From: Verrucomicrobiota bacterium
GTDB lineage: Bacteria; Verrucomicrobiota; Verrucomicrobiia; Limisphaerales; JAKPVM01
Direction: 5' to 3'
Length of the DNA: 46,687 nucleotides
Assembly: GCA_029572555.1 (NCBI GenBank)
Contig: JAKPVM010000245.1
Location: forward strand, 1 to 46,687
Of this stretch, positions 1-46,687 are shown piece by piece (the stretch's first letter is position 1; the number at the start of each line of letters is the position of its first letter). The notes beneath the pieces are model-generated. The model made no database searches. It had not been told where the DNA came from and was given only the letters and a program-made list of their open reading frames with translations. The translations under genes and the position numbers were made by a program.

Positions 1-240
1 CTATAATAATGTCACCTCTTACGAGGTTCTTTTGTGATGCCAGCATTCTTGCTGGCATTTTTTAACCATCGATAGATGGTGACAGGATTATAGCATAGAA
101 ATTAACATAGAGGAAAACCCCGTTAGGGGTGACAGAGCGATAATTTAGAAATCCAATAATGGCTCTGTCACCGCTTTGGGCGGTTTATGATGTTTCGTAT
201 TTCCTTTGCTATAATAATGTCACCCGCTTTTGCGGGTTTG
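1..240. repeat. Cluster of five GTCACC-hairpin repeats
   Basis: Five copies of a short motif lie in the first 240 bases, three forward (GTCACC at 11, 167 and 219) and two on the minus strand (ending near 83 and 133). Each has the hexamer GTCACC, whose ACC begins a small hairpin with a 4-5 nt loop. The stems differ: ACCTC/GAGGT, ACCATC/GATGGT, ACCCC/GGGGT, ACCGC/GCGGT and ACCCGC/GCGGGT, so pairing is kept while sequence changes. Copies 1, 2 and 5 share CTATAAT-like sequence just upstream; copies 3 and 4 share a CTCT block instead. No coding potential is convincing here. The arrangement resembles REP-type elements (conserved short word at the foot of a hairpin), but I do not recognise the family. 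Confidence 0.75.
38..63 (+). terminator. Intrinsic-terminator-like hairpin
   Basis: TGCCAGCA and TGCTGGCA form a perfect 8 bp stem around a TTCT loop, followed at once by six T. The shape is that of a rho-independent terminator reading rightwards, for a gene left of the window. The core CAGCA-tYcY-TGCTG recurs at 40356-40375, so it may instead be a member of a dispersed hairpin repeat. Confidence 0.5.
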
Positions 241-299
241 GTTTATATCATTTTTACAACCCTAAAAAATAATCACATAAGATATATCAAAGGATTAAA

Positions 300-440
300 A
301 AAGATTAAATTAACAAGGATAGACAGGATGGACAGGATTTTTTACAAGATGAACAAGATACAAAAGATAAACAAGATACAATATGTTTATCCTGTATATC
401 CTGTATCTCCCTGTTAAATAAAATATCCGTGTAAATCTTA
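300..440. repeat. 9-bp imperfect tandem repeats, direct then inverted
   Basis: About six units of consensus RRACARGAT run from about 310 to 380 (AGACAGGAT, GGACAGGAT, GAACAAGAT, ACAAAAGAT, AAACAAGAT). They are followed by the complementary form ATCCTGTAT repeated at 389-415, so the block can fold back on itself. The stretch at 371-400 recurs with few changes at 40318-40345. Both loci also carry a nearby ATCYGTGTAAATCT segment. This looks like a dispersed intergenic repeat and not a gene; the 76-aa ORFs called on both strands are by-products of the low-complexity sequence. Confidence 0.7.
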
Positions 441-683
441 TGTTTTTCTTTTGTTTCCATAAGAAAGAATCCCTGTGATAAATCCGCGTTTATTAGTGTT
501 TTAAATATTTGCGAACATTTGCGAGAAATTTTCATACTAACTATTTTCGCAGATTAACGAAGCTGTTTATATTATTGTGTCAATTCAACAAATATCCACC
601 CATATATCCAATTGTAATTTATTTGCTAATGATTGAGGGAAAAAGGGATAAAAATTTCGCAAAAGTGATTTTTAAAAATACGT
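441..683. other. Gene-free AT-rich spacer
   Basis: No convincing coding sequence is present. The 62-aa ORF at 509-697 has no recognisable motif and no family resemblance. Words such as AATCCGCGTTTATTAGTG and TTCGCAGATTAACG resemble the degenerate CGCGGATT / GCAGATTAACG intergenic repeats I have seen in other genomes, but the copies are too decayed to delimit. Confidence 0.5.
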
Positions 684-708
684 TAAAAAATCCCTGAAAA
701 ATCAGGGG
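684..708 (-). terminator. Intrinsic terminator of the GT2-methyltransferase pair
   Basis: On the minus strand CCCTGA-TTTT-TCAGGG forms a 6 bp stem with a 4 nt loop, followed by ATTTTTT. It lies about 65 bases past the stop codon of the methyltransferase at 774 and is oriented to end that transcript. Confidence 0.6.
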
Positions 709-773
709 GGTAAGGTTTGATTTTTATCAGTTATAGGATGATAGTGACGCGTTTTTAATTATTTATTAATGAA

Positions 774-1484
774 TTACCCAGCTTTCGCTACAGCGATTAG
801 GCTTTGACCAAATGGTGGACGCACAAAGTTATATTCCCAAGAATGCATTACTGGCAAAATATATTTATCAAAAGTTTTAACCGCGGTTGGATTAAAAGTC
901 CGTGTTTTAAACATCTTAAAAATTAGGAACCAGCTGAAATACCCAATAAAATTAAAATAATGCATCTTTACAATGTTAAAACCAGATTGATTTAATTTAC
1001 TTATTAACTCCTTGCGATTATATCTGCGATAATGACCAAAAAGCGCATCAATATCAGAATAAAGTTCTTTTCTTGCAGGCACAAACAGACACAAATTGCC
1101 ACCATTATTTTCGAGCAATTGATTGTAATATTTCAACTCATCCAAATCATCTTTAATATGTTCAAGGACATTTACACAAACAATCGCGTCCCATTGCGAG
1201 TTCAAATTAACTGATTTGATTGTTCCTCTAATTGACTCAATGTCTGGCAAAGTCTGTTTAATCTTTTTGACAAATGGTTCGTGCGGTTCAATTGTGAGAA
1301 TTCTTTTAGCATCATTTATTGTTTTTAACAACTCTGTAAATTGTCCAATGCCAGCGCCAACCTCAATAATTTCTCCTTTTAAATATGGCAAAAACTCTTT
1401 CAAAATAGCCGACCTATAATTGTTAGCATACTGCAAGTCCTCAAATTCGTAATTTTTTATAGTATTTGAATTAGATGATTCCAT
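774..1484 (-). CDS. Class I SAM-dependent methyltransferase
   Basis: This 236-residue protein is a small soluble methyltransferase of the class I Rossmann type. The SAM-binding motif I is visible as IIEVGAGIGQF (about residues 38-48), and the post-motif region WDAIVCVNVLEHIKDD (about 118-133) matches the Methyltransf_11/23 style VLEHI signature. There is no signal peptide. It starts two bases after the stop of the upstream glycosyltransferase gene, so the two are almost certainly co-transcribed and probably act on the same glycan or lipid-linked substrate. The target cannot be read from sequence. A hairpin with a T tract follows downstream. Confidence in the fold is high; function beyond a methyl transfer in surface polysaccharide chemistry is inference. 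Confidence 0.85.
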   Translation of the reverse strand: MESSNSNTIKNYEFEDLQYANNYRSAILKEFLPYLKGEIIEVGAGIGQFTELLKTINDAKRILTIEPHEPFVKKIKQTLPDIESIRGTIKSVNLNSQWDAIVCVNVLEHIKDDLDELKYYNQLLENNGGNLCLFVPARKELYSDIDALFGHYRRYNRKELISKLNQSGFNIVKMHYFNFIGYFSWFLIFKMFKTRTFNPTAVKTFDKYILPVMHSWEYNFVRPPFGQSLIAVAKAG

Positions 1485-1486
1485 TT

Positions 1487-2227
1487 CTATTTAAAGAAAT
1501 TGTATTTTAATATGCATAAGAACGCATAAACACCGTCTTTCCACCCAATTTTCTTACCTTCGTCATAAGTGCGTCCATAATAAGAAATTGGGACCTCATA
1601 AATTCTCAAATTTAATTTGCTTACTTTTGCTGTTATTTCGGGTTCAAATCCAAATCTATTTTCTTCAATTTTTATTTTGTCTAATACTTCTTTTCTGAAC
1701 AGTTTATAGCATGTCTCCATATCTGTCAGGTTCAGGTTTGTAGCCATATTTGACAGCATTGTCAGAAAATGATTACCAAGCGAATGCCAATAATACAAAA
1801 CGCGGTGAGTGCCAAAACCAAGAAATCGCGAACCATAAACCACATCAGCCTTATTCATTAAAACTGGTTTTAATAGCATATAATATTCAGTCGGGTCATA
1901 CTCAAGGTCTGCATCCTGAATTATCACATAAGGCGCAGAAACATTCATAAAACCAGTTCTTAACGCAGCGCCCTTACCTTGATTATAATCAAGTTTGAAC
2001 AACTTAATGCGCAAATCTTTTTCTGCTTTCTGGCATACAATTTCATAAGTTTTATCATTAGAACCGTCGTCCACTACGATAACTTCCATCACTGGGTGCT
2101 GTTCAAGAATCACATCTAAAATTGCAGCGATAGTGTTCTCTTCATTGTAAACAGGGACAACAACCGCAAGACACGGCGGTATATCTACGTTTGAGTTTAT
2201 AGTAATGGGACTACTGCTACTGTTCAT
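1487..2227 (-). CDS. Family 2 glycosyltransferase, dolichyl-phosphate mannose synthase-like
   Basis: A 246-residue GT-A fold glycosyltransferase of family 2. It shows the N-terminal nucleotide-sugar-binding segment VVVPVYNEENTI (about residues 21-32), VVDDGSNDKT, GKGAALRTG, the metal-binding DADLEYDP (DXD-like, about 105-112) and the later GSRFLG and CYKLFR elements seen in DPM1/DPG-synthase-like enzymes. There is no C-terminal membrane pair, so it would be a soluble or peripherally bound enzyme moving a sugar from a nucleotide donor to a polyprenyl phosphate or glycan. The gene is first in a two-gene unit with the methyltransferase at 774. Upstream AAAGG lies rather far (13 nt) from the ATG, with a TATGAT hexamer only 3 nt before the start. 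Confidence 0.9.
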   Translation of the reverse strand: MNSSSSPITINSNVDIPPCLAVVVPVYNEENTIAAILDVILEQHPVMEVIVVDDGSNDKTYEIVCQKAEKDLRIKLFKLDYNQGKGAALRTGFMNVSAPYVIIQDADLEYDPTEYYMLLKPVLMNKADVVYGSRFLGFGTHRVLYYWHSLGNHFLTMLSNMATNLNLTDMETCYKLFRKEVLDKIKIEENRFGFEPEITAKVSKLNLRIYEVPISYYGRTYDEGKKIGWKDGVYAFLCILKYNFFK

Positions 2228-2332
2228 TTAATCATAAACCTTTCAAAAATAAGCATTAAATTCAAGTCAGAATATCCTACGATTTTATTTTAATCTTTTA
2301 AATAGAATAGAAATAGCGTAGTAGATTGATTT

Positions 2333-3190
2333 ATGAAATCAAAAACAATTCAAGTATCCTGCGCACAAATGCACTGGGGTAAGAAACTTGAGTATAATCT
2401 TGCAAAAACGGTTGAATTTATTAAAGAGGCTGCAAAAACAGGCTCTCGTGTGATTTGTTTTCCTGAAGCAAATCTCACCGGATTCTATTTCCCGTATGTT
2501 TTAAAATATTCTATCGAATCTGTAATTTCAGCATTAGATGAAGTGTGCTCAGTTGCAAAAACTTATGATATTTGGGCAATCGTTGGCACTATCCAGAAGA
2601 CAAGAAACAAATTTTTGAACCTCGCTCATATAATATCGCCTGATGGGAAAATTGTTTATGAATATGCAAAAATCCACCTTGCTGGAAACGAAGAGAAAAA
2701 ATATTGTTGCGGTGGCAATAAACTTGCACTTTTTGAAATAGATGGGATCTGCTGTACTATGGCAATCTGCCGAGATGGAAGACACCCTGAGGTTTACAGA
2801 ATTCCGGCTATGGCTGGTGCTCAAATCCTTTTTCATCCTTCTTGCAGTTTTGATAAAATAGAAACGGTCGTCTGGAAGCGAACAAGCGGCAGAGCGCAAC
2901 TTCCAGCAGGTCCAACAACCCGAATTTTTCATTGCGTAGCAAATACAGTTGGGCAATCTCCTGACGGTCTATATACCTCAAGCGGAGCATCATTCATTCG
3001 TGACCCATCCGGATTGCCTTTAATTGAAGCAAGTCCATATCAAGAAGAATTGATAACTGCTGTTTTAAACCTCAAAAAGGCTGATTGTTCTTTTGCAATT
3101 GATAGCCTGAATGAACCGTCTTTTTTGAAACCATACTGGGAACAAATGATTTTAGAAATGAAAAAAAGAGCAAATCTAAAGCCTGAATAA
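2333..3190 (+). CDS. Carbon-nitrogen hydrolase (nitrilase superfamily)
   Basis: This 285-residue protein has the complete Glu-Lys-Cys triad of the nitrilase superfamily: E45 in CFPEANLTG, K113 in EYAKIHLAG and C146 in MAICRDGRHPE. The family cleaves or forms amide C-N bonds through a cysteine thioester, in the cytoplasm. The length is normal for an amidase-type member such as N-carbamoylputrescine amidase or beta-ureidopropionase, but the CRDGRHPE context of the nucleophile is not diagnostic of any one of these, so the substrate is unknown. It is followed 70 bases later by a sugar-kinase-like gene on the same strand; a functional link is not evident. No Shine-Dalgarno is visible; TAGATT sits 5 nt before the ATG. 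Confidence 0.85.
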   Translation: MKSKTIQVSCAQMHWGKKLEYNLAKTVEFIKEAAKTGSRVICFPEANLTGFYFPYVLKYSIESVISALDEVCSVAKTYDIWAIVGTIQKTRNKFLNLAHIISPDGKIVYEYAKIHLAGNEEKKYCCGGNKLALFEIDGICCTMAICRDGRHPEVYRIPAMAGAQILFHPSCSFDKIETVVWKRTSGRAQLPAGPTTRIFHCVANTVGQSPDGLYTSSGASFIRDPSGLPLIEASPYQEELITAVLNLKKADCSFAIDSLNEPSFLKPYWEQMILEMKKRANLKPE

Positions 3191-3259
3191 ATTTTCCGAT
3201 TTAAATTAATTCAAATATTGCATTTTCGTTATGGGAATTTATAATCTGATATAACAACA

Positions 3260-4363
3260 ATGTATCAAGAAGAAAAACTAAAAGAACTATCGAGTAAGTT
3301 TCAAATCTACGGGCATTTCCTTCACGCCGAACCGTGTAAAATCGGGCACATAAACGAAACTTATACCGTGACTTATAACCAGGGCGGCACTAATGTAAGA
3401 TATGTGCATCAAAAGTTAAATGTTTCGGTATTTAAGGATCCTGACGCAGTGATGGAAAACATAATGAGAATCACAACCCATATCAGGTCTAAACTTGAAT
3501 CGCAAAATGTTGATGACGTTACACGAAAAGCACTTATAGTTGTGCCGACAAGAAATAATGAACCATACTACAAGAACCATCATCAGGAGTGTTGGCGCGC
3601 TTTTGTTTTTATTGAGGACGCAGAAACATTTGAAGCCGCGCTTTATCCAAAACAAGCATATCAGGCTGGAAAGGCATTTGGGACATTTCAATCTCTTTTA
3701 AGTGATTTACCCGGAAAACGGTTAAATGAAACCATACCAGATTTTCACAACACCAGGAAAAGGTTCACGACCTTACAATCTGCAATTCAAGAAGATAGAT
3801 TTAATAGAGCAAAGTCTGCTGAAAAAGAAATTGAATTTGCGCTGAAACACGAACCAATCGTAGACGTACTTTTAAAAGCCCATTCAAACGGAAAAATTCC
3901 CGAACGGATTACCCACAATGATACAAAGTTTAATAATGTAATGCTTGATATAAAAACTGGTGAACAAATGTGTGTGGTTGACCTTGATACAGTAATGCCC
4001 GGACTTGTACTTTATGATTTCGGCGATATGGTCAGGACAACCACAAGTCCCACACTTGAAGACGAACTTGATTTGTCAAAAGTAAAGATGCGAATGCCAA
4101 TGTTCCAGTCGCTTGCTCGCGGTTATATTGAAGCTACACAATCATTCCTGACAAAGGCTGAAAAATCTTTTTTAGCCTTTTCTGGAAAATTAATAACTTT
4201 CACAATTGGAATAAGATTTTTAACAGACTATTTAATGGGGGATATTTACTTCCGCGTCCATCGCCCAAATCATAATCTTGATAGATGTCGAACACAATTT
4301 AAACTTGTTGAATCTATTGAAGAGCAAGAAGACAAAATGCAAAAATTTGTTGATAGTATATAA
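3260..4363 (+). CDS. APH-fold phosphotransferase, N-acetylhexosamine 1-kinase-like
   Basis: A 367-residue kinase of the aminoglycoside phosphotransferase/choline kinase fold. The catalytic loop reads ITHNDTKFNNVML (about residues 216-228) and the metal-binding segment VVDLDTVMPGLVLYDFGD follows. The NDTKxNNVMLD plus DLDTVMPG combination is that of the group containing Bifidobacterium NahK, which phosphorylates N-acetylhexosamines at C1. The family call rests on these motifs; the exact sugar is inferred. It would act in the cytoplasm on sugars released by the many glycosidases encoded nearby. TATAAT and TATAAC sequences lie just upstream and no clear ribosome-binding site is seen. The gene converges with the DUF4832 gene, with no strong terminator in the 38 bp between. 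Confidence 0.8.
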   Translation: MYQEEKLKELSSKFQIYGHFLHAEPCKIGHINETYTVTYNQGGTNVRYVHQKLNVSVFKDPDAVMENIMRITTHIRSKLESQNVDDVTRKALIVVPTRNNEPYYKNHHQECWRAFVFIEDAETFEAALYPKQAYQAGKAFGTFQSLLSDLPGKRLNETIPDFHNTRKRFTTLQSAIQEDRFNRAKSAEKEIEFALKHEPIVDVLLKAHSNGKIPERITHNDTKFNNVMLDIKTGEQMCVVDLDTVMPGLVLYDFGDMVRTTTSPTLEDELDLSKVKMRMPMFQSLARGYIEATQSFLTKAEKSFLAFSGKLITFTIGIRFLTDYLMGDIYFRVHRPNHNLDRCRTQFKLVESIEEQEDKMQKFVDSI

Positions 4364-4401
4364 AAAGGTTTATGACTTTTAAATCCAGTCAGAGCCAAAA
4401 A

Positions 4402-5892
4402 CTATAATTCATTTAAATAGATTTTGCCGATTTTATATCTCCTGTTGCCATCTTCGTCGTCCAATGGCAATGCAATTTTTGGTGTTCCATCGGCTAATCC
4501 GATTGAAATGAAGGCGTCATAATGTCCAGGTTTTATTGCTGGTTTAAAAACGCCCTGCTTATCCACGAATTTTCTCCCAATAACGAACTTAGAAGAAACA
4601 GTAACCGTATCATAATTGATGGCAGTTGATGATGGTTTAAGCGATGAAAAATCAAAAGAGTCGTCAACGTTAACAGAGGCTATTCCCTCTTTTTCATCCT
4701 TAAGAGTCAAAGCCAAAAATCCCCCTTTGTATAACGGGGCGACACCAGCATTAGCCCATTGAGTTTCAAAAGTAAAGGTTTCTCCAATTGCAATAGATTC
4801 TGGAATTTTTATTTGATGAAGTTGAAATCGGTAGCCGATTCTTTTATTTACATTATTGATGATTTCCCTGTTTTCATTCAAAAACTCTCTGGGCCACCAG
4901 TGGATTGACATATAACTTGCGTGGTATTCTTCAACTGCTTTCAGCAAAAGCGAACCATCACCCCACGCCCCTCGTTGTTTTGAAGCCCCATAATGTTCAT
5001 GCTCAAGTATAACGGGTAAACGAGGCCAGAATTCTTGAGCCATTTCTGAATGATACCATGAATTTGGTGGAGGTTGAACCATAATACTATCGTCACGAAG
5101 TGTCACCCCTTTTGAAAGCGCATAATCAGTAATCGGAAAATGTCTTCCCGGCTTGCTTGCTCCCGCAACATCGTCGCTAATGCATAACAATGTCTTTTTA
5201 AAATATTTTAGATGGAGGTCTATATGGGCTTTGCAGGCTTCAAAGGTCTGTTTTTCATCAAGACGGCTACCGAAACCAGTATGCCCTTCCCCCCACATTC
5301 CGAATGAGCCAATATCAATAAAAGCCACATTGGGATTTCCATCATATCTTTTTGCCATTGCGGAAATAAAATTCTCAAGTTTCTTGAGAAATACCGAGTC
5401 AAGATAATCTGGTTCCCATAACGCGCCATCCTGCGCTGGTCCTTTTCCAAAATTAAAATTCACTCCTTTGGCTCCAGCATTTTTCACCCACTCTGGTGTG
5501 GCATATCTTAACCAGCTTTCAGTGCAAGAGACCCTGATGGCTATTTGTTTGCCTTTATCAATCCAACGTTGAGATGGAGTATCGAATAACCACCAGTTAA
5601 ATTTGCCTTCCTCAGGTTCAAGAAAAGCCCACGGCACCCTTAAATAAATTACTGTTAATCCCGGAAAATCATCTAAGGTATCCGACGGTTCAAGTTTAGA
5701 ACCATAATTTTTTATAATGTTCGAATAGAAATGAAAAGTCCATCCCATACCGGGATTATTCAAAACCTTATTATTGTCCGTGAATCTTCTGATTAAGTAT
5801 TTTTGTTGAGAATCTGATGTGTATCCGATTTGTTGCCAATTGAGAGTGAATGCCCCAATCACAAACAATAATGGTAAATAATTTCTTTTCAT
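4402..5892 (-). CDS. Secreted glycosidase-like protein with DUF4832-type C-terminal domain
   Basis: A 496-residue protein beginning with a probable signal peptide (MKRNYLPLLFVIGAFTL). The N-terminal two thirds look like a TIM-barrel glycoside hydrolase: NPGMGWTFHF, YLRVPWAFLEPEEGKFNW and FIDIGSFGMWGEGHTG resemble clan GH-A barrels and the DUF4874 type. The last about 140 residues, beginning GYRFQLHQIKIPESIAIG and including WANAGVAPLYKGG, match the beta-sandwich domain I know as DUF4832. It is likely periplasmic or extracellular and acts on a polysaccharide. No substrate can be assigned; the acid/base candidate would be the Glu of MWGEGH. It is transcribed alone, convergent with the phosphotransferase gene. 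Confidence 0.7.
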   Translation of the reverse strand: MKRNYLPLLFVIGAFTLNWQQIGYTSDSQQKYLIRRFTDNNKVLNNPGMGWTFHFYSNIIKNYGSKLEPSDTLDDFPGLTVIYLRVPWAFLEPEEGKFNWWLFDTPSQRWIDKGKQIAIRVSCTESWLRYATPEWVKNAGAKGVNFNFGKGPAQDGALWEPDYLDSVFLKKLENFISAMAKRYDGNPNVAFIDIGSFGMWGEGHTGFGSRLDEKQTFEACKAHIDLHLKYFKKTLLCISDDVAGASKPGRHFPITDYALSKGVTLRDDSIMVQPPPNSWYHSEMAQEFWPRLPVILEHEHYGASKQRGAWGDGSLLLKAVEEYHASYMSIHWWPREFLNENREIINNVNKRIGYRFQLHQIKIPESIAIGETFTFETQWANAGVAPLYKGGFLALTLKDEKEGIASVNVDDSFDFSSLKPSSTAINYDTVTVSSKFVIGRKFVDKQGVFKPAIKPGHYDAFISIGLADGTPKIALPLDDEDGNRRYKIGKIYLNEL

Positions 5893-6003
5893 ATTGGCTA
5901 AGAATTATTGTTAATAGGTTATTTTATTTGCAATAGCCGCAGAGACTGTAAAAAAATCTCCCGAAGAAGTTATAAATTAAAATAGCAATATTATTACATT
6001 AAA

Positions 6004-7257
6004 CTACTTCTTAACATCAACTTGTTTTATATAATTTACCTGAGTCGGATATGCCATTTCTATGCCTTCTTCTTTAAATCGTTTAAGTATGGTAATATTT
6101 AACTCCTGCATCCCCGCCACATATTCCTTATAATCAAGCCCATTCCACCAGTGAACCACTGAAATATTTAAAGAAGAATCATTAAATTTATCCAAACCGA
6201 CTAAAACATCTTTGGTTTTAGGATGCGCTCGGTAAATCTCATCAAGAATTTGTGTGGCAAGTGTAACTTTATCCAGCGGCGTTTCATAAATTATCCCTAT
6301 GTTAATAGAAGTTTTAATATCTGGCCTGCGTGAAACGTTAACGATTGTAGATTGAGCAACTGTTTTGTTAGGAACTGAAATAAGGTGTCCATCAAGATTC
6401 CTTACCAAAGTGCTTCTAAGTCCAATCCTTTCAACAACACCGTCATAAGAGTCCCATTTAACTCTCTCTCCAATATGAAAAGGTCGGTCTAAGAAAATTG
6501 CTATAGCTCCAATGAAATTTGCTATAGTTTCTTGTGCCGCTAAGCCAAGCGCTAAACCGCCGATAGATAGAGAGGCGAGCAAGCTGGTGATATTGATATT
6601 AAGATTTTGGGCTGTAACTAGAATTGCTATGATAGCGAGAATTATCTTTAAAGTCTTTTTTAGTACTCCAAATAATTGCGCATCAAATGCCTTGTCAGGC
6701 TCGGCGGCTTTATCTTCCATAAACCCCAACAAGACATCTATTGAACGCATTGCCATTATGGTTAATGACCATGCAACCACAAGTTTTAAGCCCTTTGAAA
6801 AATAAGATTCAATCCATTCAGGCCAATTAAATATATCCAAACCAATATGCAAAAATATTACAAATACGATTACTTTTGCAGGTTTGCGAAGAAGATCTAT
6901 CAATAAATCGTCATATTTACTTTCCGTCCTTCTGGCAAGTCCTTTAAATATTCTAATGAAAATAAAATCAATCAACAACATTACAAGATATGCAATGGAA
7001 AAATAGATTAATGAGGCAATGTATTGATAAATAGGATACCCTAAAATTCCTACTTTAAAAACTTCTATTTGGTCAAAACCAAACGTTAAACTATTAGTAG
7101 AAATTGCTTTGCTACTGATTGCCGCAATGGAAATAGAATTGGTTGTCCCTGCTGAATTTGTCATTGTTGTCTGGGCATTTACCCAAACGGAAAACAACAA
7201 AACTATTATTAAAATTCCAATATATACCCTAAAAAAAGATTTAAATTTAATTTTCAT
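6004..7257 (-). CDS. MscS-family mechanosensitive ion channel
   Basis: A 417-residue membrane protein with an N-terminal signal-like segment (residues 1-29, ending WVNAQ), several transmembrane helices between about 70 and 225, and the pore-lining TM3 followed by the MscS beta domain: SIGGLALGLAAQETIANFIGAIAIF, then DRPFHIGERVKWDSYDGVVERIGLRSTLVR and VPNKTVAQSTIVN. The family opens in response to membrane tension to release solutes on osmotic downshock. The extra N-terminal hydrophobic region makes it longer than E. coli MscS (286 aa), closer to YnaI/YbdG-sized members. It lies 43 bases downstream of thiS on the same strand; AGGAAAG about 10 nt before the ATG is a plausible ribosome-binding site. 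The link to ThiS is probably only positional. Confidence 0.93.
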   Translation of the reverse strand: MKIKFKSFFRVYIGILIIVLLFSVWVNAQTTMTNSAGTTNSISIAAISSKAISTNSLTFGFDQIEVFKVGILGYPIYQYIASLIYFSIAYLVMLLIDFIFIRIFKGLARRTESKYDDLLIDLLRKPAKVIVFVIFLHIGLDIFNWPEWIESYFSKGLKLVVAWSLTIMAMRSIDVLLGFMEDKAAEPDKAFDAQLFGVLKKTLKIILAIIAILVTAQNLNINITSLLASLSIGGLALGLAAQETIANFIGAIAIFLDRPFHIGERVKWDSYDGVVERIGLRSTLVRNLDGHLISVPNKTVAQSTIVNVSRRPDIKTSINIGIIYETPLDKVTLATQILDEIYRAHPKTKDVLVGLDKFNDSSLNISVVHWWNGLDYKEYVAGMQELNITILKRFKEEGIEMAYPTQVNYIKQVDVKK

Positions 7258-7300
7258 ATAAACTATCTTTCCTAAAATAAATTAATCAAAATATAAATAA

Positions 7301-7519
7301 TTATCCACCCGCAACAATTTTAACAATTTCCAATCTGTCGCCTTCTTTTAAAATACGATTCTTAAATTCTGACGGCGCAACAGCATCGCCATTATGCTCA
7401 ATAACTACATTTCGTGGCAAGAAATTATTGTTTAAAAGAAATTCCTCTATCGTGCAAGGCAAATTTACCTCGATTGCCTCGCCATTTGCGATAATAATCT
7501 TTTTAGTTTTCTCTGACAT
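7301..7519 (-). CDS. thiS: Sulfur carrier protein ThiS
   Basis: A 72-residue ubiquitin-fold protein ending in the diagnostic Gly-Gly (IVKIVAGG). The C-terminal glycine is adenylated by ThiF or MoeB and then thiocarboxylated, to donate sulfur for the thiazole of thiamine in the cytoplasm. Length and the N-terminal pattern IIIANGEAIEVN fit ThiS better than MoaD (which is about 80 aa). No thiG, thiF or thiH is in the window, so this is an orphan copy. It is divergent from uvrA with a 99 bp intergenic region. A TATAAT hexamer lies one base before the ATG and no Shine-Dalgarno is apparent. Confidence 0.85.
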   Translation of the reverse strand: MSEKTKKIIIANGEAIEVNLPCTIEEFLLNNNFLPRNVVIEHNGDAVAPSEFKNRILKEGDRLEIVKIVAGG

Positions 7520-7606
7520 AAATTATAAAAACAACAAAACACTATAAAATCTAAAATCATTTCAGCGCAAGTTAAACATATAATTTAAACCATTGAACAA
7601 TTATGG

Positions 7607-7612
7607 TATAAA
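7607..7612 (+). promoter_or_regulatory. Possible -10 element for a leaderless uvrA transcript
   Basis: TATAAA ends 6 bases before the GTG start of uvrA, so a transcript begun at normal spacing would start on or next to the start codon. No ribosome-binding site is visible. This is a sequence resemblance only. Confidence 0.3.
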
Positions 7613-7618
7613 TAATGT

Positions 7619-10318
7619 GTGCTACAAAATGAAGAAAAATTTAGGTTAGCAGATAACGCCATAGTTGTTTACGGCGCAAGAGAACACAATTTAAAAAATA
7701 TTAATGTAAGAATACCACGCGGAAAGTTCGTTGTTATTACTGGGATTAGCGGTTCTGGCAAAAGCACACTTGCATTTGATGTATTATTTTCGGAGGGACA
7801 GAGACGGTTTCTTGATTCAATAAATGCCTATGCGCGCCAATTTGTAGAACAACTGCCGCGTCCTGATGTTGATTTAATTACTGGACTTCCTCCAACTGTT
7901 AGCATTGAACAACGAACTTCTCGTGGCGGTGGCAAAAGTACAGTAGCGACTGTTACCGAAATTTACCATTTTTTACGTCTACTTTTTTCAAAACTCGGCA
8001 CTCAATTTTGTCCTGATTGCAATTTGCCGGTTCAATCGTGCACAATAGAACAAATCCAATCAATCATCAAAAAAGAATCATTAACCCGTGGCGAATTAAC
8101 ACTCCTTGCCCCTGTTGTAAAAGGACGAAAAGGATTTCATTCGGAAATTTCCTGGTGGGCGCATACCCACGGTTATTCTACAATCAGAGCAGATGACAAA
8201 TTTTATTCAACCTTCGACTTACTTCATCTGGATAGATACCGTGAACATAACATCGAAATTGTTACTGGAAAAATAAGATGTGCTAAAAAATCATCACTTA
8301 CACCAACGGAAGGTTCGTTAATAGAAACCACCATTAAATTAGGGGCTGGAACATTATTTGCAATGGATAAAAAAGGTGAACTATCGGTGTTTTCAATCCA
8401 TAGAAGTTGCCCCCGCTGTGGTAAATCTTTCGAACCTCTTGATCCAAAAATGTTCAGCTACAACTCCCCAGCAGGCTGGTGTCCAAAATGCAGAGGTTTT
8501 GGAGAGATATTTTATTTACCTGATGTTGACCGCGGTGCACGAGCCGATGCAATAGAAGAATCCTGGTTTGAATGGATGGAAAACGAGAGGGAAGTCTGTC
8601 CAGAATGCAATGGCACACGAATAAACAAAATCGCCCTTTCAGTTCGTTTAATGTTAGAGGGCAAAAAATATCCCCTGCTCCATTCTTTATATCACTATGA
8701 CAATCCTTCAATTGATGATTTCGCAAAGGCTTCCATAGAACGAGCTCTTGAATATTTTAAGGTTTTAAAATTTTCTGGTAATGCAGGTATAATATCTCGC
8801 GATATTATTGTTGAAATTCGTGAAAGATTAAAATTTCTATGTGAGGTTGGGCTTGACTACCTTCAATTAGGACGAGCAGTTCCTACATTATCGGGCGGAG
8901 AGGCTCAAAGAATTCGCCTTGCAGCTCAATTAGGTTCAAATTTATACGGTGTTTTATATGTGTTAGATGAGCCAACCATTGGTTTACACCCGAGAGACAA
9001 TGAAAAATTAATCAACACCTTAAAAGCCCTTAGAGACCGCGGAAATTCAATCATTGTTGTAGAACACGATGAAACAACAATGAGAAATGCCGATTTCATT
9101 GTTGACCTTGGACCCGGAGCCGGTGTCAATGGTGGCTATCTCGTTGCTACAGGGACTTTAAAACAAATCCTGAAAAATAAAAACTCTGTAACCAGCAGAT
9201 GCCTTAATGAACAGAGCAAATATCCGTTGAGCGGATTTAGACGCCAAGTCCAGATTGTCAAAGGTAAAGTTATTCCGGAAAATTGGCTTGTACTTAAAGG
9301 CGCTAAATTACATAATCTTAAAAATCTTACGGTTGAATTTCCACTCGGAAGGTTTATTGCAATTACAGGAGTTAGTGGTTCAGGAAAAAGCACGCTCATA
9401 CACGATTGTTTATTTACATCGTTAAAATCAATCCTATCAGGTAAAAATCCACCAATAGGCATTGAAATAGGTGGGTTTGAGTCAATAAAATCTGTCTATG
9501 AAGTTGACCAAACACCTATTGGTCGGACTCCGAGGTCAATACCAGCCACATACATCGGTTTTATGGATGAAATACGACGACTGTTCTCAATTGTGCCAGA
9601 ATCCAGATTGCGAGGCTACAGAACAGGTAGGTTTTCTTTCAATAGCAAGCAAGGCAGATGTCCTGAATGTAATGGAACAGGAATGATCAAAATGGAAATG
9701 AATTTCTTACCACCTGCGTATGTCCTCTGCAACAAATGCAAAGGAATGCGCTTCAATCCAGAAACAATGGATATTAAATATAACGGAAAAACTATTGCAG
9801 AAGTTCTTGAAATGACTGTGAGTGAGGCACTCGAATTTTTCAAAGCGGTGCCGTCTCTGCACAGTCCATTAAAGATATTGTGTGAAACAGGACTTGATTA
9901 TTTAAAACTTGGTCAGGCAAGCCCAAGTTTGAGCGGCGGCGAGGCGCAACGAATAAAATTAGTGGCTCACTTATTAAGCGGATTAACAAACAAAGACGAA
10001 AAATTGGAAAATGCATCAGCACGTCCTACCAAAAAGAAAACCAAACTCTTCATTCTCGAAGAACCAACAATTGGACTTCATAATGCTGATGTTGCCAAAC
10101 TTGTCGAACTTATCCACAAACTTGTTGACCTTGAAAATACAGTAATCGTTATAGAACACAATTTAGAATTAATTGCCGAGGCAGACTGGGTAATTGACCT
10201 TGGTCCTGAAGGGGGTGAACTCGGAGGCAAAATAGTGGCTATGGGAACACCAGAAAATATTGTTTCCGATAATCATTCTTATACTGGAAAATATCTTAAA
10301 AAACTGTTAAGTATATAA
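7619..10318 (+). CDS. uvrA: UvrABC excinuclease subunit A
   Basis: UvrA recognises DNA lesions as a dimer and loads UvrB in nucleotide excision repair. At 899 residues it is slightly shorter than the usual 940. Two ABC ATPase halves are seen: Walker A GISGSGKST (about 42-50) and GVSGSGKST (about 583-591), signature LSGGEAQRIRL in the first half and LSGGEAQRIKL in the second, and Zn-finger CXXC pairs such as CPRCGK/CPKCRG and CPECNG/CNKCKG. The UvrB-binding and insertion regions are present, which argues against the shorter UvrA2 type. The second Walker B reads ILEEPTIGLH where LDEPT is usual. The start is GTG; the ATG at 7615 is out of frame. It is divergent from thiS. Confidence 0.95.
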   Translation: MLQNEEKFRLADNAIVVYGAREHNLKNINVRIPRGKFVVITGISGSGKSTLAFDVLFSEGQRRFLDSINAYARQFVEQLPRPDVDLITGLPPTVSIEQRTSRGGGKSTVATVTEIYHFLRLLFSKLGTQFCPDCNLPVQSCTIEQIQSIIKKESLTRGELTLLAPVVKGRKGFHSEISWWAHTHGYSTIRADDKFYSTFDLLHLDRYREHNIEIVTGKIRCAKKSSLTPTEGSLIETTIKLGAGTLFAMDKKGELSVFSIHRSCPRCGKSFEPLDPKMFSYNSPAGWCPKCRGFGEIFYLPDVDRGARADAIEESWFEWMENEREVCPECNGTRINKIALSVRLMLEGKKYPLLHSLYHYDNPSIDDFAKASIERALEYFKVLKFSGNAGIISRDIIVEIRERLKFLCEVGLDYLQLGRAVPTLSGGEAQRIRLAAQLGSNLYGVLYVLDEPTIGLHPRDNEKLINTLKALRDRGNSIIVVEHDETTMRNADFIVDLGPGAGVNGGYLVATGTLKQILKNKNSVTSRCLNEQSKYPLSGFRRQVQIVKGKVIPENWLVLKGAKLHNLKNLTVEFPLGRFIAITGVSGSGKSTLIHDCLFTSLKSILSGKNPPIGIEIGGFESIKSVYEVDQTPIGRTPRSIPATYIGFMDEIRRLFSIVPESRLRGYRTGRFSFNSKQGRCPECNGTGMIKMEMNFLPPAYVLCNKCKGMRFNPETMDIKYNGKTIAEVLEMTVSEALEFFKAVPSLHSPLKILCETGLDYLKLGQASPSLSGGEAQRIKLVAHLLSGLTNKDEKLENASARPTKKKTKLFILEEPTIGLHNADVAKLVELIHKLVDLENTVIVIEHNLELIAEADWVIDLGPEGGELGGKIVAMGTPENIVSDNHSYTGKYLKKLLSI

Positions 10319-10350
10319 TTAGTTTTATCCTGGATTGATTAAAATAATAA

Positions 10351-10824
10351 ATGATTGATAAATATGAGGAAATAATAGATGGAGAGCGATATATTCGGCT
10401 TGCACCGGGTGATATTCACGAGGCTATCTGCACGGGATTATATAAACACATTATAGATTGTATGCCTTCGTCTTCACCGGTTAAAATTTTGCCGATTCGT
10501 TCTCCTATAACATTCAGTAACAATTCCGTCATTCGTCCCGACATTGCATTGATTACATTAATTGGAGCAAAAGTCTGGCTTGCAATAGAGATCATTGATT
10601 CATCTGACCATAAAACTGATACAGTAATTAAAAAGAATTTTTATGAAGAAATCAAATTGCCCCGTCTATGGGTTGTAGATCCAAGATTTGAAAATGTAGA
10701 AATATATTGTCAAACTCCTTATGGAATGACACTAAATCATATTTATGCAGGGAAAGAATTATTAACAGATATCTCTTTGCCCGGATTTGCATTGCAAACT
10801 TATAAAATTTTTGAAGGGAAATAA
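10351..10824 (+). CDS. Uma2-family (DUF820) PD-(D/E)XK nuclease-like protein
   Basis: A 157-residue protein of the Uma2/DUF820 family, a restriction-endonuclease-like fold that is abundant in cyanobacteria and other environmental bacteria. Visible marks are RPDIALI (about residues 67-73, catalytic Asp), WLAIEIIDSSD (Glu) and the downstream KTDTVIKKNFYEEIKLPRLWVVDP. Activity in this family is largely inferred from the fold and no substrate or partner is established. It follows uvrA by 32 bases on the same strand and ends 5 bases before the convergent PilX-like gene. TAAAAT lies 5 nt before the ATG. Confidence 0.8.
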   Translation: MIDKYEEIIDGERYIRLAPGDIHEAICTGLYKHIIDCMPSSSPVKILPIRSPITFSNNSVIRPDIALITLIGAKVWLAIEIIDSSDHKTDTVIKKNFYEEIKLPRLWVVDPRFENVEIYCQTPYGMTLNHIYAGKELLTDISLPGFALQTYKIFEGK

Positions 10825-10829
10825 CAGTA

Positions 10830-12866
10830 TTATATACCAAGCTTATAGAATCCCAGAACTGAAATTACCGTATTATCAAAAGGTATCTCATTCCAACTAT
10901 TAACTAAATAACGAATCTTGGGACCCATACGACCAAGGTTTTCATCGTAATGAAAATTAAAATGTCCATTCATCGTAACATTGTTTGAAACTATTGCGCC
11001 AACAAAATCCTCTGCATTATTTCCCCCACCGCGTAAGACCAACGATGCATTAGGCGCATATAAAACACCTGTAAATTGACCGTTTCCTGATATATCTATA
11101 GATGTATTTGAATCCAGTCCATAATATTGAAAATTCAGCGCATTACCATTCTTATTAACCACACCATTGCCTGCAATTTTTGTGTTTGCCCCAGCCATAT
11201 AAAGTTTAAGACTTCCATTGGGACCTATAACAATTCCACCTTGACCAGTAAATTGAATGCTGTTTCTAACAAGAAGGCAAGCATCACCTCTGACATAAAC
11301 TGAACCACTCAAGTTATCTACAACATAATTATAGCTATCAAGGACATAATCATACCTTGTGGAAGTTGTTACAATATTAGTACTTGTCGGTTGCATAAAA
11401 GTATATGAGATAGCACTTTTGTATGTGTAACTTGGCATACTGTATGAATAAGTCTCCGAAAGATAACTATACACTTTAACTGTATATGAATAGGATTGTA
11501 TCGCATTATAATATCGAAACCATGCCTTTTGAGAATTCACATAATCATAAGTAAAACCACCGACATAAGTGCCCGGCAGAGGAAGAAATCCATAATCACT
11601 ATCATTAGAAGGAGGGGTCCCATTTTTTGAAGGCATTGGGCTCAAAATACATTTAACCGATGCACTTGTATCATTAGTAGTAATTGAGCCATAAACATCA
11701 ACATTGGTTGGATAGTAAACTGTGTTCGTGTCTATATAACTTATTGTTATAAAAGGTCTATGTCCGGGGTATGAATAAGAAGTTATCATAGTTGTGTTTG
11801 TTGTTATAGGTCCCGGAGGAAGCGGGTCAGGAAAATCGGTTGTTATAATGGTAACCAAATTCGTCGTAACCCCATCTGGAGGAGGTACAATCGGATAATT
11901 AGTTGTTGTTACAATTCCAAAATTCGTTACTATACCAGTTATTGAAGGGTCTGTTGGATATTCAGTAGTGGTAACAGTTGCATATTGATATTGAAAGTTA
12001 GTCTCTGTAACAGTACCTCCAGATGGTGTATAACCGCCCGAAAAAGGAACCTCTATAGATGGAAAACTCATATTCATATCATCGGAAAAATGACCGGATT
12101 CTATTCCAGAATTACCGTTATAAAACCAGGCAAGGCTTCCTACGATCCCATTTGGACCTATAGAAACTGATCCGCCGGGTCCGGTTGCAACATAACCAAG
12201 TATATTTGCATTGCCAGCATTAAACATATTGGGTTCGCCAGAATTTGTTGCAACATCCCCGTTGTCCTTCCTTTTTCGTGAATTATACCGTCCAAGCACA
12301 CTAAAATTTGGGTCAGCTGAATCGAAACTGTCCGACATCACATTATTGCCATTAAAGTCTATGCTACCTTTTGCGACCATTCCTTTGACAAATAATGCCC
12401 CACCTGAGACCAAAACTTTAACTGAACGTCTAATTTCGTATCTCTTCGGACCCCAATAAGGCCAGATATCAGCGAAAATTGTGCCAGTAGTCGAACCATA
12501 AAAAATCGGCATCGGAATAAAACCGGCACTTTCTATAATCGGTTGAGTTTTAGGATAAATTATTACCACGTATCTCCCCTCTCCAATTATCCTTCTTTTA
12601 ACGGCATAACCTAATTCATAAGACCAACCATCAGAAAATAGATTTGTTAAGCCATTTTTATTTAAGTGAGCAAGCGCTTCCTCGATTCCTGCTTCAATAA
12701 TCGGCATTGTAGCATTCCAGCATTGAGACCTTATTACAGAACGATTTTGAGCGCTCACAAGAGTCAAATAGCTGGCAAGAGTAAAACCAATTATTCCGGC
12801 TATTATTATTGTGATTGCCAGAATACTGCCTTGTTCACGTTTTCTATTGAAAAAATTGATTTTCAT
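10830..12866 (-). CDS. PilX-like pilus-assembly protein with Tyr/Thr repeat region
   Basis: A 678-residue protein with an N-terminal hydrophobic helix preceded by a short basic stretch (KREQGSILAITIIIAGIIGF), similar to PilX_N proteins; it lacks the +5 Glu of true pilins. The middle (about 293-365) holds three near-perfect 21-residue tandem repeats of the form (V)TTT.YP..P...G..TN, followed by a Tyr/Ser-rich tract (about 450-510). The C-terminal 150 residues (IVIGPNGSLKLYM, QFTGVLYAPNASLVLRGGG, NGHFNFHYDENLGRMGP) match the DUF7305-type beta-helix end domain seen on PilX-like proteins. It starts 4 bases after the PilW-like gene and is last in the operon. It is probably a minor tip or surface subunit; the role is inferred. 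Confidence 0.7.
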   Translation of the reverse strand: MKINFFNRKREQGSILAITIIIAGIIGFTLASYLTLVSAQNRSVIRSQCWNATMPIIEAGIEEALAHLNKNGLTNLFSDGWSYELGYAVKRRIIGEGRYVVIIYPKTQPIIESAGFIPMPIFYGSTTGTIFADIWPYWGPKRYEIRRSVKVLVSGGALFVKGMVAKGSIDFNGNNVMSDSFDSADPNFSVLGRYNSRKRKDNGDVATNSGEPNMFNAGNANILGYVATGPGGSVSIGPNGIVGSLAWFYNGNSGIESGHFSDDMNMSFPSIEVPFSGGYTPSGGTVTETNFQYQYATVTTTEYPTDPSITGIVTNFGIVTTTNYPIVPPPDGVTTNLVTIITTDFPDPLPPGPITTNTTMITSYSYPGHRPFITISYIDTNTVYYPTNVDVYGSITTNDTSASVKCILSPMPSKNGTPPSNDSDYGFLPLPGTYVGGFTYDYVNSQKAWFRYYNAIQSYSYTVKVYSYLSETYSYSMPSYTYKSAISYTFMQPTSTNIVTTSTRYDYVLDSYNYVVDNLSGSVYVRGDACLLVRNSIQFTGQGGIVIGPNGSLKLYMAGANTKIAGNGVVNKNGNALNFQYYGLDSNTSIDISGNGQFTGVLYAPNASLVLRGGGNNAEDFVGAIVSNNVTMNGHFNFHYDENLGRMGPKIRYLVNSWNEIPFDNTVISVLGFYKLGI

Positions 12867-12870
12867 AATA

Positions 12871-13413
12871 TTAATCCTGTTGTTTTCTTATGACAATTCT
12901 TGCTGTTTGAATACTTTCAGTATTGATTAAGCCGTTTAAAACCCTTCTTGAACAAACCCAACTCACATCAATTGCTTTGCAATTAACGGCGTTCGTCGTA
13001 GGCACCAGGTCGTAACTACCGGGTATCGGATTACGTTGGTAAGTTTTGAAAATTAACTCATCGCATCCAGTTAACAAAAGGTTCGTTACGCCTTCTTTTA
13101 CTCTGTAAAAAATCCTTTTGTTTGGCTCATAAATAAACATCAATGTCTTTTTGTCTGAATCCTCTAAAACAAGAGTTGTACTTGTGAAACTATCCAAAAA
13201 ATTAACCTGACGAAGATCGCGCGTCAAAACATCAAGCGCATTTCTACTGTTATTATCAAGCTCAGCATAATTTCCTAACGAAGCAAAACTGCGTCCGGTA
13301 TATAAAGATAGAGAAGCAATTGCGACAAACACAATCGACCCCACTCCGATTGTTACAAGGAGTTCCGGAAGTGTAAATCCACAAATAAAGAAATTCTTAA
13401 TTTTAAGGTTCAT
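12871..13413 (-). CDS. Prepilin-type PilW-like minor pseudopilin
   Basis: A 180-residue protein with a class III signal: the cleavage site G12/F13 in CGFTLPELLVTIGV, Glu at +5, then a hydrophobic helix to about residue 33. The following NNSRNALDVLTRDLRQVNFL is the PilW/PulJ-like pattern seen in minor pilins and pseudopilins. PilD-type peptidase would cleave and N-methylate it before assembly into a type IV pilus or type II secretion pseudopilus in the inner membrane. It lies 33 bases after the PilV-like gene and 4 before the PilX-like gene, the usual V-W-X order. Confidence 0.85.
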   Translation of the reverse strand: MNLKIKNFFICGFTLPELLVTIGVGSIVFVAIASLSLYTGRSFASLGNYAELDNNSRNALDVLTRDLRQVNFLDSFTSTTLVLEDSDKKTLMFIYEPNKRIFYRVKEGVTNLLLTGCDELIFKTYQRNPIPGSYDLVPTTNAVNCKAIDVSWVCSRRVLNGLINTESIQTARIVIRKQQD

Positions 13414-13446
13414 AATCCATAACTCAACTTATTAAACATTACAATT

Positions 13447-13911
13447 TTAAAATATGTAATTTTGCATACCATCTTTTGCGACCATAGTTTGCATTTCTCG
13501 TGTTCTTACGATTGAACCGTTGGTCCAGACCAACATTATTTTAATAAGACGTAAATCATCGTTGTAACTCATTCCAGTATTAGCACCGGTTATTGTCAGT
13601 GTCCCATAATAAGGAATCCCCTGTTTATTCGCCAAACCTTTGGGATAGTAATATTCAACAAACGAAGTCGGCAAATTAGTTTCACTTGTTATTTGTTCCC
13701 AACTACAAAGACGGACTGTTTCCATCCGCTCCACAATGATTTGAGTTGCTCTTAAATTCTCGCGTGCAAGTTGAATTACAGCAACGCCACCCGATATTCC
13801 CGCGTATAATGAAACGAATACTATCCCCACCAAGCCTATCCCCACCATAGCTTCAACTAATGAGAATCCTTTTTGTTTAATTCTATTTCTGTTTTTTCTA
13901 TCTATTTTCAT
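13447..13911 (-). CDS. Prepilin-type PilV-like minor pseudopilin
   Basis: A 154-residue protein with prepilin leader RIKQKG ending at G15, mature start FSLVEAMVGIGLVGIVFVSLYAG with Glu at +5. The segment LARENLRATQIIVERMETVRL matches the PilV/PulI pattern of minor pilins. It is processed by prepilin peptidase and acts in the periplasm and inner membrane as part of a pilus or pseudopilus tip. It is the first of three prepilin-type genes, 65 bases downstream of the YfhO-like gene on the same strand. Confidence 0.85.
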   Translation of the reverse strand: MKIDRKNRNRIKQKGFSLVEAMVGIGLVGIVFVSLYAGISGGVAVIQLARENLRATQIIVERMETVRLCSWEQITSETNLPTSFVEYYYPKGLANKQGIPYYGTLTITGANTGMSYNDDLRLIKIMLVWTNGSIVRTREMQTMVAKDGMQNYIF

Positions 13912-13976
13912 AATAGAATTTCCAAGATTTGATAAAGCAACTAGCTTGCCAATTTAAATGTAAATTTTTCTTCAAT

Positions 13977-16238
13977 TTAACTTGTTTTTTGGAAAAATAC
14001 AAATCTTTTCTTTTTTGAAACTTTCAAAATTTTAAATAACGAAACGACAATACACAGGGAAATTACAATACCAGAGATAAAGTTTATGTCGAAATAATAT
14101 ATTTCTACATTGTGCCTACCCTTTGGAATTGACAACGCCTGAAATCCATAATTTGCTTTTAAAATCCGAGTTTTTCCTCCATCTATCTTCGCTCTCCAGC
14201 AAGGATAGTATGCTTGCGATATCGTTACCATAGCAGTATTATCAGAAAATGTTCTAAAAGAAATCTTATGTGTATTTATCTCAATTGAGTCGACATTTGG
14301 TTCATTATTCTTAATTTCACCAATCAAATCCTTATAAGAATCTTGAATAAAAACAACTTCGTTGGGATTGAATGCTGGTGAAAAAACGCCATTCCATATC
14401 TCTACTTCAGACGCAAAAATTACATTTTGACCGACGTTGACTAAACCAAGTGGGGATGTTCGTTCCATCCATTCATATTGACGATTGGTATTCACCGTCC
14501 ATCTTATTGACAAAAAATCCGCCAGACCAGTCGGTATCGAAATCCCATCTTCATAAATTTTGGAAACTATTGCGGCTGTGGAATAAATATGGATAGAAAA
14601 CATTCCGCTTACTTTAGAGATTCCTTCAATTAAATTTAAATTCGAAAACAAACCGACTCTTTTTGAAAGCATTTCCATTACAGCATCACCAGTAAAAGAA
14701 CTGCTTTTATAATCTTTGTCGTGGTAAGTAAGAATTCTCCCATTAGAAAAGCCGCTTGGTCTATCTTCTTTTAAAAGTTTTTTTTCAAACACCCAGTTTT
14801 CAACTGTTGGATTCTGGCGCGGAGAATGTGTTTTCACATCAAAGAAAATAATAAAAAACAATAGTAACCCATTAATCAACAACAACTTAACAAAATGTTT
14901 GTATCCAGCCACCATTAAAACAAAGATAAACAGAAACAAACATCTCACGATGGAATTCTCAAAAATGTATTTTTTTTGTAGAAATGATATTCCGGAAACA
15001 GACAATTCTCTAAAGGTAAAAAACAAAATCAATATAACTAGTCCCGCAGCCGAAGCAAAAGAGATAATGCGTTTTAATTTTGAATATTTTGCATTAGTTT
15101 TTATCATTTCTGCAAATCCAATTGAGGCAAGTAATGGAATTAAAAATACGGGTATAATAATAAATTTAATAGGAAATCTGATAGTAGAAATTACACGAAA
15201 CATCTTCATAATCAATGGATAAAAAAAGGTGTTTTCACCCATTGATAAAACCAAACCTATTATACATAGGAATAATAAAATAAAGTTAAGAAATCTTCGT
15301 TTATAAATAAATGCAACAATGGCTAACCATATTACGCCAACATTGATATAGATTGATGATGTCCAGAACTGTTCTTTTTGAAAAAATACGCCGTATTTCC
15401 ACTGAAATGTATTTATCATTGGCGCGATAATATTAATCGGTGATGAAAGTGCCCATGAACTATCCCCAGCAATTGCATAACGATGCGAGTTTAAAAACAA
15501 CTGGTAAAATGAAAGTAATTGGGGAAGAGATATTAAAATAGTTCCAATAAATACAATTATAACAGACGAGCAGATTTTATAAATATTGAGTTTGTTTTCT
15601 ATCATTTCGGAAAGCATTATTGCCAGAACAATAAGCCATGTTATCCCAATAATTTCTGGCGCCCCAGTAAGAATTTGTATAGTGCATAAAACAATTGCAA
15701 ATACAAGCGATTTCAAAGAAAAGGATTTTAACATAAAATGGACACCAGCAATTACCCATGGCATCCAACCTAAAGCGGCGATATTATTGGTCCACATTAA
15801 ACTATTTAGCGTTACTCCATTGAACTGATAAGCAACTCCTGCAATTGTAGCGGCAATGCTGTTTTTGGTAATTCGATAAGCAAGTACATACATCCCAATG
15901 GCGCCAAAAATTAAGTGTAAGAGGTTAAATACGCCGACACTCCATTGTGGTGGTAATAATATGTAGAAGAAATTCCCCGGATAAAGAACCATTGTATTCC
16001 ACTGCGCAAGGAAAGGAATTCCAAATTCATTTAAAGGATTCCATAATGGTAATTCACCGTTTAAAAAGCAGTCTTTTACATAAACTGCATTGGGATAAGA
16101 GAATATTCCAAAATCTCTAAAAAAAAAGGTGAATCCGCCAAAAACCACTTCAGGGTATTCAGCAATCAACAATGAAGATGCCAAAAACGTAAAAAAATTG
16201 AAGGAAACTGTTTTATTATCAAAGCCTTCTAAATGCAT
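13977..16238 (-). CDS. YfhO-like polytopic membrane protein
   Basis: A 753-residue integral membrane protein with about a dozen hydrophobic segments up to about residue 460 and a soluble C-terminal part ending in one more helix. The early RDFGIFSYPNAVYVKD..FLNGELPLWNPLNEFGIPF and MVLYPGNFFYILLP pattern is that of bacterial YfhO (GT-C-like) proteins. In Gram-positives YfhO is linked to glycosylation of surface polymers such as lipoteichoic acid; a lipid-linked sugar transferase role is inferred here. It starts 6 bases after the modular secreted protein gene and precedes the PilV-like gene, so it probably belongs to the same transcript and might modify the pilin-like or secreted proteins encoded with it. 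Confidence 0.75.
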   Translation of the reverse strand: MHLEGFDNKTVSFNFFTFLASSLLIAEYPEVVFGGFTFFFRDFGIFSYPNAVYVKDCFLNGELPLWNPLNEFGIPFLAQWNTMVLYPGNFFYILLPPQWSVGVFNLLHLIFGAIGMYVLAYRITKNSIAATIAGVAYQFNGVTLNSLMWTNNIAALGWMPWVIAGVHFMLKSFSLKSLVFAIVLCTIQILTGAPEIIGITWLIVLAIMLSEMIENKLNIYKICSSVIIVFIGTILISLPQLLSFYQLFLNSHRYAIAGDSSWALSSPINIIAPMINTFQWKYGVFFQKEQFWTSSIYINVGVIWLAIVAFIYKRRFLNFILLFLCIIGLVLSMGENTFFYPLIMKMFRVISTIRFPIKFIIIPVFLIPLLASIGFAEMIKTNAKYSKLKRIISFASAAGLVILILFFTFRELSVSGISFLQKKYIFENSIVRCLFLFIFVLMVAGYKHFVKLLLINGLLLFFIIFFDVKTHSPRQNPTVENWVFEKKLLKEDRPSGFSNGRILTYHDKDYKSSSFTGDAVMEMLSKRVGLFSNLNLIEGISKVSGMFSIHIYSTAAIVSKIYEDGISIPTGLADFLSIRWTVNTNRQYEWMERTSPLGLVNVGQNVIFASEVEIWNGVFSPAFNPNEVVFIQDSYKDLIGEIKNNEPNVDSIEINTHKISFRTFSDNTAMVTISQAYYPCWRAKIDGGKTRILKANYGFQALSIPKGRHNVEIYYFDINFISGIVISLCIVVSLFKILKVSKKKRFVFFQKTS

Positions 16239-16244
16239 TTCATA

Positions 16245-18599
16245 TTAATATGGATATTCAACCACTCTATAAAAACGACGGCCAAAATTACTTGCGTCCG
16301 AATCAGTAAATTCAATTATCGTACCGGATGCAGTTACATTCGTTAGAGGGAACCATAGAAATAAATCATCTGAAACTTGAACTTCGTAATAATGTCCAAC
16401 CAATCCGTTAGCGGTAAAAGTAAAAGTCCCATTTTGATTAATCCGGTTTGATAAAATTTTTGATGGTGTTGTTAATACTATTTTTAATTGAATTCTTCCT
16501 GTCATAGCTTGGAAACCATCAACTGCAATCTGATAAGTAATATTAGAAGAAGTATAAAATGTAACAGCGCTTGTAAATTCACCTCCTCCGGGGTCTATAT
16601 CATTATTACTAACAATTGGTATTAAGTTTGTAACAGATGTGCCAGTATAAACCGCGAGAGTAGTATCAAAATCGCTACCAATTGTAGAAATAGTGGCAAA
16701 ACCGGAAAATGGTGGTCGCCAACTCCACCACACCGAAGCGCCACCACTATCACCTGCGTGCTCTGGTTCTCCCGTTTCTTTTGTGGCATTTTGATTTGAA
16801 CCGGTAATATCAATTAAATCACCAGAAACTAAAATCTGATTTGAAAAATTATCATTATCCGGTGAGACAACTTGCACGATAGATAAAACAATATTTCCAT
16901 TATCAACGCTATCGTAATAATCGCCAAACATTAATCCATCCACAGCAATATGATATGTTATCCCTTTAATTGCATCAAATGAAAGTGTACTTGTTATGCC
17001 ACCAAAGACAGGGTCGTCATTATTTGATGCAATAGTTACAAGAGATGTTACTGAATTTCCGGTATAAACAGCCAATAGCGTATCAAAGTCGCTGTCTGAG
17101 GTTGAAATTTGCACAGGTCCGGTTTGAGGAGCCGTCCACTCCCACCAAACTGATTTGCCATTATTCAATCCAGCGTGTTTTGGTTCATCATCCTCAGAAC
17201 TTGCATGCATATTATCTCCTGTCACAGTTATTTTATCAATTGAAGGTAAAATAGTTCGATTTGTAAACATATCATTCGCTGGTCCTTGATTAAAACTCAC
17301 ATTGACAACAACTTTGCCATATCCATCGGTTTCATTACCCATTACCTGTATTTTGTATGCCCTTCCTGGAACAACCCCAAGAACGCAAACATCTAAAAAT
17401 GGGTATTGTTCAGGTGCATTGTTATCGCCCCATGTAATCAGTTTAATATCCGTTCCAGGAGGAGTAAAAATTGTTTTCTCTCCCTGATAGACAGCAAGTA
17501 AAGTATCAAAATCGCTACCAATAGTATCCACAGTTAATTCACCGTTTGTTGGCGCCATCCATTCCCACCAAACTGATTTACCATTTGGCAACTGTGGTTC
17601 GGGGACAACTGGGATTAAATAGTAAGTAACCTCGCCTGGCTCAGCATTTGCTCGCCCATTTGCGCTTATATCACTGGCGTTTGTGGTATTTGTCAGTCTT
17701 ATCCTGTTAGTATATCGGTTATTATCAGGAAAAATGCTGAGAATTACTTTCCCAGCCCAATTTATTTCGCTATCCTGATAACCATCCACCACTATGTAAT
17801 AGGTAATGTTCGTTTTTGCATTTATGGATACAAGACTTGTCAGGTCAAATGGAGAACCACTGTCATCATCTCTCATTGCAGTGGCATAAGGAGGTACTTC
17901 ATTAAAATTCGTATATACTCCAAGAACAGTATTAAACGAACTGCCAATTGTAGAAATAAGAAAATCACCATCTCGCGGTGGATTCCATTTCCACCAGATA
18001 GTTTTTCCGGTTGCGCTAATTCCAATCGTTACAGTTTCTCCGGTCTCTACATCTGCTTGGCCATTAAATCCAACTGTCTGAGGTCTTTCTCCTGAAAGCG
18101 GTATCGCATTTTCAAACATATTGTTATCAGGCATAATTCGTAAAACAATATTACCACTTACCGCATTTGATCCGCTGCCCTTACCGTAGACTGCAATATA
18201 GTATGTTGTATTCGACATTGCGCTAAATGATATTAAACTTGCGTAAGACGTAAGAAAATCCGGAGTTACCCCATTATCGTCTTCTGTAATCTTTAAAATC
18301 GCACCACTATATCCTGGTATATATAGGACGAGTATAGTATCAAAATCACTGTCTTCGGTGCAGAATAAAAATCTGCCACTATAAGGTGCCTTCCATTCCC
18401 ACCAAACTGATTTACCACAGGGAACTGATACCTTGTTTGATTCTATATTCTCAATTGTAGCGCCAACATTTGAACCTGTCGTGTAAATATAGTTTGTAGA
18501 AGGCAAAACAATGCGATTTGTGAAATTATCATTGGCTGGGGCAGATGCATATATGTTGGCAACAACAATGCAATATAATAATAACATCAACTTCTTCAT
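16245..18599 (-). CDS. Secreted protein with five NDNF..GKSVWWEW modules
   Basis: A 784-residue protein with a signal peptide (MKKLMLLLYCIVVANIYASA). Five modules of about 115-145 residues follow, each starting PANDNFTN or PDNN..N, passing through GKSVWWEW.AP or a close variant, then SDFDTLLAVY and ending in a ITYHIAVDG strand. The modules start near residues 22, 156, 293, 443 and 583. The last 80 residues (YYEVQVSDDLFLWFPL ... RRFYRVVEYPY) match a C-terminal domain common on Verrucomicrobia exported proteins. No catalytic signature is seen, so it is likely adhesive or structural, or a carbohydrate-contacting beta-sandwich array. It is first in the five-gene operon with YfhO and the prepilins. 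Confidence 0.75.
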   Translation of the reverse strand: MKKLMLLLYCIVVANIYASAPANDNFTNRIVLPSTNYIYTTGSNVGATIENIESNKVSVPCGKSVWWEWKAPYSGRFLFCTEDSDFDTILVLYIPGYSGAILKITEDDNGVTPDFLTSYASLISFSAMSNTTYYIAVYGKGSGSNAVSGNIVLRIMPDNNMFENAIPLSGERPQTVGFNGQADVETGETVTIGISATGKTIWWKWNPPRDGDFLISTIGSSFNTVLGVYTNFNEVPPYATAMRDDDSGSPFDLTSLVSINAKTNITYYIVVDGYQDSEINWAGKVILSIFPDNNRYTNRIRLTNTTNASDISANGRANAEPGEVTYYLIPVVPEPQLPNGKSVWWEWMAPTNGELTVDTIGSDFDTLLAVYQGEKTIFTPPGTDIKLITWGDNNAPEQYPFLDVCVLGVVPGRAYKIQVMGNETDGYGKVVVNVSFNQGPANDMFTNRTILPSIDKITVTGDNMHASSEDDEPKHAGLNNGKSVWWEWTAPQTGPVQISTSDSDFDTLLAVYTGNSVTSLVTIASNNDDPVFGGITSTLSFDAIKGITYHIAVDGLMFGDYYDSVDNGNIVLSIVQVVSPDNDNFSNQILVSGDLIDITGSNQNATKETGEPEHAGDSGGASVWWSWRPPFSGFATISTIGSDFDTTLAVYTGTSVTNLIPIVSNNDIDPGGGEFTSAVTFYTSSNITYQIAVDGFQAMTGRIQLKIVLTTPSKILSNRINQNGTFTFTANGLVGHYYEVQVSDDLFLWFPLTNVTASGTIIEFTDSDASNFGRRFYRVVEYPY

Positions 18600-18725
18600 C
18601 TTAGACAGGGTAGATTACTGATATTTATTAAAAAATAAAGAAAAAAATTAGGATAAATAAAATATTGATTATTTCTTTTAATATGCGAAGTTTACTAAAA
18701 TTATTAAAAATAAAAACATTATACT

Positions 18726-19145
18726 ATGGAATATAATCAAAATAGTTCACCAGTGGTTGTAAAATTGCAGGAACTTTGCAAAGCTCTTGTAGATGACCCG
18801 CAGTTTGCTTCAATTAGAGATCGTGTTTCTTTATTCCTCTCGGATGAGGAAACACGAAGGCAGTATGAAAACCTGAACAACAAAGGGATGATGCTTCACG
18901 GAAAACAACAGAGTGGAGTTGAACTTACTGAAGAAGAGATAAATGATTTTGAAAAAGATAGGGACACGCTTTTAAATAACCCTATTGCAATGGGCTTTAT
19001 CGAAGCTCAGCAAGAGATGAGTGAGATTAAAAACCTCGTAAATCAGCATATATCCAGAACATTTGAACTTGGAAGAATACCCACCGTAGAAGATTTTATG
19101 GGGTGTGATTCTGGTTGTGGCTCTGGTTGTTCCTGTGGTCAATAA
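18726..19145 (+). CDS. YlbF/YmcA-family protein with Cys-rich tail
   Basis: A 139-residue mostly helical protein. The core (about residues 8-120: VKLQELCKALVDDPQF, SDEETRRQYENLN, LNNPIAMGFIEAQQEM) matches the Com_YlbF family. In Bacillus the YlbF-YmcA-YaaT complex regulates RNase Y and competence and carries iron-sulfur clusters. Here a short linker is followed by CDSGCGSGCSCGQ, five or so cysteines at the very end, suited to binding metal or a cluster. It is monocistronic and followed by a strong intrinsic terminator. TATACT directly abuts the ATG, and there is no Shine-Dalgarno. Confidence 0.8.
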   Translation: MEYNQNSSPVVVKLQELCKALVDDPQFASIRDRVSLFLSDEETRRQYENLNNKGMMLHGKQQSGVELTEEEINDFEKDRDTLLNNPIAMGFIEAQQEMSEIKNLVNQHISRTFELGRIPTVEDFMGCDSGCGSGCSCGQ

Positions 19146-19161
19146 AAAGCCTAATTTTTCT

Positions 19162-19201
19162 AACCCTCATTCTGATTTAATAGAATGAGGGTTGTTTTTT
19201 T
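19162..19201 (+). terminator. Rho-independent terminator after ylbF-like gene
   Basis: AACCCTCATTCT and AGAATGAGGGTT form a perfect 12 bp stem with an 8 nt loop, followed by GTTTTTTT. It begins 17 bases after the stop codon at 19145. Confidence 0.92.
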
Positions 19202-19228
19202 ATTGCGCATAGTCTTGATTAATCGGTG

Positions 19229-19996
19229 ATGGCTAACCAATCTAAACAGTCAGATCTTGAACAAATGTTTAATCGTATCGCAAGGCATTATGACCTTGCA
19301 AACGATTTGCAAAGCTTATTTCTACATAGATATTGGAAAAAGAAGGTTAAATCCCTTGCAGCAGTTTCTTCAAACCAATATGCACTTGACATTTGTTGTG
19401 GCACAGGGGACATTGCGTTTGAATTAGCACAAACCGACGCAACAGTTGTCGGCATTGATTTAAGCCTGCCTATGCTCGAAATTGCGCAATTTCGTATACA
19501 GGAATATGATTTTCCTATAAATCGTCGTTCCACTAATTCTAACAACCAATCCAAACTAAACAAAAAAACTGAAAATGTTTTTTTTATCAAATCCGACGGC
19601 TTAAACTTACCATTTAAGGATAATACCTTTGACGCAATCACAATCGGCTACGGTTTAAGAAACATTATCGATTATGTCAAAGCCCTTGCCGAGATGTTCA
19701 GAGTATTAAAACCCGGCGGAAGAATTGTAATTTTAGAATTCGGTAAACCTCCAAACAAATTATGGAATAAAATTTATTTTTTCCATTTAAAAAAAATCGT
19801 TCCTTTGCTTGGTAAATTAATCGCAAAAGATTGGGGCGCTTATTTTTATATTTACGAATCTCTACTAAAATACCCGGGACAGTTTATTGTGGATAAAAGG
19901 CTAAAAGACCTCGGCGGAATAAATACTAAAATCATAAATATAATGGGCGGAGCTATGACAATTAATTACTGCGAAAAGCCTTTTAAAAATAAATAA
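19229..19996 (+). CDS. menG: Demethylmenaquinone (ubiquinone) methyltransferase
   Basis: A 255-residue class I methyltransferase of the UbiE/MenG family, which adds the C-methyl group in the last step of menaquinone biosynthesis. Seen are MFNRIARHYDLANDLQSL near the N-terminus, SAM motif I LDICCGTGDIAFELA, then IGYGLRNIIDYVKALAEMFRVLKPGGRIVILEF, the two PROSITE-like UbiE signatures. A low-complexity insert (NSNNQSKLNKK) separates the middle strands. I prefer the ATG at 19229 to the GTG at 19226. No other quinone genes are nearby. Menaquinone fits an anaerobe better than ubiquinone, hence the symbol; ubiE is the alternative. Confidence 0.9.
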   Translation: MANQSKQSDLEQMFNRIARHYDLANDLQSLFLHRYWKKKVKSLAAVSSNQYALDICCGTGDIAFELAQTDATVVGIDLSLPMLEIAQFRIQEYDFPINRRSTNSNNQSKLNKKTENVFFIKSDGLNLPFKDNTFDAITIGYGLRNIIDYVKALAEMFRVLKPGGRIVILEFGKPPNKLWNKIYFFHLKKIVPLLGKLIAKDWGAYFYIYESLLKYPGQFIVDKRLKDLGGINTKIINIMGGAMTINYCEKPFKNK

Positions 19997-20081
19997 TTCC
20001 TTAATTTTTCTAATATTAAAACTATCCACCCATAAGTCATTTCTTATTGCATTTTTTTATAATTTATATTAAAAGTGTGTT

Positions 20082-21434
20082 ATGAATCGCCGTCAATTTG
20101 TAAAAGTAAGTGGACTTGGTACTGCAAGCCTTTTACTTACTCGTAATCTTTTTTCGGATGAATTTTCCGAAATGAAAAAACGCGTTGGACTTATCGGCTG
20201 CGGCTGGTATGGAAAAACCGACCTATGGCGTTTAGTTCAGGTTGCACCAGTAGAAATTATCTCGCTGTGCGATGTTGATAAACGAATGCTCGAAGACGCG
20301 GGTGAAATGGCAGCAAGTCGTCAATTGTCAAAAAAGAAACCACGTCTATACACCGACTATCGTGAGATGTTAAAGGAAAAGGATTTAGACATTGTTCTTG
20401 TTGCATCGCCTGACCATTGGCATTCATTGCAAATGATTGAAGCAGCAAAGTCCGGTGCCGACGTCTGGGTGCAAAAGCCCACGAGCGTCGATGTAATAGA
20501 AAGTCTTTCAATGATTGCCGCAGCAAGAAAATATAAGAGAGTGGTTCAAGTAGGCACTCAAAGGAGAAGCACGCCCCATTTAATGGACGCCCTCAATAAA
20601 GTAATCAAAGAAAAAAGACTTGGTAAAATTGCGTATGTTGACATTTGTTGCTACTGGCATATGCGCGCCAAAGGAAATCCGCCAGATATAGATCCACCTG
20701 AATATCTTGATTACGAAACGTGGACAGGACCAGCACCAAAACGTCCTTTCTGTAAATGGACGCATCCGCGGGGTTGGCGCGCATTTATGGAATATGGAAA
20801 TGGAATCGTTGGCGATATGTGCATCCACATGTTCGATATGGTTAGATGGATGCTTGAACTTGGCTGGCCTAAACGAATTAGTTCTTTCGGTGGAATCCTT
20901 GTTGACAAAGAAAGCAAGGCAAATATAACCGACACACAGACCGCGGCATTTGACTACGATAATTTAAAAATTATCTGGACGCATAGAACATGGGGCGAAT
21001 CCGTCGACCCCAAATATCCCTGGAGCGCCACATTTTACGGCGATAAAGGCACATTAAAAGCAAGCGTTTTTTCTTATGATTTTACACCGCTTGGCAATGG
21101 CGAGAAATTGCACGGTGAAGCACTTTATGAATATGATAAGTATCCGGAAGATAAGACCGAAAAGGATTTAGAGCGACATTGTGCCGCTGCTATAAGAGGA
21201 CATATGAGGGACTTTTTGCGCGCGATTGCCAATCGTAGCAAACCGGTTGCGGATATTGAACAGGGCTGTATTTCAAGTATCTCCTGCATACTTGCCAATC
21301 TTTCTATGCAGGTTGGTAGAACACTTGAATGGGATCCGGTGAACAATAGGGTTGTTAATGATGAAGAGGCAAATAAACTTTTAAAGAGACAATATAGAGC
21401 GCCCTGGATACATCCCGAACCAAATACGGTATAA
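20082..21434 (+). CDS. Gfo/Idh/MocA family oxidoreductase with Tat-type leader
   Basis: A 450-residue NAD(P)-dependent oxidoreductase. It opens with a Tat-like leader (MNRRQFVKVSGLGTASLLLT), then the Rossmann motif VGLIGCGWYGKTDLW (about 35-49), VASPDHWHSLQMIEAAKSGADVWVQKPTS with the EKP-type catalytic Lys replaced in context by QKP, and WTGPAPKRPF followed by GWRAFMEYGNGIVGDMCIHMFDM. This is the periplasmic subgroup common in Planctomycetes and Verrucomicrobia, sometimes linked to glycoside cleavage by oxidation at C3. The specific substrate is unknown. It ends 8 bases before the convergent helicase gene. TATAAT-like sequences lie about 15-20 bases before the ATG. Confidence 0.9.
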   Translation: MNRRQFVKVSGLGTASLLLTRNLFSDEFSEMKKRVGLIGCGWYGKTDLWRLVQVAPVEIISLCDVDKRMLEDAGEMAASRQLSKKKPRLYTDYREMLKEKDLDIVLVASPDHWHSLQMIEAAKSGADVWVQKPTSVDVIESLSMIAAARKYKRVVQVGTQRRSTPHLMDALNKVIKEKRLGKIAYVDICCYWHMRAKGNPPDIDPPEYLDYETWTGPAPKRPFCKWTHPRGWRAFMEYGNGIVGDMCIHMFDMVRWMLELGWPKRISSFGGILVDKESKANITDTQTAAFDYDNLKIIWTHRTWGESVDPKYPWSATFYGDKGTLKASVFSYDFTPLGNGEKLHGEALYEYDKYPEDKTEKDLERHCAAAIRGHMRDFLRAIANRSKPVADIEQGCISSISCILANLSMQVGRTLEWDPVNNRVVNDEEANKLLKRQYRAPWIHPEPNTV

Positions 21435-21442
21435 AGATTGAA

Positions 21443-24025
21443 TCAACCTACTGGGGCAATTTTTTCAAACTTGATTAGGGGTTTCCCGCTTTTTCGCGAG
21501 GCTTCTATGTCAACGGTGAATTCAGCCATCCAATCATTATAACCATTAACATCAACAAGCACCTGCTGAATTTTCATAGGATTGGTTTGGTCATTGGAAA
21601 CATAAGTATGTTTTATATTCCGTGCTTCGGGTTCAAAGGATAAACGAATATGCCCCTTTAAATACTCTTCTTGATACCTTTTTAACTCTTCAACTTGAAC
21701 ACCAATAATAGACTCATCAACATTGCTATTTGTTCCATACAGACTTAAAAGAGCCTTTTCCATATTCCCGCTAATCCAGTTTCGTAAAAATACAAAAATA
21801 ATATTCCTTATTTCAGAAATAAACCCTTTAAAGTCTATGGTAATATCTTCGGTTTCCGGAACAAATTGCGGCAATGCCCCGGTAGAATCAATGGTCTTTG
21901 CAAGTTGAACGGTTGGCTGGCTTGATAACAACCGCATCCGTTCCCATTCCTCTAAAAGGCTTGAATCAACCTGCCGAATCATTGATTTGAAATATCTGTC
22001 GACTTCTTTGACCTCTTCGGTCTTTACATTTTCTGGCACAGTTTGTTCGAGAACTTTATGAACATTGGTTAGGTGTCTGAGCAATAATCCTTCCACCCTT
22101 TGAAGCCTGTAATCTTCTACATAATCGTCAAATGTTCTGATGTTTTCATACATTTCACGGGCAATTGATTTTGGTTTGATATTTTCATTGCCAATCCACG
22201 GGTGTTTATCCGCAAATTCATTAAAAGTAGAATAGATAAAATCGCGCAAAGGCTTCGGATACTCTAATTGTTCTAACTCTTCCATCCGCTTTTCATAATC
22301 TATTCCTTCGGCTTTCATTTCAGCCATCTTTTCATTTTTGATTTTATCAAGTTGCTTTTGTAAAATTATCTCCGGGTCTTCAAGTATTGATTCTACCAAA
22401 GTTAAGACATTAAGCGGATAATCTAATGCTGTTTTATCAAGCCTTTGTATCGTCTCAATTAGATAAAGCGAGAGCGTTTGGTTCATTGAAAAATCATCTT
22501 GTAAATCAATGCTAACCCGCAGATATGAACCATCAGGTTGCTTTGGTATAAATTCGATTATTTTTTTGTCAAGCAATGCACGGAATAATTGCCACGACTT
22601 TTTAAAATGCAATTTTTTTGCATTTGGCGATTCGTGGCAGGTATGTATAATCCGTTGCATAGCAGAACAGGAATCCCCTTTTCTGCTTAGCACATTTAAC
22701 AGCATCCCGTGATTTACTGAAAATCTTGAAACAAGTTGTTCCGGTTTTGAATTAACAAGCCTGTAAAATGTATTTTTATCCCAGTTCAAAAAGTTCTTTT
22801 CTGGTGGTTTCCGTTTTTTGATCTTCTTACCATCGCGAGCGGCTTTTTCTTCCATCTTTAAATTTTGAACAATATGTTCAGGCGCAAGCGCAACTACCCA
22901 ACCTTGTTCATCAAATCCTTTTCTACCAGCCCTGCCAGCGATTTGATGAAAATCGCGAACGGTTAAGATAGACATCTTTTCGCCGTCATATTTGCATAAT
23001 CGGGTAAACAAAACTGTCTTAATAGGAATATTAACACCGACACCGAGAGTATCTGTCCCGCAAATAATTTTTAACAAACCCTGCTGTGAAAGTTTCTCAA
23101 CAAGAACACGATATTTTGGCAATAAACCCGCGTGATGCAAACCAATACCGTGTTTCAACCAACGTCTAATTTCTGGTCCATAAGGCGAATTGAATTTAAA
23201 CCCTTCAATTGCATTAGCGATAGCGTTCTTTTCTTCGCGGCTACAAACATTTATGCTCATAAAATCCTGAGCGCTCTGGGCTGCCTCTGATTGACTGAAA
23301 TGAACTATGTAAATCGGCGCTTTATTTTCCTTAACCAGTTTTTCAACAGTCTGCGCTAATGGTTCTTCAAAGTAAGAAAATTGAAGCGGAACAGGACGTT
23401 CGTTCGACTTGATAGTTACCGTTGTTAATCCGGTGAGTCTTATTAATTCTTTTTCAAAAAGTTCAGTATCACCAAGTGTTGCTGACATTAACAAAAACCG
23501 CGATTGCGGCAATGTCAGAAGCGGTACCTGCCATGCAACTCCCCTATCGCGGTCTGAATACCAGTGAAATTCATCTATTATTACATCGTTGATTGGCGCA
23601 TTTTCGCCCTCTTTTAAGGCAATATTTGCAAGAATTTCTGCCGTGCAGCACAATATTGGCGCATCCCTATTAACTGAAGCGTCTCCTGTGGATAATCCAA
23701 CATTATGAGCGCCGAATTCTCTGCAAAGCGAGAGCCACTTTTCATTAACAAGGGCTTTTACCGGGCAGGTATAAACAGAGCGCTTGCCTTGAGCAAGGCT
23801 TTTAAAATGAAGCGCAAGGGCAACGAGCGATTTTCCTGAACCTGTTGGTGTGTTTAAAATTACATTTTTTTCTTGAAACAATTCAAGTATCGCCTCCTCC
23901 TGTGAATTATACAGTTCAATATTTAACGATTGAACATATTCAAGGAATTTACCCAATAAATCATCATTGCTAATCCGTTCATCACGCGGCAACAAATCAT
24001 ATAATGTTAATCTCGTTGCCTCCAT
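21443..24025 (-). CDS. Ski2/Mtr4-like DEAD/DEAH-box helicase (DUF3516 type)
   Basis: An 860-residue superfamily 2 helicase. Motif I is NTPTGSGKS (58-66), motif II DEFH (151-154), motif III SATLGD (181-186). The C-terminal RecA domain has [23 protein letters not shown] and motif [19 protein letters not shown]. The DEFH and HHAGLLP features place it with Ski2/Mtr4-type RNA helicases; the long C-terminal half resembles the DUF3516 helicases best known from Actinobacteria. A role in RNA turnover is inferred. It is followed 59 bases upstream by the MBL gene on the same strand. The intergenic gap to the convergent oxidoreductase is only 8 bp. Confidence 0.85.
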
Positions 24026-24084
24026 TTTTTATCAAAAAATACAAGGAATTTCATAAATTAACAATACAAAAACAGGTTTAATTT

Positions 24085-25050
24085 TTAACTCAACGGTACT
24101 GAAAAAGTTTCGCCAATCTCTTTGACGGCGATTCGCTCTGGTTCATTCTCTAAAGCCTTCTGAAATCTTTGAATTGGTTGATCCATCGGTTCATCGCTTA
24201 ATTTGAAGGTTTGATGGTGAACAGGGACAATATATTTAGCCCCGGCATCATTTGCCATTTGAACAGCCTGTTCAGGCGTGCAATGATGACGAATCCACGG
24301 GTCGTAAGCCCCAATAGGCATTATTGCAATATCATACTTGCCATATCTTCTATAAGTTGAAAATAACGAGGTATATGCTGTATCGCCTGCAAACAAAATC
24401 GCCTTTTCTTCTCTCTTAATAATATAACCGTTATATCCCCTGTAGGTATTATCAGGCCAACGTTTCCCCCAATGAACAACCTCAATTGCGGTAATTTCTG
24501 TGTCCCCAATTTTAGAATTAAGACGGACATTTTCTCCCCATCCAAGTTCATAAGGATCCGATATATCTGCCTTTTTCAGAATATCCGTCGTAATCTTTGC
24601 TGTAAGGATATACTTTGCGCTTTTGAGCCTCAATGATGGCAAATCAATGTGGTCATAATGCGCATGAGATAAAAGAACAATGTCAATATCAGGCAACTCG
24701 TTAATAGTAAGGGCAGGCTGAATATATCGTTTTGGCCCAATTTGAACTATCCCGAGTGAGGGACCTATCCGCTCACTAAAAACCGGGTCGGTTAAAATCC
24801 ATACGCCAAAAAAGTTTATCAAAACCGTAGAGTGACTTAACCAACTTAATGTAATTGCATTGCTTGACCAGTTTGAAGGAGACGGTTTTAGCCCCGGCAA
24901 TTTTATATCCCGCTCGCCATCATAAACCAGTTCACGCAAAAATTTAATCCTACGGTTCTGCGTCGTTCCAACATAAGCAGCGCCTACCCCGACAAGTCCA
25001 ACAGTTCCTAACAATAAACTTTTAATCACTTTTCTCCGATTAATAGCCAC
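24085..25050 (-). CDS. Exported MBL-fold hydrolase, NAPE-PLD/UlaG-like
   Basis: A 321-residue metallo-beta-lactamase-fold protein with the metal-binding HxHxDH motif in LLSHAHYDHIDLPSL, a later Asp in ILFAGDTAYTS and a His in VPVHHQTFK. The pattern (TLSWLSHSTVLINFFGVWILTDPVFSERIGPS) is that of the NAPE-phospholipase D/UlaG-like group. The N-terminus AINRRKVIKSLLLGTVGLVGVGAAYVG is a possible Tat or uncleaved signal. The substrate, perhaps a lipid phosphodiester or lactone, is not determinable. Start is GTG at 25050. It lies between the helicase and the GH106-like gene on the same strand with gaps of about 59 bases each. Confidence 0.85.
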   Translation of the reverse strand: MAINRRKVIKSLLLGTVGLVGVGAAYVGTTQNRRIKFLRELVYDGERDIKLPGLKPSPSNWSSNAITLSWLSHSTVLINFFGVWILTDPVFSERIGPSLGIVQIGPKRYIQPALTINELPDIDIVLLSHAHYDHIDLPSLRLKSAKYILTAKITTDILKKADISDPYELGWGENVRLNSKIGDTEITAIEVVHWGKRWPDNTYRGYNGYIIKREEKAILFAGDTAYTSLFSTYRRYGKYDIAIMPIGAYDPWIRHHCTPEQAVQMANDAGAKYIVPVHHQTFKLSDEPMDQPIQRFQKALENEPERIAVKEIGETFSVPLS

Positions 25051-25109
25051 TTAATAAAGTTCACCAAAATAAAAACAAGGTCAAGTCTGAGCATATTTAA
25101 ACGGTCAAA

Positions 25110-28100
25110 TTATTTTTGCCTTACTAATATTTTTACCGGACCAAAAAGCCCCGATTCCATCAATGGCGAATCCTCTGTAAACTTGCGAATATTGGTTTTA
25201 GTAATTCGCCTTTCTTCTGGAAGATTTAAGTCGCCGATAATTCTATTTGGCCAGAAATTTATTACAATGATTTCAATTTTATTTTCACCGGGCTTTAACA
25301 TACCGGTTATATTTAATCTAAACGGTGGCGACCAGGTTATTCCTGCCGATTTATCATTCACTCTGACTTCCGCAAGTTCCCTTAAATAACCAAGATCGAT
25401 AAAATATGCATCATCTTTTGAAACCATTCGTTCCGGGATGACGACTTTTTTATTATAACTAGCCGAGCCTGAATAATATTTTATCCCCGGGTCTGTATGT
25501 TTTGTCCAACTTGACAATTCATCAAAAGAGACCTCATCAGGCGCGCCCATATTATTATCAAATTTAACAATAAAGGGTGGATTAATTTCAAACACAGTCT
25601 TAAATTCATAAGAATTATCAACCCTTCTGGGAGGATTTTTTGAGGCTGATTCTCTAAACAAAATGAAATAGGAACCATAAGGCGAAAATTCAATAGGCAT
25701 TAACGTTTTACTATCCAATACCTTATAAGCTGTAGCAAATTGTCTCTCGCCAGTAACAGGATTCCACAATTCTGGCGCCTTGCCAGACACCCTGAATGCG
25801 CAGTTTATTTTTCGCCACTGGTTCGTCCTATTTGCGACAAAATATATCTCCATTTCTCTGTCGCGTCTATGAATAAAGTCAAATTCAGACAAAAATTCTT
25901 TTTCAATGATTTCGAAATCAGGGGAAATATTTAGGAATTCGAGAACTTCGCAAGTTGATTTGTTGAAAACCACTTTGCCATTGGCGGGTTTTTGTTCGCC
26001 TGTCAGCCCCTCTTTTCCCCATAATTCATCGGATATTTTTCTAACTTCAATATCGCATTGTGGATAATTGCTCAATCCTGTTGCCATTTTCGGCTTCTTT
26101 CCAATAACAATTGCGCCATCTTTAACGAGTCGTTGAATTTTGCGTAAGACATTCAGGGATATAGATTCTCTATCCGGTAAAACAAGAACTGAATAATTCA
26201 TTCCATCCGGCAGTGTTAATCTCCCATTTTTAACGGCAAGCCTGTCTATTATTGCATCAGCAGTTATGACATCATAATCGTAGCCGGGCAAAATATCTGC
26301 AGGGTCAGAAGCCTTTAACTGGACAAAATTAGGGACGTGGTCCCCATAATAATAGCATACATCAGCCACAAACAATCCTTGTTGCAACATCCATTGGCAA
26401 CGATCAATGTATAATAAAAATGCATCAGACCAATTCCACCAGGTGCTGTTTGGGTTGAAATGTGTTCCAGCAAAATATTGTATACCCGGCAGACCAAATT
26501 CCTCCGGAGAACATACAAATGCATGCCAGACAAGGAAATTCATACCTTCACAAAGCGCTTTATCAAAAGAAGGTTTTAAATTATCCCATATTGTTTCCTG
26601 CCAGTGAGGTCCAATTGTAGTAAAGCCTTCAGCCGCCACAAATTTGCGTCCGTAAGTATGAGCAGCAGAAGCCGGCTGCTTGCAAAAAAAACGGTTGGCA
26701 TCACCGATTCTGTGTCTCCATGACCAAGCCCAGAACTCGCTCATAGGGATGTCATTATACCCAAGACATTGTTGAGCATCTATTGGAACGGCGTGTGGAC
26801 CGCCTGATTCAGGATGAATCAGCAAATTATGCTTATGCGCAAATTCTTTGAATAATTTGTAATGATTATCAATGGCAAGGTCTCCAAGAGTCCTACGAAA
26901 ATCGTGTAAAAACCGATTGCTAATCTCTCTGTTTTGAACAATTCTTCCCGCAAGCACTGGAAGATATGGCAACATATCGTAGCCTCTACGTTTTTTAAAT
27001 TCTTCCATTAGGGTTGGCGTCCAGTTTATAGCCTCAATTTCCCAGCTATCTGTGTGTAAATATTTTAATGTTTTGCCAGCATACTCTCCTGCATCAGAAA
27101 TCAAAGGTTTAACCACAGCATTCCAGTACATTATAAATGCGCCTGAATCCAGAACATCAATTGCGTAACCCTTCCAATTATCACTACAAGTAGAAACCCT
27201 TGCATTATTGCCAATCGTGCAACCGAATCTCAATACCTGCCAATTTCCTTCGGGGACATCCCATTTGAGTACGCCATTTGCATCGAGGTTTTTTGTCAAA
27301 TCCACAACGGACGATATTTTCGTATCTTCTTCACCTTCTTCGGGCGGATAATCAATCAATAACGGCGTAGTGTCTGGTGCAGAAAAATGCAACGTTTTAT
27401 ACATTGCCTTTTCCTGCCAGTTCATTATTGGCTTTTTTCGACGAGAACGAACAAGATTATTCCCTTTATCATCAAACAGATTTATTTCTGAAATTTGAAC
27501 ATTGCGGGGATTTACAGGATACTTTGGATCATAAGCAGAGGTAATTAAAATTCTAATGGATTTACAACTTATGAATGGGTCAAAATTATGCTCAAATTTG
27601 TTGTCATCAATAGTAAATTTGCCACAACTTTCAAACTCAGTTCCATTCTTTGAAGCGCTAATTTCTAAGCTGCGAGGACCATAACCAGGTCGTCCTATAA
27701 TAGAAATCTTTTTCAATTTACAAATATCTTTAAAATCGAACTCTACATACTCCGGTTTATCCGGCTTTGGCCCCTCACTCGCTTTCTCTCCATAAGATAC
27801 CCAGAATGTATTTGTATTATTGTCAATTAGGTTTGATGGAGGATAATTTTTTTGAAAAGAACTTACCTTTGTTTCAAACAAATCGACTTCGGTTGTTTTC
27901 AATGGATAAGCAACAACGAATAAATCGCGATAAAAATTATCGCGATGTATTGGAATTGGTAACACGACCTCACATTTTCCAGAGCCTTTCACCACTGTTT
28001 CAGACCAGACGAGTTTTTTTGCGGCGTCATCAGGGGTTACCATAGGTCCACCAAGGTTCCACCCACTCTGAATGTTTAATCCAATCTCAAGCCCAAGCCT

Positions 28101-28454
28101 GTTTGCTTCCGTCAGGGTATGCCTAAACATATTACGCCATTGTGGACTGAAAAATTCAACTCCCTGTTTAACTGGCGCATTTCCATCTTGTTCAGCACCG
28201 CCAGCATCACAAATTAATGCACCGCCAAAACCCTTTTTCTTCATTTCTTCGAGGTCGCGAGTAATAGCCTTCTTTGTTACATTGCCATTCAGCCACCACC
28301 AGTAAGCGCGTAGTCGGGCTTCGTTTGGCGGGTTCTCCCATCCTTTTTCAAGATTTGAATTTGCGTAAATATTCAGATTAGCAAAAATCGAAAGGATAAT
28401 TATCCACAGTAAAAAAGATGTCAGATTTAACTTTTTCATTTTTATTACATTCAT
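25110..28454 (-). CDS. GH106-like alpha-L-rhamnosidase, secreted
   Basis: A large 1114-residue secreted glycosidase. After a signal peptide (MKKLNLTSFLLWIIILSIFANLNIYA) the opening WENPPNEARLRAYWWWLNGNVTKKAITRDLEEMKKKGFGGALICDAGG is the typical start of GH106 alpha-L-rhamnosidases, followed by a TIM barrel with DSWEIEAINWTP, RRGYDMLPYLP, ESGGPHAVPIDAQQCLGYNDIPMSEFWAWSW, and C-terminal beta-sandwich domains including a galactose-binding-like one (YFIDLGYLRELAEVRVND). It probably removes rhamnose from pectin or other plant glycans in the periplasm or outside. The ATG at 28439 would give the cleaner signal peptide; 28454 fits the nearby TATACT box. It is divergent from GH39 with 25 bp between. 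Confidence 0.8.
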   Translation of the reverse strand: MNVIKMKKLNLTSFLLWIIILSIFANLNIYANSNLEKGWENPPNEARLRAYWWWLNGNVTKKAITRDLEEMKKKGFGGALICDAGGAEQDGNAPVKQGVEFFSPQWRNMFRHTLTEANRLGLEIGLNIQSGWNLGGPMVTPDDAAKKLVWSETVVKGSGKCEVVLPIPIHRDNFYRDLFVVAYPLKTTEVDLFETKVSSFQKNYPPSNLIDNNTNTFWVSYGEKASEGPKPDKPEYVEFDFKDICKLKKISIIGRPGYGPRSLEISASKNGTEFESCGKFTIDDNKFEHNFDPFISCKSIRILITSAYDPKYPVNPRNVQISEINLFDDKGNNLVRSRRKKPIMNWQEKAMYKTLHFSAPDTTPLLIDYPPEEGEEDTKISSVVDLTKNLDANGVLKWDVPEGNWQVLRFGCTIGNNARVSTCSDNWKGYAIDVLDSGAFIMYWNAVVKPLISDAGEYAGKTLKYLHTDSWEIEAINWTPTLMEEFKKRRGYDMLPYLPVLAGRIVQNREISNRFLHDFRRTLGDLAIDNHYKLFKEFAHKHNLLIHPESGGPHAVPIDAQQCLGYNDIPMSEFWAWSWRHRIGDANRFFCKQPASAAHTYGRKFVAAEGFTTIGPHWQETIWDNLKPSFDKALCEGMNFLVWHAFVCSPEEFGLPGIQYFAGTHFNPNSTWWNWSDAFLLYIDRCQWMLQQGLFVADVCYYYGDHVPNFVQLKASDPADILPGYDYDVITADAIIDRLAVKNGRLTLPDGMNYSVLVLPDRESISLNVLRKIQRLVKDGAIVIGKKPKMATGLSNYPQCDIEVRKISDELWGKEGLTGEQKPANGKVVFNKSTCEVLEFLNISPDFEIIEKEFLSEFDFIHRRDREMEIYFVANRTNQWRKINCAFRVSGKAPELWNPVTGERQFATAYKVLDSKTLMPIEFSPYGSYFILFRESASKNPPRRVDNSYEFKTVFEINPPFIVKFDNNMGAPDEVSFDELSSWTKHTDPGIKYYSGSASYNKKVVIPERMVSKDDAYFIDLGYLRELAEVRVNDKSAGITWSPPFRLNITGMLKPGENKIEIIVINFWPNRIIGDLNLPEERRITKTNIRKFTEDSPLMESGLFGPVKILVRQK

Positions 28455-28459
28455 ATTAG

Positions 28460-28475
28460 AGTATAAAAGTATACT
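28460..28475. promoter_or_regulatory. Inverted repeat between divergent GH106 and GH39 genes
   Basis: AGTATA-AAAG-TATACT is a perfect 6 bp inverted repeat centred in the 25 bp between the two start codons. Read outward on each strand it gives TATACT, a good -10-like hexamer, 4 bases before the GH39 ATG and 5 bases before the GH106 ATG at 28454. It could be paired -10 elements of leaderless transcripts, or an operator co-regulating the two glycosidases. Confidence 0.4.
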
Positions 28476-28479
28476 AAAA

Positions 28480-29910
28480 ATGAACTCATTAAAAAATATT
28501 TTTGTTCTACTGATTTGTGTTTGTTTCTTAATTCACAAAGCCTATTCGCAAGAGAACCTTGCACTAATTGATTGTTCTCGAACAATAGGGACAATAAAAG
28601 GATTGCACGGGGTAAATCTTGGTCCGTTGTGTTATCGTGGGACAATTGATTTATCTTCTTACCATAAAGAATTGAAAGTTCCCTATACCCGTCTTCACGA
28701 TGTTGTATGGATAAATGCAGATGCCGTGGATATTAGCACAATATTCAGGGATTTTCGCGACGACCCTGAAAATGCAGAAAATTATGACTTCAAGACAACT
28801 GATGATTATATTCAAGCAATTGTCAATGTGGGGTCGAAAATTGTGTACCGTCTTGGTGAAAGCATCGAACATACGCCCCGAAAATACCGCGTTCATCCAC
28901 CGCAAGATTATGAAAAATGGGCAAAGATATGTCTTGGCATAATTCGGCATTACAATCAGGGGTGGGCAAACGGTTTTCATCATAATATCCAATACTGGGA
29001 AATCTGGAATGAACCGGATGTTAAGCCCTCAATGTGGACGGGGACGGATAATCAATATTTTGAGTTATATAAGGTTACAGCACAATTAATTAAAAAACAG
29101 TTCCCTGATTTAAAAGTCGGAGGACCTGCCGTTGGCAATCCTGTCGTATTTGAAGGCGGTAGTTCTAAACCATCTGACTTTGCATATAAATTTCTTGATT
29201 ATTGCAAAGAAAATAAGGTCCCATTGGATTTTTTTTCGTGGCATTGTTATACAGATAATCCATCAGTTATTGTCAGAAAGGCAAAGGCAGTCCGTTCAAT
29301 CCTTAATGAATATGGATTTCAATCAACAGAAAGCCATCTAAACGAATGGAATTATCTTCCGAATAATGACTGGCGTCCAATGTTAAAAAATGGTCAGGGA
29401 ATTATGAGGGAGAAATGGTATGAAAAAATGGGTGGGACAGCAGGATCGTCATTTCTTGTTTCGGTATTATCGCTTCTTCAAGACTCACAAGTTGATGTAG
29501 CAAACTTTTATACAGGCGAAATTCAAGGATTCGGTTTATTCAACTACTATGGCGCGCCAAAGAAAAATTACTATGGTATGAAGGCGTTTTCTCTTATGCT
29601 TGGAACACCGACAAGAATTCAAGCCACATTGCCAATTCCACAATCTACAATACTTGCAGGTGTTAATGAGAACAGAGACAGGGTCAATGTCTTGATAGCG
29701 CTTAACAGTAAGACCAAACAGCAACTAAAAATACAGATTAATAATATTTTCTGGAATCAACAAACCGATTGCAACATATTAGCGGTTAACTCCGATAAAA
29801 ACCTTGAACCAATCTCTAATACTTTATTGCAGCCACCGAATAATTTAATTAAAATCACCTGTGAACCACCCACTGTCTTGCTTCTTGAATTGCAGCCCGC
29901 AAAAAAATAA
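28480..29910 (+). CDS. GH39-like secreted glycosidase
   Basis: A 476-residue protein with a signal peptide (to about AYSQ, residue 24) and a GH-A clan TIM barrel. The acid/base Glu is E178 in EIWNEPD and the nucleophile candidate E289 in SHLNEWNY, a layout that fits family 39 (beta-xylosidase, alpha-L-iduronidase and, in newer subfamilies, alpha-L-arabinosidase activities). GLHGVNLGPL and YTRLHDV at the N-terminus also agree. The C-terminal 80 residues form the usual small beta sandwich. It is divergent from the GH106-like gene and leads, after 62 bases, to the LOG-M16-pab-hyp gene run, though it may have its own transcript. The exact substrate cannot be read from sequence. Confidence 0.8.
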   Translation: MNSLKNIFVLLICVCFLIHKAYSQENLALIDCSRTIGTIKGLHGVNLGPLCYRGTIDLSSYHKELKVPYTRLHDVVWINADAVDISTIFRDFRDDPENAENYDFKTTDDYIQAIVNVGSKIVYRLGESIEHTPRKYRVHPPQDYEKWAKICLGIIRHYNQGWANGFHHNIQYWEIWNEPDVKPSMWTGTDNQYFELYKVTAQLIKKQFPDLKVGGPAVGNPVVFEGGSSKPSDFAYKFLDYCKENKVPLDFFSWHCYTDNPSVIVRKAKAVRSILNEYGFQSTESHLNEWNYLPNNDWRPMLKNGQGIMREKWYEKMGGTAGSSFLVSVLSLLQDSQVDVANFYTGEIQGFGLFNYYGAPKKNYYGMKAFSLMLGTPTRIQATLPIPQSTILAGVNENRDRVNVLIALNSKTKQQLKIQINNIFWNQQTDCNILAVNSDKNLEPISNTLLQPPNNLIKITCEPPTVLLLELQPAKK

Positions 29911-29972
29911 TGAATTTTTGCAATCGCTTAATATTCTTGTCATCAAATAACTTTTATATATGTTATTAATCT

Positions 29973-30653
29973 ATGGCGAATCAGGATCAATCATTTACTC
30001 AAGAGGACCCGTGGCGGATATTCCGCATAATGTCTGAATTTGTTGAATCATTTGAAATAATGTCGCAAATCGGACCTGCTATAACAATATTCGGTTCTGC
30101 GCGGATGAAGCCCAATTCTGAATATTACAAAAGTGCCGAAATAATCGGTAAAAGGCTCGCAAAACAAGGATTCACGGTAATCACAGGTGGAGGTCCCGGG
30201 ATAATGGAGGCAGCAAATAAAGGGGCAGCGGAGGCTGGTGGAAAGACAGTCGGGCTAAATATTCAACTTCCATCAGAACAAAAACCAAATCCTTATGCAA
30301 ATATCCCACTACAATTTCATTACTTTTTTGCCCGCAAAGTTTGTTTTGTTAAATATAGTATGGGGTTCATTTATATGCCGGGCGGTTTTGGGACGCTTGA
30401 TGAATTTTTCGAGGTTTCAACGCTTGTGCAAACTGAAAGGATCCCGAGATTCCCAATGATATTGTTTGGGAAAAAATTCTGGAATGGCTTGATAAAGTGG
30501 ATGAATAATTCAATGGGCACTGCTGGATACGTATCACCGGAAGATACAAGTATTTATACCATAACAGATAGGGTTGATGATGTCATAGATACTATTTTGG
30601 ACTATCAAAAGCGGGTGGGGCCTCCGAAGACTATTCCGAAAGCATTCGTATAA
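29973..30653 (+). CDS. LOG-family nucleotide 5'-monophosphate phosphoribohydrolase-like protein
   Basis: A 226-residue Rossmann-fold protein of the TIGR00730/LOG family. The hallmark segments are GGGPGIMEAANKGAAEAGG (about residues 71-89) and MPGGFGTLDEFFE (about 133-145, the PGGxGTxxE motif). Members hydrolyse cytokinin-type or ordinary nucleoside 5'-monophosphates to base and ribose 5-phosphate. In bacteria without cytokinins they are thought to act in nucleotide salvage. It ends 4 bases before the M16 peptidase start, so the two are co-transcribed. Confidence 0.88.
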   Translation: MANQDQSFTQEDPWRIFRIMSEFVESFEIMSQIGPAITIFGSARMKPNSEYYKSAEIIGKRLAKQGFTVITGGGPGIMEAANKGAAEAGGKTVGLNIQLPSEQKPNPYANIPLQFHYFFARKVCFVKYSMGFIYMPGGFGTLDEFFEVSTLVQTERIPRFPMILFGKKFWNGLIKWMNNSMGTAGYVSPEDTSIYTITDRVDDVIDTILDYQKRVGPPKTIPKAFV

Positions 30654-30657
30654 CAAA

Positions 30658-31941
30658 ATGCAGGAGTTTCCTGTTTATAAAACCACCCAGTTTGAAAATG
30701 GCTTAACGGTGAGTACCTGCGAGATGCCTTATATGAATAGTGTTTGTATAGGGCTATGGGTTGGTATTGGTAGCAGATACGAGGCGATGAAAATTAGCGG
30801 TACCACTCATTTTATTGAGCACATGCTTTTCAAAGGAACTAAAAGCCGTTCTGCTTTTGATATTTCATCTGAAATTGAATCGATTGGTGGACATATCAAT
30901 GCATGGACAAGCGAGGAATCAACTTGCTTTCATACAACCGCAAGTGCAAAACACTTTAAAACCCTCCTCGCTGTGTTAATGGATATGTTTCATTTTTCAT
31001 TGTTTTCCGAACCAGACATTAATAAAGAAAGAGAGGTCATAAAGGAAGAAATTTCAATGTATAGAGACCAACCGGGTCAGTATGTTGAAGATTTGTTGAA
31101 CGGAGCAATGTGGGAAAATCACCCATTAGGAAGACCAATAACAGGCACCGAAGAGACCGTTGATAATCTCACAAGAAACATTTTGATTGACTTCAAGCAT
31201 AAAAATTATAGCGCCTCAAACACCTACATTGCAGTGGCTGGCGCAGTTTCCCACAGTGAAGCGGTGGAGGTAGTTTTGAAGTATAAATCCTATTTTAATA
31301 CTTGTCCTCCACCAGTTTTTACACCGGCAATTTCGCTTCAAGAAAAACCTATAATTAAACTTTCAACCAGAGATATCGAACAGTCAAATATTGCCCTTGG
31401 TTTTAAAACCTGTTCCCGACATAGTAATTGTCGTTATGCCTTGCGAGTCTTAAATGCTATTGTTGCGGAAAATATGAGTTCTCGGCTTTTTCACCTCCTT
31501 CGCGATGAATTAGGATTAGCTTATAATATTTATTCAAATCCAACTTTTCTTGAAGATACAGGCGATTGGACAATTTTAGCAGGAATGGATAATGATAATA
31601 TTTTTAAAACCATCAATGTTATACTAAAGGAATTGAAAATATTTAAATCAGAAAGAATATCGGAAAAGGAAATTAATACCGCAAAAAATTATCTAATTGG
31701 ACAAATGGAAATAGCGCTTGAAACAACAGAAAACCAGATGAACTGGATTGGTGAACAGTTATCAGGATACAAAAATATTGTTTCACCAGTAGAAATAATT
31801 GAATGCGTTAATAAGGTCACGGGTGATGAAATAAAGGCTATTGCAAACCAATACATTAAGCCGCAAAACGCAACACTTGCATTGGTTTGCTCTTTAAAAA
31901 ACGAAAAATGTTTGTCAGAATTGTTCGGTATTTTAAATTAA
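30658..31941 (+). CDS. M16-family zinc peptidase
   Basis: A 427-residue single-unit member of the pitrilysin family. The inverted zinc motif HxxEH is H51-F-I-E54-H55 in GTTHFIEHMLFKGT, and the third ligand lies in EREVIKEE (E131). R/Y-type C-terminal residues and the LRDELGLAYNIYSN strand match YmxG/PepR-like processing peptidases. The catalytic half is intact, so it should be active, as a homodimer or with another M16 subunit not seen here. No signal peptide is present. It sits between the LOG gene and pabB; a role in peptide turnover is plausible but not shown. Confidence 0.9.
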   Translation: MQEFPVYKTTQFENGLTVSTCEMPYMNSVCIGLWVGIGSRYEAMKISGTTHFIEHMLFKGTKSRSAFDISSEIESIGGHINAWTSEESTCFHTTASAKHFKTLLAVLMDMFHFSLFSEPDINKEREVIKEEISMYRDQPGQYVEDLLNGAMWENHPLGRPITGTEETVDNLTRNILIDFKHKNYSASNTYIAVAGAVSHSEAVEVVLKYKSYFNTCPPPVFTPAISLQEKPIIKLSTRDIEQSNIALGFKTCSRHSNCRYALRVLNAIVAENMSSRLFHLLRDELGLAYNIYSNPTFLEDTGDWTILAGMDNDNIFKTINVILKELKIFKSERISEKEINTAKNYLIGQMEIALETTENQMNWIGEQLSGYKNIVSPVEIIECVNKVTGDEIKAIANQYIKPQNATLALVCSLKNEKCLSELFGILN

Positions 31942-31967
31942 ACGAACCGTAATAACATGGTTCTTCG

Positions 31968-33416
31968 GTGAAAACGATTGTAAAACAAATTGAGTCACCA
32001 CCTAATTTGATGTCCATTGCAAAACAGTTATGCAATGAATCTGGTTTTATTTTTCTATTAAGTGGGCAAAATTCACACCCACACTCCCGATATTCTTTAA
32101 TTTGTAGAAAACCTTTTTTAGAATTCAGTTCAGTCGGTTCTGTTTGCAAAATATCCACACATAACCAAGAATTTTTATCTTTTGGAAATCCATTTAAAAT
32201 ACTTGAATATCTATTGCAAAGATACGAATTGCCAAACGAGATTGACCTGCCATTTCCATTAGGCGGGGCATTTGGATATTGGGATTATGATTTAAAAAAT
32301 TACGTAGAACAACGACTCACAACTCGCGCAAAAATTGATAGTGGTTGTCCTGATTGCAAAATCGGTTTTTATGACAATATTGTTGTATATGACCATTATC
32401 TTAACAGGGCTTTCATTATTTCAACGGGATTAAATCCAGAATGCATCCCTTATCAGTCTGATGCGGTAGCAAAGATAAATGAATGGCTAAATATCTTTGA
32501 AGACGCCGGGTCAATAAAAGAATGCGATGTCGAATTCCCCGAAACATCTCTTTCAAAAATAGAACCAATTTTCACTTCAACGATGGAGAGAAATGAATTT
32601 ATTTTTGCAGTGGAAAAAGCAAAAAAATATATACATACCGGCGACATCTATCAGGTAAATCTTTCTCATCGGATTGAAACAGATTCAAAAGATATTAATC
32701 CGTTTCAATTATTTATTAACCTGTATAACAATTCCCCTGCCCCATTTTCAGCCTTTATGAATTTTGGGGACTTTCAAGTCGTATCATCATCGCCAGAATT
32801 GTTTTTGAAAATGATAGAACGACATATCATAACGCGTCCCATTAAAGGTACAAGACCGAGGTCAAAAGACCCGCAGATTGACATCCAAATGTTGTATGAA
32901 TTAAAGACCAGCCCAAAAGAAACTGCGGAGTTGGTAATGATAACCGACCTATTAAGAAATGATCTTGGTAAGGTGTGCGAATATGGAAGCGTGCAGGTTA
33001 GTGAACTATTAAAAGCTGAAACCCACCCTCATATTTACCACTTGATTTCAACTATTGAAGGAGAATTACGCTCTGACATTTCACACATTCAAGCGCTTGC
33101 TTCTTGTTTTCCCGGCGGCAGTATTACAGGCGCACCTAAAATTCGCGCTATGGAAATAATCGACGAACTTGAACCAACGGCGCGTGGAATTTATACAGGA
33201 ACGCACGGCTATATTGGATTTAATTCGATAAGCCAGCTTTCGATTACTATCAGAACTGCTGTGGTTAGTAATGGGAAAATATGTTTTCAAACTGGCGCTG
33301 GTATTGTTGCAGATTCTAATCCCGAGTCTGAATTTGACGAGACTTTATCAAAGGCTAAAGGATTCTTTTTGGCTATGAAATCTCACAACATAAAAAGAAC
33401 ACCTCAAAAATTATGA
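31968..33416 (+). CDS. pabB: Aminodeoxychorismate synthase component I
   Basis: A 482-residue chorismate-binding enzyme that aminates chorismate to 4-amino-4-deoxychorismate, on the way to p-aminobenzoate and folate. Evidence: AKKYIHTGDIYQVNLSHRIE (the PabB signature), RPIKGTRPRSKDPQ in which the Lys marks PabB (TrpE has Ala here), and the C-terminal GGSITGAPKIRAMEIIDELEP. The enzyme usually needs a PabA glutaminase; none is in the window. The start is GTG, 26 bases after the M16 gene. Its TGA overlaps the ATG of the next gene (ATGA), which implies translational coupling with the PabC-like protein. Confidence 0.9.
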   Translation: MKTIVKQIESPPNLMSIAKQLCNESGFIFLLSGQNSHPHSRYSLICRKPFLEFSSVGSVCKISTHNQEFLSFGNPFKILEYLLQRYELPNEIDLPFPLGGAFGYWDYDLKNYVEQRLTTRAKIDSGCPDCKIGFYDNIVVYDHYLNRAFIISTGLNPECIPYQSDAVAKINEWLNIFEDAGSIKECDVEFPETSLSKIEPIFTSTMERNEFIFAVEKAKKYIHTGDIYQVNLSHRIETDSKDINPFQLFINLYNNSPAPFSAFMNFGDFQVVSSSPELFLKMIERHIITRPIKGTRPRSKDPQIDIQMLYELKTSPKETAELVMITDLLRNDLGKVCEYGSVQVSELLKAETHPHIYHLISTIEGELRSDISHIQALASCFPGGSITGAPKIRAMEIIDELEPTARGIYTGTHGYIGFNSISQLSITIRTAVVSNGKICFQTGAGIVADSNPESEFDETLSKAKGFFLAMKSHNIKRTPQKL

Positions 33417-34279
33417 TGGTCTATATTGATGGAAAATTCGTCCCCGAAAACGAGGCAAAGGTCTCGGTGTTTGACCGTAGCTTTTTGTATGGCGACGGCT
33501 TATTCGAAACAATATTGTTATTTAACCACTCTCTTTTCCGTTATAAAGAACACATTGAAAGATTAAAACGCGGTTTAAATTTCCTAAAAATCCCGTGCAA
33601 TTTTAAAGACGATGATATTCAAAAAACCGCAATTGAACTTTCACATAAAAACAATATGCCCAAAGGGATGTTGCGGTTTCAGGTTTCGCGCGGGATTGGT
33701 TTGCGCGGCTATGCAATAAGAGGTGCAAAAACGCCATTTATGACAATGTCAACTCATCCTATGCCCGTTGTAAATCCTGATACTCCGCAACAATGGGATG
33801 CCATCACTTCATCTTATAAAATCCCAGTGAACAATGACCTGTTTAATCATAAGACTTGCAACAAATTAATTAATATTTTAGCAAAACAAGAGGCTGATTC
33901 ACAAAATGTTGATGACGCAATCCTATTGAATACAGACAACAATGTCGTTTGCGGAAGTTCATCAAACTTGTTTTATATAAACTCAGGAATTATTCTTACG
34001 CCGCCTGCTGAAAGCGGTGCATTGCCCGGTGTAACAAGGTCTGTCATATTTGAACTGTGTAAAAAACTTGGTCTTCATTATGGAGAATCAAATGTTAAAC
34101 CACACAAGTTATTTGAAATGGACGGCGTGTTTTTAACAATGTCATCGTGGGGTATTATTGAAGTATCAACAATTAATAATAAGGATATTCGCACCTCTGA
34201 ATTGACTAAAATTTTACATACACATTACTGGAATACTGTTTCCGATGAATGCAAAAATGAAGAATTTCAGGCAAATTAG
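33413..34279 (+). CDS. pabC: Class IV aminotransferase, PabC-like, with an altered PLP-site residue
   Basis: A 288-residue fold-type IV PLP enzyme. The PLP lysine is K147 in FNHKTCNKL. FDRSFLYGDGLFETI, the strand DDAILLNTDNNVVCGSSSNLF and GALPGVTRSVIFELC complete the fold. Next to pabB the obvious role is 4-amino-4-deoxychorismate lyase, releasing p-aminobenzoate and pyruvate. The family's conserved Glu that contacts the PLP ring nitrogen (E in EGSSSNxF) is Cys180 here, which is unusual and may alter chemistry; a D-amino acid or branched-chain aminotransferase is the alternative. An immediate second ATG (33416) could be the true start. The gene overlaps pabB by 4 bases. Confidence 0.75.
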   Translation: MMVYIDGKFVPENEAKVSVFDRSFLYGDGLFETILLFNHSLFRYKEHIERLKRGLNFLKIPCNFKDDDIQKTAIELSHKNNMPKGMLRFQVSRGIGLRGYAIRGAKTPFMTMSTHPMPVVNPDTPQQWDAITSSYKIPVNNDLFNHKTCNKLINILAKQEADSQNVDDAILLNTDNNVVCGSSSNLFYINSGIILTPPAESGALPGVTRSVIFELCKKLGLHYGESNVKPHKLFEMDGVFLTMSSWGIIEVSTINNKDIRTSELTKILHTHYWNTVSDECKNEEFQAN

Positions 34280-34297
34280 TGTAAATTGATAACAGAT

Positions 34298-35191
34298 ATG
34301 CGTGGGTTGATTTTTAATATCCAGAAGTTTAGCATAAATGATGGACCCGGAATTAGGACGACCGTTTTCTTAAAGGGATGCCCGTTAAGTTGTCTCTGGT
34401 GTCATAATCCGGAAGGCATCTCATCTGAAAAACAACTCATAGTGATTAAAAATAGATGTATTTCTTGCGGAAAATGTATAGAAGTTTGCCCTGATAATCT
34501 CGGCAATTCGTCAATATTTCACCAATCACATAACAAATGCAAGGTTTGCGGCGAGTGTGTTAAATTTTGTCCAACCGAAGCCCGACAGATTGTCGGAACT
34601 AAAATTGAAGATGAACAATTGACGCGAGAAATACTTAAAGACCGCATTTTCTTTGACGACGACGGTGGAGTAACTTTTTCTGGCGGTGAACCGCTCAAAC
34701 AATTTGATTTTCTCATTTCTGTATTGGAAATACTTCAGCGCAATTGTATTCACACAGCAATTGATACCTGCGGTTATGCTCATCCTGATATTGTAAGGTC
34801 TGTGGCAAAAGTAGCGAACTTGTTTCTATTTGATTTAAAATTTATATCATCACAAAAACATAAACTATACACGGGAATACCAAACGACATTATCCTTGAA
34901 AATCTTTTACTTTTAAATGCTATTCATAAAAATATCTGGTTAAGAATACCTGTCATTGAAGGTATAAACACAGATGAATCCGAGATAGAAAAAATCGCCC
35001 GATTTATAGCCCCGCTTAATTCAATAAAACAAATTAATCTGCTCCCGTACCACGAGATTGGCATCAGTAAGGCAATAAGAATTGAAGATGACAAAAGAGT
35101 AAATAAATATGTTTCACCTTCATACGAAACATTAGATAGAATAAAAGAGATTTTGAAAACATCAGGTAAAGTTGTTAATATAGGTGGGTAA
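34298..35191 (+). CDS. hypE: Glycyl radical enzyme-activating protein (radical SAM)
   Basis: A 297-residue radical SAM protein that installs the glycyl radical on the neighbouring enzyme. The SAM cluster motif is CX3CX2C in LKGCPLSCLWCHNPEG (about 28-37); an inserted ferredoxin-like domain provides two further [4Fe-4S] sites (RCISCGKCIEVCP and CKVCGECVKFCP). The fourth motif GVTFSGGEPLKQFD (SAM-binding GGE) follows. This matches activases of glycerol dehydratase/HypD-type enzymes and not PFL activase, which lacks the ferredoxin insert. The track starts at TTG 34286; ATG 34298 is preferred. It is 18 bases after pabC and 3 before hypD. The symbol is the hydroxyproline-pathway name, not hydrogenase maturation. 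Confidence 0.85.
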   Translation: MRGLIFNIQKFSINDGPGIRTTVFLKGCPLSCLWCHNPEGISSEKQLIVIKNRCISCGKCIEVCPDNLGNSSIFHQSHNKCKVCGECVKFCPTEARQIVGTKIEDEQLTREILKDRIFFDDDGGVTFSGGEPLKQFDFLISVLEILQRNCIHTAIDTCGYAHPDIVRSVAKVANLFLFDLKFISSQKHKLYTGIPNDIILENLLLLNAIHKNIWLRIPVIEGINTDESEIEKIARFIAPLNSIKQINLLPYHEIGISKAIRIEDDKRVNKYVSPSYETLDRIKEILKTSGKVVNIGG

Positions 35192-35194
35192 ACT

Positions 35195-37555
35195 ATGACA
35201 TCAAGAACAGAATTATTGCGCAGACAAAGCATCGATACACATCCCCGAATTACTTGTGAACGCGCATTGTTAATGACCGAATTTTATCAAAAATATTCAG
35301 GCTTGTATTCACCGCCTGTAATGCGCGCAATGGCATTTCTTCATTTATGTAAGAACAAAACAATTTATATTGGAGACGGCGAACTAATCGTTGGAGAACG
35401 CGGACCGGCACCAAAGGTTGTGCCCACTTACCCCGAATTGACCTGCCATAGCATAGAAGATTTGAAAATCCTGAATAGTCGTCAAAAAACAAGTTATTCC
35501 GTTGATGATGAATGTATAAGAGTTTATGCTGAAAAAATTATACCATACTGGCGTGGTCGCTCAATAAGGGACAAAATGTTTTCAATCCTACTCCAGGAGT
35601 GGAAGGATTGTTATGAAGCCGGGATTTACACTGAATTTATGGAACAACGCGCACCCGGTCATACAGTCCTTGATGACAAAATTTATAACAAAGGGATGTT
35701 AGATTTTAAAAAAGAAATTGCCGAATCAATAGCAAAAATTGATATTCAAAATGATCCACGCGCCTATGCTAAAATTGAGCAACTCAAGGCAATGGATATT
35801 GCCTGCGATGCAGTGATTATTTTTGCAAAACGTCATTCAGAACTTGCCAGTGAATTAGCTAAAAATTGCAATAACCCGCAACGGAAAGCGGAATTAGAAC
35901 GAATCGCAGAGGTCTGCTCTCACGTTCCTGCTTATGCACCGCGTAATTTTTACGAAGCCCTTCAATATTACTGGTTTTGTCATCTTGCCGTTATCACTGA
36001 ATTAAATGGCTGGGATTCATTTAATCCGGGACACCTTGACCAACACCTTTTGTCATTTTATAAAAGAGAACTTGATAGCGGTTCTTTGACGCCCGAATTC
36101 GCAAAGGAATTACTTGAGTGCTTTTTCATTAAATTCAACAACCATCCAGCCCCTCCAAAAGTAGGTGTTACAGCAGAAGAAAGCGGGACATATACCGATT
36201 TTGCAAATATAAATATTGGCGGTCTGTTAAGAGACGGTAGTGATGGCTCAAATGAAATTTCGCATCTGTTGCTGGATATAATCGATGAAATGCATCTATT
36301 GCAACCAAGTTCAAACATACAACTATCCAAGAAAACTCCTGATGCACTTTTAAAACACGCATTGCACGTCATAAGCAAAGGCTATGGTTTTCCGTCGCTA
36401 TTTAATGCAGATGCAGTAATTCAAGAACAACTGCGACAGGGAAAGACAGTTGAAGATGCGCGGGCTGGTGGATGTAGCGGCTGCGTTGAAACAGGGGCTT
36501 TTGGAAAAGAGGCGTTTATCTTAACCGGTTACTTTAACCTGCCAAAGATTTTAGAAATAACACTTCACAATGGGTATGACCCGAGAACAAAAAAGCAAAT
36601 CGGATTGAAAACCGGTGAACCATCAGAGTTTAAAACTTTCGATGACCTATTTTCAGCATATAGAAAACAACTTAACCATTTTCTAACTATTAAACTTAAA
36701 GGTAATCAAATAATTGAACAGCTATATGCAAGAGAAATGCCAGCCCCATTTTTATCGGTTCTGATTGATGATTGCATTAAAAAGGGTATGGACTACAACG
36801 AAGGCGGCGCAAGATATAACAATAGCTACATTCAAATGGTCGGGATTGGGAGCATCACCGATAGCTTTTCAGCAGTAAAAGACGTGGTTTTTGAAAAACA
36901 AAAACTATCTCTTGAAGAATTAGTGCACATATTGGATTCTGATTTTGCAAATGCAGAACAGATACGACAATGGCTACTCAATAAAACACATAAGTACGGT
37001 AATGACGATGATTATGCAGACTCAATAATGCGTAAAATCTTTGACGTTTTATTTGAAGAGTTAGACGGGAAACCAAATTCAAAAGGCGGATGTTATCGGG
37101 TAGAAATGTTGCCTACAACCTGTCATATTTATTTTGGACAGGTTACAGGCGCATTACCAGACGGCAGAAAAGCAACTAAACCACTATCAGAAGGCATCTC
37201 ACCGGTGCAGGGCGCGGATAGGAATGGCCCAACTGCTGTGTTCAAATCAGCAGCAAAATTAGACCACATTAAAACAGGCGGCGCCCTTTTAAATATGAAA
37301 TTCTCACCTTCATTTCTGCAAACCGAAGAAGGTTTTGATAAACTCGCAAAATTAATCAGGGCTTATTTTAAAATGGATGGGCATCACGTACAGTTCAATA
37401 TAGTTACAACTGACACATTGAGAAAAGCCCAGAAAAACCCACAAGAATACAGGGATTTAATCGTCAGGGTTGCAGGCTATAGCGATTATTTCTGTGATTT
37501 ATCAGCAAGTTTACAAGAAGAAATAATCAGCAGAACAGAACACATTGGTTGCTAA
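35195..37555 (+). CDS. hypD: Glycyl radical enzyme, trans-4-hydroxy-L-proline dehydratase (HypD)
   Basis: A 786-residue glycyl radical enzyme. The radical glycine is G761 in RVAGYSDYF, 25 residues from the end, and the thiyl-radical loop is GGCSGCVETGAFGKEA with C430 and E432. The residues I recall for C. difficile HypD (F152, H160, D278, S334, C434, E436, Y450, G765) all find counterparts at a constant offset of four: F148, H156, D274, S330, C430, E432, Y446, G761. That agreement singles out trans-4-hydroxy-L-proline dehydratase from pyruvate formate-lyase or glycerol dehydratase. The product is pyrroline-5-carboxylate, reduced to proline elsewhere. It is oxygen sensitive and follows its activase by 3 bases. 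An AGGTGGG ribosome-binding-like sequence precedes it. Its 3' end is duplicated at 40528. Confidence 0.85.
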   Translation: MTSRTELLRRQSIDTHPRITCERALLMTEFYQKYSGLYSPPVMRAMAFLHLCKNKTIYIGDGELIVGERGPAPKVVPTYPELTCHSIEDLKILNSRQKTSYSVDDECIRVYAEKIIPYWRGRSIRDKMFSILLQEWKDCYEAGIYTEFMEQRAPGHTVLDDKIYNKGMLDFKKEIAESIAKIDIQNDPRAYAKIEQLKAMDIACDAVIIFAKRHSELASELAKNCNNPQRKAELERIAEVCSHVPAYAPRNFYEALQYYWFCHLAVITELNGWDSFNPGHLDQHLLSFYKRELDSGSLTPEFAKELLECFFIKFNNHPAPPKVGVTAEESGTYTDFANINIGGLLRDGSDGSNEISHLLLDIIDEMHLLQPSSNIQLSKKTPDALLKHALHVISKGYGFPSLFNADAVIQEQLRQGKTVEDARAGGCSGCVETGAFGKEAFILTGYFNLPKILEITLHNGYDPRTKKQIGLKTGEPSEFKTFDDLFSAYRKQLNHFLTIKLKGNQIIEQLYAREMPAPFLSVLIDDCIKKGMDYNEGGARYNNSYIQMVGIGSITDSFSAVKDVVFEKQKLSLEELVHILDSDFANAEQIRQWLLNKTHKYGNDDDYADSIMRKIFDVLFEELDGKPNSKGGCYRVEMLPTTCHIYFGQVTGALPDGRKATKPLSEGISPVQGADRNGPTAVFKSAAKLDHIKTGGALLNMKFSPSFLQTEEGFDKLAKLIRAYFKMDGHHVQFNIVTTDTLRKAQKNPQEYRDLIVRVAGYSDYFCDLSASLQEEIISRTEHIGC

Positions 37556-37561
37556 TTACTT
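37527..37561 (+). repeat. att-like direct repeat, left copy (3' end of hypD)
   Basis: Thirty-five bases covering the last codons and stop of hypD and 6 bases beyond. The same sequence recurs at 40528-40562 with 32 of 35 bases identical. The three differences are CAC/CAT, TGC/TGT and stop TAA/TGA, all silent. A 14-base block GCACTAATCATCAA follows 5 bases later and has a 12 of 14 partner just inside the right copy. Confidence 0.85.
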
Positions 37562-37891
37562 TTATTGCACTAATCATCAATTCAGGATAAATGCCTGTGC
37601 TACGATTGTAAGGAATTATATCAGCCAATTTGTCGCCATCACCATACCTATGAAAAACCCAGTTGAATATAAAATTTATTGATGGAAAAATTCACTCATT
37701 TCAGTAAGAATAACATTGGCAAGATAAAATTGAGATGTTTTAAAAAATGCACAGAAACATAAAAATGTTTAGTATAAATCAAAAAGATGATGCAAAGAGT
37801 CGGGCAATAATTTGTTTGTTTTGATTTTTTCGTTTCGTGTGTGATATTTGAGAAGATAATAAACGAAAATTGATGGAGAAAATGTTGAATT
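37562..37891. other. Gene-free region upstream of the methyltransferase
   Basis: I see no gene in these 330 bases. They hold the 14-base block at 37567-37580 that has a partner at 40511-40524, a weak hairpin AAACAT-AAAA-ATGTTT (37755-37770) and AAATCAAAA/TTTTGATTT arms about 40 bases apart. GGAG lies about 14 bases before the methyltransferase ATG. Regulation of the restriction-modification genes could be here, but no C-box is recognisable. Confidence 0.4.
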
Positions 37892-39496
37892 ATGAGCCAG
37901 ATTTCACTTTTTAGTAAAGATGACAAGAAATTAATTAATTTAAAAGAGGCGAGTTTATGGGCTTCTGAATACTTAAACCGCAAAGTCACAGTGTCAAACA
38001 TATCATACCTTATTCAATATGGCAGAATAAATAAATATGGTAATAATGGGAATCCTTATATAAATGTTGAAGAACTTAAAAATTATTACGACTCTTTTTC
38101 TAAGGAAAACGATTGGAAAAAAACGTTAGGAGAAGATATTAATTGGCACCTTTCGTTTGTTCAATACAAAGAGGCAGAAAGGACAAAACATGTCCATAGA
38201 TTACATCCTTACAAAGGGAAATTCATTCCTCAATTAGTTGAATATTTTCTTGATTCTCACACTGATGAGTATAAAAAAAGCGTTTATTTTCATAAAGGCG
38301 ATATAGTTCTGGATCCCTTCTGTGGGAGTGGAACAACATTAGTTCAGGCAAATGAGTTAGGACTTAATGCAATCGGAATTGACATCTCTCCTTTTAATGT
38401 TTTGATTTCAAATATAAAAGTGGAAAAACATAGTTTAATTTTAATTAAAGAGATAATTAATAAACTAACTTTGCATTTGAAGGAATTTCAGAAAACTAAA
38501 AACAATATTATCTTTGAAGAACATTTATTATCAGAACTTTCTAAATTTAATGATAAATATTTTCCTTCTCCGGAATATAAAATAAAAATTGCCGATGGAA
38601 CGATAAACGAAAATGAATATTCAAAAGAGAAAGAAAAAACGTTTTTGTTCACTTATAATGACTTGATACAAAAATATGGAATTAAAGTAAAACAAGATAA
38701 GAAGGATACTTTTTTAGATAAGTGGTTCTTGAATCCTGTTAGAGAAGAAATTGAATTTTTATCAAAAGAGATAAAAGAAATAGAAAATATAGATGTTAAA
38801 AATGTTCTAACAATTATTTTAAGCAGGACTGTTCGTTCTTGTAGAGCAACAACTCATGCAGATTTAGCAACACTGAAAGAACCTGTTACTGCAACATACT
38901 ATTGCAAAAAGCACGGAAAAATTTGTAAACCAATATTTTCTATTGCAAAGTGGTGGGAGTTTTACACAAAAGATACATTACAACGACTTAGAGAATTTGA
39001 TAAATTAAGGACGGATACGTTTCAAATATGTATAACCGGAGATAGTAGAACGATTAATATTTTAGATGAAATCAAAAGAAGAAACCTCGATTTTTCAGAA
39101 ATTCTATTCAGACAAAAGATTAAAGGGATATTTTCAAGTCCGCCTTATGTTGGACTCATTGATTATCACGAACAACATGCATACGCTTATGAGATATTTG
39201 GTTTTGAACGTAATGACGAGTTAGAAATAGGACCTTTATCTAAAGGACAGGGGGAAGAACAAAGGGGTTCTTATGTCAAAGCCATCGCAGAAGTCCTCTC
39301 AAATTGTAAAAAATATCTTCAAAAAGATTACGACGTCTTTTTGGTGGCTAACGACAAATTTAACCTTTATCCTGAAATTGCAGATTTGGCTCGGATGAAA
39401 ATTGTTAATCAGTTTAAGAGGCCCGTCCTTAACAGAGTCGAAAAAGATAGGGAAACTCCTTATTCGGAAACAATATTTCATTTGAAGGAAAAATAA
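37892..39496 (+). CDS. Type II DNA methyltransferase with N-terminal helix-turn-helix
   Basis: A 534-residue DNA amino-methyltransferase. Residues about 16-65 (NLKEASLWASEYLNRKVTVSNISYLIQYGRINKYG..G.PYINVEEL) look like a MerR/excisionase-type winged helix. SAM motif I is VLDPFCGSGTTLVQA (139-153), and catalytic motif IV is SSPPYVG (about residue 416), so the order is I, a long variable region of about 270 residues, then IV. SPPY favours N4-cytosine methylation. It protects host DNA against the endonuclease two bases downstream. The pair would fit a GGNCC-type system if the TdeIII call is right. The gene is visibly more A-rich than the flanking genes. The N-terminal domain could also act as a repressor of its own operon. 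Confidence 0.85.
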   Translation: MSQISLFSKDDKKLINLKEASLWASEYLNRKVTVSNISYLIQYGRINKYGNNGNPYINVEELKNYYDSFSKENDWKKTLGEDINWHLSFVQYKEAERTKHVHRLHPYKGKFIPQLVEYFLDSHTDEYKKSVYFHKGDIVLDPFCGSGTTLVQANELGLNAIGIDISPFNVLISNIKVEKHSLILIKEIINKLTLHLKEFQKTKNNIIFEEHLLSELSKFNDKYFPSPEYKIKIADGTINENEYSKEKEKTFLFTYNDLIQKYGIKVKQDKKDTFLDKWFLNPVREEIEFLSKEIKEIENIDVKNVLTIILSRTVRSCRATTHADLATLKEPVTATYYCKKHGKICKPIFSIAKWWEFYTKDTLQRLREFDKLRTDTFQICITGDSRTINILDEIKRRNLDFSEILFRQKIKGIFSSPPYVGLIDYHEQHAYAYEIFGFERNDELEIGPLSKGQGEEQRGSYVKAIAEVLSNCKKYLQKDYDVFLVANDKFNLYPEIADLARMKIVNQFKRPVLNRVEKDRETPYSETIFHLKEK

Positions 39497-39498
39497 CA

Positions 39499-40272
39499 AT
39501 GGCTCTTACAAAAGTTCAAATAGATAAAATTAAAGACACTGTTAGAGAAAGCCTGAAGAATAAATTTTCAACATACGAACCAGAAACGAACGCTATGCCA
39601 TTTCATTATCGTTTGCTTGGACGAGATAGATTGGCTTTGTTTTCGTTTATTCATTCGTTAAATACTACTTTTGGTACTTCAATTTTTGAACCGGTGGCTG
39701 AAACATTGGCAAGCGCGAGATTTGCTATCGCTCAAAAACAATTTATAGTAGGAGATACAATAACAGAACAGGCTCAAACTGAAATTCAACAAATAATAAA
39801 TGAAATTTCAATTGGTAAAACGCCCGATAAAGTAAAAGAAATAGAAAGGATTAGAAAGGTCGTTGCTTCAGGCAAAACGAATAAATTAAAAACTGTGAAG
39901 GTAGATTTATTTGTTAAAAACAATAATGGAACCGTATATTTTTTTGATTTAAAAACCGCCAAACCCAATATCAGTAATTTCAAGGATTTTAAGAGAACAT
40001 TATTGGAATGGATAGCGATTTATTTGTTTCAGCACCCAGACGCGGATGTTCATTCTTATATAGCAATACCTTATAATCCTTACGAACCTAAACCCTATCA
40101 GAGATGGACATTACAAGGAATGTTAGATTTGAAAAATGAACTGAAAGTTGCAGAAGAATTTTGGGATTTTTTAGGTGGTGATGGTGCTTATTTAGAATTG
40201 CTTAATTGTTTTGAAACAGTAGGAATTGAATTGAGACCGGAAATAGATGCCTATTTTTCAAAGTTTAAATAG
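39499..40272 (+). CDS. Type II restriction endonuclease, TdeIII-like
   Basis: A 257-residue protein immediately after the methyltransferase (2-base gap, AAGGA in front). The N-terminal PFHYRLLGRDRLALFSFIHSLNTTFGTSIFEPVAE (about 34-67) resembles TdeIII/MjaII-family endonucleases, which cut GGNCC. A PD-(D/E)XK core is visible in TVKVDLFVKNNNGTVYFFDLKTAKPN: an Asp, then D-L-K about 18 residues later, followed by TAKPN. Reading frame and length are intact, so the enzyme is probably active as a homodimer. The family assignment rests on remembered sequence and is less certain than the nuclease call, which is also supported by the methyltransferase next door. Confidence 0.7.
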   Translation: MALTKVQIDKIKDTVRESLKNKFSTYEPETNAMPFHYRLLGRDRLALFSFIHSLNTTFGTSIFEPVAETLASARFAIAQKQFIVGDTITEQAQTEIQQIINEISIGKTPDKVKEIERIRKVVASGKTNKLKTVKVDLFVKNNNGTVYFFDLKTAKPNISNFKDFKRTLLEWIAIYLFQHPDADVHSYIAIPYNPYEPKPYQRWTLQGMLDLKNELKVAEEFWDFLGGDGAYLELLNCFETVGIELRPEIDAYFSKFK

Positions 40273-40556
40273 AGCCTATTGCATAAATAAACTTAACAAA
40301 GGTTAACAGTATATTTTACAAGATACAATTTTTATCCTGTATATCTAAAATGTGGTGTCAGCATCCCTGCTGACAATTTCAATACTTGGGAGCAAGATAC
40401 TCCCGCCACTTTATCATCTGTGTAAATCTGTGTTCCATTTCCCATCACTATGTAATGCCAACCTGTGGCTGATAACAATAATTTATGTATGGTCTTGAAC
40501 CTCTTCTACCGCATTAATCGTCAAAACTCAGCAGAACAGAACATATTGGTTGTTGA
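40273..40556. repeat. Intergenic repeat region with three hairpins
   Basis: These 284 bases have no gene. At 40318-40345 they repeat, with two gaps, the segment at 371-400 (ACAAGATACAAT...TTATCCTGTATATC). Two hairpins follow: TGTCAGCA-tccc-TGCTGACA (40356-40375), related to the one at 38-57, and GGGAG-caagata-CTCCC (40388-40404). An ATCTGTGTAAATCTGTGTTCC segment matches the ATCCGTGTAAATCTTATG of the left repeat island. The region therefore belongs to the same dispersed family as positions 300-440 and lies inside the putative island. Confidence 0.7.
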
Positions 40557-40562
40557 TTACTT
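40528..40562 (+). repeat. att-like direct repeat, right copy (hypD tail remnant)
   Basis: Copy of the end of hypD that still reads SRTEHIGC-stop in frame (with TGA as stop). Homology breaks off just before the Ser codon. The last 6 bases lie within the final codons of the convergent Xaa-Pro aminopeptidase gene, consistent with this having been the original hypD end before insertion. Confidence 0.8.
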
Positions 40563-41843
40563 CTTCATTATTTCTTCAATTTCTTCTGCTTCTATTGGGA
40601 TTGAAGCCATTAAATCAACGGCTCCATTTTCGGTCACAAGGACTGTATTTTCAAGCCGTATCCCCAACTCTTCTTCCCTAATGTAAATTCCGGGTTCACA
40701 AGTCATCACCCAGCCAGCCTGTATCGGTTCGGTCGTGTAGCCAACATCGTGAACGTCAAGCCCAATCGGATGCCCTACACCGTGCATAAAATATTTCTTT
40801 ACCGCAGGAGAATCTGGTGATTGCCGTTTGATTTCTCGTGTTGTTAATAATCCCAAATCTACAAGTTCTTTTTCTATCATCTGTTCAGCCTCTTTTTGCC
40901 ATTCTTTTATTAATTTTCCCGGTTTAAGATTGTTCATCGATCCTTTTAACACTCTTAATACCGCGTTATAAACCTTCTTTTGTCGTGGAGAAAATTTCCC
41001 ATTAACCGGGATTGTCCTTGTCATATCTGAATTATAATTTGCATATCCTGCTGCAACATCCATTAACAATAGTTGACCTGATTTGCATTGTTCATCATTT
41101 TTTATATAATGAAGCGCACAACCATTTTTACCGGTGGCAATAATCGGCTGATATGCAAAATAACCACCACCGCGGATAAATTCATAAGCGAACTCAGCCT
41201 CAACTTCCATTTCGTTTACGCCGGGTTTTACAAATTTCAAAACCCTTTCAAAGCCCTTTGCGGTTAAATTGCACGCCTTTTTTATGACATCTACTTCTAT
41301 TGGCGATTTAATGGCGCGCAACCGATGCATAAGGCGGGCAAGCCGTAAATATTTATGCAAAGGATACCTTTTTTGGCACTCTTCAATGAACCTTGCATCC
41401 CGCGTTTGCACTTCCACAACTGCCCGTTTATGTTCATTGGTGTTCAAATAAACGGCGTCGCAATCACACATTAAATTGTGGAAAGTCTTGCGGAACTCAG
41501 ACAACCATTGAACATTTTTTATTCCCGATATTTTTCTTGCTTCTTCTTTAGTTAATTTATGTCCTTCCCATGTTTCTATTAATGGATTTGTCTCCTTCAT
41601 AAATAATATTTCCCGAGAATCGGCGTCGACGGCGTCAGGATAAAACAAAAAAATTGTCTCTTCCTGTTCAATCCCGGTCAGATAAAACAAATCGGAATTT
41701 GGTTTTAATGGCATTGTTCCATCGGCATTTGTTGGCAAAATGTCATTTGCGTTCAACACTGCCAAAGAATTTTTTTCCATCAATTGTGAAAGACGAAGCC
41801 GATTTTCTACAAATAATTTACAATCAATTGGCGTATATTTCAT
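40557..41843 (-). CDS. pepP: Xaa-Pro aminopeptidase (M24B, PepP-like)
   Basis: A 428-residue two-domain metallopeptidase: aminopeptidase-P N-terminal domain (to about 160) and a pita-bread M24 domain. The two-metal site is visible as D and D in LLMDVAAGYANYNSDMTRTIP, H in MHGVGHPIGLDVHD, E in TCEPGIYI and E in GIRLENTV. It removes an N-terminal residue from peptides with Pro, or possibly hydroxyproline, in second position, in the cytoplasm. It lies 29 bases after the aldose epimerase gene, so it may share that operon, and its end touches the hypD-derived repeat. Linkage to hydroxyproline release is inferred from context. Confidence 0.88.
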   Translation of the reverse strand: MKYTPIDCKLFVENRLRLSQLMEKNSLAVLNANDILPTNADGTMPLKPNSDLFYLTGIEQEETIFLFYPDAVDADSREILFMKETNPLIETWEGHKLTKEEARKISGIKNVQWLSEFRKTFHNLMCDCDAVYLNTNEHKRAVVEVQTRDARFIEECQKRYPLHKYLRLARLMHRLRAIKSPIEVDVIKKACNLTAKGFERVLKFVKPGVNEMEVEAEFAYEFIRGGGYFAYQPIIATGKNGCALHYIKNDEQCKSGQLLLMDVAAGYANYNSDMTRTIPVNGKFSPRQKKVYNAVLRVLKGSMNNLKPGKLIKEWQKEAEQMIEKELVDLGLLTTREIKRQSPDSPAVKKYFMHGVGHPIGLDVHDVGYTTEPIQAGWVMTCEPGIYIREEELGIRLENTVLVTENGAVDLMASIPIEAEEIEEIMKK

Positions 41844-41872
41844 AATAAAGAGCGCTCCATTTCACCGCTTAA

Positions 41873-43033
41873 TTATTTTGCGGAAAACTTATATATTGTT
41901 GTCTGGGTATAAGTTTGTCCGGGCTTTAAAACTACAGAGGGAAATTCAGGGTGATTTATAGAATCAGGGAAATGCTGGGTTTCAAGGCAGAAACCGTGAT
42001 TTTTCTTATATGCAACACCTTTCTTTCCGGTTATCGTTCCATCAAGAAAGTTTCCTGAATAAAATTGGACACCGGGTTCTGTTGAATAGACATCCATCGT
42101 CCTTCCCGTTACAGGCTCATAAACCCTTGCCACAAATTCTAAACTCACGCCACTTCCATTTAAAACATAATTATGATCATATCCACTTGGATTATTGCCA
42201 ACCTTAACCTGTTCAATTCGTGCACCAATTTGTTCTGGTTTGCGGAAGTCTAATGGTGTTCCTTCTACTGGTTTGATTTCACTTGTTGGAATCAGGGTGT
42301 CATCAACAGGCGTGTAGTAATTTGCGTTTATTAATAATTCGTGGTCTAAAATCAATCCATTTTCCGGTCCTGAAAGATTAAAATAACTATGATTGCTCAA
42401 ATTGACTATGGTCTCTTTGTCTGTGGTAGCCTTATATTCAATTTTTAATTCGTTGTTATCTGTCAAAACATAATCTACCGTAACTGATAGATTTCCCGGG
42501 TACCCTTCTTCGCCATCAGGGCTTAAATAAGAAAGCCTCACGCCCACACCATCGGTTCTGTGAAGTGGTTCAGCATTCCAAACAACTTTATCAAATCCTT
42601 TGATTCCACCGTGTAAATGATTTGGTCCATCATTTTTTGCGACTGTGTATTCTTTGCCGCCGAGTTTAAATTTGCCATTTGCAATTCTGTTAGCCACTCT
42701 ACCAACTATGGCGCCGAAATATGGATTAACATTCAAATAGCCGTTCAGGTTATCAAATCCAAGAACAACATCATTGAACGCGCCTTTTCTATCAGGGGCA
42801 TATAATTCAGTAATCCTACCACCATAGGTAGTAATTTTTACTGTCATACCTTTACTGTTTTTCAATATATATAGGTCTACACTTTTCCCATCTCCGGTTT
42901 GACCGAAGCTTACCTTTTGGATTTCTGCCTGTGTCATAGATTTAGTTTGTGTTGTTGTTTGTTTTTGGTTAGCGCAGCCAGACATAAACATCAATGCGCC
43001 TGCGCTAATGCAAGTTATAAAAATATTTTTCAT
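41873..43033 (-). CDS. galM: Aldose 1-epimerase, lipoprotein form
   Basis: A 386-residue mutarotase that interconverts alpha and beta anomers of free aldoses. The N-terminus MKNIFITCISAGALMFMSGC ends in a lipobox, so the protein is a membrane-anchored lipoprotein on the periplasmic side. Catalytic and substrate residues lie in PNHLHGGIKGFDK, NLSNHSYFNLSG, and LETQHFPDSINHPEFPS (the catalytic Glu). It overlaps the stop of the GH43 gene by 4 bases (ATGA), so the two are translationally coupled. In that company its substrate is probably arabinose, galactose or xylose released by the neighbouring glycosidases. Confidence 0.9.
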   Translation of the reverse strand: MKNIFITCISAGALMFMSGCANQKQTTTQTKSMTQAEIQKVSFGQTGDGKSVDLYILKNSKGMTVKITTYGGRITELYAPDRKGAFNDVVLGFDNLNGYLNVNPYFGAIVGRVANRIANGKFKLGGKEYTVAKNDGPNHLHGGIKGFDKVVWNAEPLHRTDGVGVRLSYLSPDGEEGYPGNLSVTVDYVLTDNNELKIEYKATTDKETIVNLSNHSYFNLSGPENGLILDHELLINANYYTPVDDTLIPTSEIKPVEGTPLDFRKPEQIGARIEQVKVGNNPSGYDHNYVLNGSGVSLEFVARVYEPVTGRTMDVYSTEPGVQFYSGNFLDGTITGKKGVAYKKNHGFCLETQHFPDSINHPEFPSVVLKPGQTYTQTTIYKFSAK

Positions 43034-43968
43034 AGTTCGTTTATAATATTTTTAACAATTTTTTCTGGAATATGCAAAACAGTTCCGTGTTTTGCCCCTT
43101 TCGGAAACACCAACTGTTTTGAAATATCTTCCCACACTTTCATATCTTTTGATTTAACCGCCCCATAATACTGAGGATTTACATAATGGTCAAAATAAAC
43201 AAAAAATTCATCGCCAATTTTTATTGCCGAGGGACCCTCAACCCAGCTAATAGTGAATGGTTCACCAGCCTTTCCAAATGGACCTTCTGGGGAATCGCTA
43301 ACTGCAATCCTCAAATTCTTTTTCACAGGTTTTAATGTCTCATCTTTCACAATAAGATAATATTTGCCGTTATTCTCTAACAATGTTGCATCGATTACAT
43401 TAAATCCACCATCATAAAAAAGTTTTGTAGGAGTAAAATCCTGAAAATCTTTTGTAGTGGTATAATAAATTCTATGGTTATAACCATCGTCGCCTGTGTC
43501 TGCGGTCTCAGGAAATTTTCCCGGAATTGTAGAAGCCCAAAAGATTAAAAACTGCTTTTTATGTTTATCGTAAAATAATTCTGGCGCCCAGACATTGCGA
43601 GTATTCGGTTCATTGCTCATTACAGGTATTGCCTTTTGTTCAGACCAATCAATTAAATTACTCGACCAAGCATACCCAATGACTGGCGGTTTTCCCCAAC
43701 CTGTAGTCCAAACAAGGTGAAACCGTTCATCCGCTCCCTGACAAATACAAGGGTCTCTCATTAATTTTCCACCAACCTCTGGCTTTAAAAACGAACTGCC
43801 GCGCGGCTTTAATTCCTCCCATTTCAAACCATCTTTGCTCAATGCAAGATACAAACCATCCTCACCATTTTTTCTAAAAAAAGAAAATAATAATACAGTG
43901 TTCGTTGATTCTTGCGCAATGCAGTTAAGCAACGAAATTAAAAGCAATGTTAAGATACATTTCCTCAT
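43030..43968 (-). CDS. GH43-like secreted glycosidase
   Basis: A 312-residue five-bladed beta-propeller glycosidase with a signal peptide (to about CIAQES). GH43 marks are RDPCICQGADERFHLVWT (general base Asp near residue 73), NVWAPELFYD, an IDATLL strand (pKa-modulating Asp) and VEGPSAIKIGDEFFVYFD (general acid Glu). Family members are mostly alpha-L-arabinofuranosidases, arabinanases and beta-xylosidases, so an arabinose-releasing role fits the operon with GH127 and the epimerase. The sub-family cannot be fixed from sequence alone. It lies 4 bases after the GH127 gene. Confidence 0.82.
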   Translation of the reverse strand: MRKCILTLLLISLLNCIAQESTNTVLLFSFFRKNGEDGLYLALSKDGLKWEELKPRGSSFLKPEVGGKLMRDPCICQGADERFHLVWTTGWGKPPVIGYAWSSNLIDWSEQKAIPVMSNEPNTRNVWAPELFYDKHKKQFLIFWASTIPGKFPETADTGDDGYNHRIYYTTTKDFQDFTPTKLFYDGGFNVIDATLLENNGKYYLIVKDETLKPVKKNLRIAVSDSPEGPFGKAGEPFTISWVEGPSAIKIGDEFFVYFDHYVNPQYYGAVKSKDMKVWEDISKQLVFPKGAKHGTVLHIPEKIVKNIINEL

Positions 43969-43972
43969 ATAT

Positions 43973-46354
43973 CTATTCTTCTGCTTCTATTACCTTCCAT
44001 TCATGTGCACCGGTAGCCCACGAATTTTGCATTTGAACAACAAGCCGTAAAGCCTTTGTCTTTACAGGTGTAAACCGCACCTCACACCATTGGTCTTTTT
44101 TGACTGGATATGTTGTTGTGTTATTGACGGGTTTCCACTCTCCATTTTCCAGATAAAGAATCTTCCACGATTGTGGCAGTCTGCATTCTCCTCTGCCTGT
44201 ATCATCAAACCAATAAACCTTGCATCCTTCTACATTAATTGGTTCTTTCCAGTCATATTGCACCCATTCTTCTGTGCCCTTATGAGGCCACCAATGGCAC
44301 ATATATCGTGGTTGCTCACCCGATTTAGACGGTTCAATCCCGTCATTTATACCTCGAGGTTGACTGTTATCATTTGCAAAACTTACAGAAACTTTTGCCA
44401 ATGCCTCCACACCTTTGACAGCGGGAACTGGCGCCATCGTTGGAGTCCAGACAGTCATTTCACCCGCCTTTCTATTATCCCAACTATAATATGGAATAGC
44501 CGTCAGTTTTACCTTTTCGGGCTTATCAATTGATTGATACAAGACATTGCGCCAATCCATTTCAGGAAGCCTTTGCGCCTCTCCTTTAATTACAGTAATT
44601 CCTCCAAGAAGTAACGGCTGTTTCTCTACCGTAAATTCCGAGTTCAATGGCAAAAATATTGATTTTATTGGTACGTCATAGTCGCAGGCTTCGATACAAT
44701 AAACCAGTGGTCCTCTCTGGATTGCAACAAGACCATTATCAGCCTTTACTTTAGGATTGGCTATTACTTTCTTCACTGGCATAGCAAGGTCAAGTTCAAC
44801 CTTATCCGTAGAACGCCATTCTCTTTCAATCACAAAATAACCTCGTTCAATTTTGGGTTGCGCAACCTTCTTATTGTTGATGTAAACAACCGAATCATCA
44901 CACCAACCCGGTTTTCGTAAATATAAGGTGAATTTAGTGGCTTTATCTACGATTGGTACCAATGAAACTTTACCATCCCACGGATAATCAGTTGTAACTT
45001 TTAAGCCGACATTTCCCGATGAAATCTTCGTTTGAACCTTGCCCTGAATATAAAGATTAACATACAGGGCGTTATCGCCTGCTGCATAAGCATACTCACC
45101 AAGCGATGCTAATGTTCGGGCAACATTAGGCGGACAACACGCACAACCAAACCACGGTGAACGATGGTGGTTGCCTTCGCTTGCAAGTGGATTTACATAG
45201 AAAAACCTTGTCCCATCAAGCGACACGCCTGCCAGAACCCCGTTATACAAAGAACGTTCATATACATCCGCATATCTTGCATCTCCATAAAGTAAGGCAA
45301 GCCTGTGATTCCATTGGGCAAGTGCAACTGATGCGCAAGTCTCTTGATATGCGGTCAAGTTCGGTAAATCATAATCTTCGGTAAATCCTTCATTATGAGC
45401 CGATGGCCCTATGCCACCGGTAATATACATATTTCTTGTAACCGTATTTCGCCAAACCCTATTAATCATTTTCAATAAAGGCTCATCTCCCAACTCGCCA
45501 CCAACATCAGTAGCCCCTGACATTAAATACGCTGCACGAACCGCATGTCCCTTAATATTCCTATGCTCAAAGATTGGGACATCATCCTGCCAGTAAGAAC
45601 CATCATACCTTTCAATTGGTATTTTATGTTCTTCGGCAAAATATTTTTTACCACGATTTAAAATAAAAAACTTTGCAAGGTCAAAATACCGTTTCTCACC
45701 TGTGACCCTATAAAGTTTGACCAGAGCAAGTTCAATTTCAGGATGTCCGGGATAGCCCATTCGTTTGCCCGGACCAAATACCGAATCTATATTGTCAGCA
45801 TATTTAATGGCTACATTTAGCAACTCCCGTTTACCCGTAGCCTGATAATGTGCCACTGCCGCTTCGAACAAATGCCCTGCGCAATACAACTCATGCCAAT
45901 CCCTCAAGTTTGTCCATCGTTTTTCAGGTTCTTTTACAATAAAATAAGTATTAAGATAACCATCAGGTTGTTGAGCCTTTGCAATTATTGAAATTATCTC
46001 ATCTAACCTCTTATCAAGTGCGGGGTCGGGGTGTATAGCAAGAGAGTATGAGACAGCCTCAATCGCCTTATACAAATCCGAGTCCATAAAAACAGGTCCT
46101 TGAAACCCGGTTCTTGCACCGGCGGCTGCAAGTTCAAAATTTTTTATATTACCAGCCTTAACAAGATTTTCCAAATTCACCGGTATTGAGGCAATGCGGT
46201 TTGTTTCCTGACGAGGTTTCCAGAATTTATCAGAAATTTCAACATCAGTAAACGAGACCCTTCTCATCTTTGCCAAAGACGTTTCCTGTGAATAACCTGA
46301 CATTAAGGTAGATGCCAACACCCCGACAGTTAAAAATATAATTTGTTTCTTCAT
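43973..46354 (-). CDS. GH127-like beta-L-arabinofuranosidase with C-terminal carbohydrate-binding-like domain
   Basis: A 793-residue secreted enzyme (signal to about GYSQ). The GH127/DUF1680 zinc site is plain: E340 and C342 in QETCASVALAQ and C407/C408 in GCACCPPNVARTL, matching the Glu-Cys-Cys-Cys set of Bifidobacterium HypBA1, which uses a Cys nucleophile to cleave beta-L-arabinofuranose from hydroxyproline-linked arabinooligosaccharides. YITGGIGPSAHNEGFTEDYDLPN agrees. The last about 140 residues (INDGIEPSKSGEQPR, WVQYDWKEPINVEGCKVYWF) are a discoidin-like galactose-binding module. GH127 also includes rhamnogalacturonan-II enzymes, so the exact linkage is open. ATG 46354 is preferred to the TTG at 46360. 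It heads the GH127-GH43-galM run. Confidence 0.88.
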   Translation of the reverse strand: MKKQIIFLTVGVLASTLMSGYSQETSLAKMRRVSFTDVEISDKFWKPRQETNRIASIPVNLENLVKAGNIKNFELAAAGARTGFQGPVFMDSDLYKAIEAVSYSLAIHPDPALDKRLDEIISIIAKAQQPDGYLNTYFIVKEPEKRWTNLRDWHELYCAGHLFEAAVAHYQATGKRELLNVAIKYADNIDSVFGPGKRMGYPGHPEIELALVKLYRVTGEKRYFDLAKFFILNRGKKYFAEEHKIPIERYDGSYWQDDVPIFEHRNIKGHAVRAAYLMSGATDVGGELGDEPLLKMINRVWRNTVTRNMYITGGIGPSAHNEGFTEDYDLPNLTAYQETCASVALAQWNHRLALLYGDARYADVYERSLYNGVLAGVSLDGTRFFYVNPLASEGNHHRSPWFGCACCPPNVARTLASLGEYAYAAGDNALYVNLYIQGKVQTKISSGNVGLKVTTDYPWDGKVSLVPIVDKATKFTLYLRKPGWCDDSVVYINNKKVAQPKIERGYFVIEREWRSTDKVELDLAMPVKKVIANPKVKADNGLVAIQRGPLVYCIEACDYDVPIKSIFLPLNSEFTVEKQPLLLGGITVIKGEAQRLPEMDWRNVLYQSIDKPEKVKLTAIPYYSWDNRKAGEMTVWTPTMAPVPAVKGVEALAKVSVSFANDNSQPRGINDGIEPSKSGEQPRYMCHWWPHKGTEEWVQYDWKEPINVEGCKVYWFDDTGRGECRLPQSWKILYLENGEWKPVNNTTTYPVKKDQWCEVRFTPVKTKALRLVVQMQNSWATGAHEWKVIEAEE

Positions 46355-46456
46355 TGCCAATTTAATTGATATTTATTGTAATTTAACTTTCTAAAATCTT
46401 TTGAATTTGCAAACAAATCTAATTTCGCATTAATTAACACTAATAACTTATGCTAA

Positions 46457-46687
46457 TCAAACATTTATAATCTCATCTATTGCTACCCATCTTCTCGATT
46501 CAACGGATTTAACTGTGGCGTCCATAACCGCTTGAACCTTTGCGCCATCATAAAATGTTGCTTCGCAAGGTCTATTGTTCCTTATAGCATCAACAAATTC
46601 AAACGCCTGGTCATATCTAAAACTTATCAACGGGTCTACCAATGGGTCTCTTTTGCTAAAGGGTAATTTCCAAAATACCTCTGGAAC
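46457..46687 (-). CDS. Gfo/Idh/MocA oxidoreductase, C-terminal part (cut by window edge)
   Basis: The open frame runs off the right end of the window; the visible 76 or so residues read VPEVFWKLPFSKRDPLVDPLISFRYDQAFEFVDAIRNNRPCEATFYDGAKVQAVMDATVKSVESRRWVAI. The AFEFVDAIRNNRPCEATFYDGAKVQAVMDA pattern is the usual C-terminal helix and substrate-domain end of Gfo/Idh/MocA oxidoreductases (SF..DGL.VQ.ViDAi-like). The ATG-like start in the ORF track (GTG within the frame) is internal. It precedes the GH127 gene by about 100 bases on the same strand and may be in the same operon. Confidence 0.75.
   Translation of the reverse strand, partial: VPEVFWKLPFSKRDPLVDPLISFRYDQAFEFVDAIRNNRPCEATFYDGAKVQAVMDATVKSVESRRWVAIDEIINV

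Follow-up and report, generated by a model that had tools for sequence, protein, structure and literature searches.

Conserved PilV-PilW-PilX minor-pilin genes in an order of Verrucomicrobiota as a probable cassette for an adhesive type IV pilus tip

Introduction

Verrucomicrobiota carry a very large number of pilin-like genes, most of which are unexplained. Among the families described there is TIGR02596, which we take to belong to the Verru_Chthon cassette; our literature search on this cassette found no paper. The usual adhesin at the pilus tip is PilY1. Adhesive modules are also carried by pilins themselves: modular pilins such as PilB and PilC of S. sanguinis, CofB, and TcpB consist of a pilin module followed by a C-terminal binding module and are presumed to be located at the tip (PMC8179133). 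In the accepted model of the tip complex, this complex is capped by a subunit that lacks Glu5 (PMC10191384).

We here describe a set of three minor-pilin genes of a Verrucomicrobiota bacterium and compare it with these systems. The window, that is, the whole stretch of DNA analyzed, comprises 46,687 nt of contig JAKPVM010000245.1 (GCA_029572555.1), and the genes of interest lie at positions 10,830 to 18,599. All features described below are on the minus strand.

Results

Gene organization

A preliminary description of this stretch had read it as a single unit of five same-strand genes, and the ORF coordinates agree with that description as far as number, strand, and successive gaps of 6, 65, 33, and 4 bp are concerned. 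The first gene (16245..18599) encodes a PPC-type protein of 784 amino acids that matched PF04151 (33.4 bits, cut-off 25.9). Its description as an exported five-module protein was borne out by an N-terminal hydrophobic stretch and by five repeats with WWEW-like motifs at their centers (residues 63, 199, 341, 482, and 622). The second gene (13977..16238) encodes a YfhO-like multi-pass membrane protein of 753 amino acids with 9–10 predicted hydrophobic segments, whose match to PF09586 (40.6 bits, cut-off 28.5) is confined to positions 741–835 of 835 and, in the protein, to about 96 residues near the C-terminus. As regards a possible GT-C fold with a conserved acidic residue in its first outer loop, Asp42 was invariant in 14 relatives, but a PDB sequence search with the YfhO profile gave no matches and hence no solved relative.

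The three remaining genes encode a PilV/GspI-type minor pilin of 154 amino acids (13447..13911; PF07963 over cut-off) with a class III signal and Glu5, a PilW/GspJ-type minor pilin of 180 amino acids (12871..13413; TIGR02532 over cut-off), and a PilX-type modular pilin of 678 amino acids (10830..12866) that lacks Glu5 and carries a beta-helix module. Their earlier designation as PilV-, PilW-, and PilX-like is thus upheld by prepilin N-terminal motifs in PilV and PilW and by a DUF7305 match in PilX. The span from 10830 to 18599 contains no PilA, PilB, or GspD gene, as had been stated, and such genes are present elsewhere in the genome. A promoter scan was uninformative (37 sites versus 36 expected), and terminator-like sites, which exceeded expectation (15 versus 5.3), were mostly intragenic and unusable for splitting transcripts.

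Conservation of the PilV-PilW-PilX genes

PilV-PilW-PilX was complete and in the same order at 66 of 68 testable loci of named genomes, nearly all of which are Verrucomicrobiota, with median intergenic gaps of –11 and 5 bp. Among 58 genomes of the order to which the window belongs, PilX and strong PilV matches occurred in an identical set of 34 (Fisher p = 8e-17), and the distances for V, W, and X were correlated with each other (Mantel r of 0.55–0.68). The pilin part of the unit proposed earlier is supported and can be defined more closely, as a conserved V-W-X minor-pilin cassette compatible with a filament tip complex. A union of all five genes is not supported: relatives of YfhO and PPC were found at none of 77 named PilX loci, and so the five-gene order is not conserved. 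In the order as a whole, relatives of both proteins reside on other contigs or, for YfhO, away from the trio; the PPC family is present in 54 of the 58 genomes, in many copies. Adjacency of PPC and YfhO was not seen elsewhere, and two YfhO paralogues in the same genome both lie away from any pilin trio. A separate distribution of the genes, which the preliminary description had itself held to be contrary to its proposal, is what YfhO and PPC display at the level of gene linkage.

If all five genes nevertheless formed one functional operon, YfhO might glycosylate the PPC protein or the pilins, with the fiber displaying the PPC protein. The shared strand and the gaps of 6–65 bp are consistent with such an arrangement, as is a weak association of the YfhO family with the cassette (21/34 versus 7/24 genomes, p = 0.018, with genome size and completeness uncontrolled). 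Set against the 77 loci and the positions of the relatives, which rule out the five-gene operon as a conserved unit, this possibility appears very remote to us. The YfhO and PPC genes are probably chance or lineage-specific neighbors upstream of the cassette.

PilV and PilW

Members of the PilV family matched models for GspI, PilV, and ComGE. Glu5 was present in 62 of 62 PilW and 54 of 57 PilV proteins but in none of 62 PilX proteins, and its absence from the PilX sequence is as expected of a tip-capping subunit of the GspK type. The AlphaFold model of PilW (pLDDT of 91.5) had as its best PDB matches in Foldseek XcpW (5bw0, chain G; E = 7.5e-4, probability 1.00), EpsI:EpsJ (3cfi, chain H), and TTHA1219 of Thermus. 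PilW is thus predicted to adopt the GspJ fold, as in solved GspI-GspJ complexes. PDB sequence searches with the PilV and PilW profiles yielded weak matches only, with those to pilins confined to the N-terminal helix.

The ComGE model was matched by 31 of 57 PilV proteins and the ComGF model by some PilW proteins, as might be the case if the trio made up the tip of a pilus for DNA uptake (competence) with a DNA-binding PilX head. These matches were mainly attributable to the shared N-terminal region, however, and fell far below the curated cut-offs. Linkage to com genes was not seen, and the relationship of the PilX head is with an adhesive, ice-binding-like domain (see below), not with a known DNA receptor. 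We consider a role in competence to be highly improbable.

Membership of the Verru_Chthon cassette was also ruled out, with the matches being N-terminal only and far below cut-off: the window PilV scored 19.2 bits against TIGR02598 (cut-off 51.4) and PilW 19.4 bits against TIGR02599 (cut-off 256.5). Verru_Chthon protein A (TIGR02600) was over cut-off in none of the 58 genomes of the order, and PilX gave no match.

PilX

The AlphaFold model of PilX (pTM of 0.62) shows a long N-terminal pilin helix (residues 12–71; 12654..12833) and a pilin beta sheet followed by a beta-helix. The first half of the beta-helix (residues 158–281; 12024..12395) has a mean pairwise identity of 0.45 among 62 members, and the second half (residues 510–661; 10884..11339) holds the DUF7305 match at residues 526–646. 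The two halves are split by a Thr/Tyr/Ser-rich insertion (residues 282–509; 11340..12023), delimited on the basis of insertion lengths, composition, and the model. This insertion is long in the window and in a few relatives and comprises about 14 residues in most; it is modeled as long strands together with some low-confidence stretches. The model thus portrays PilX as a modular pilin, in which a non-pilin domain is grafted onto the pilin helix and sheet.

The window PilX matched DUF7305 (E = 4e-19), and the domain was found in all of 62 relatives; no paper on this domain was found in the literature collection searched. The pAdhesive_15 family was matched by 17 of the 62 PilX members, whereas PilX showed no match to the T2SSK domain. 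A PDB sequence search with the PilX profile returned no matches, and the best PDB matches of the model in Foldseek were ice-binding proteins such as 4nuh, which were weak (E = 0.055, probability 0.44). This entry, 4nuh, was also retrieved in a survey of fibrillar adhesins (PMC9210967) for one adhesive cluster, of which a collagen-binding protein is a member. The DUF7305 beta-helix of PilX is related to ice-binding-like adhesive domains, with ligand binding being putative.

Across the 62 members, conservation of the beta-helix (identity of 0.44–0.45) equals or exceeds that of the pilin part (0.32–0.42), unlike what would be expected of a rapidly changing adhesin. The polar motifs DSFDS-DP, KDNGDVATNS, and NFHYDE are also strongly conserved, beyond the needs of a plain binding surface, as might be the case if the beta-helix were not an adhesin but a scaffold or an enzyme active on carbohydrates. 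Given that neither Pfam nor NCBIfam provided a match of PilX to a family of lyases or hydrolases, we attach a low probability to this alternative.

Pilus and secretion machinery elsewhere in the genome

The preliminary description suggested that pilus ATPase genes be sought elsewhere, and PilB and PilT were located, together with PilC, on contig C109 of the same genome; PilM and a PilQ-type secretin are encoded on contig C283. This incomplete genome yielded 39 N_methyl matches. PilT was present in 58 and PilM in 56 of the 58 relatives in the order. The cassette is missing from 24 of these 58 genomes, although nearly all of them have machinery genes, and it is therefore not essential to the pilus machine. 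The mean number of PilM matches did not differ clearly between genomes with (2.6) and without (2.1) the cassette. PilY1 was over cut-off in none of the 58 genomes, in a search performed without a positive control.

The genome also holds several GspE/PilB ATPases and five secretins, which might serve a type II secretion system with the trio as its minor pseudopilins and the PilX module as a receptor for secreted cargo. Consistent with this notion, V, W, and X parallel GspI, GspJ, and GspK in order and in Glu5 pattern, and the fold of PilW is nearest to that of GspJ. However, an F-H-I-J-K pseudopilin operon is present separately on contig C99, and so the trio is unlikely to provide the only pseudopilins of such a system. 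The K gene of that operon carries a T2SSK domain, whereas PilX has DUF7305 in its place. In the loci examined, moreover, the cassette was apart from any Gsp operon. We therefore judge a role in type II secretion to be unlikely.

Discussion

We propose that the functional unit is the set of three genes PilV-PilW-PilX (13911–10830 in the window), conserved in one order of Verrucomicrobiota, and that it constitutes a stand-alone minor-pilin cassette that builds the adhesive tip of a type IV pilus. We assign a probability of about 0.6 to this reading, including the attribution of the YfhO and PPC genes to chance or lineage. The three prepilins would undergo processing at their class III signals and assemble into a priming complex of the I-J-K type. 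PilX, lacking Glu5, would cap this complex and would therefore be placed at the tip by filament assembly. The tip might then be extruded by the type IV pilus machinery whose genes are found elsewhere in the genome. The DUF7305 beta-helix and the Thr/Tyr-rich insertion of PilX would be displayed at the tip to serve as an adhesin, which perhaps does what PilY1 does in other bacteria. Counting against this reading are the weak Foldseek matches and the pTM of the PilX model, the conservation of the beta-helix relative to the pilin part, the lack of a GspH/FimU partner in the cassette, the absence of the cassette from 24 of the 58 genomes, and the lack of a positive control in the PilY1 search.

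More tentatively, it is possible that Limisphaerales lack PilY1 and, in its stead, fit V-W-X tip cassettes interchangeably to their type IV pilus machines. A genome would often have several of these cassettes, sometimes preceded by NarL-type two-component regulators of their own, and each cassette would end in a beta-helix adhesin within the capping pilin. An order-wide tip cassette with an adhesive-type module provides a concrete hypothesis for the function of some of the pilin-like genes of Verrucomicrobiota, as well as a testable function for DUF7305. It likewise offers a hypothesis for surface attachment by these bacteria in the absence of detectable PilY1.

Of the known systems, the tip complex GspI-GspJ-GspK or PilI-PilJ-PilK (PilVWX) resembles the cassette in its I-J-K gene order, in the presence of Glu5 in I and J and its absence from K, and in the match of the PilW fold to GspJ of solved complexes. 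The cassette differs in that it has no H subunit, in that its K protein, PilX, contains the DUF7305 beta-helix in place of the alpha-domain of GspK, and in being free-standing and limited to 34 of the 58 genomes. Verru_Chthon proteins A–D (TIGR02600, TIGR02598, TIGR02599, and TIGR02596) likewise represent multi-gene prepilin-type cassettes in Verrucomicrobiota, with the B and C models matching the N-terminal regions of PilV and PilW. The PilY1/PilC tip adhesin of type IVa pili would share with PilX the position of an adhesive module at the pilus tip, whereas PilX is itself a pilin and PilY1 was not over cut-off in the order in the search described above. Like the modular pilins, PilX combines a pilin with a C-terminal module, and TcpB and CofB are weak structural neighbors of its model; unlike them, it has as its module an ice-binding-like beta-helix, which a Thr/Tyr-rich insertion interrupts, and its conservation extends over an entire order and includes I and J partners of its own.

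Organization of the five-gene locus

The locus lies in a metagenome-assembled genome of 3.34 Mb (356 contigs, 83% complete), in which the window is contig C114. Five open reading frames were confirmed on the minus strand at 18599–16245, 16238–13977, 13911–13447, 13413–12871 and 12866–10830, with gaps of 6, 65, 33 and 4 bp. The first encodes an exported protein with a hydrophobic NH2-terminus, five repeats and a PPC match. The second had been described as YfhO-like, and a YfhO match was indeed obtained, but it is confined to a region near the COOH-terminus. Of the remaining three (PilV, PilW and PilX), PilV and PilW carry prepilin motifs and PilX a DUF7305 domain. The region has an even GC content, which gives no sign of a chimeric junction, although there is no close relative in which the junction could be tested directly. 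A Uma2-type gene (10351–10824) lies on the opposite strand just past the 3' end of PilX, and a YlbF-like gene (18726–19145) is divergent from the PPC gene.

Conservation of the PilV-PilW-PilX trio

Relatives of PilX were detected in 34 of 58 genomes of the same order, the source genome included, and strong PilV matches, obtained in an independent profile search, fell in exactly the same 34 genomes (Fisher p = 8e-17). A scan of one genome per species (85,000 species), built on sequence patterns of the query, yielded 77 distinct PilX loci among the best 80 matches listed, and so speaks to presence rather than to absence elsewhere; most of these loci are labeled Verrucomicrobiota or Limisphaerales/Pedosphaera, with one labeled Omnitrophota and a few designated only as "bacterium". 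The order PilV, PilW, PilX was retained in 66 of the 68 loci with upstream DNA present, with tight spacing (medians of –11 and 5 bp). Distances of the three proteins were correlated (Mantel r = 0.55–0.68), with shared species history contributing to this value. Several genomes carry several cassettes, including tandem sets in loci L160, L180, L191 and L196.

A second large PilX-like type (approximately 570–630 amino acids), which gave no Pfam match, was observed near the cassette (L144, 7896–9794; L157, 2814–4526; L148, L165, L180, L187 and L202), in some loci with PilV/PilW-like genes of its own. A gene for a NarL-type response regulator lies 115–373 bp upstream of PilV in L145, L153, L156, L159, L160, L165, L182 and L200 and nearby in other loci (listed: L090, L091, L099, L102, L104 and L105), preceded in several by a histidine kinase gene; no such regulator gene adjoins the trio in the window.

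The preliminary description had joined all five genes in one operon suggestive of a surface fiber or pseudopilus that displays or glycosylates the modular protein. This unit was not upheld: none of the 77 PilX loci, which were covered for as much as 7 kb to either side, showed a relative of YfhO or the PPC protein, and in genomes of the order such relatives are found on separate contigs or well away from the trio. Given this lack of linkage, together with the wide distribution of the large PPC family (54 of 58 genomes) and the presence of two YfhO paralogs in the source genome, the grouping of all five genes is a local one. Presence of YfhO was weakly associated with the cassette (p = 0.018, uncorrected for genome size or completeness). 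A short, conserved RFYRV-type tail closes the PPC protein (COOH-terminal region at 16245–16460) and its relatives in L126 and L128; this tail could be a COOH-terminal sorting signal. The left end of the window (774–2227) encodes a methyltransferase together with a glycosyltransferase of family 2. In L111 and L113, relatives of this glycosyltransferase adjoin YfhO-like genes, a hint of a surface-glycan pathway in common. The window also encodes the glycoside hydrolases GH106 α-L-rhamnosidase (25110–28454), GH39 (28480–29910) and GH127 β-L-arabinofuranosidase (43973–46360), consistent with use of plant or algal polysaccharide.

Sequence features of the trio and models of PilW and PilX

Glu5 was present in PilW (62/62) and PilV (54/57) but in none of 62 PilX sequences. 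In known type 4 filaments, assembly begins at a minor-pilin tip complex capped by the subunit without Glu5 (PMC10191384). Among solved structures, the PilW model (pLDDT 91.5) best matched GspJ/XcpW and EpsI:EpsJ. The PilX model (pLDDT 79, pTM 0.62) comprises a helix of 60 residues, a pilin sheet and a beta-helix made up of two halves. Its best Foldseek matches were weak ones to ice-binding proteins, including 4nuh, the structure to which a fibrillar-adhesin survey (PMC9210967) linked one cluster with a collagen-binding protein among its members. DUF7305 was found in all 62 PilX members and pAdhesive_15, an ice-binding-like adhesive domain, in 17. Conservation was higher in the beta-helix (0.44–0.45) than in the pilin part (0.32–0.42), suggesting that the ligand is conserved or, possibly, that the module acts as an enzyme. 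Between the beta-helix halves, PilX of the window carries a Thr/Tyr/Ser-rich insertion of 228 residues, compared with approximately 14 in most relatives. A recent proposal (PMC12077191) is that adhesin ligand-binding domains arise from split domains, and the insertion fits that proposal without proving it.

Pilus machinery

The ATPase genes sought elsewhere in the genome were found: six of the PilB/GspE type and five of the PilT type, along with five secretins. Contig C109 encodes PilB, PilT, a second PilB/GspE and PilC; C99 a T2SS-type F-H-I-J-K operon; and C283 PilM and a secretin, with three small genes lacking a Pfam match between them, where PilN, PilO and PilP would be expected. PilT was present in 58 and PilM in 56 of the 58 relatives, indicating that the machinery is nearly universal and the cassette accessory. 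PilY1 exceeded the cut-off in 0 of 58 genomes, a weak negative, as 14 control genomes gave no match either. A small pilin cluster also occurs on the 4.4-kb contig C58 (L121); its first protein appears Patescibacteria-like from its sequence, and the contig is possibly a binning contaminant.

Discussion

The best-supported reading is that the trio constitutes a stand-alone minor-pilin tip cassette with the PilX beta-helix as adhesive head. After presumed prepilin processing, PilV and PilW would form a complex with PilX and prime the filament, PilX would cap it, and a pilus machine encoded elsewhere would present the beta-helix at the tip to a putative ligand. Identification of the trio with the Verru_Chthon cassette was rejected, as was that of PilX with GspK. 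We propose that the cassette works in a manner like that of GspIJK/PilIJK and of modular pilins onto which adhesive domains are grafted (PMC8179133).
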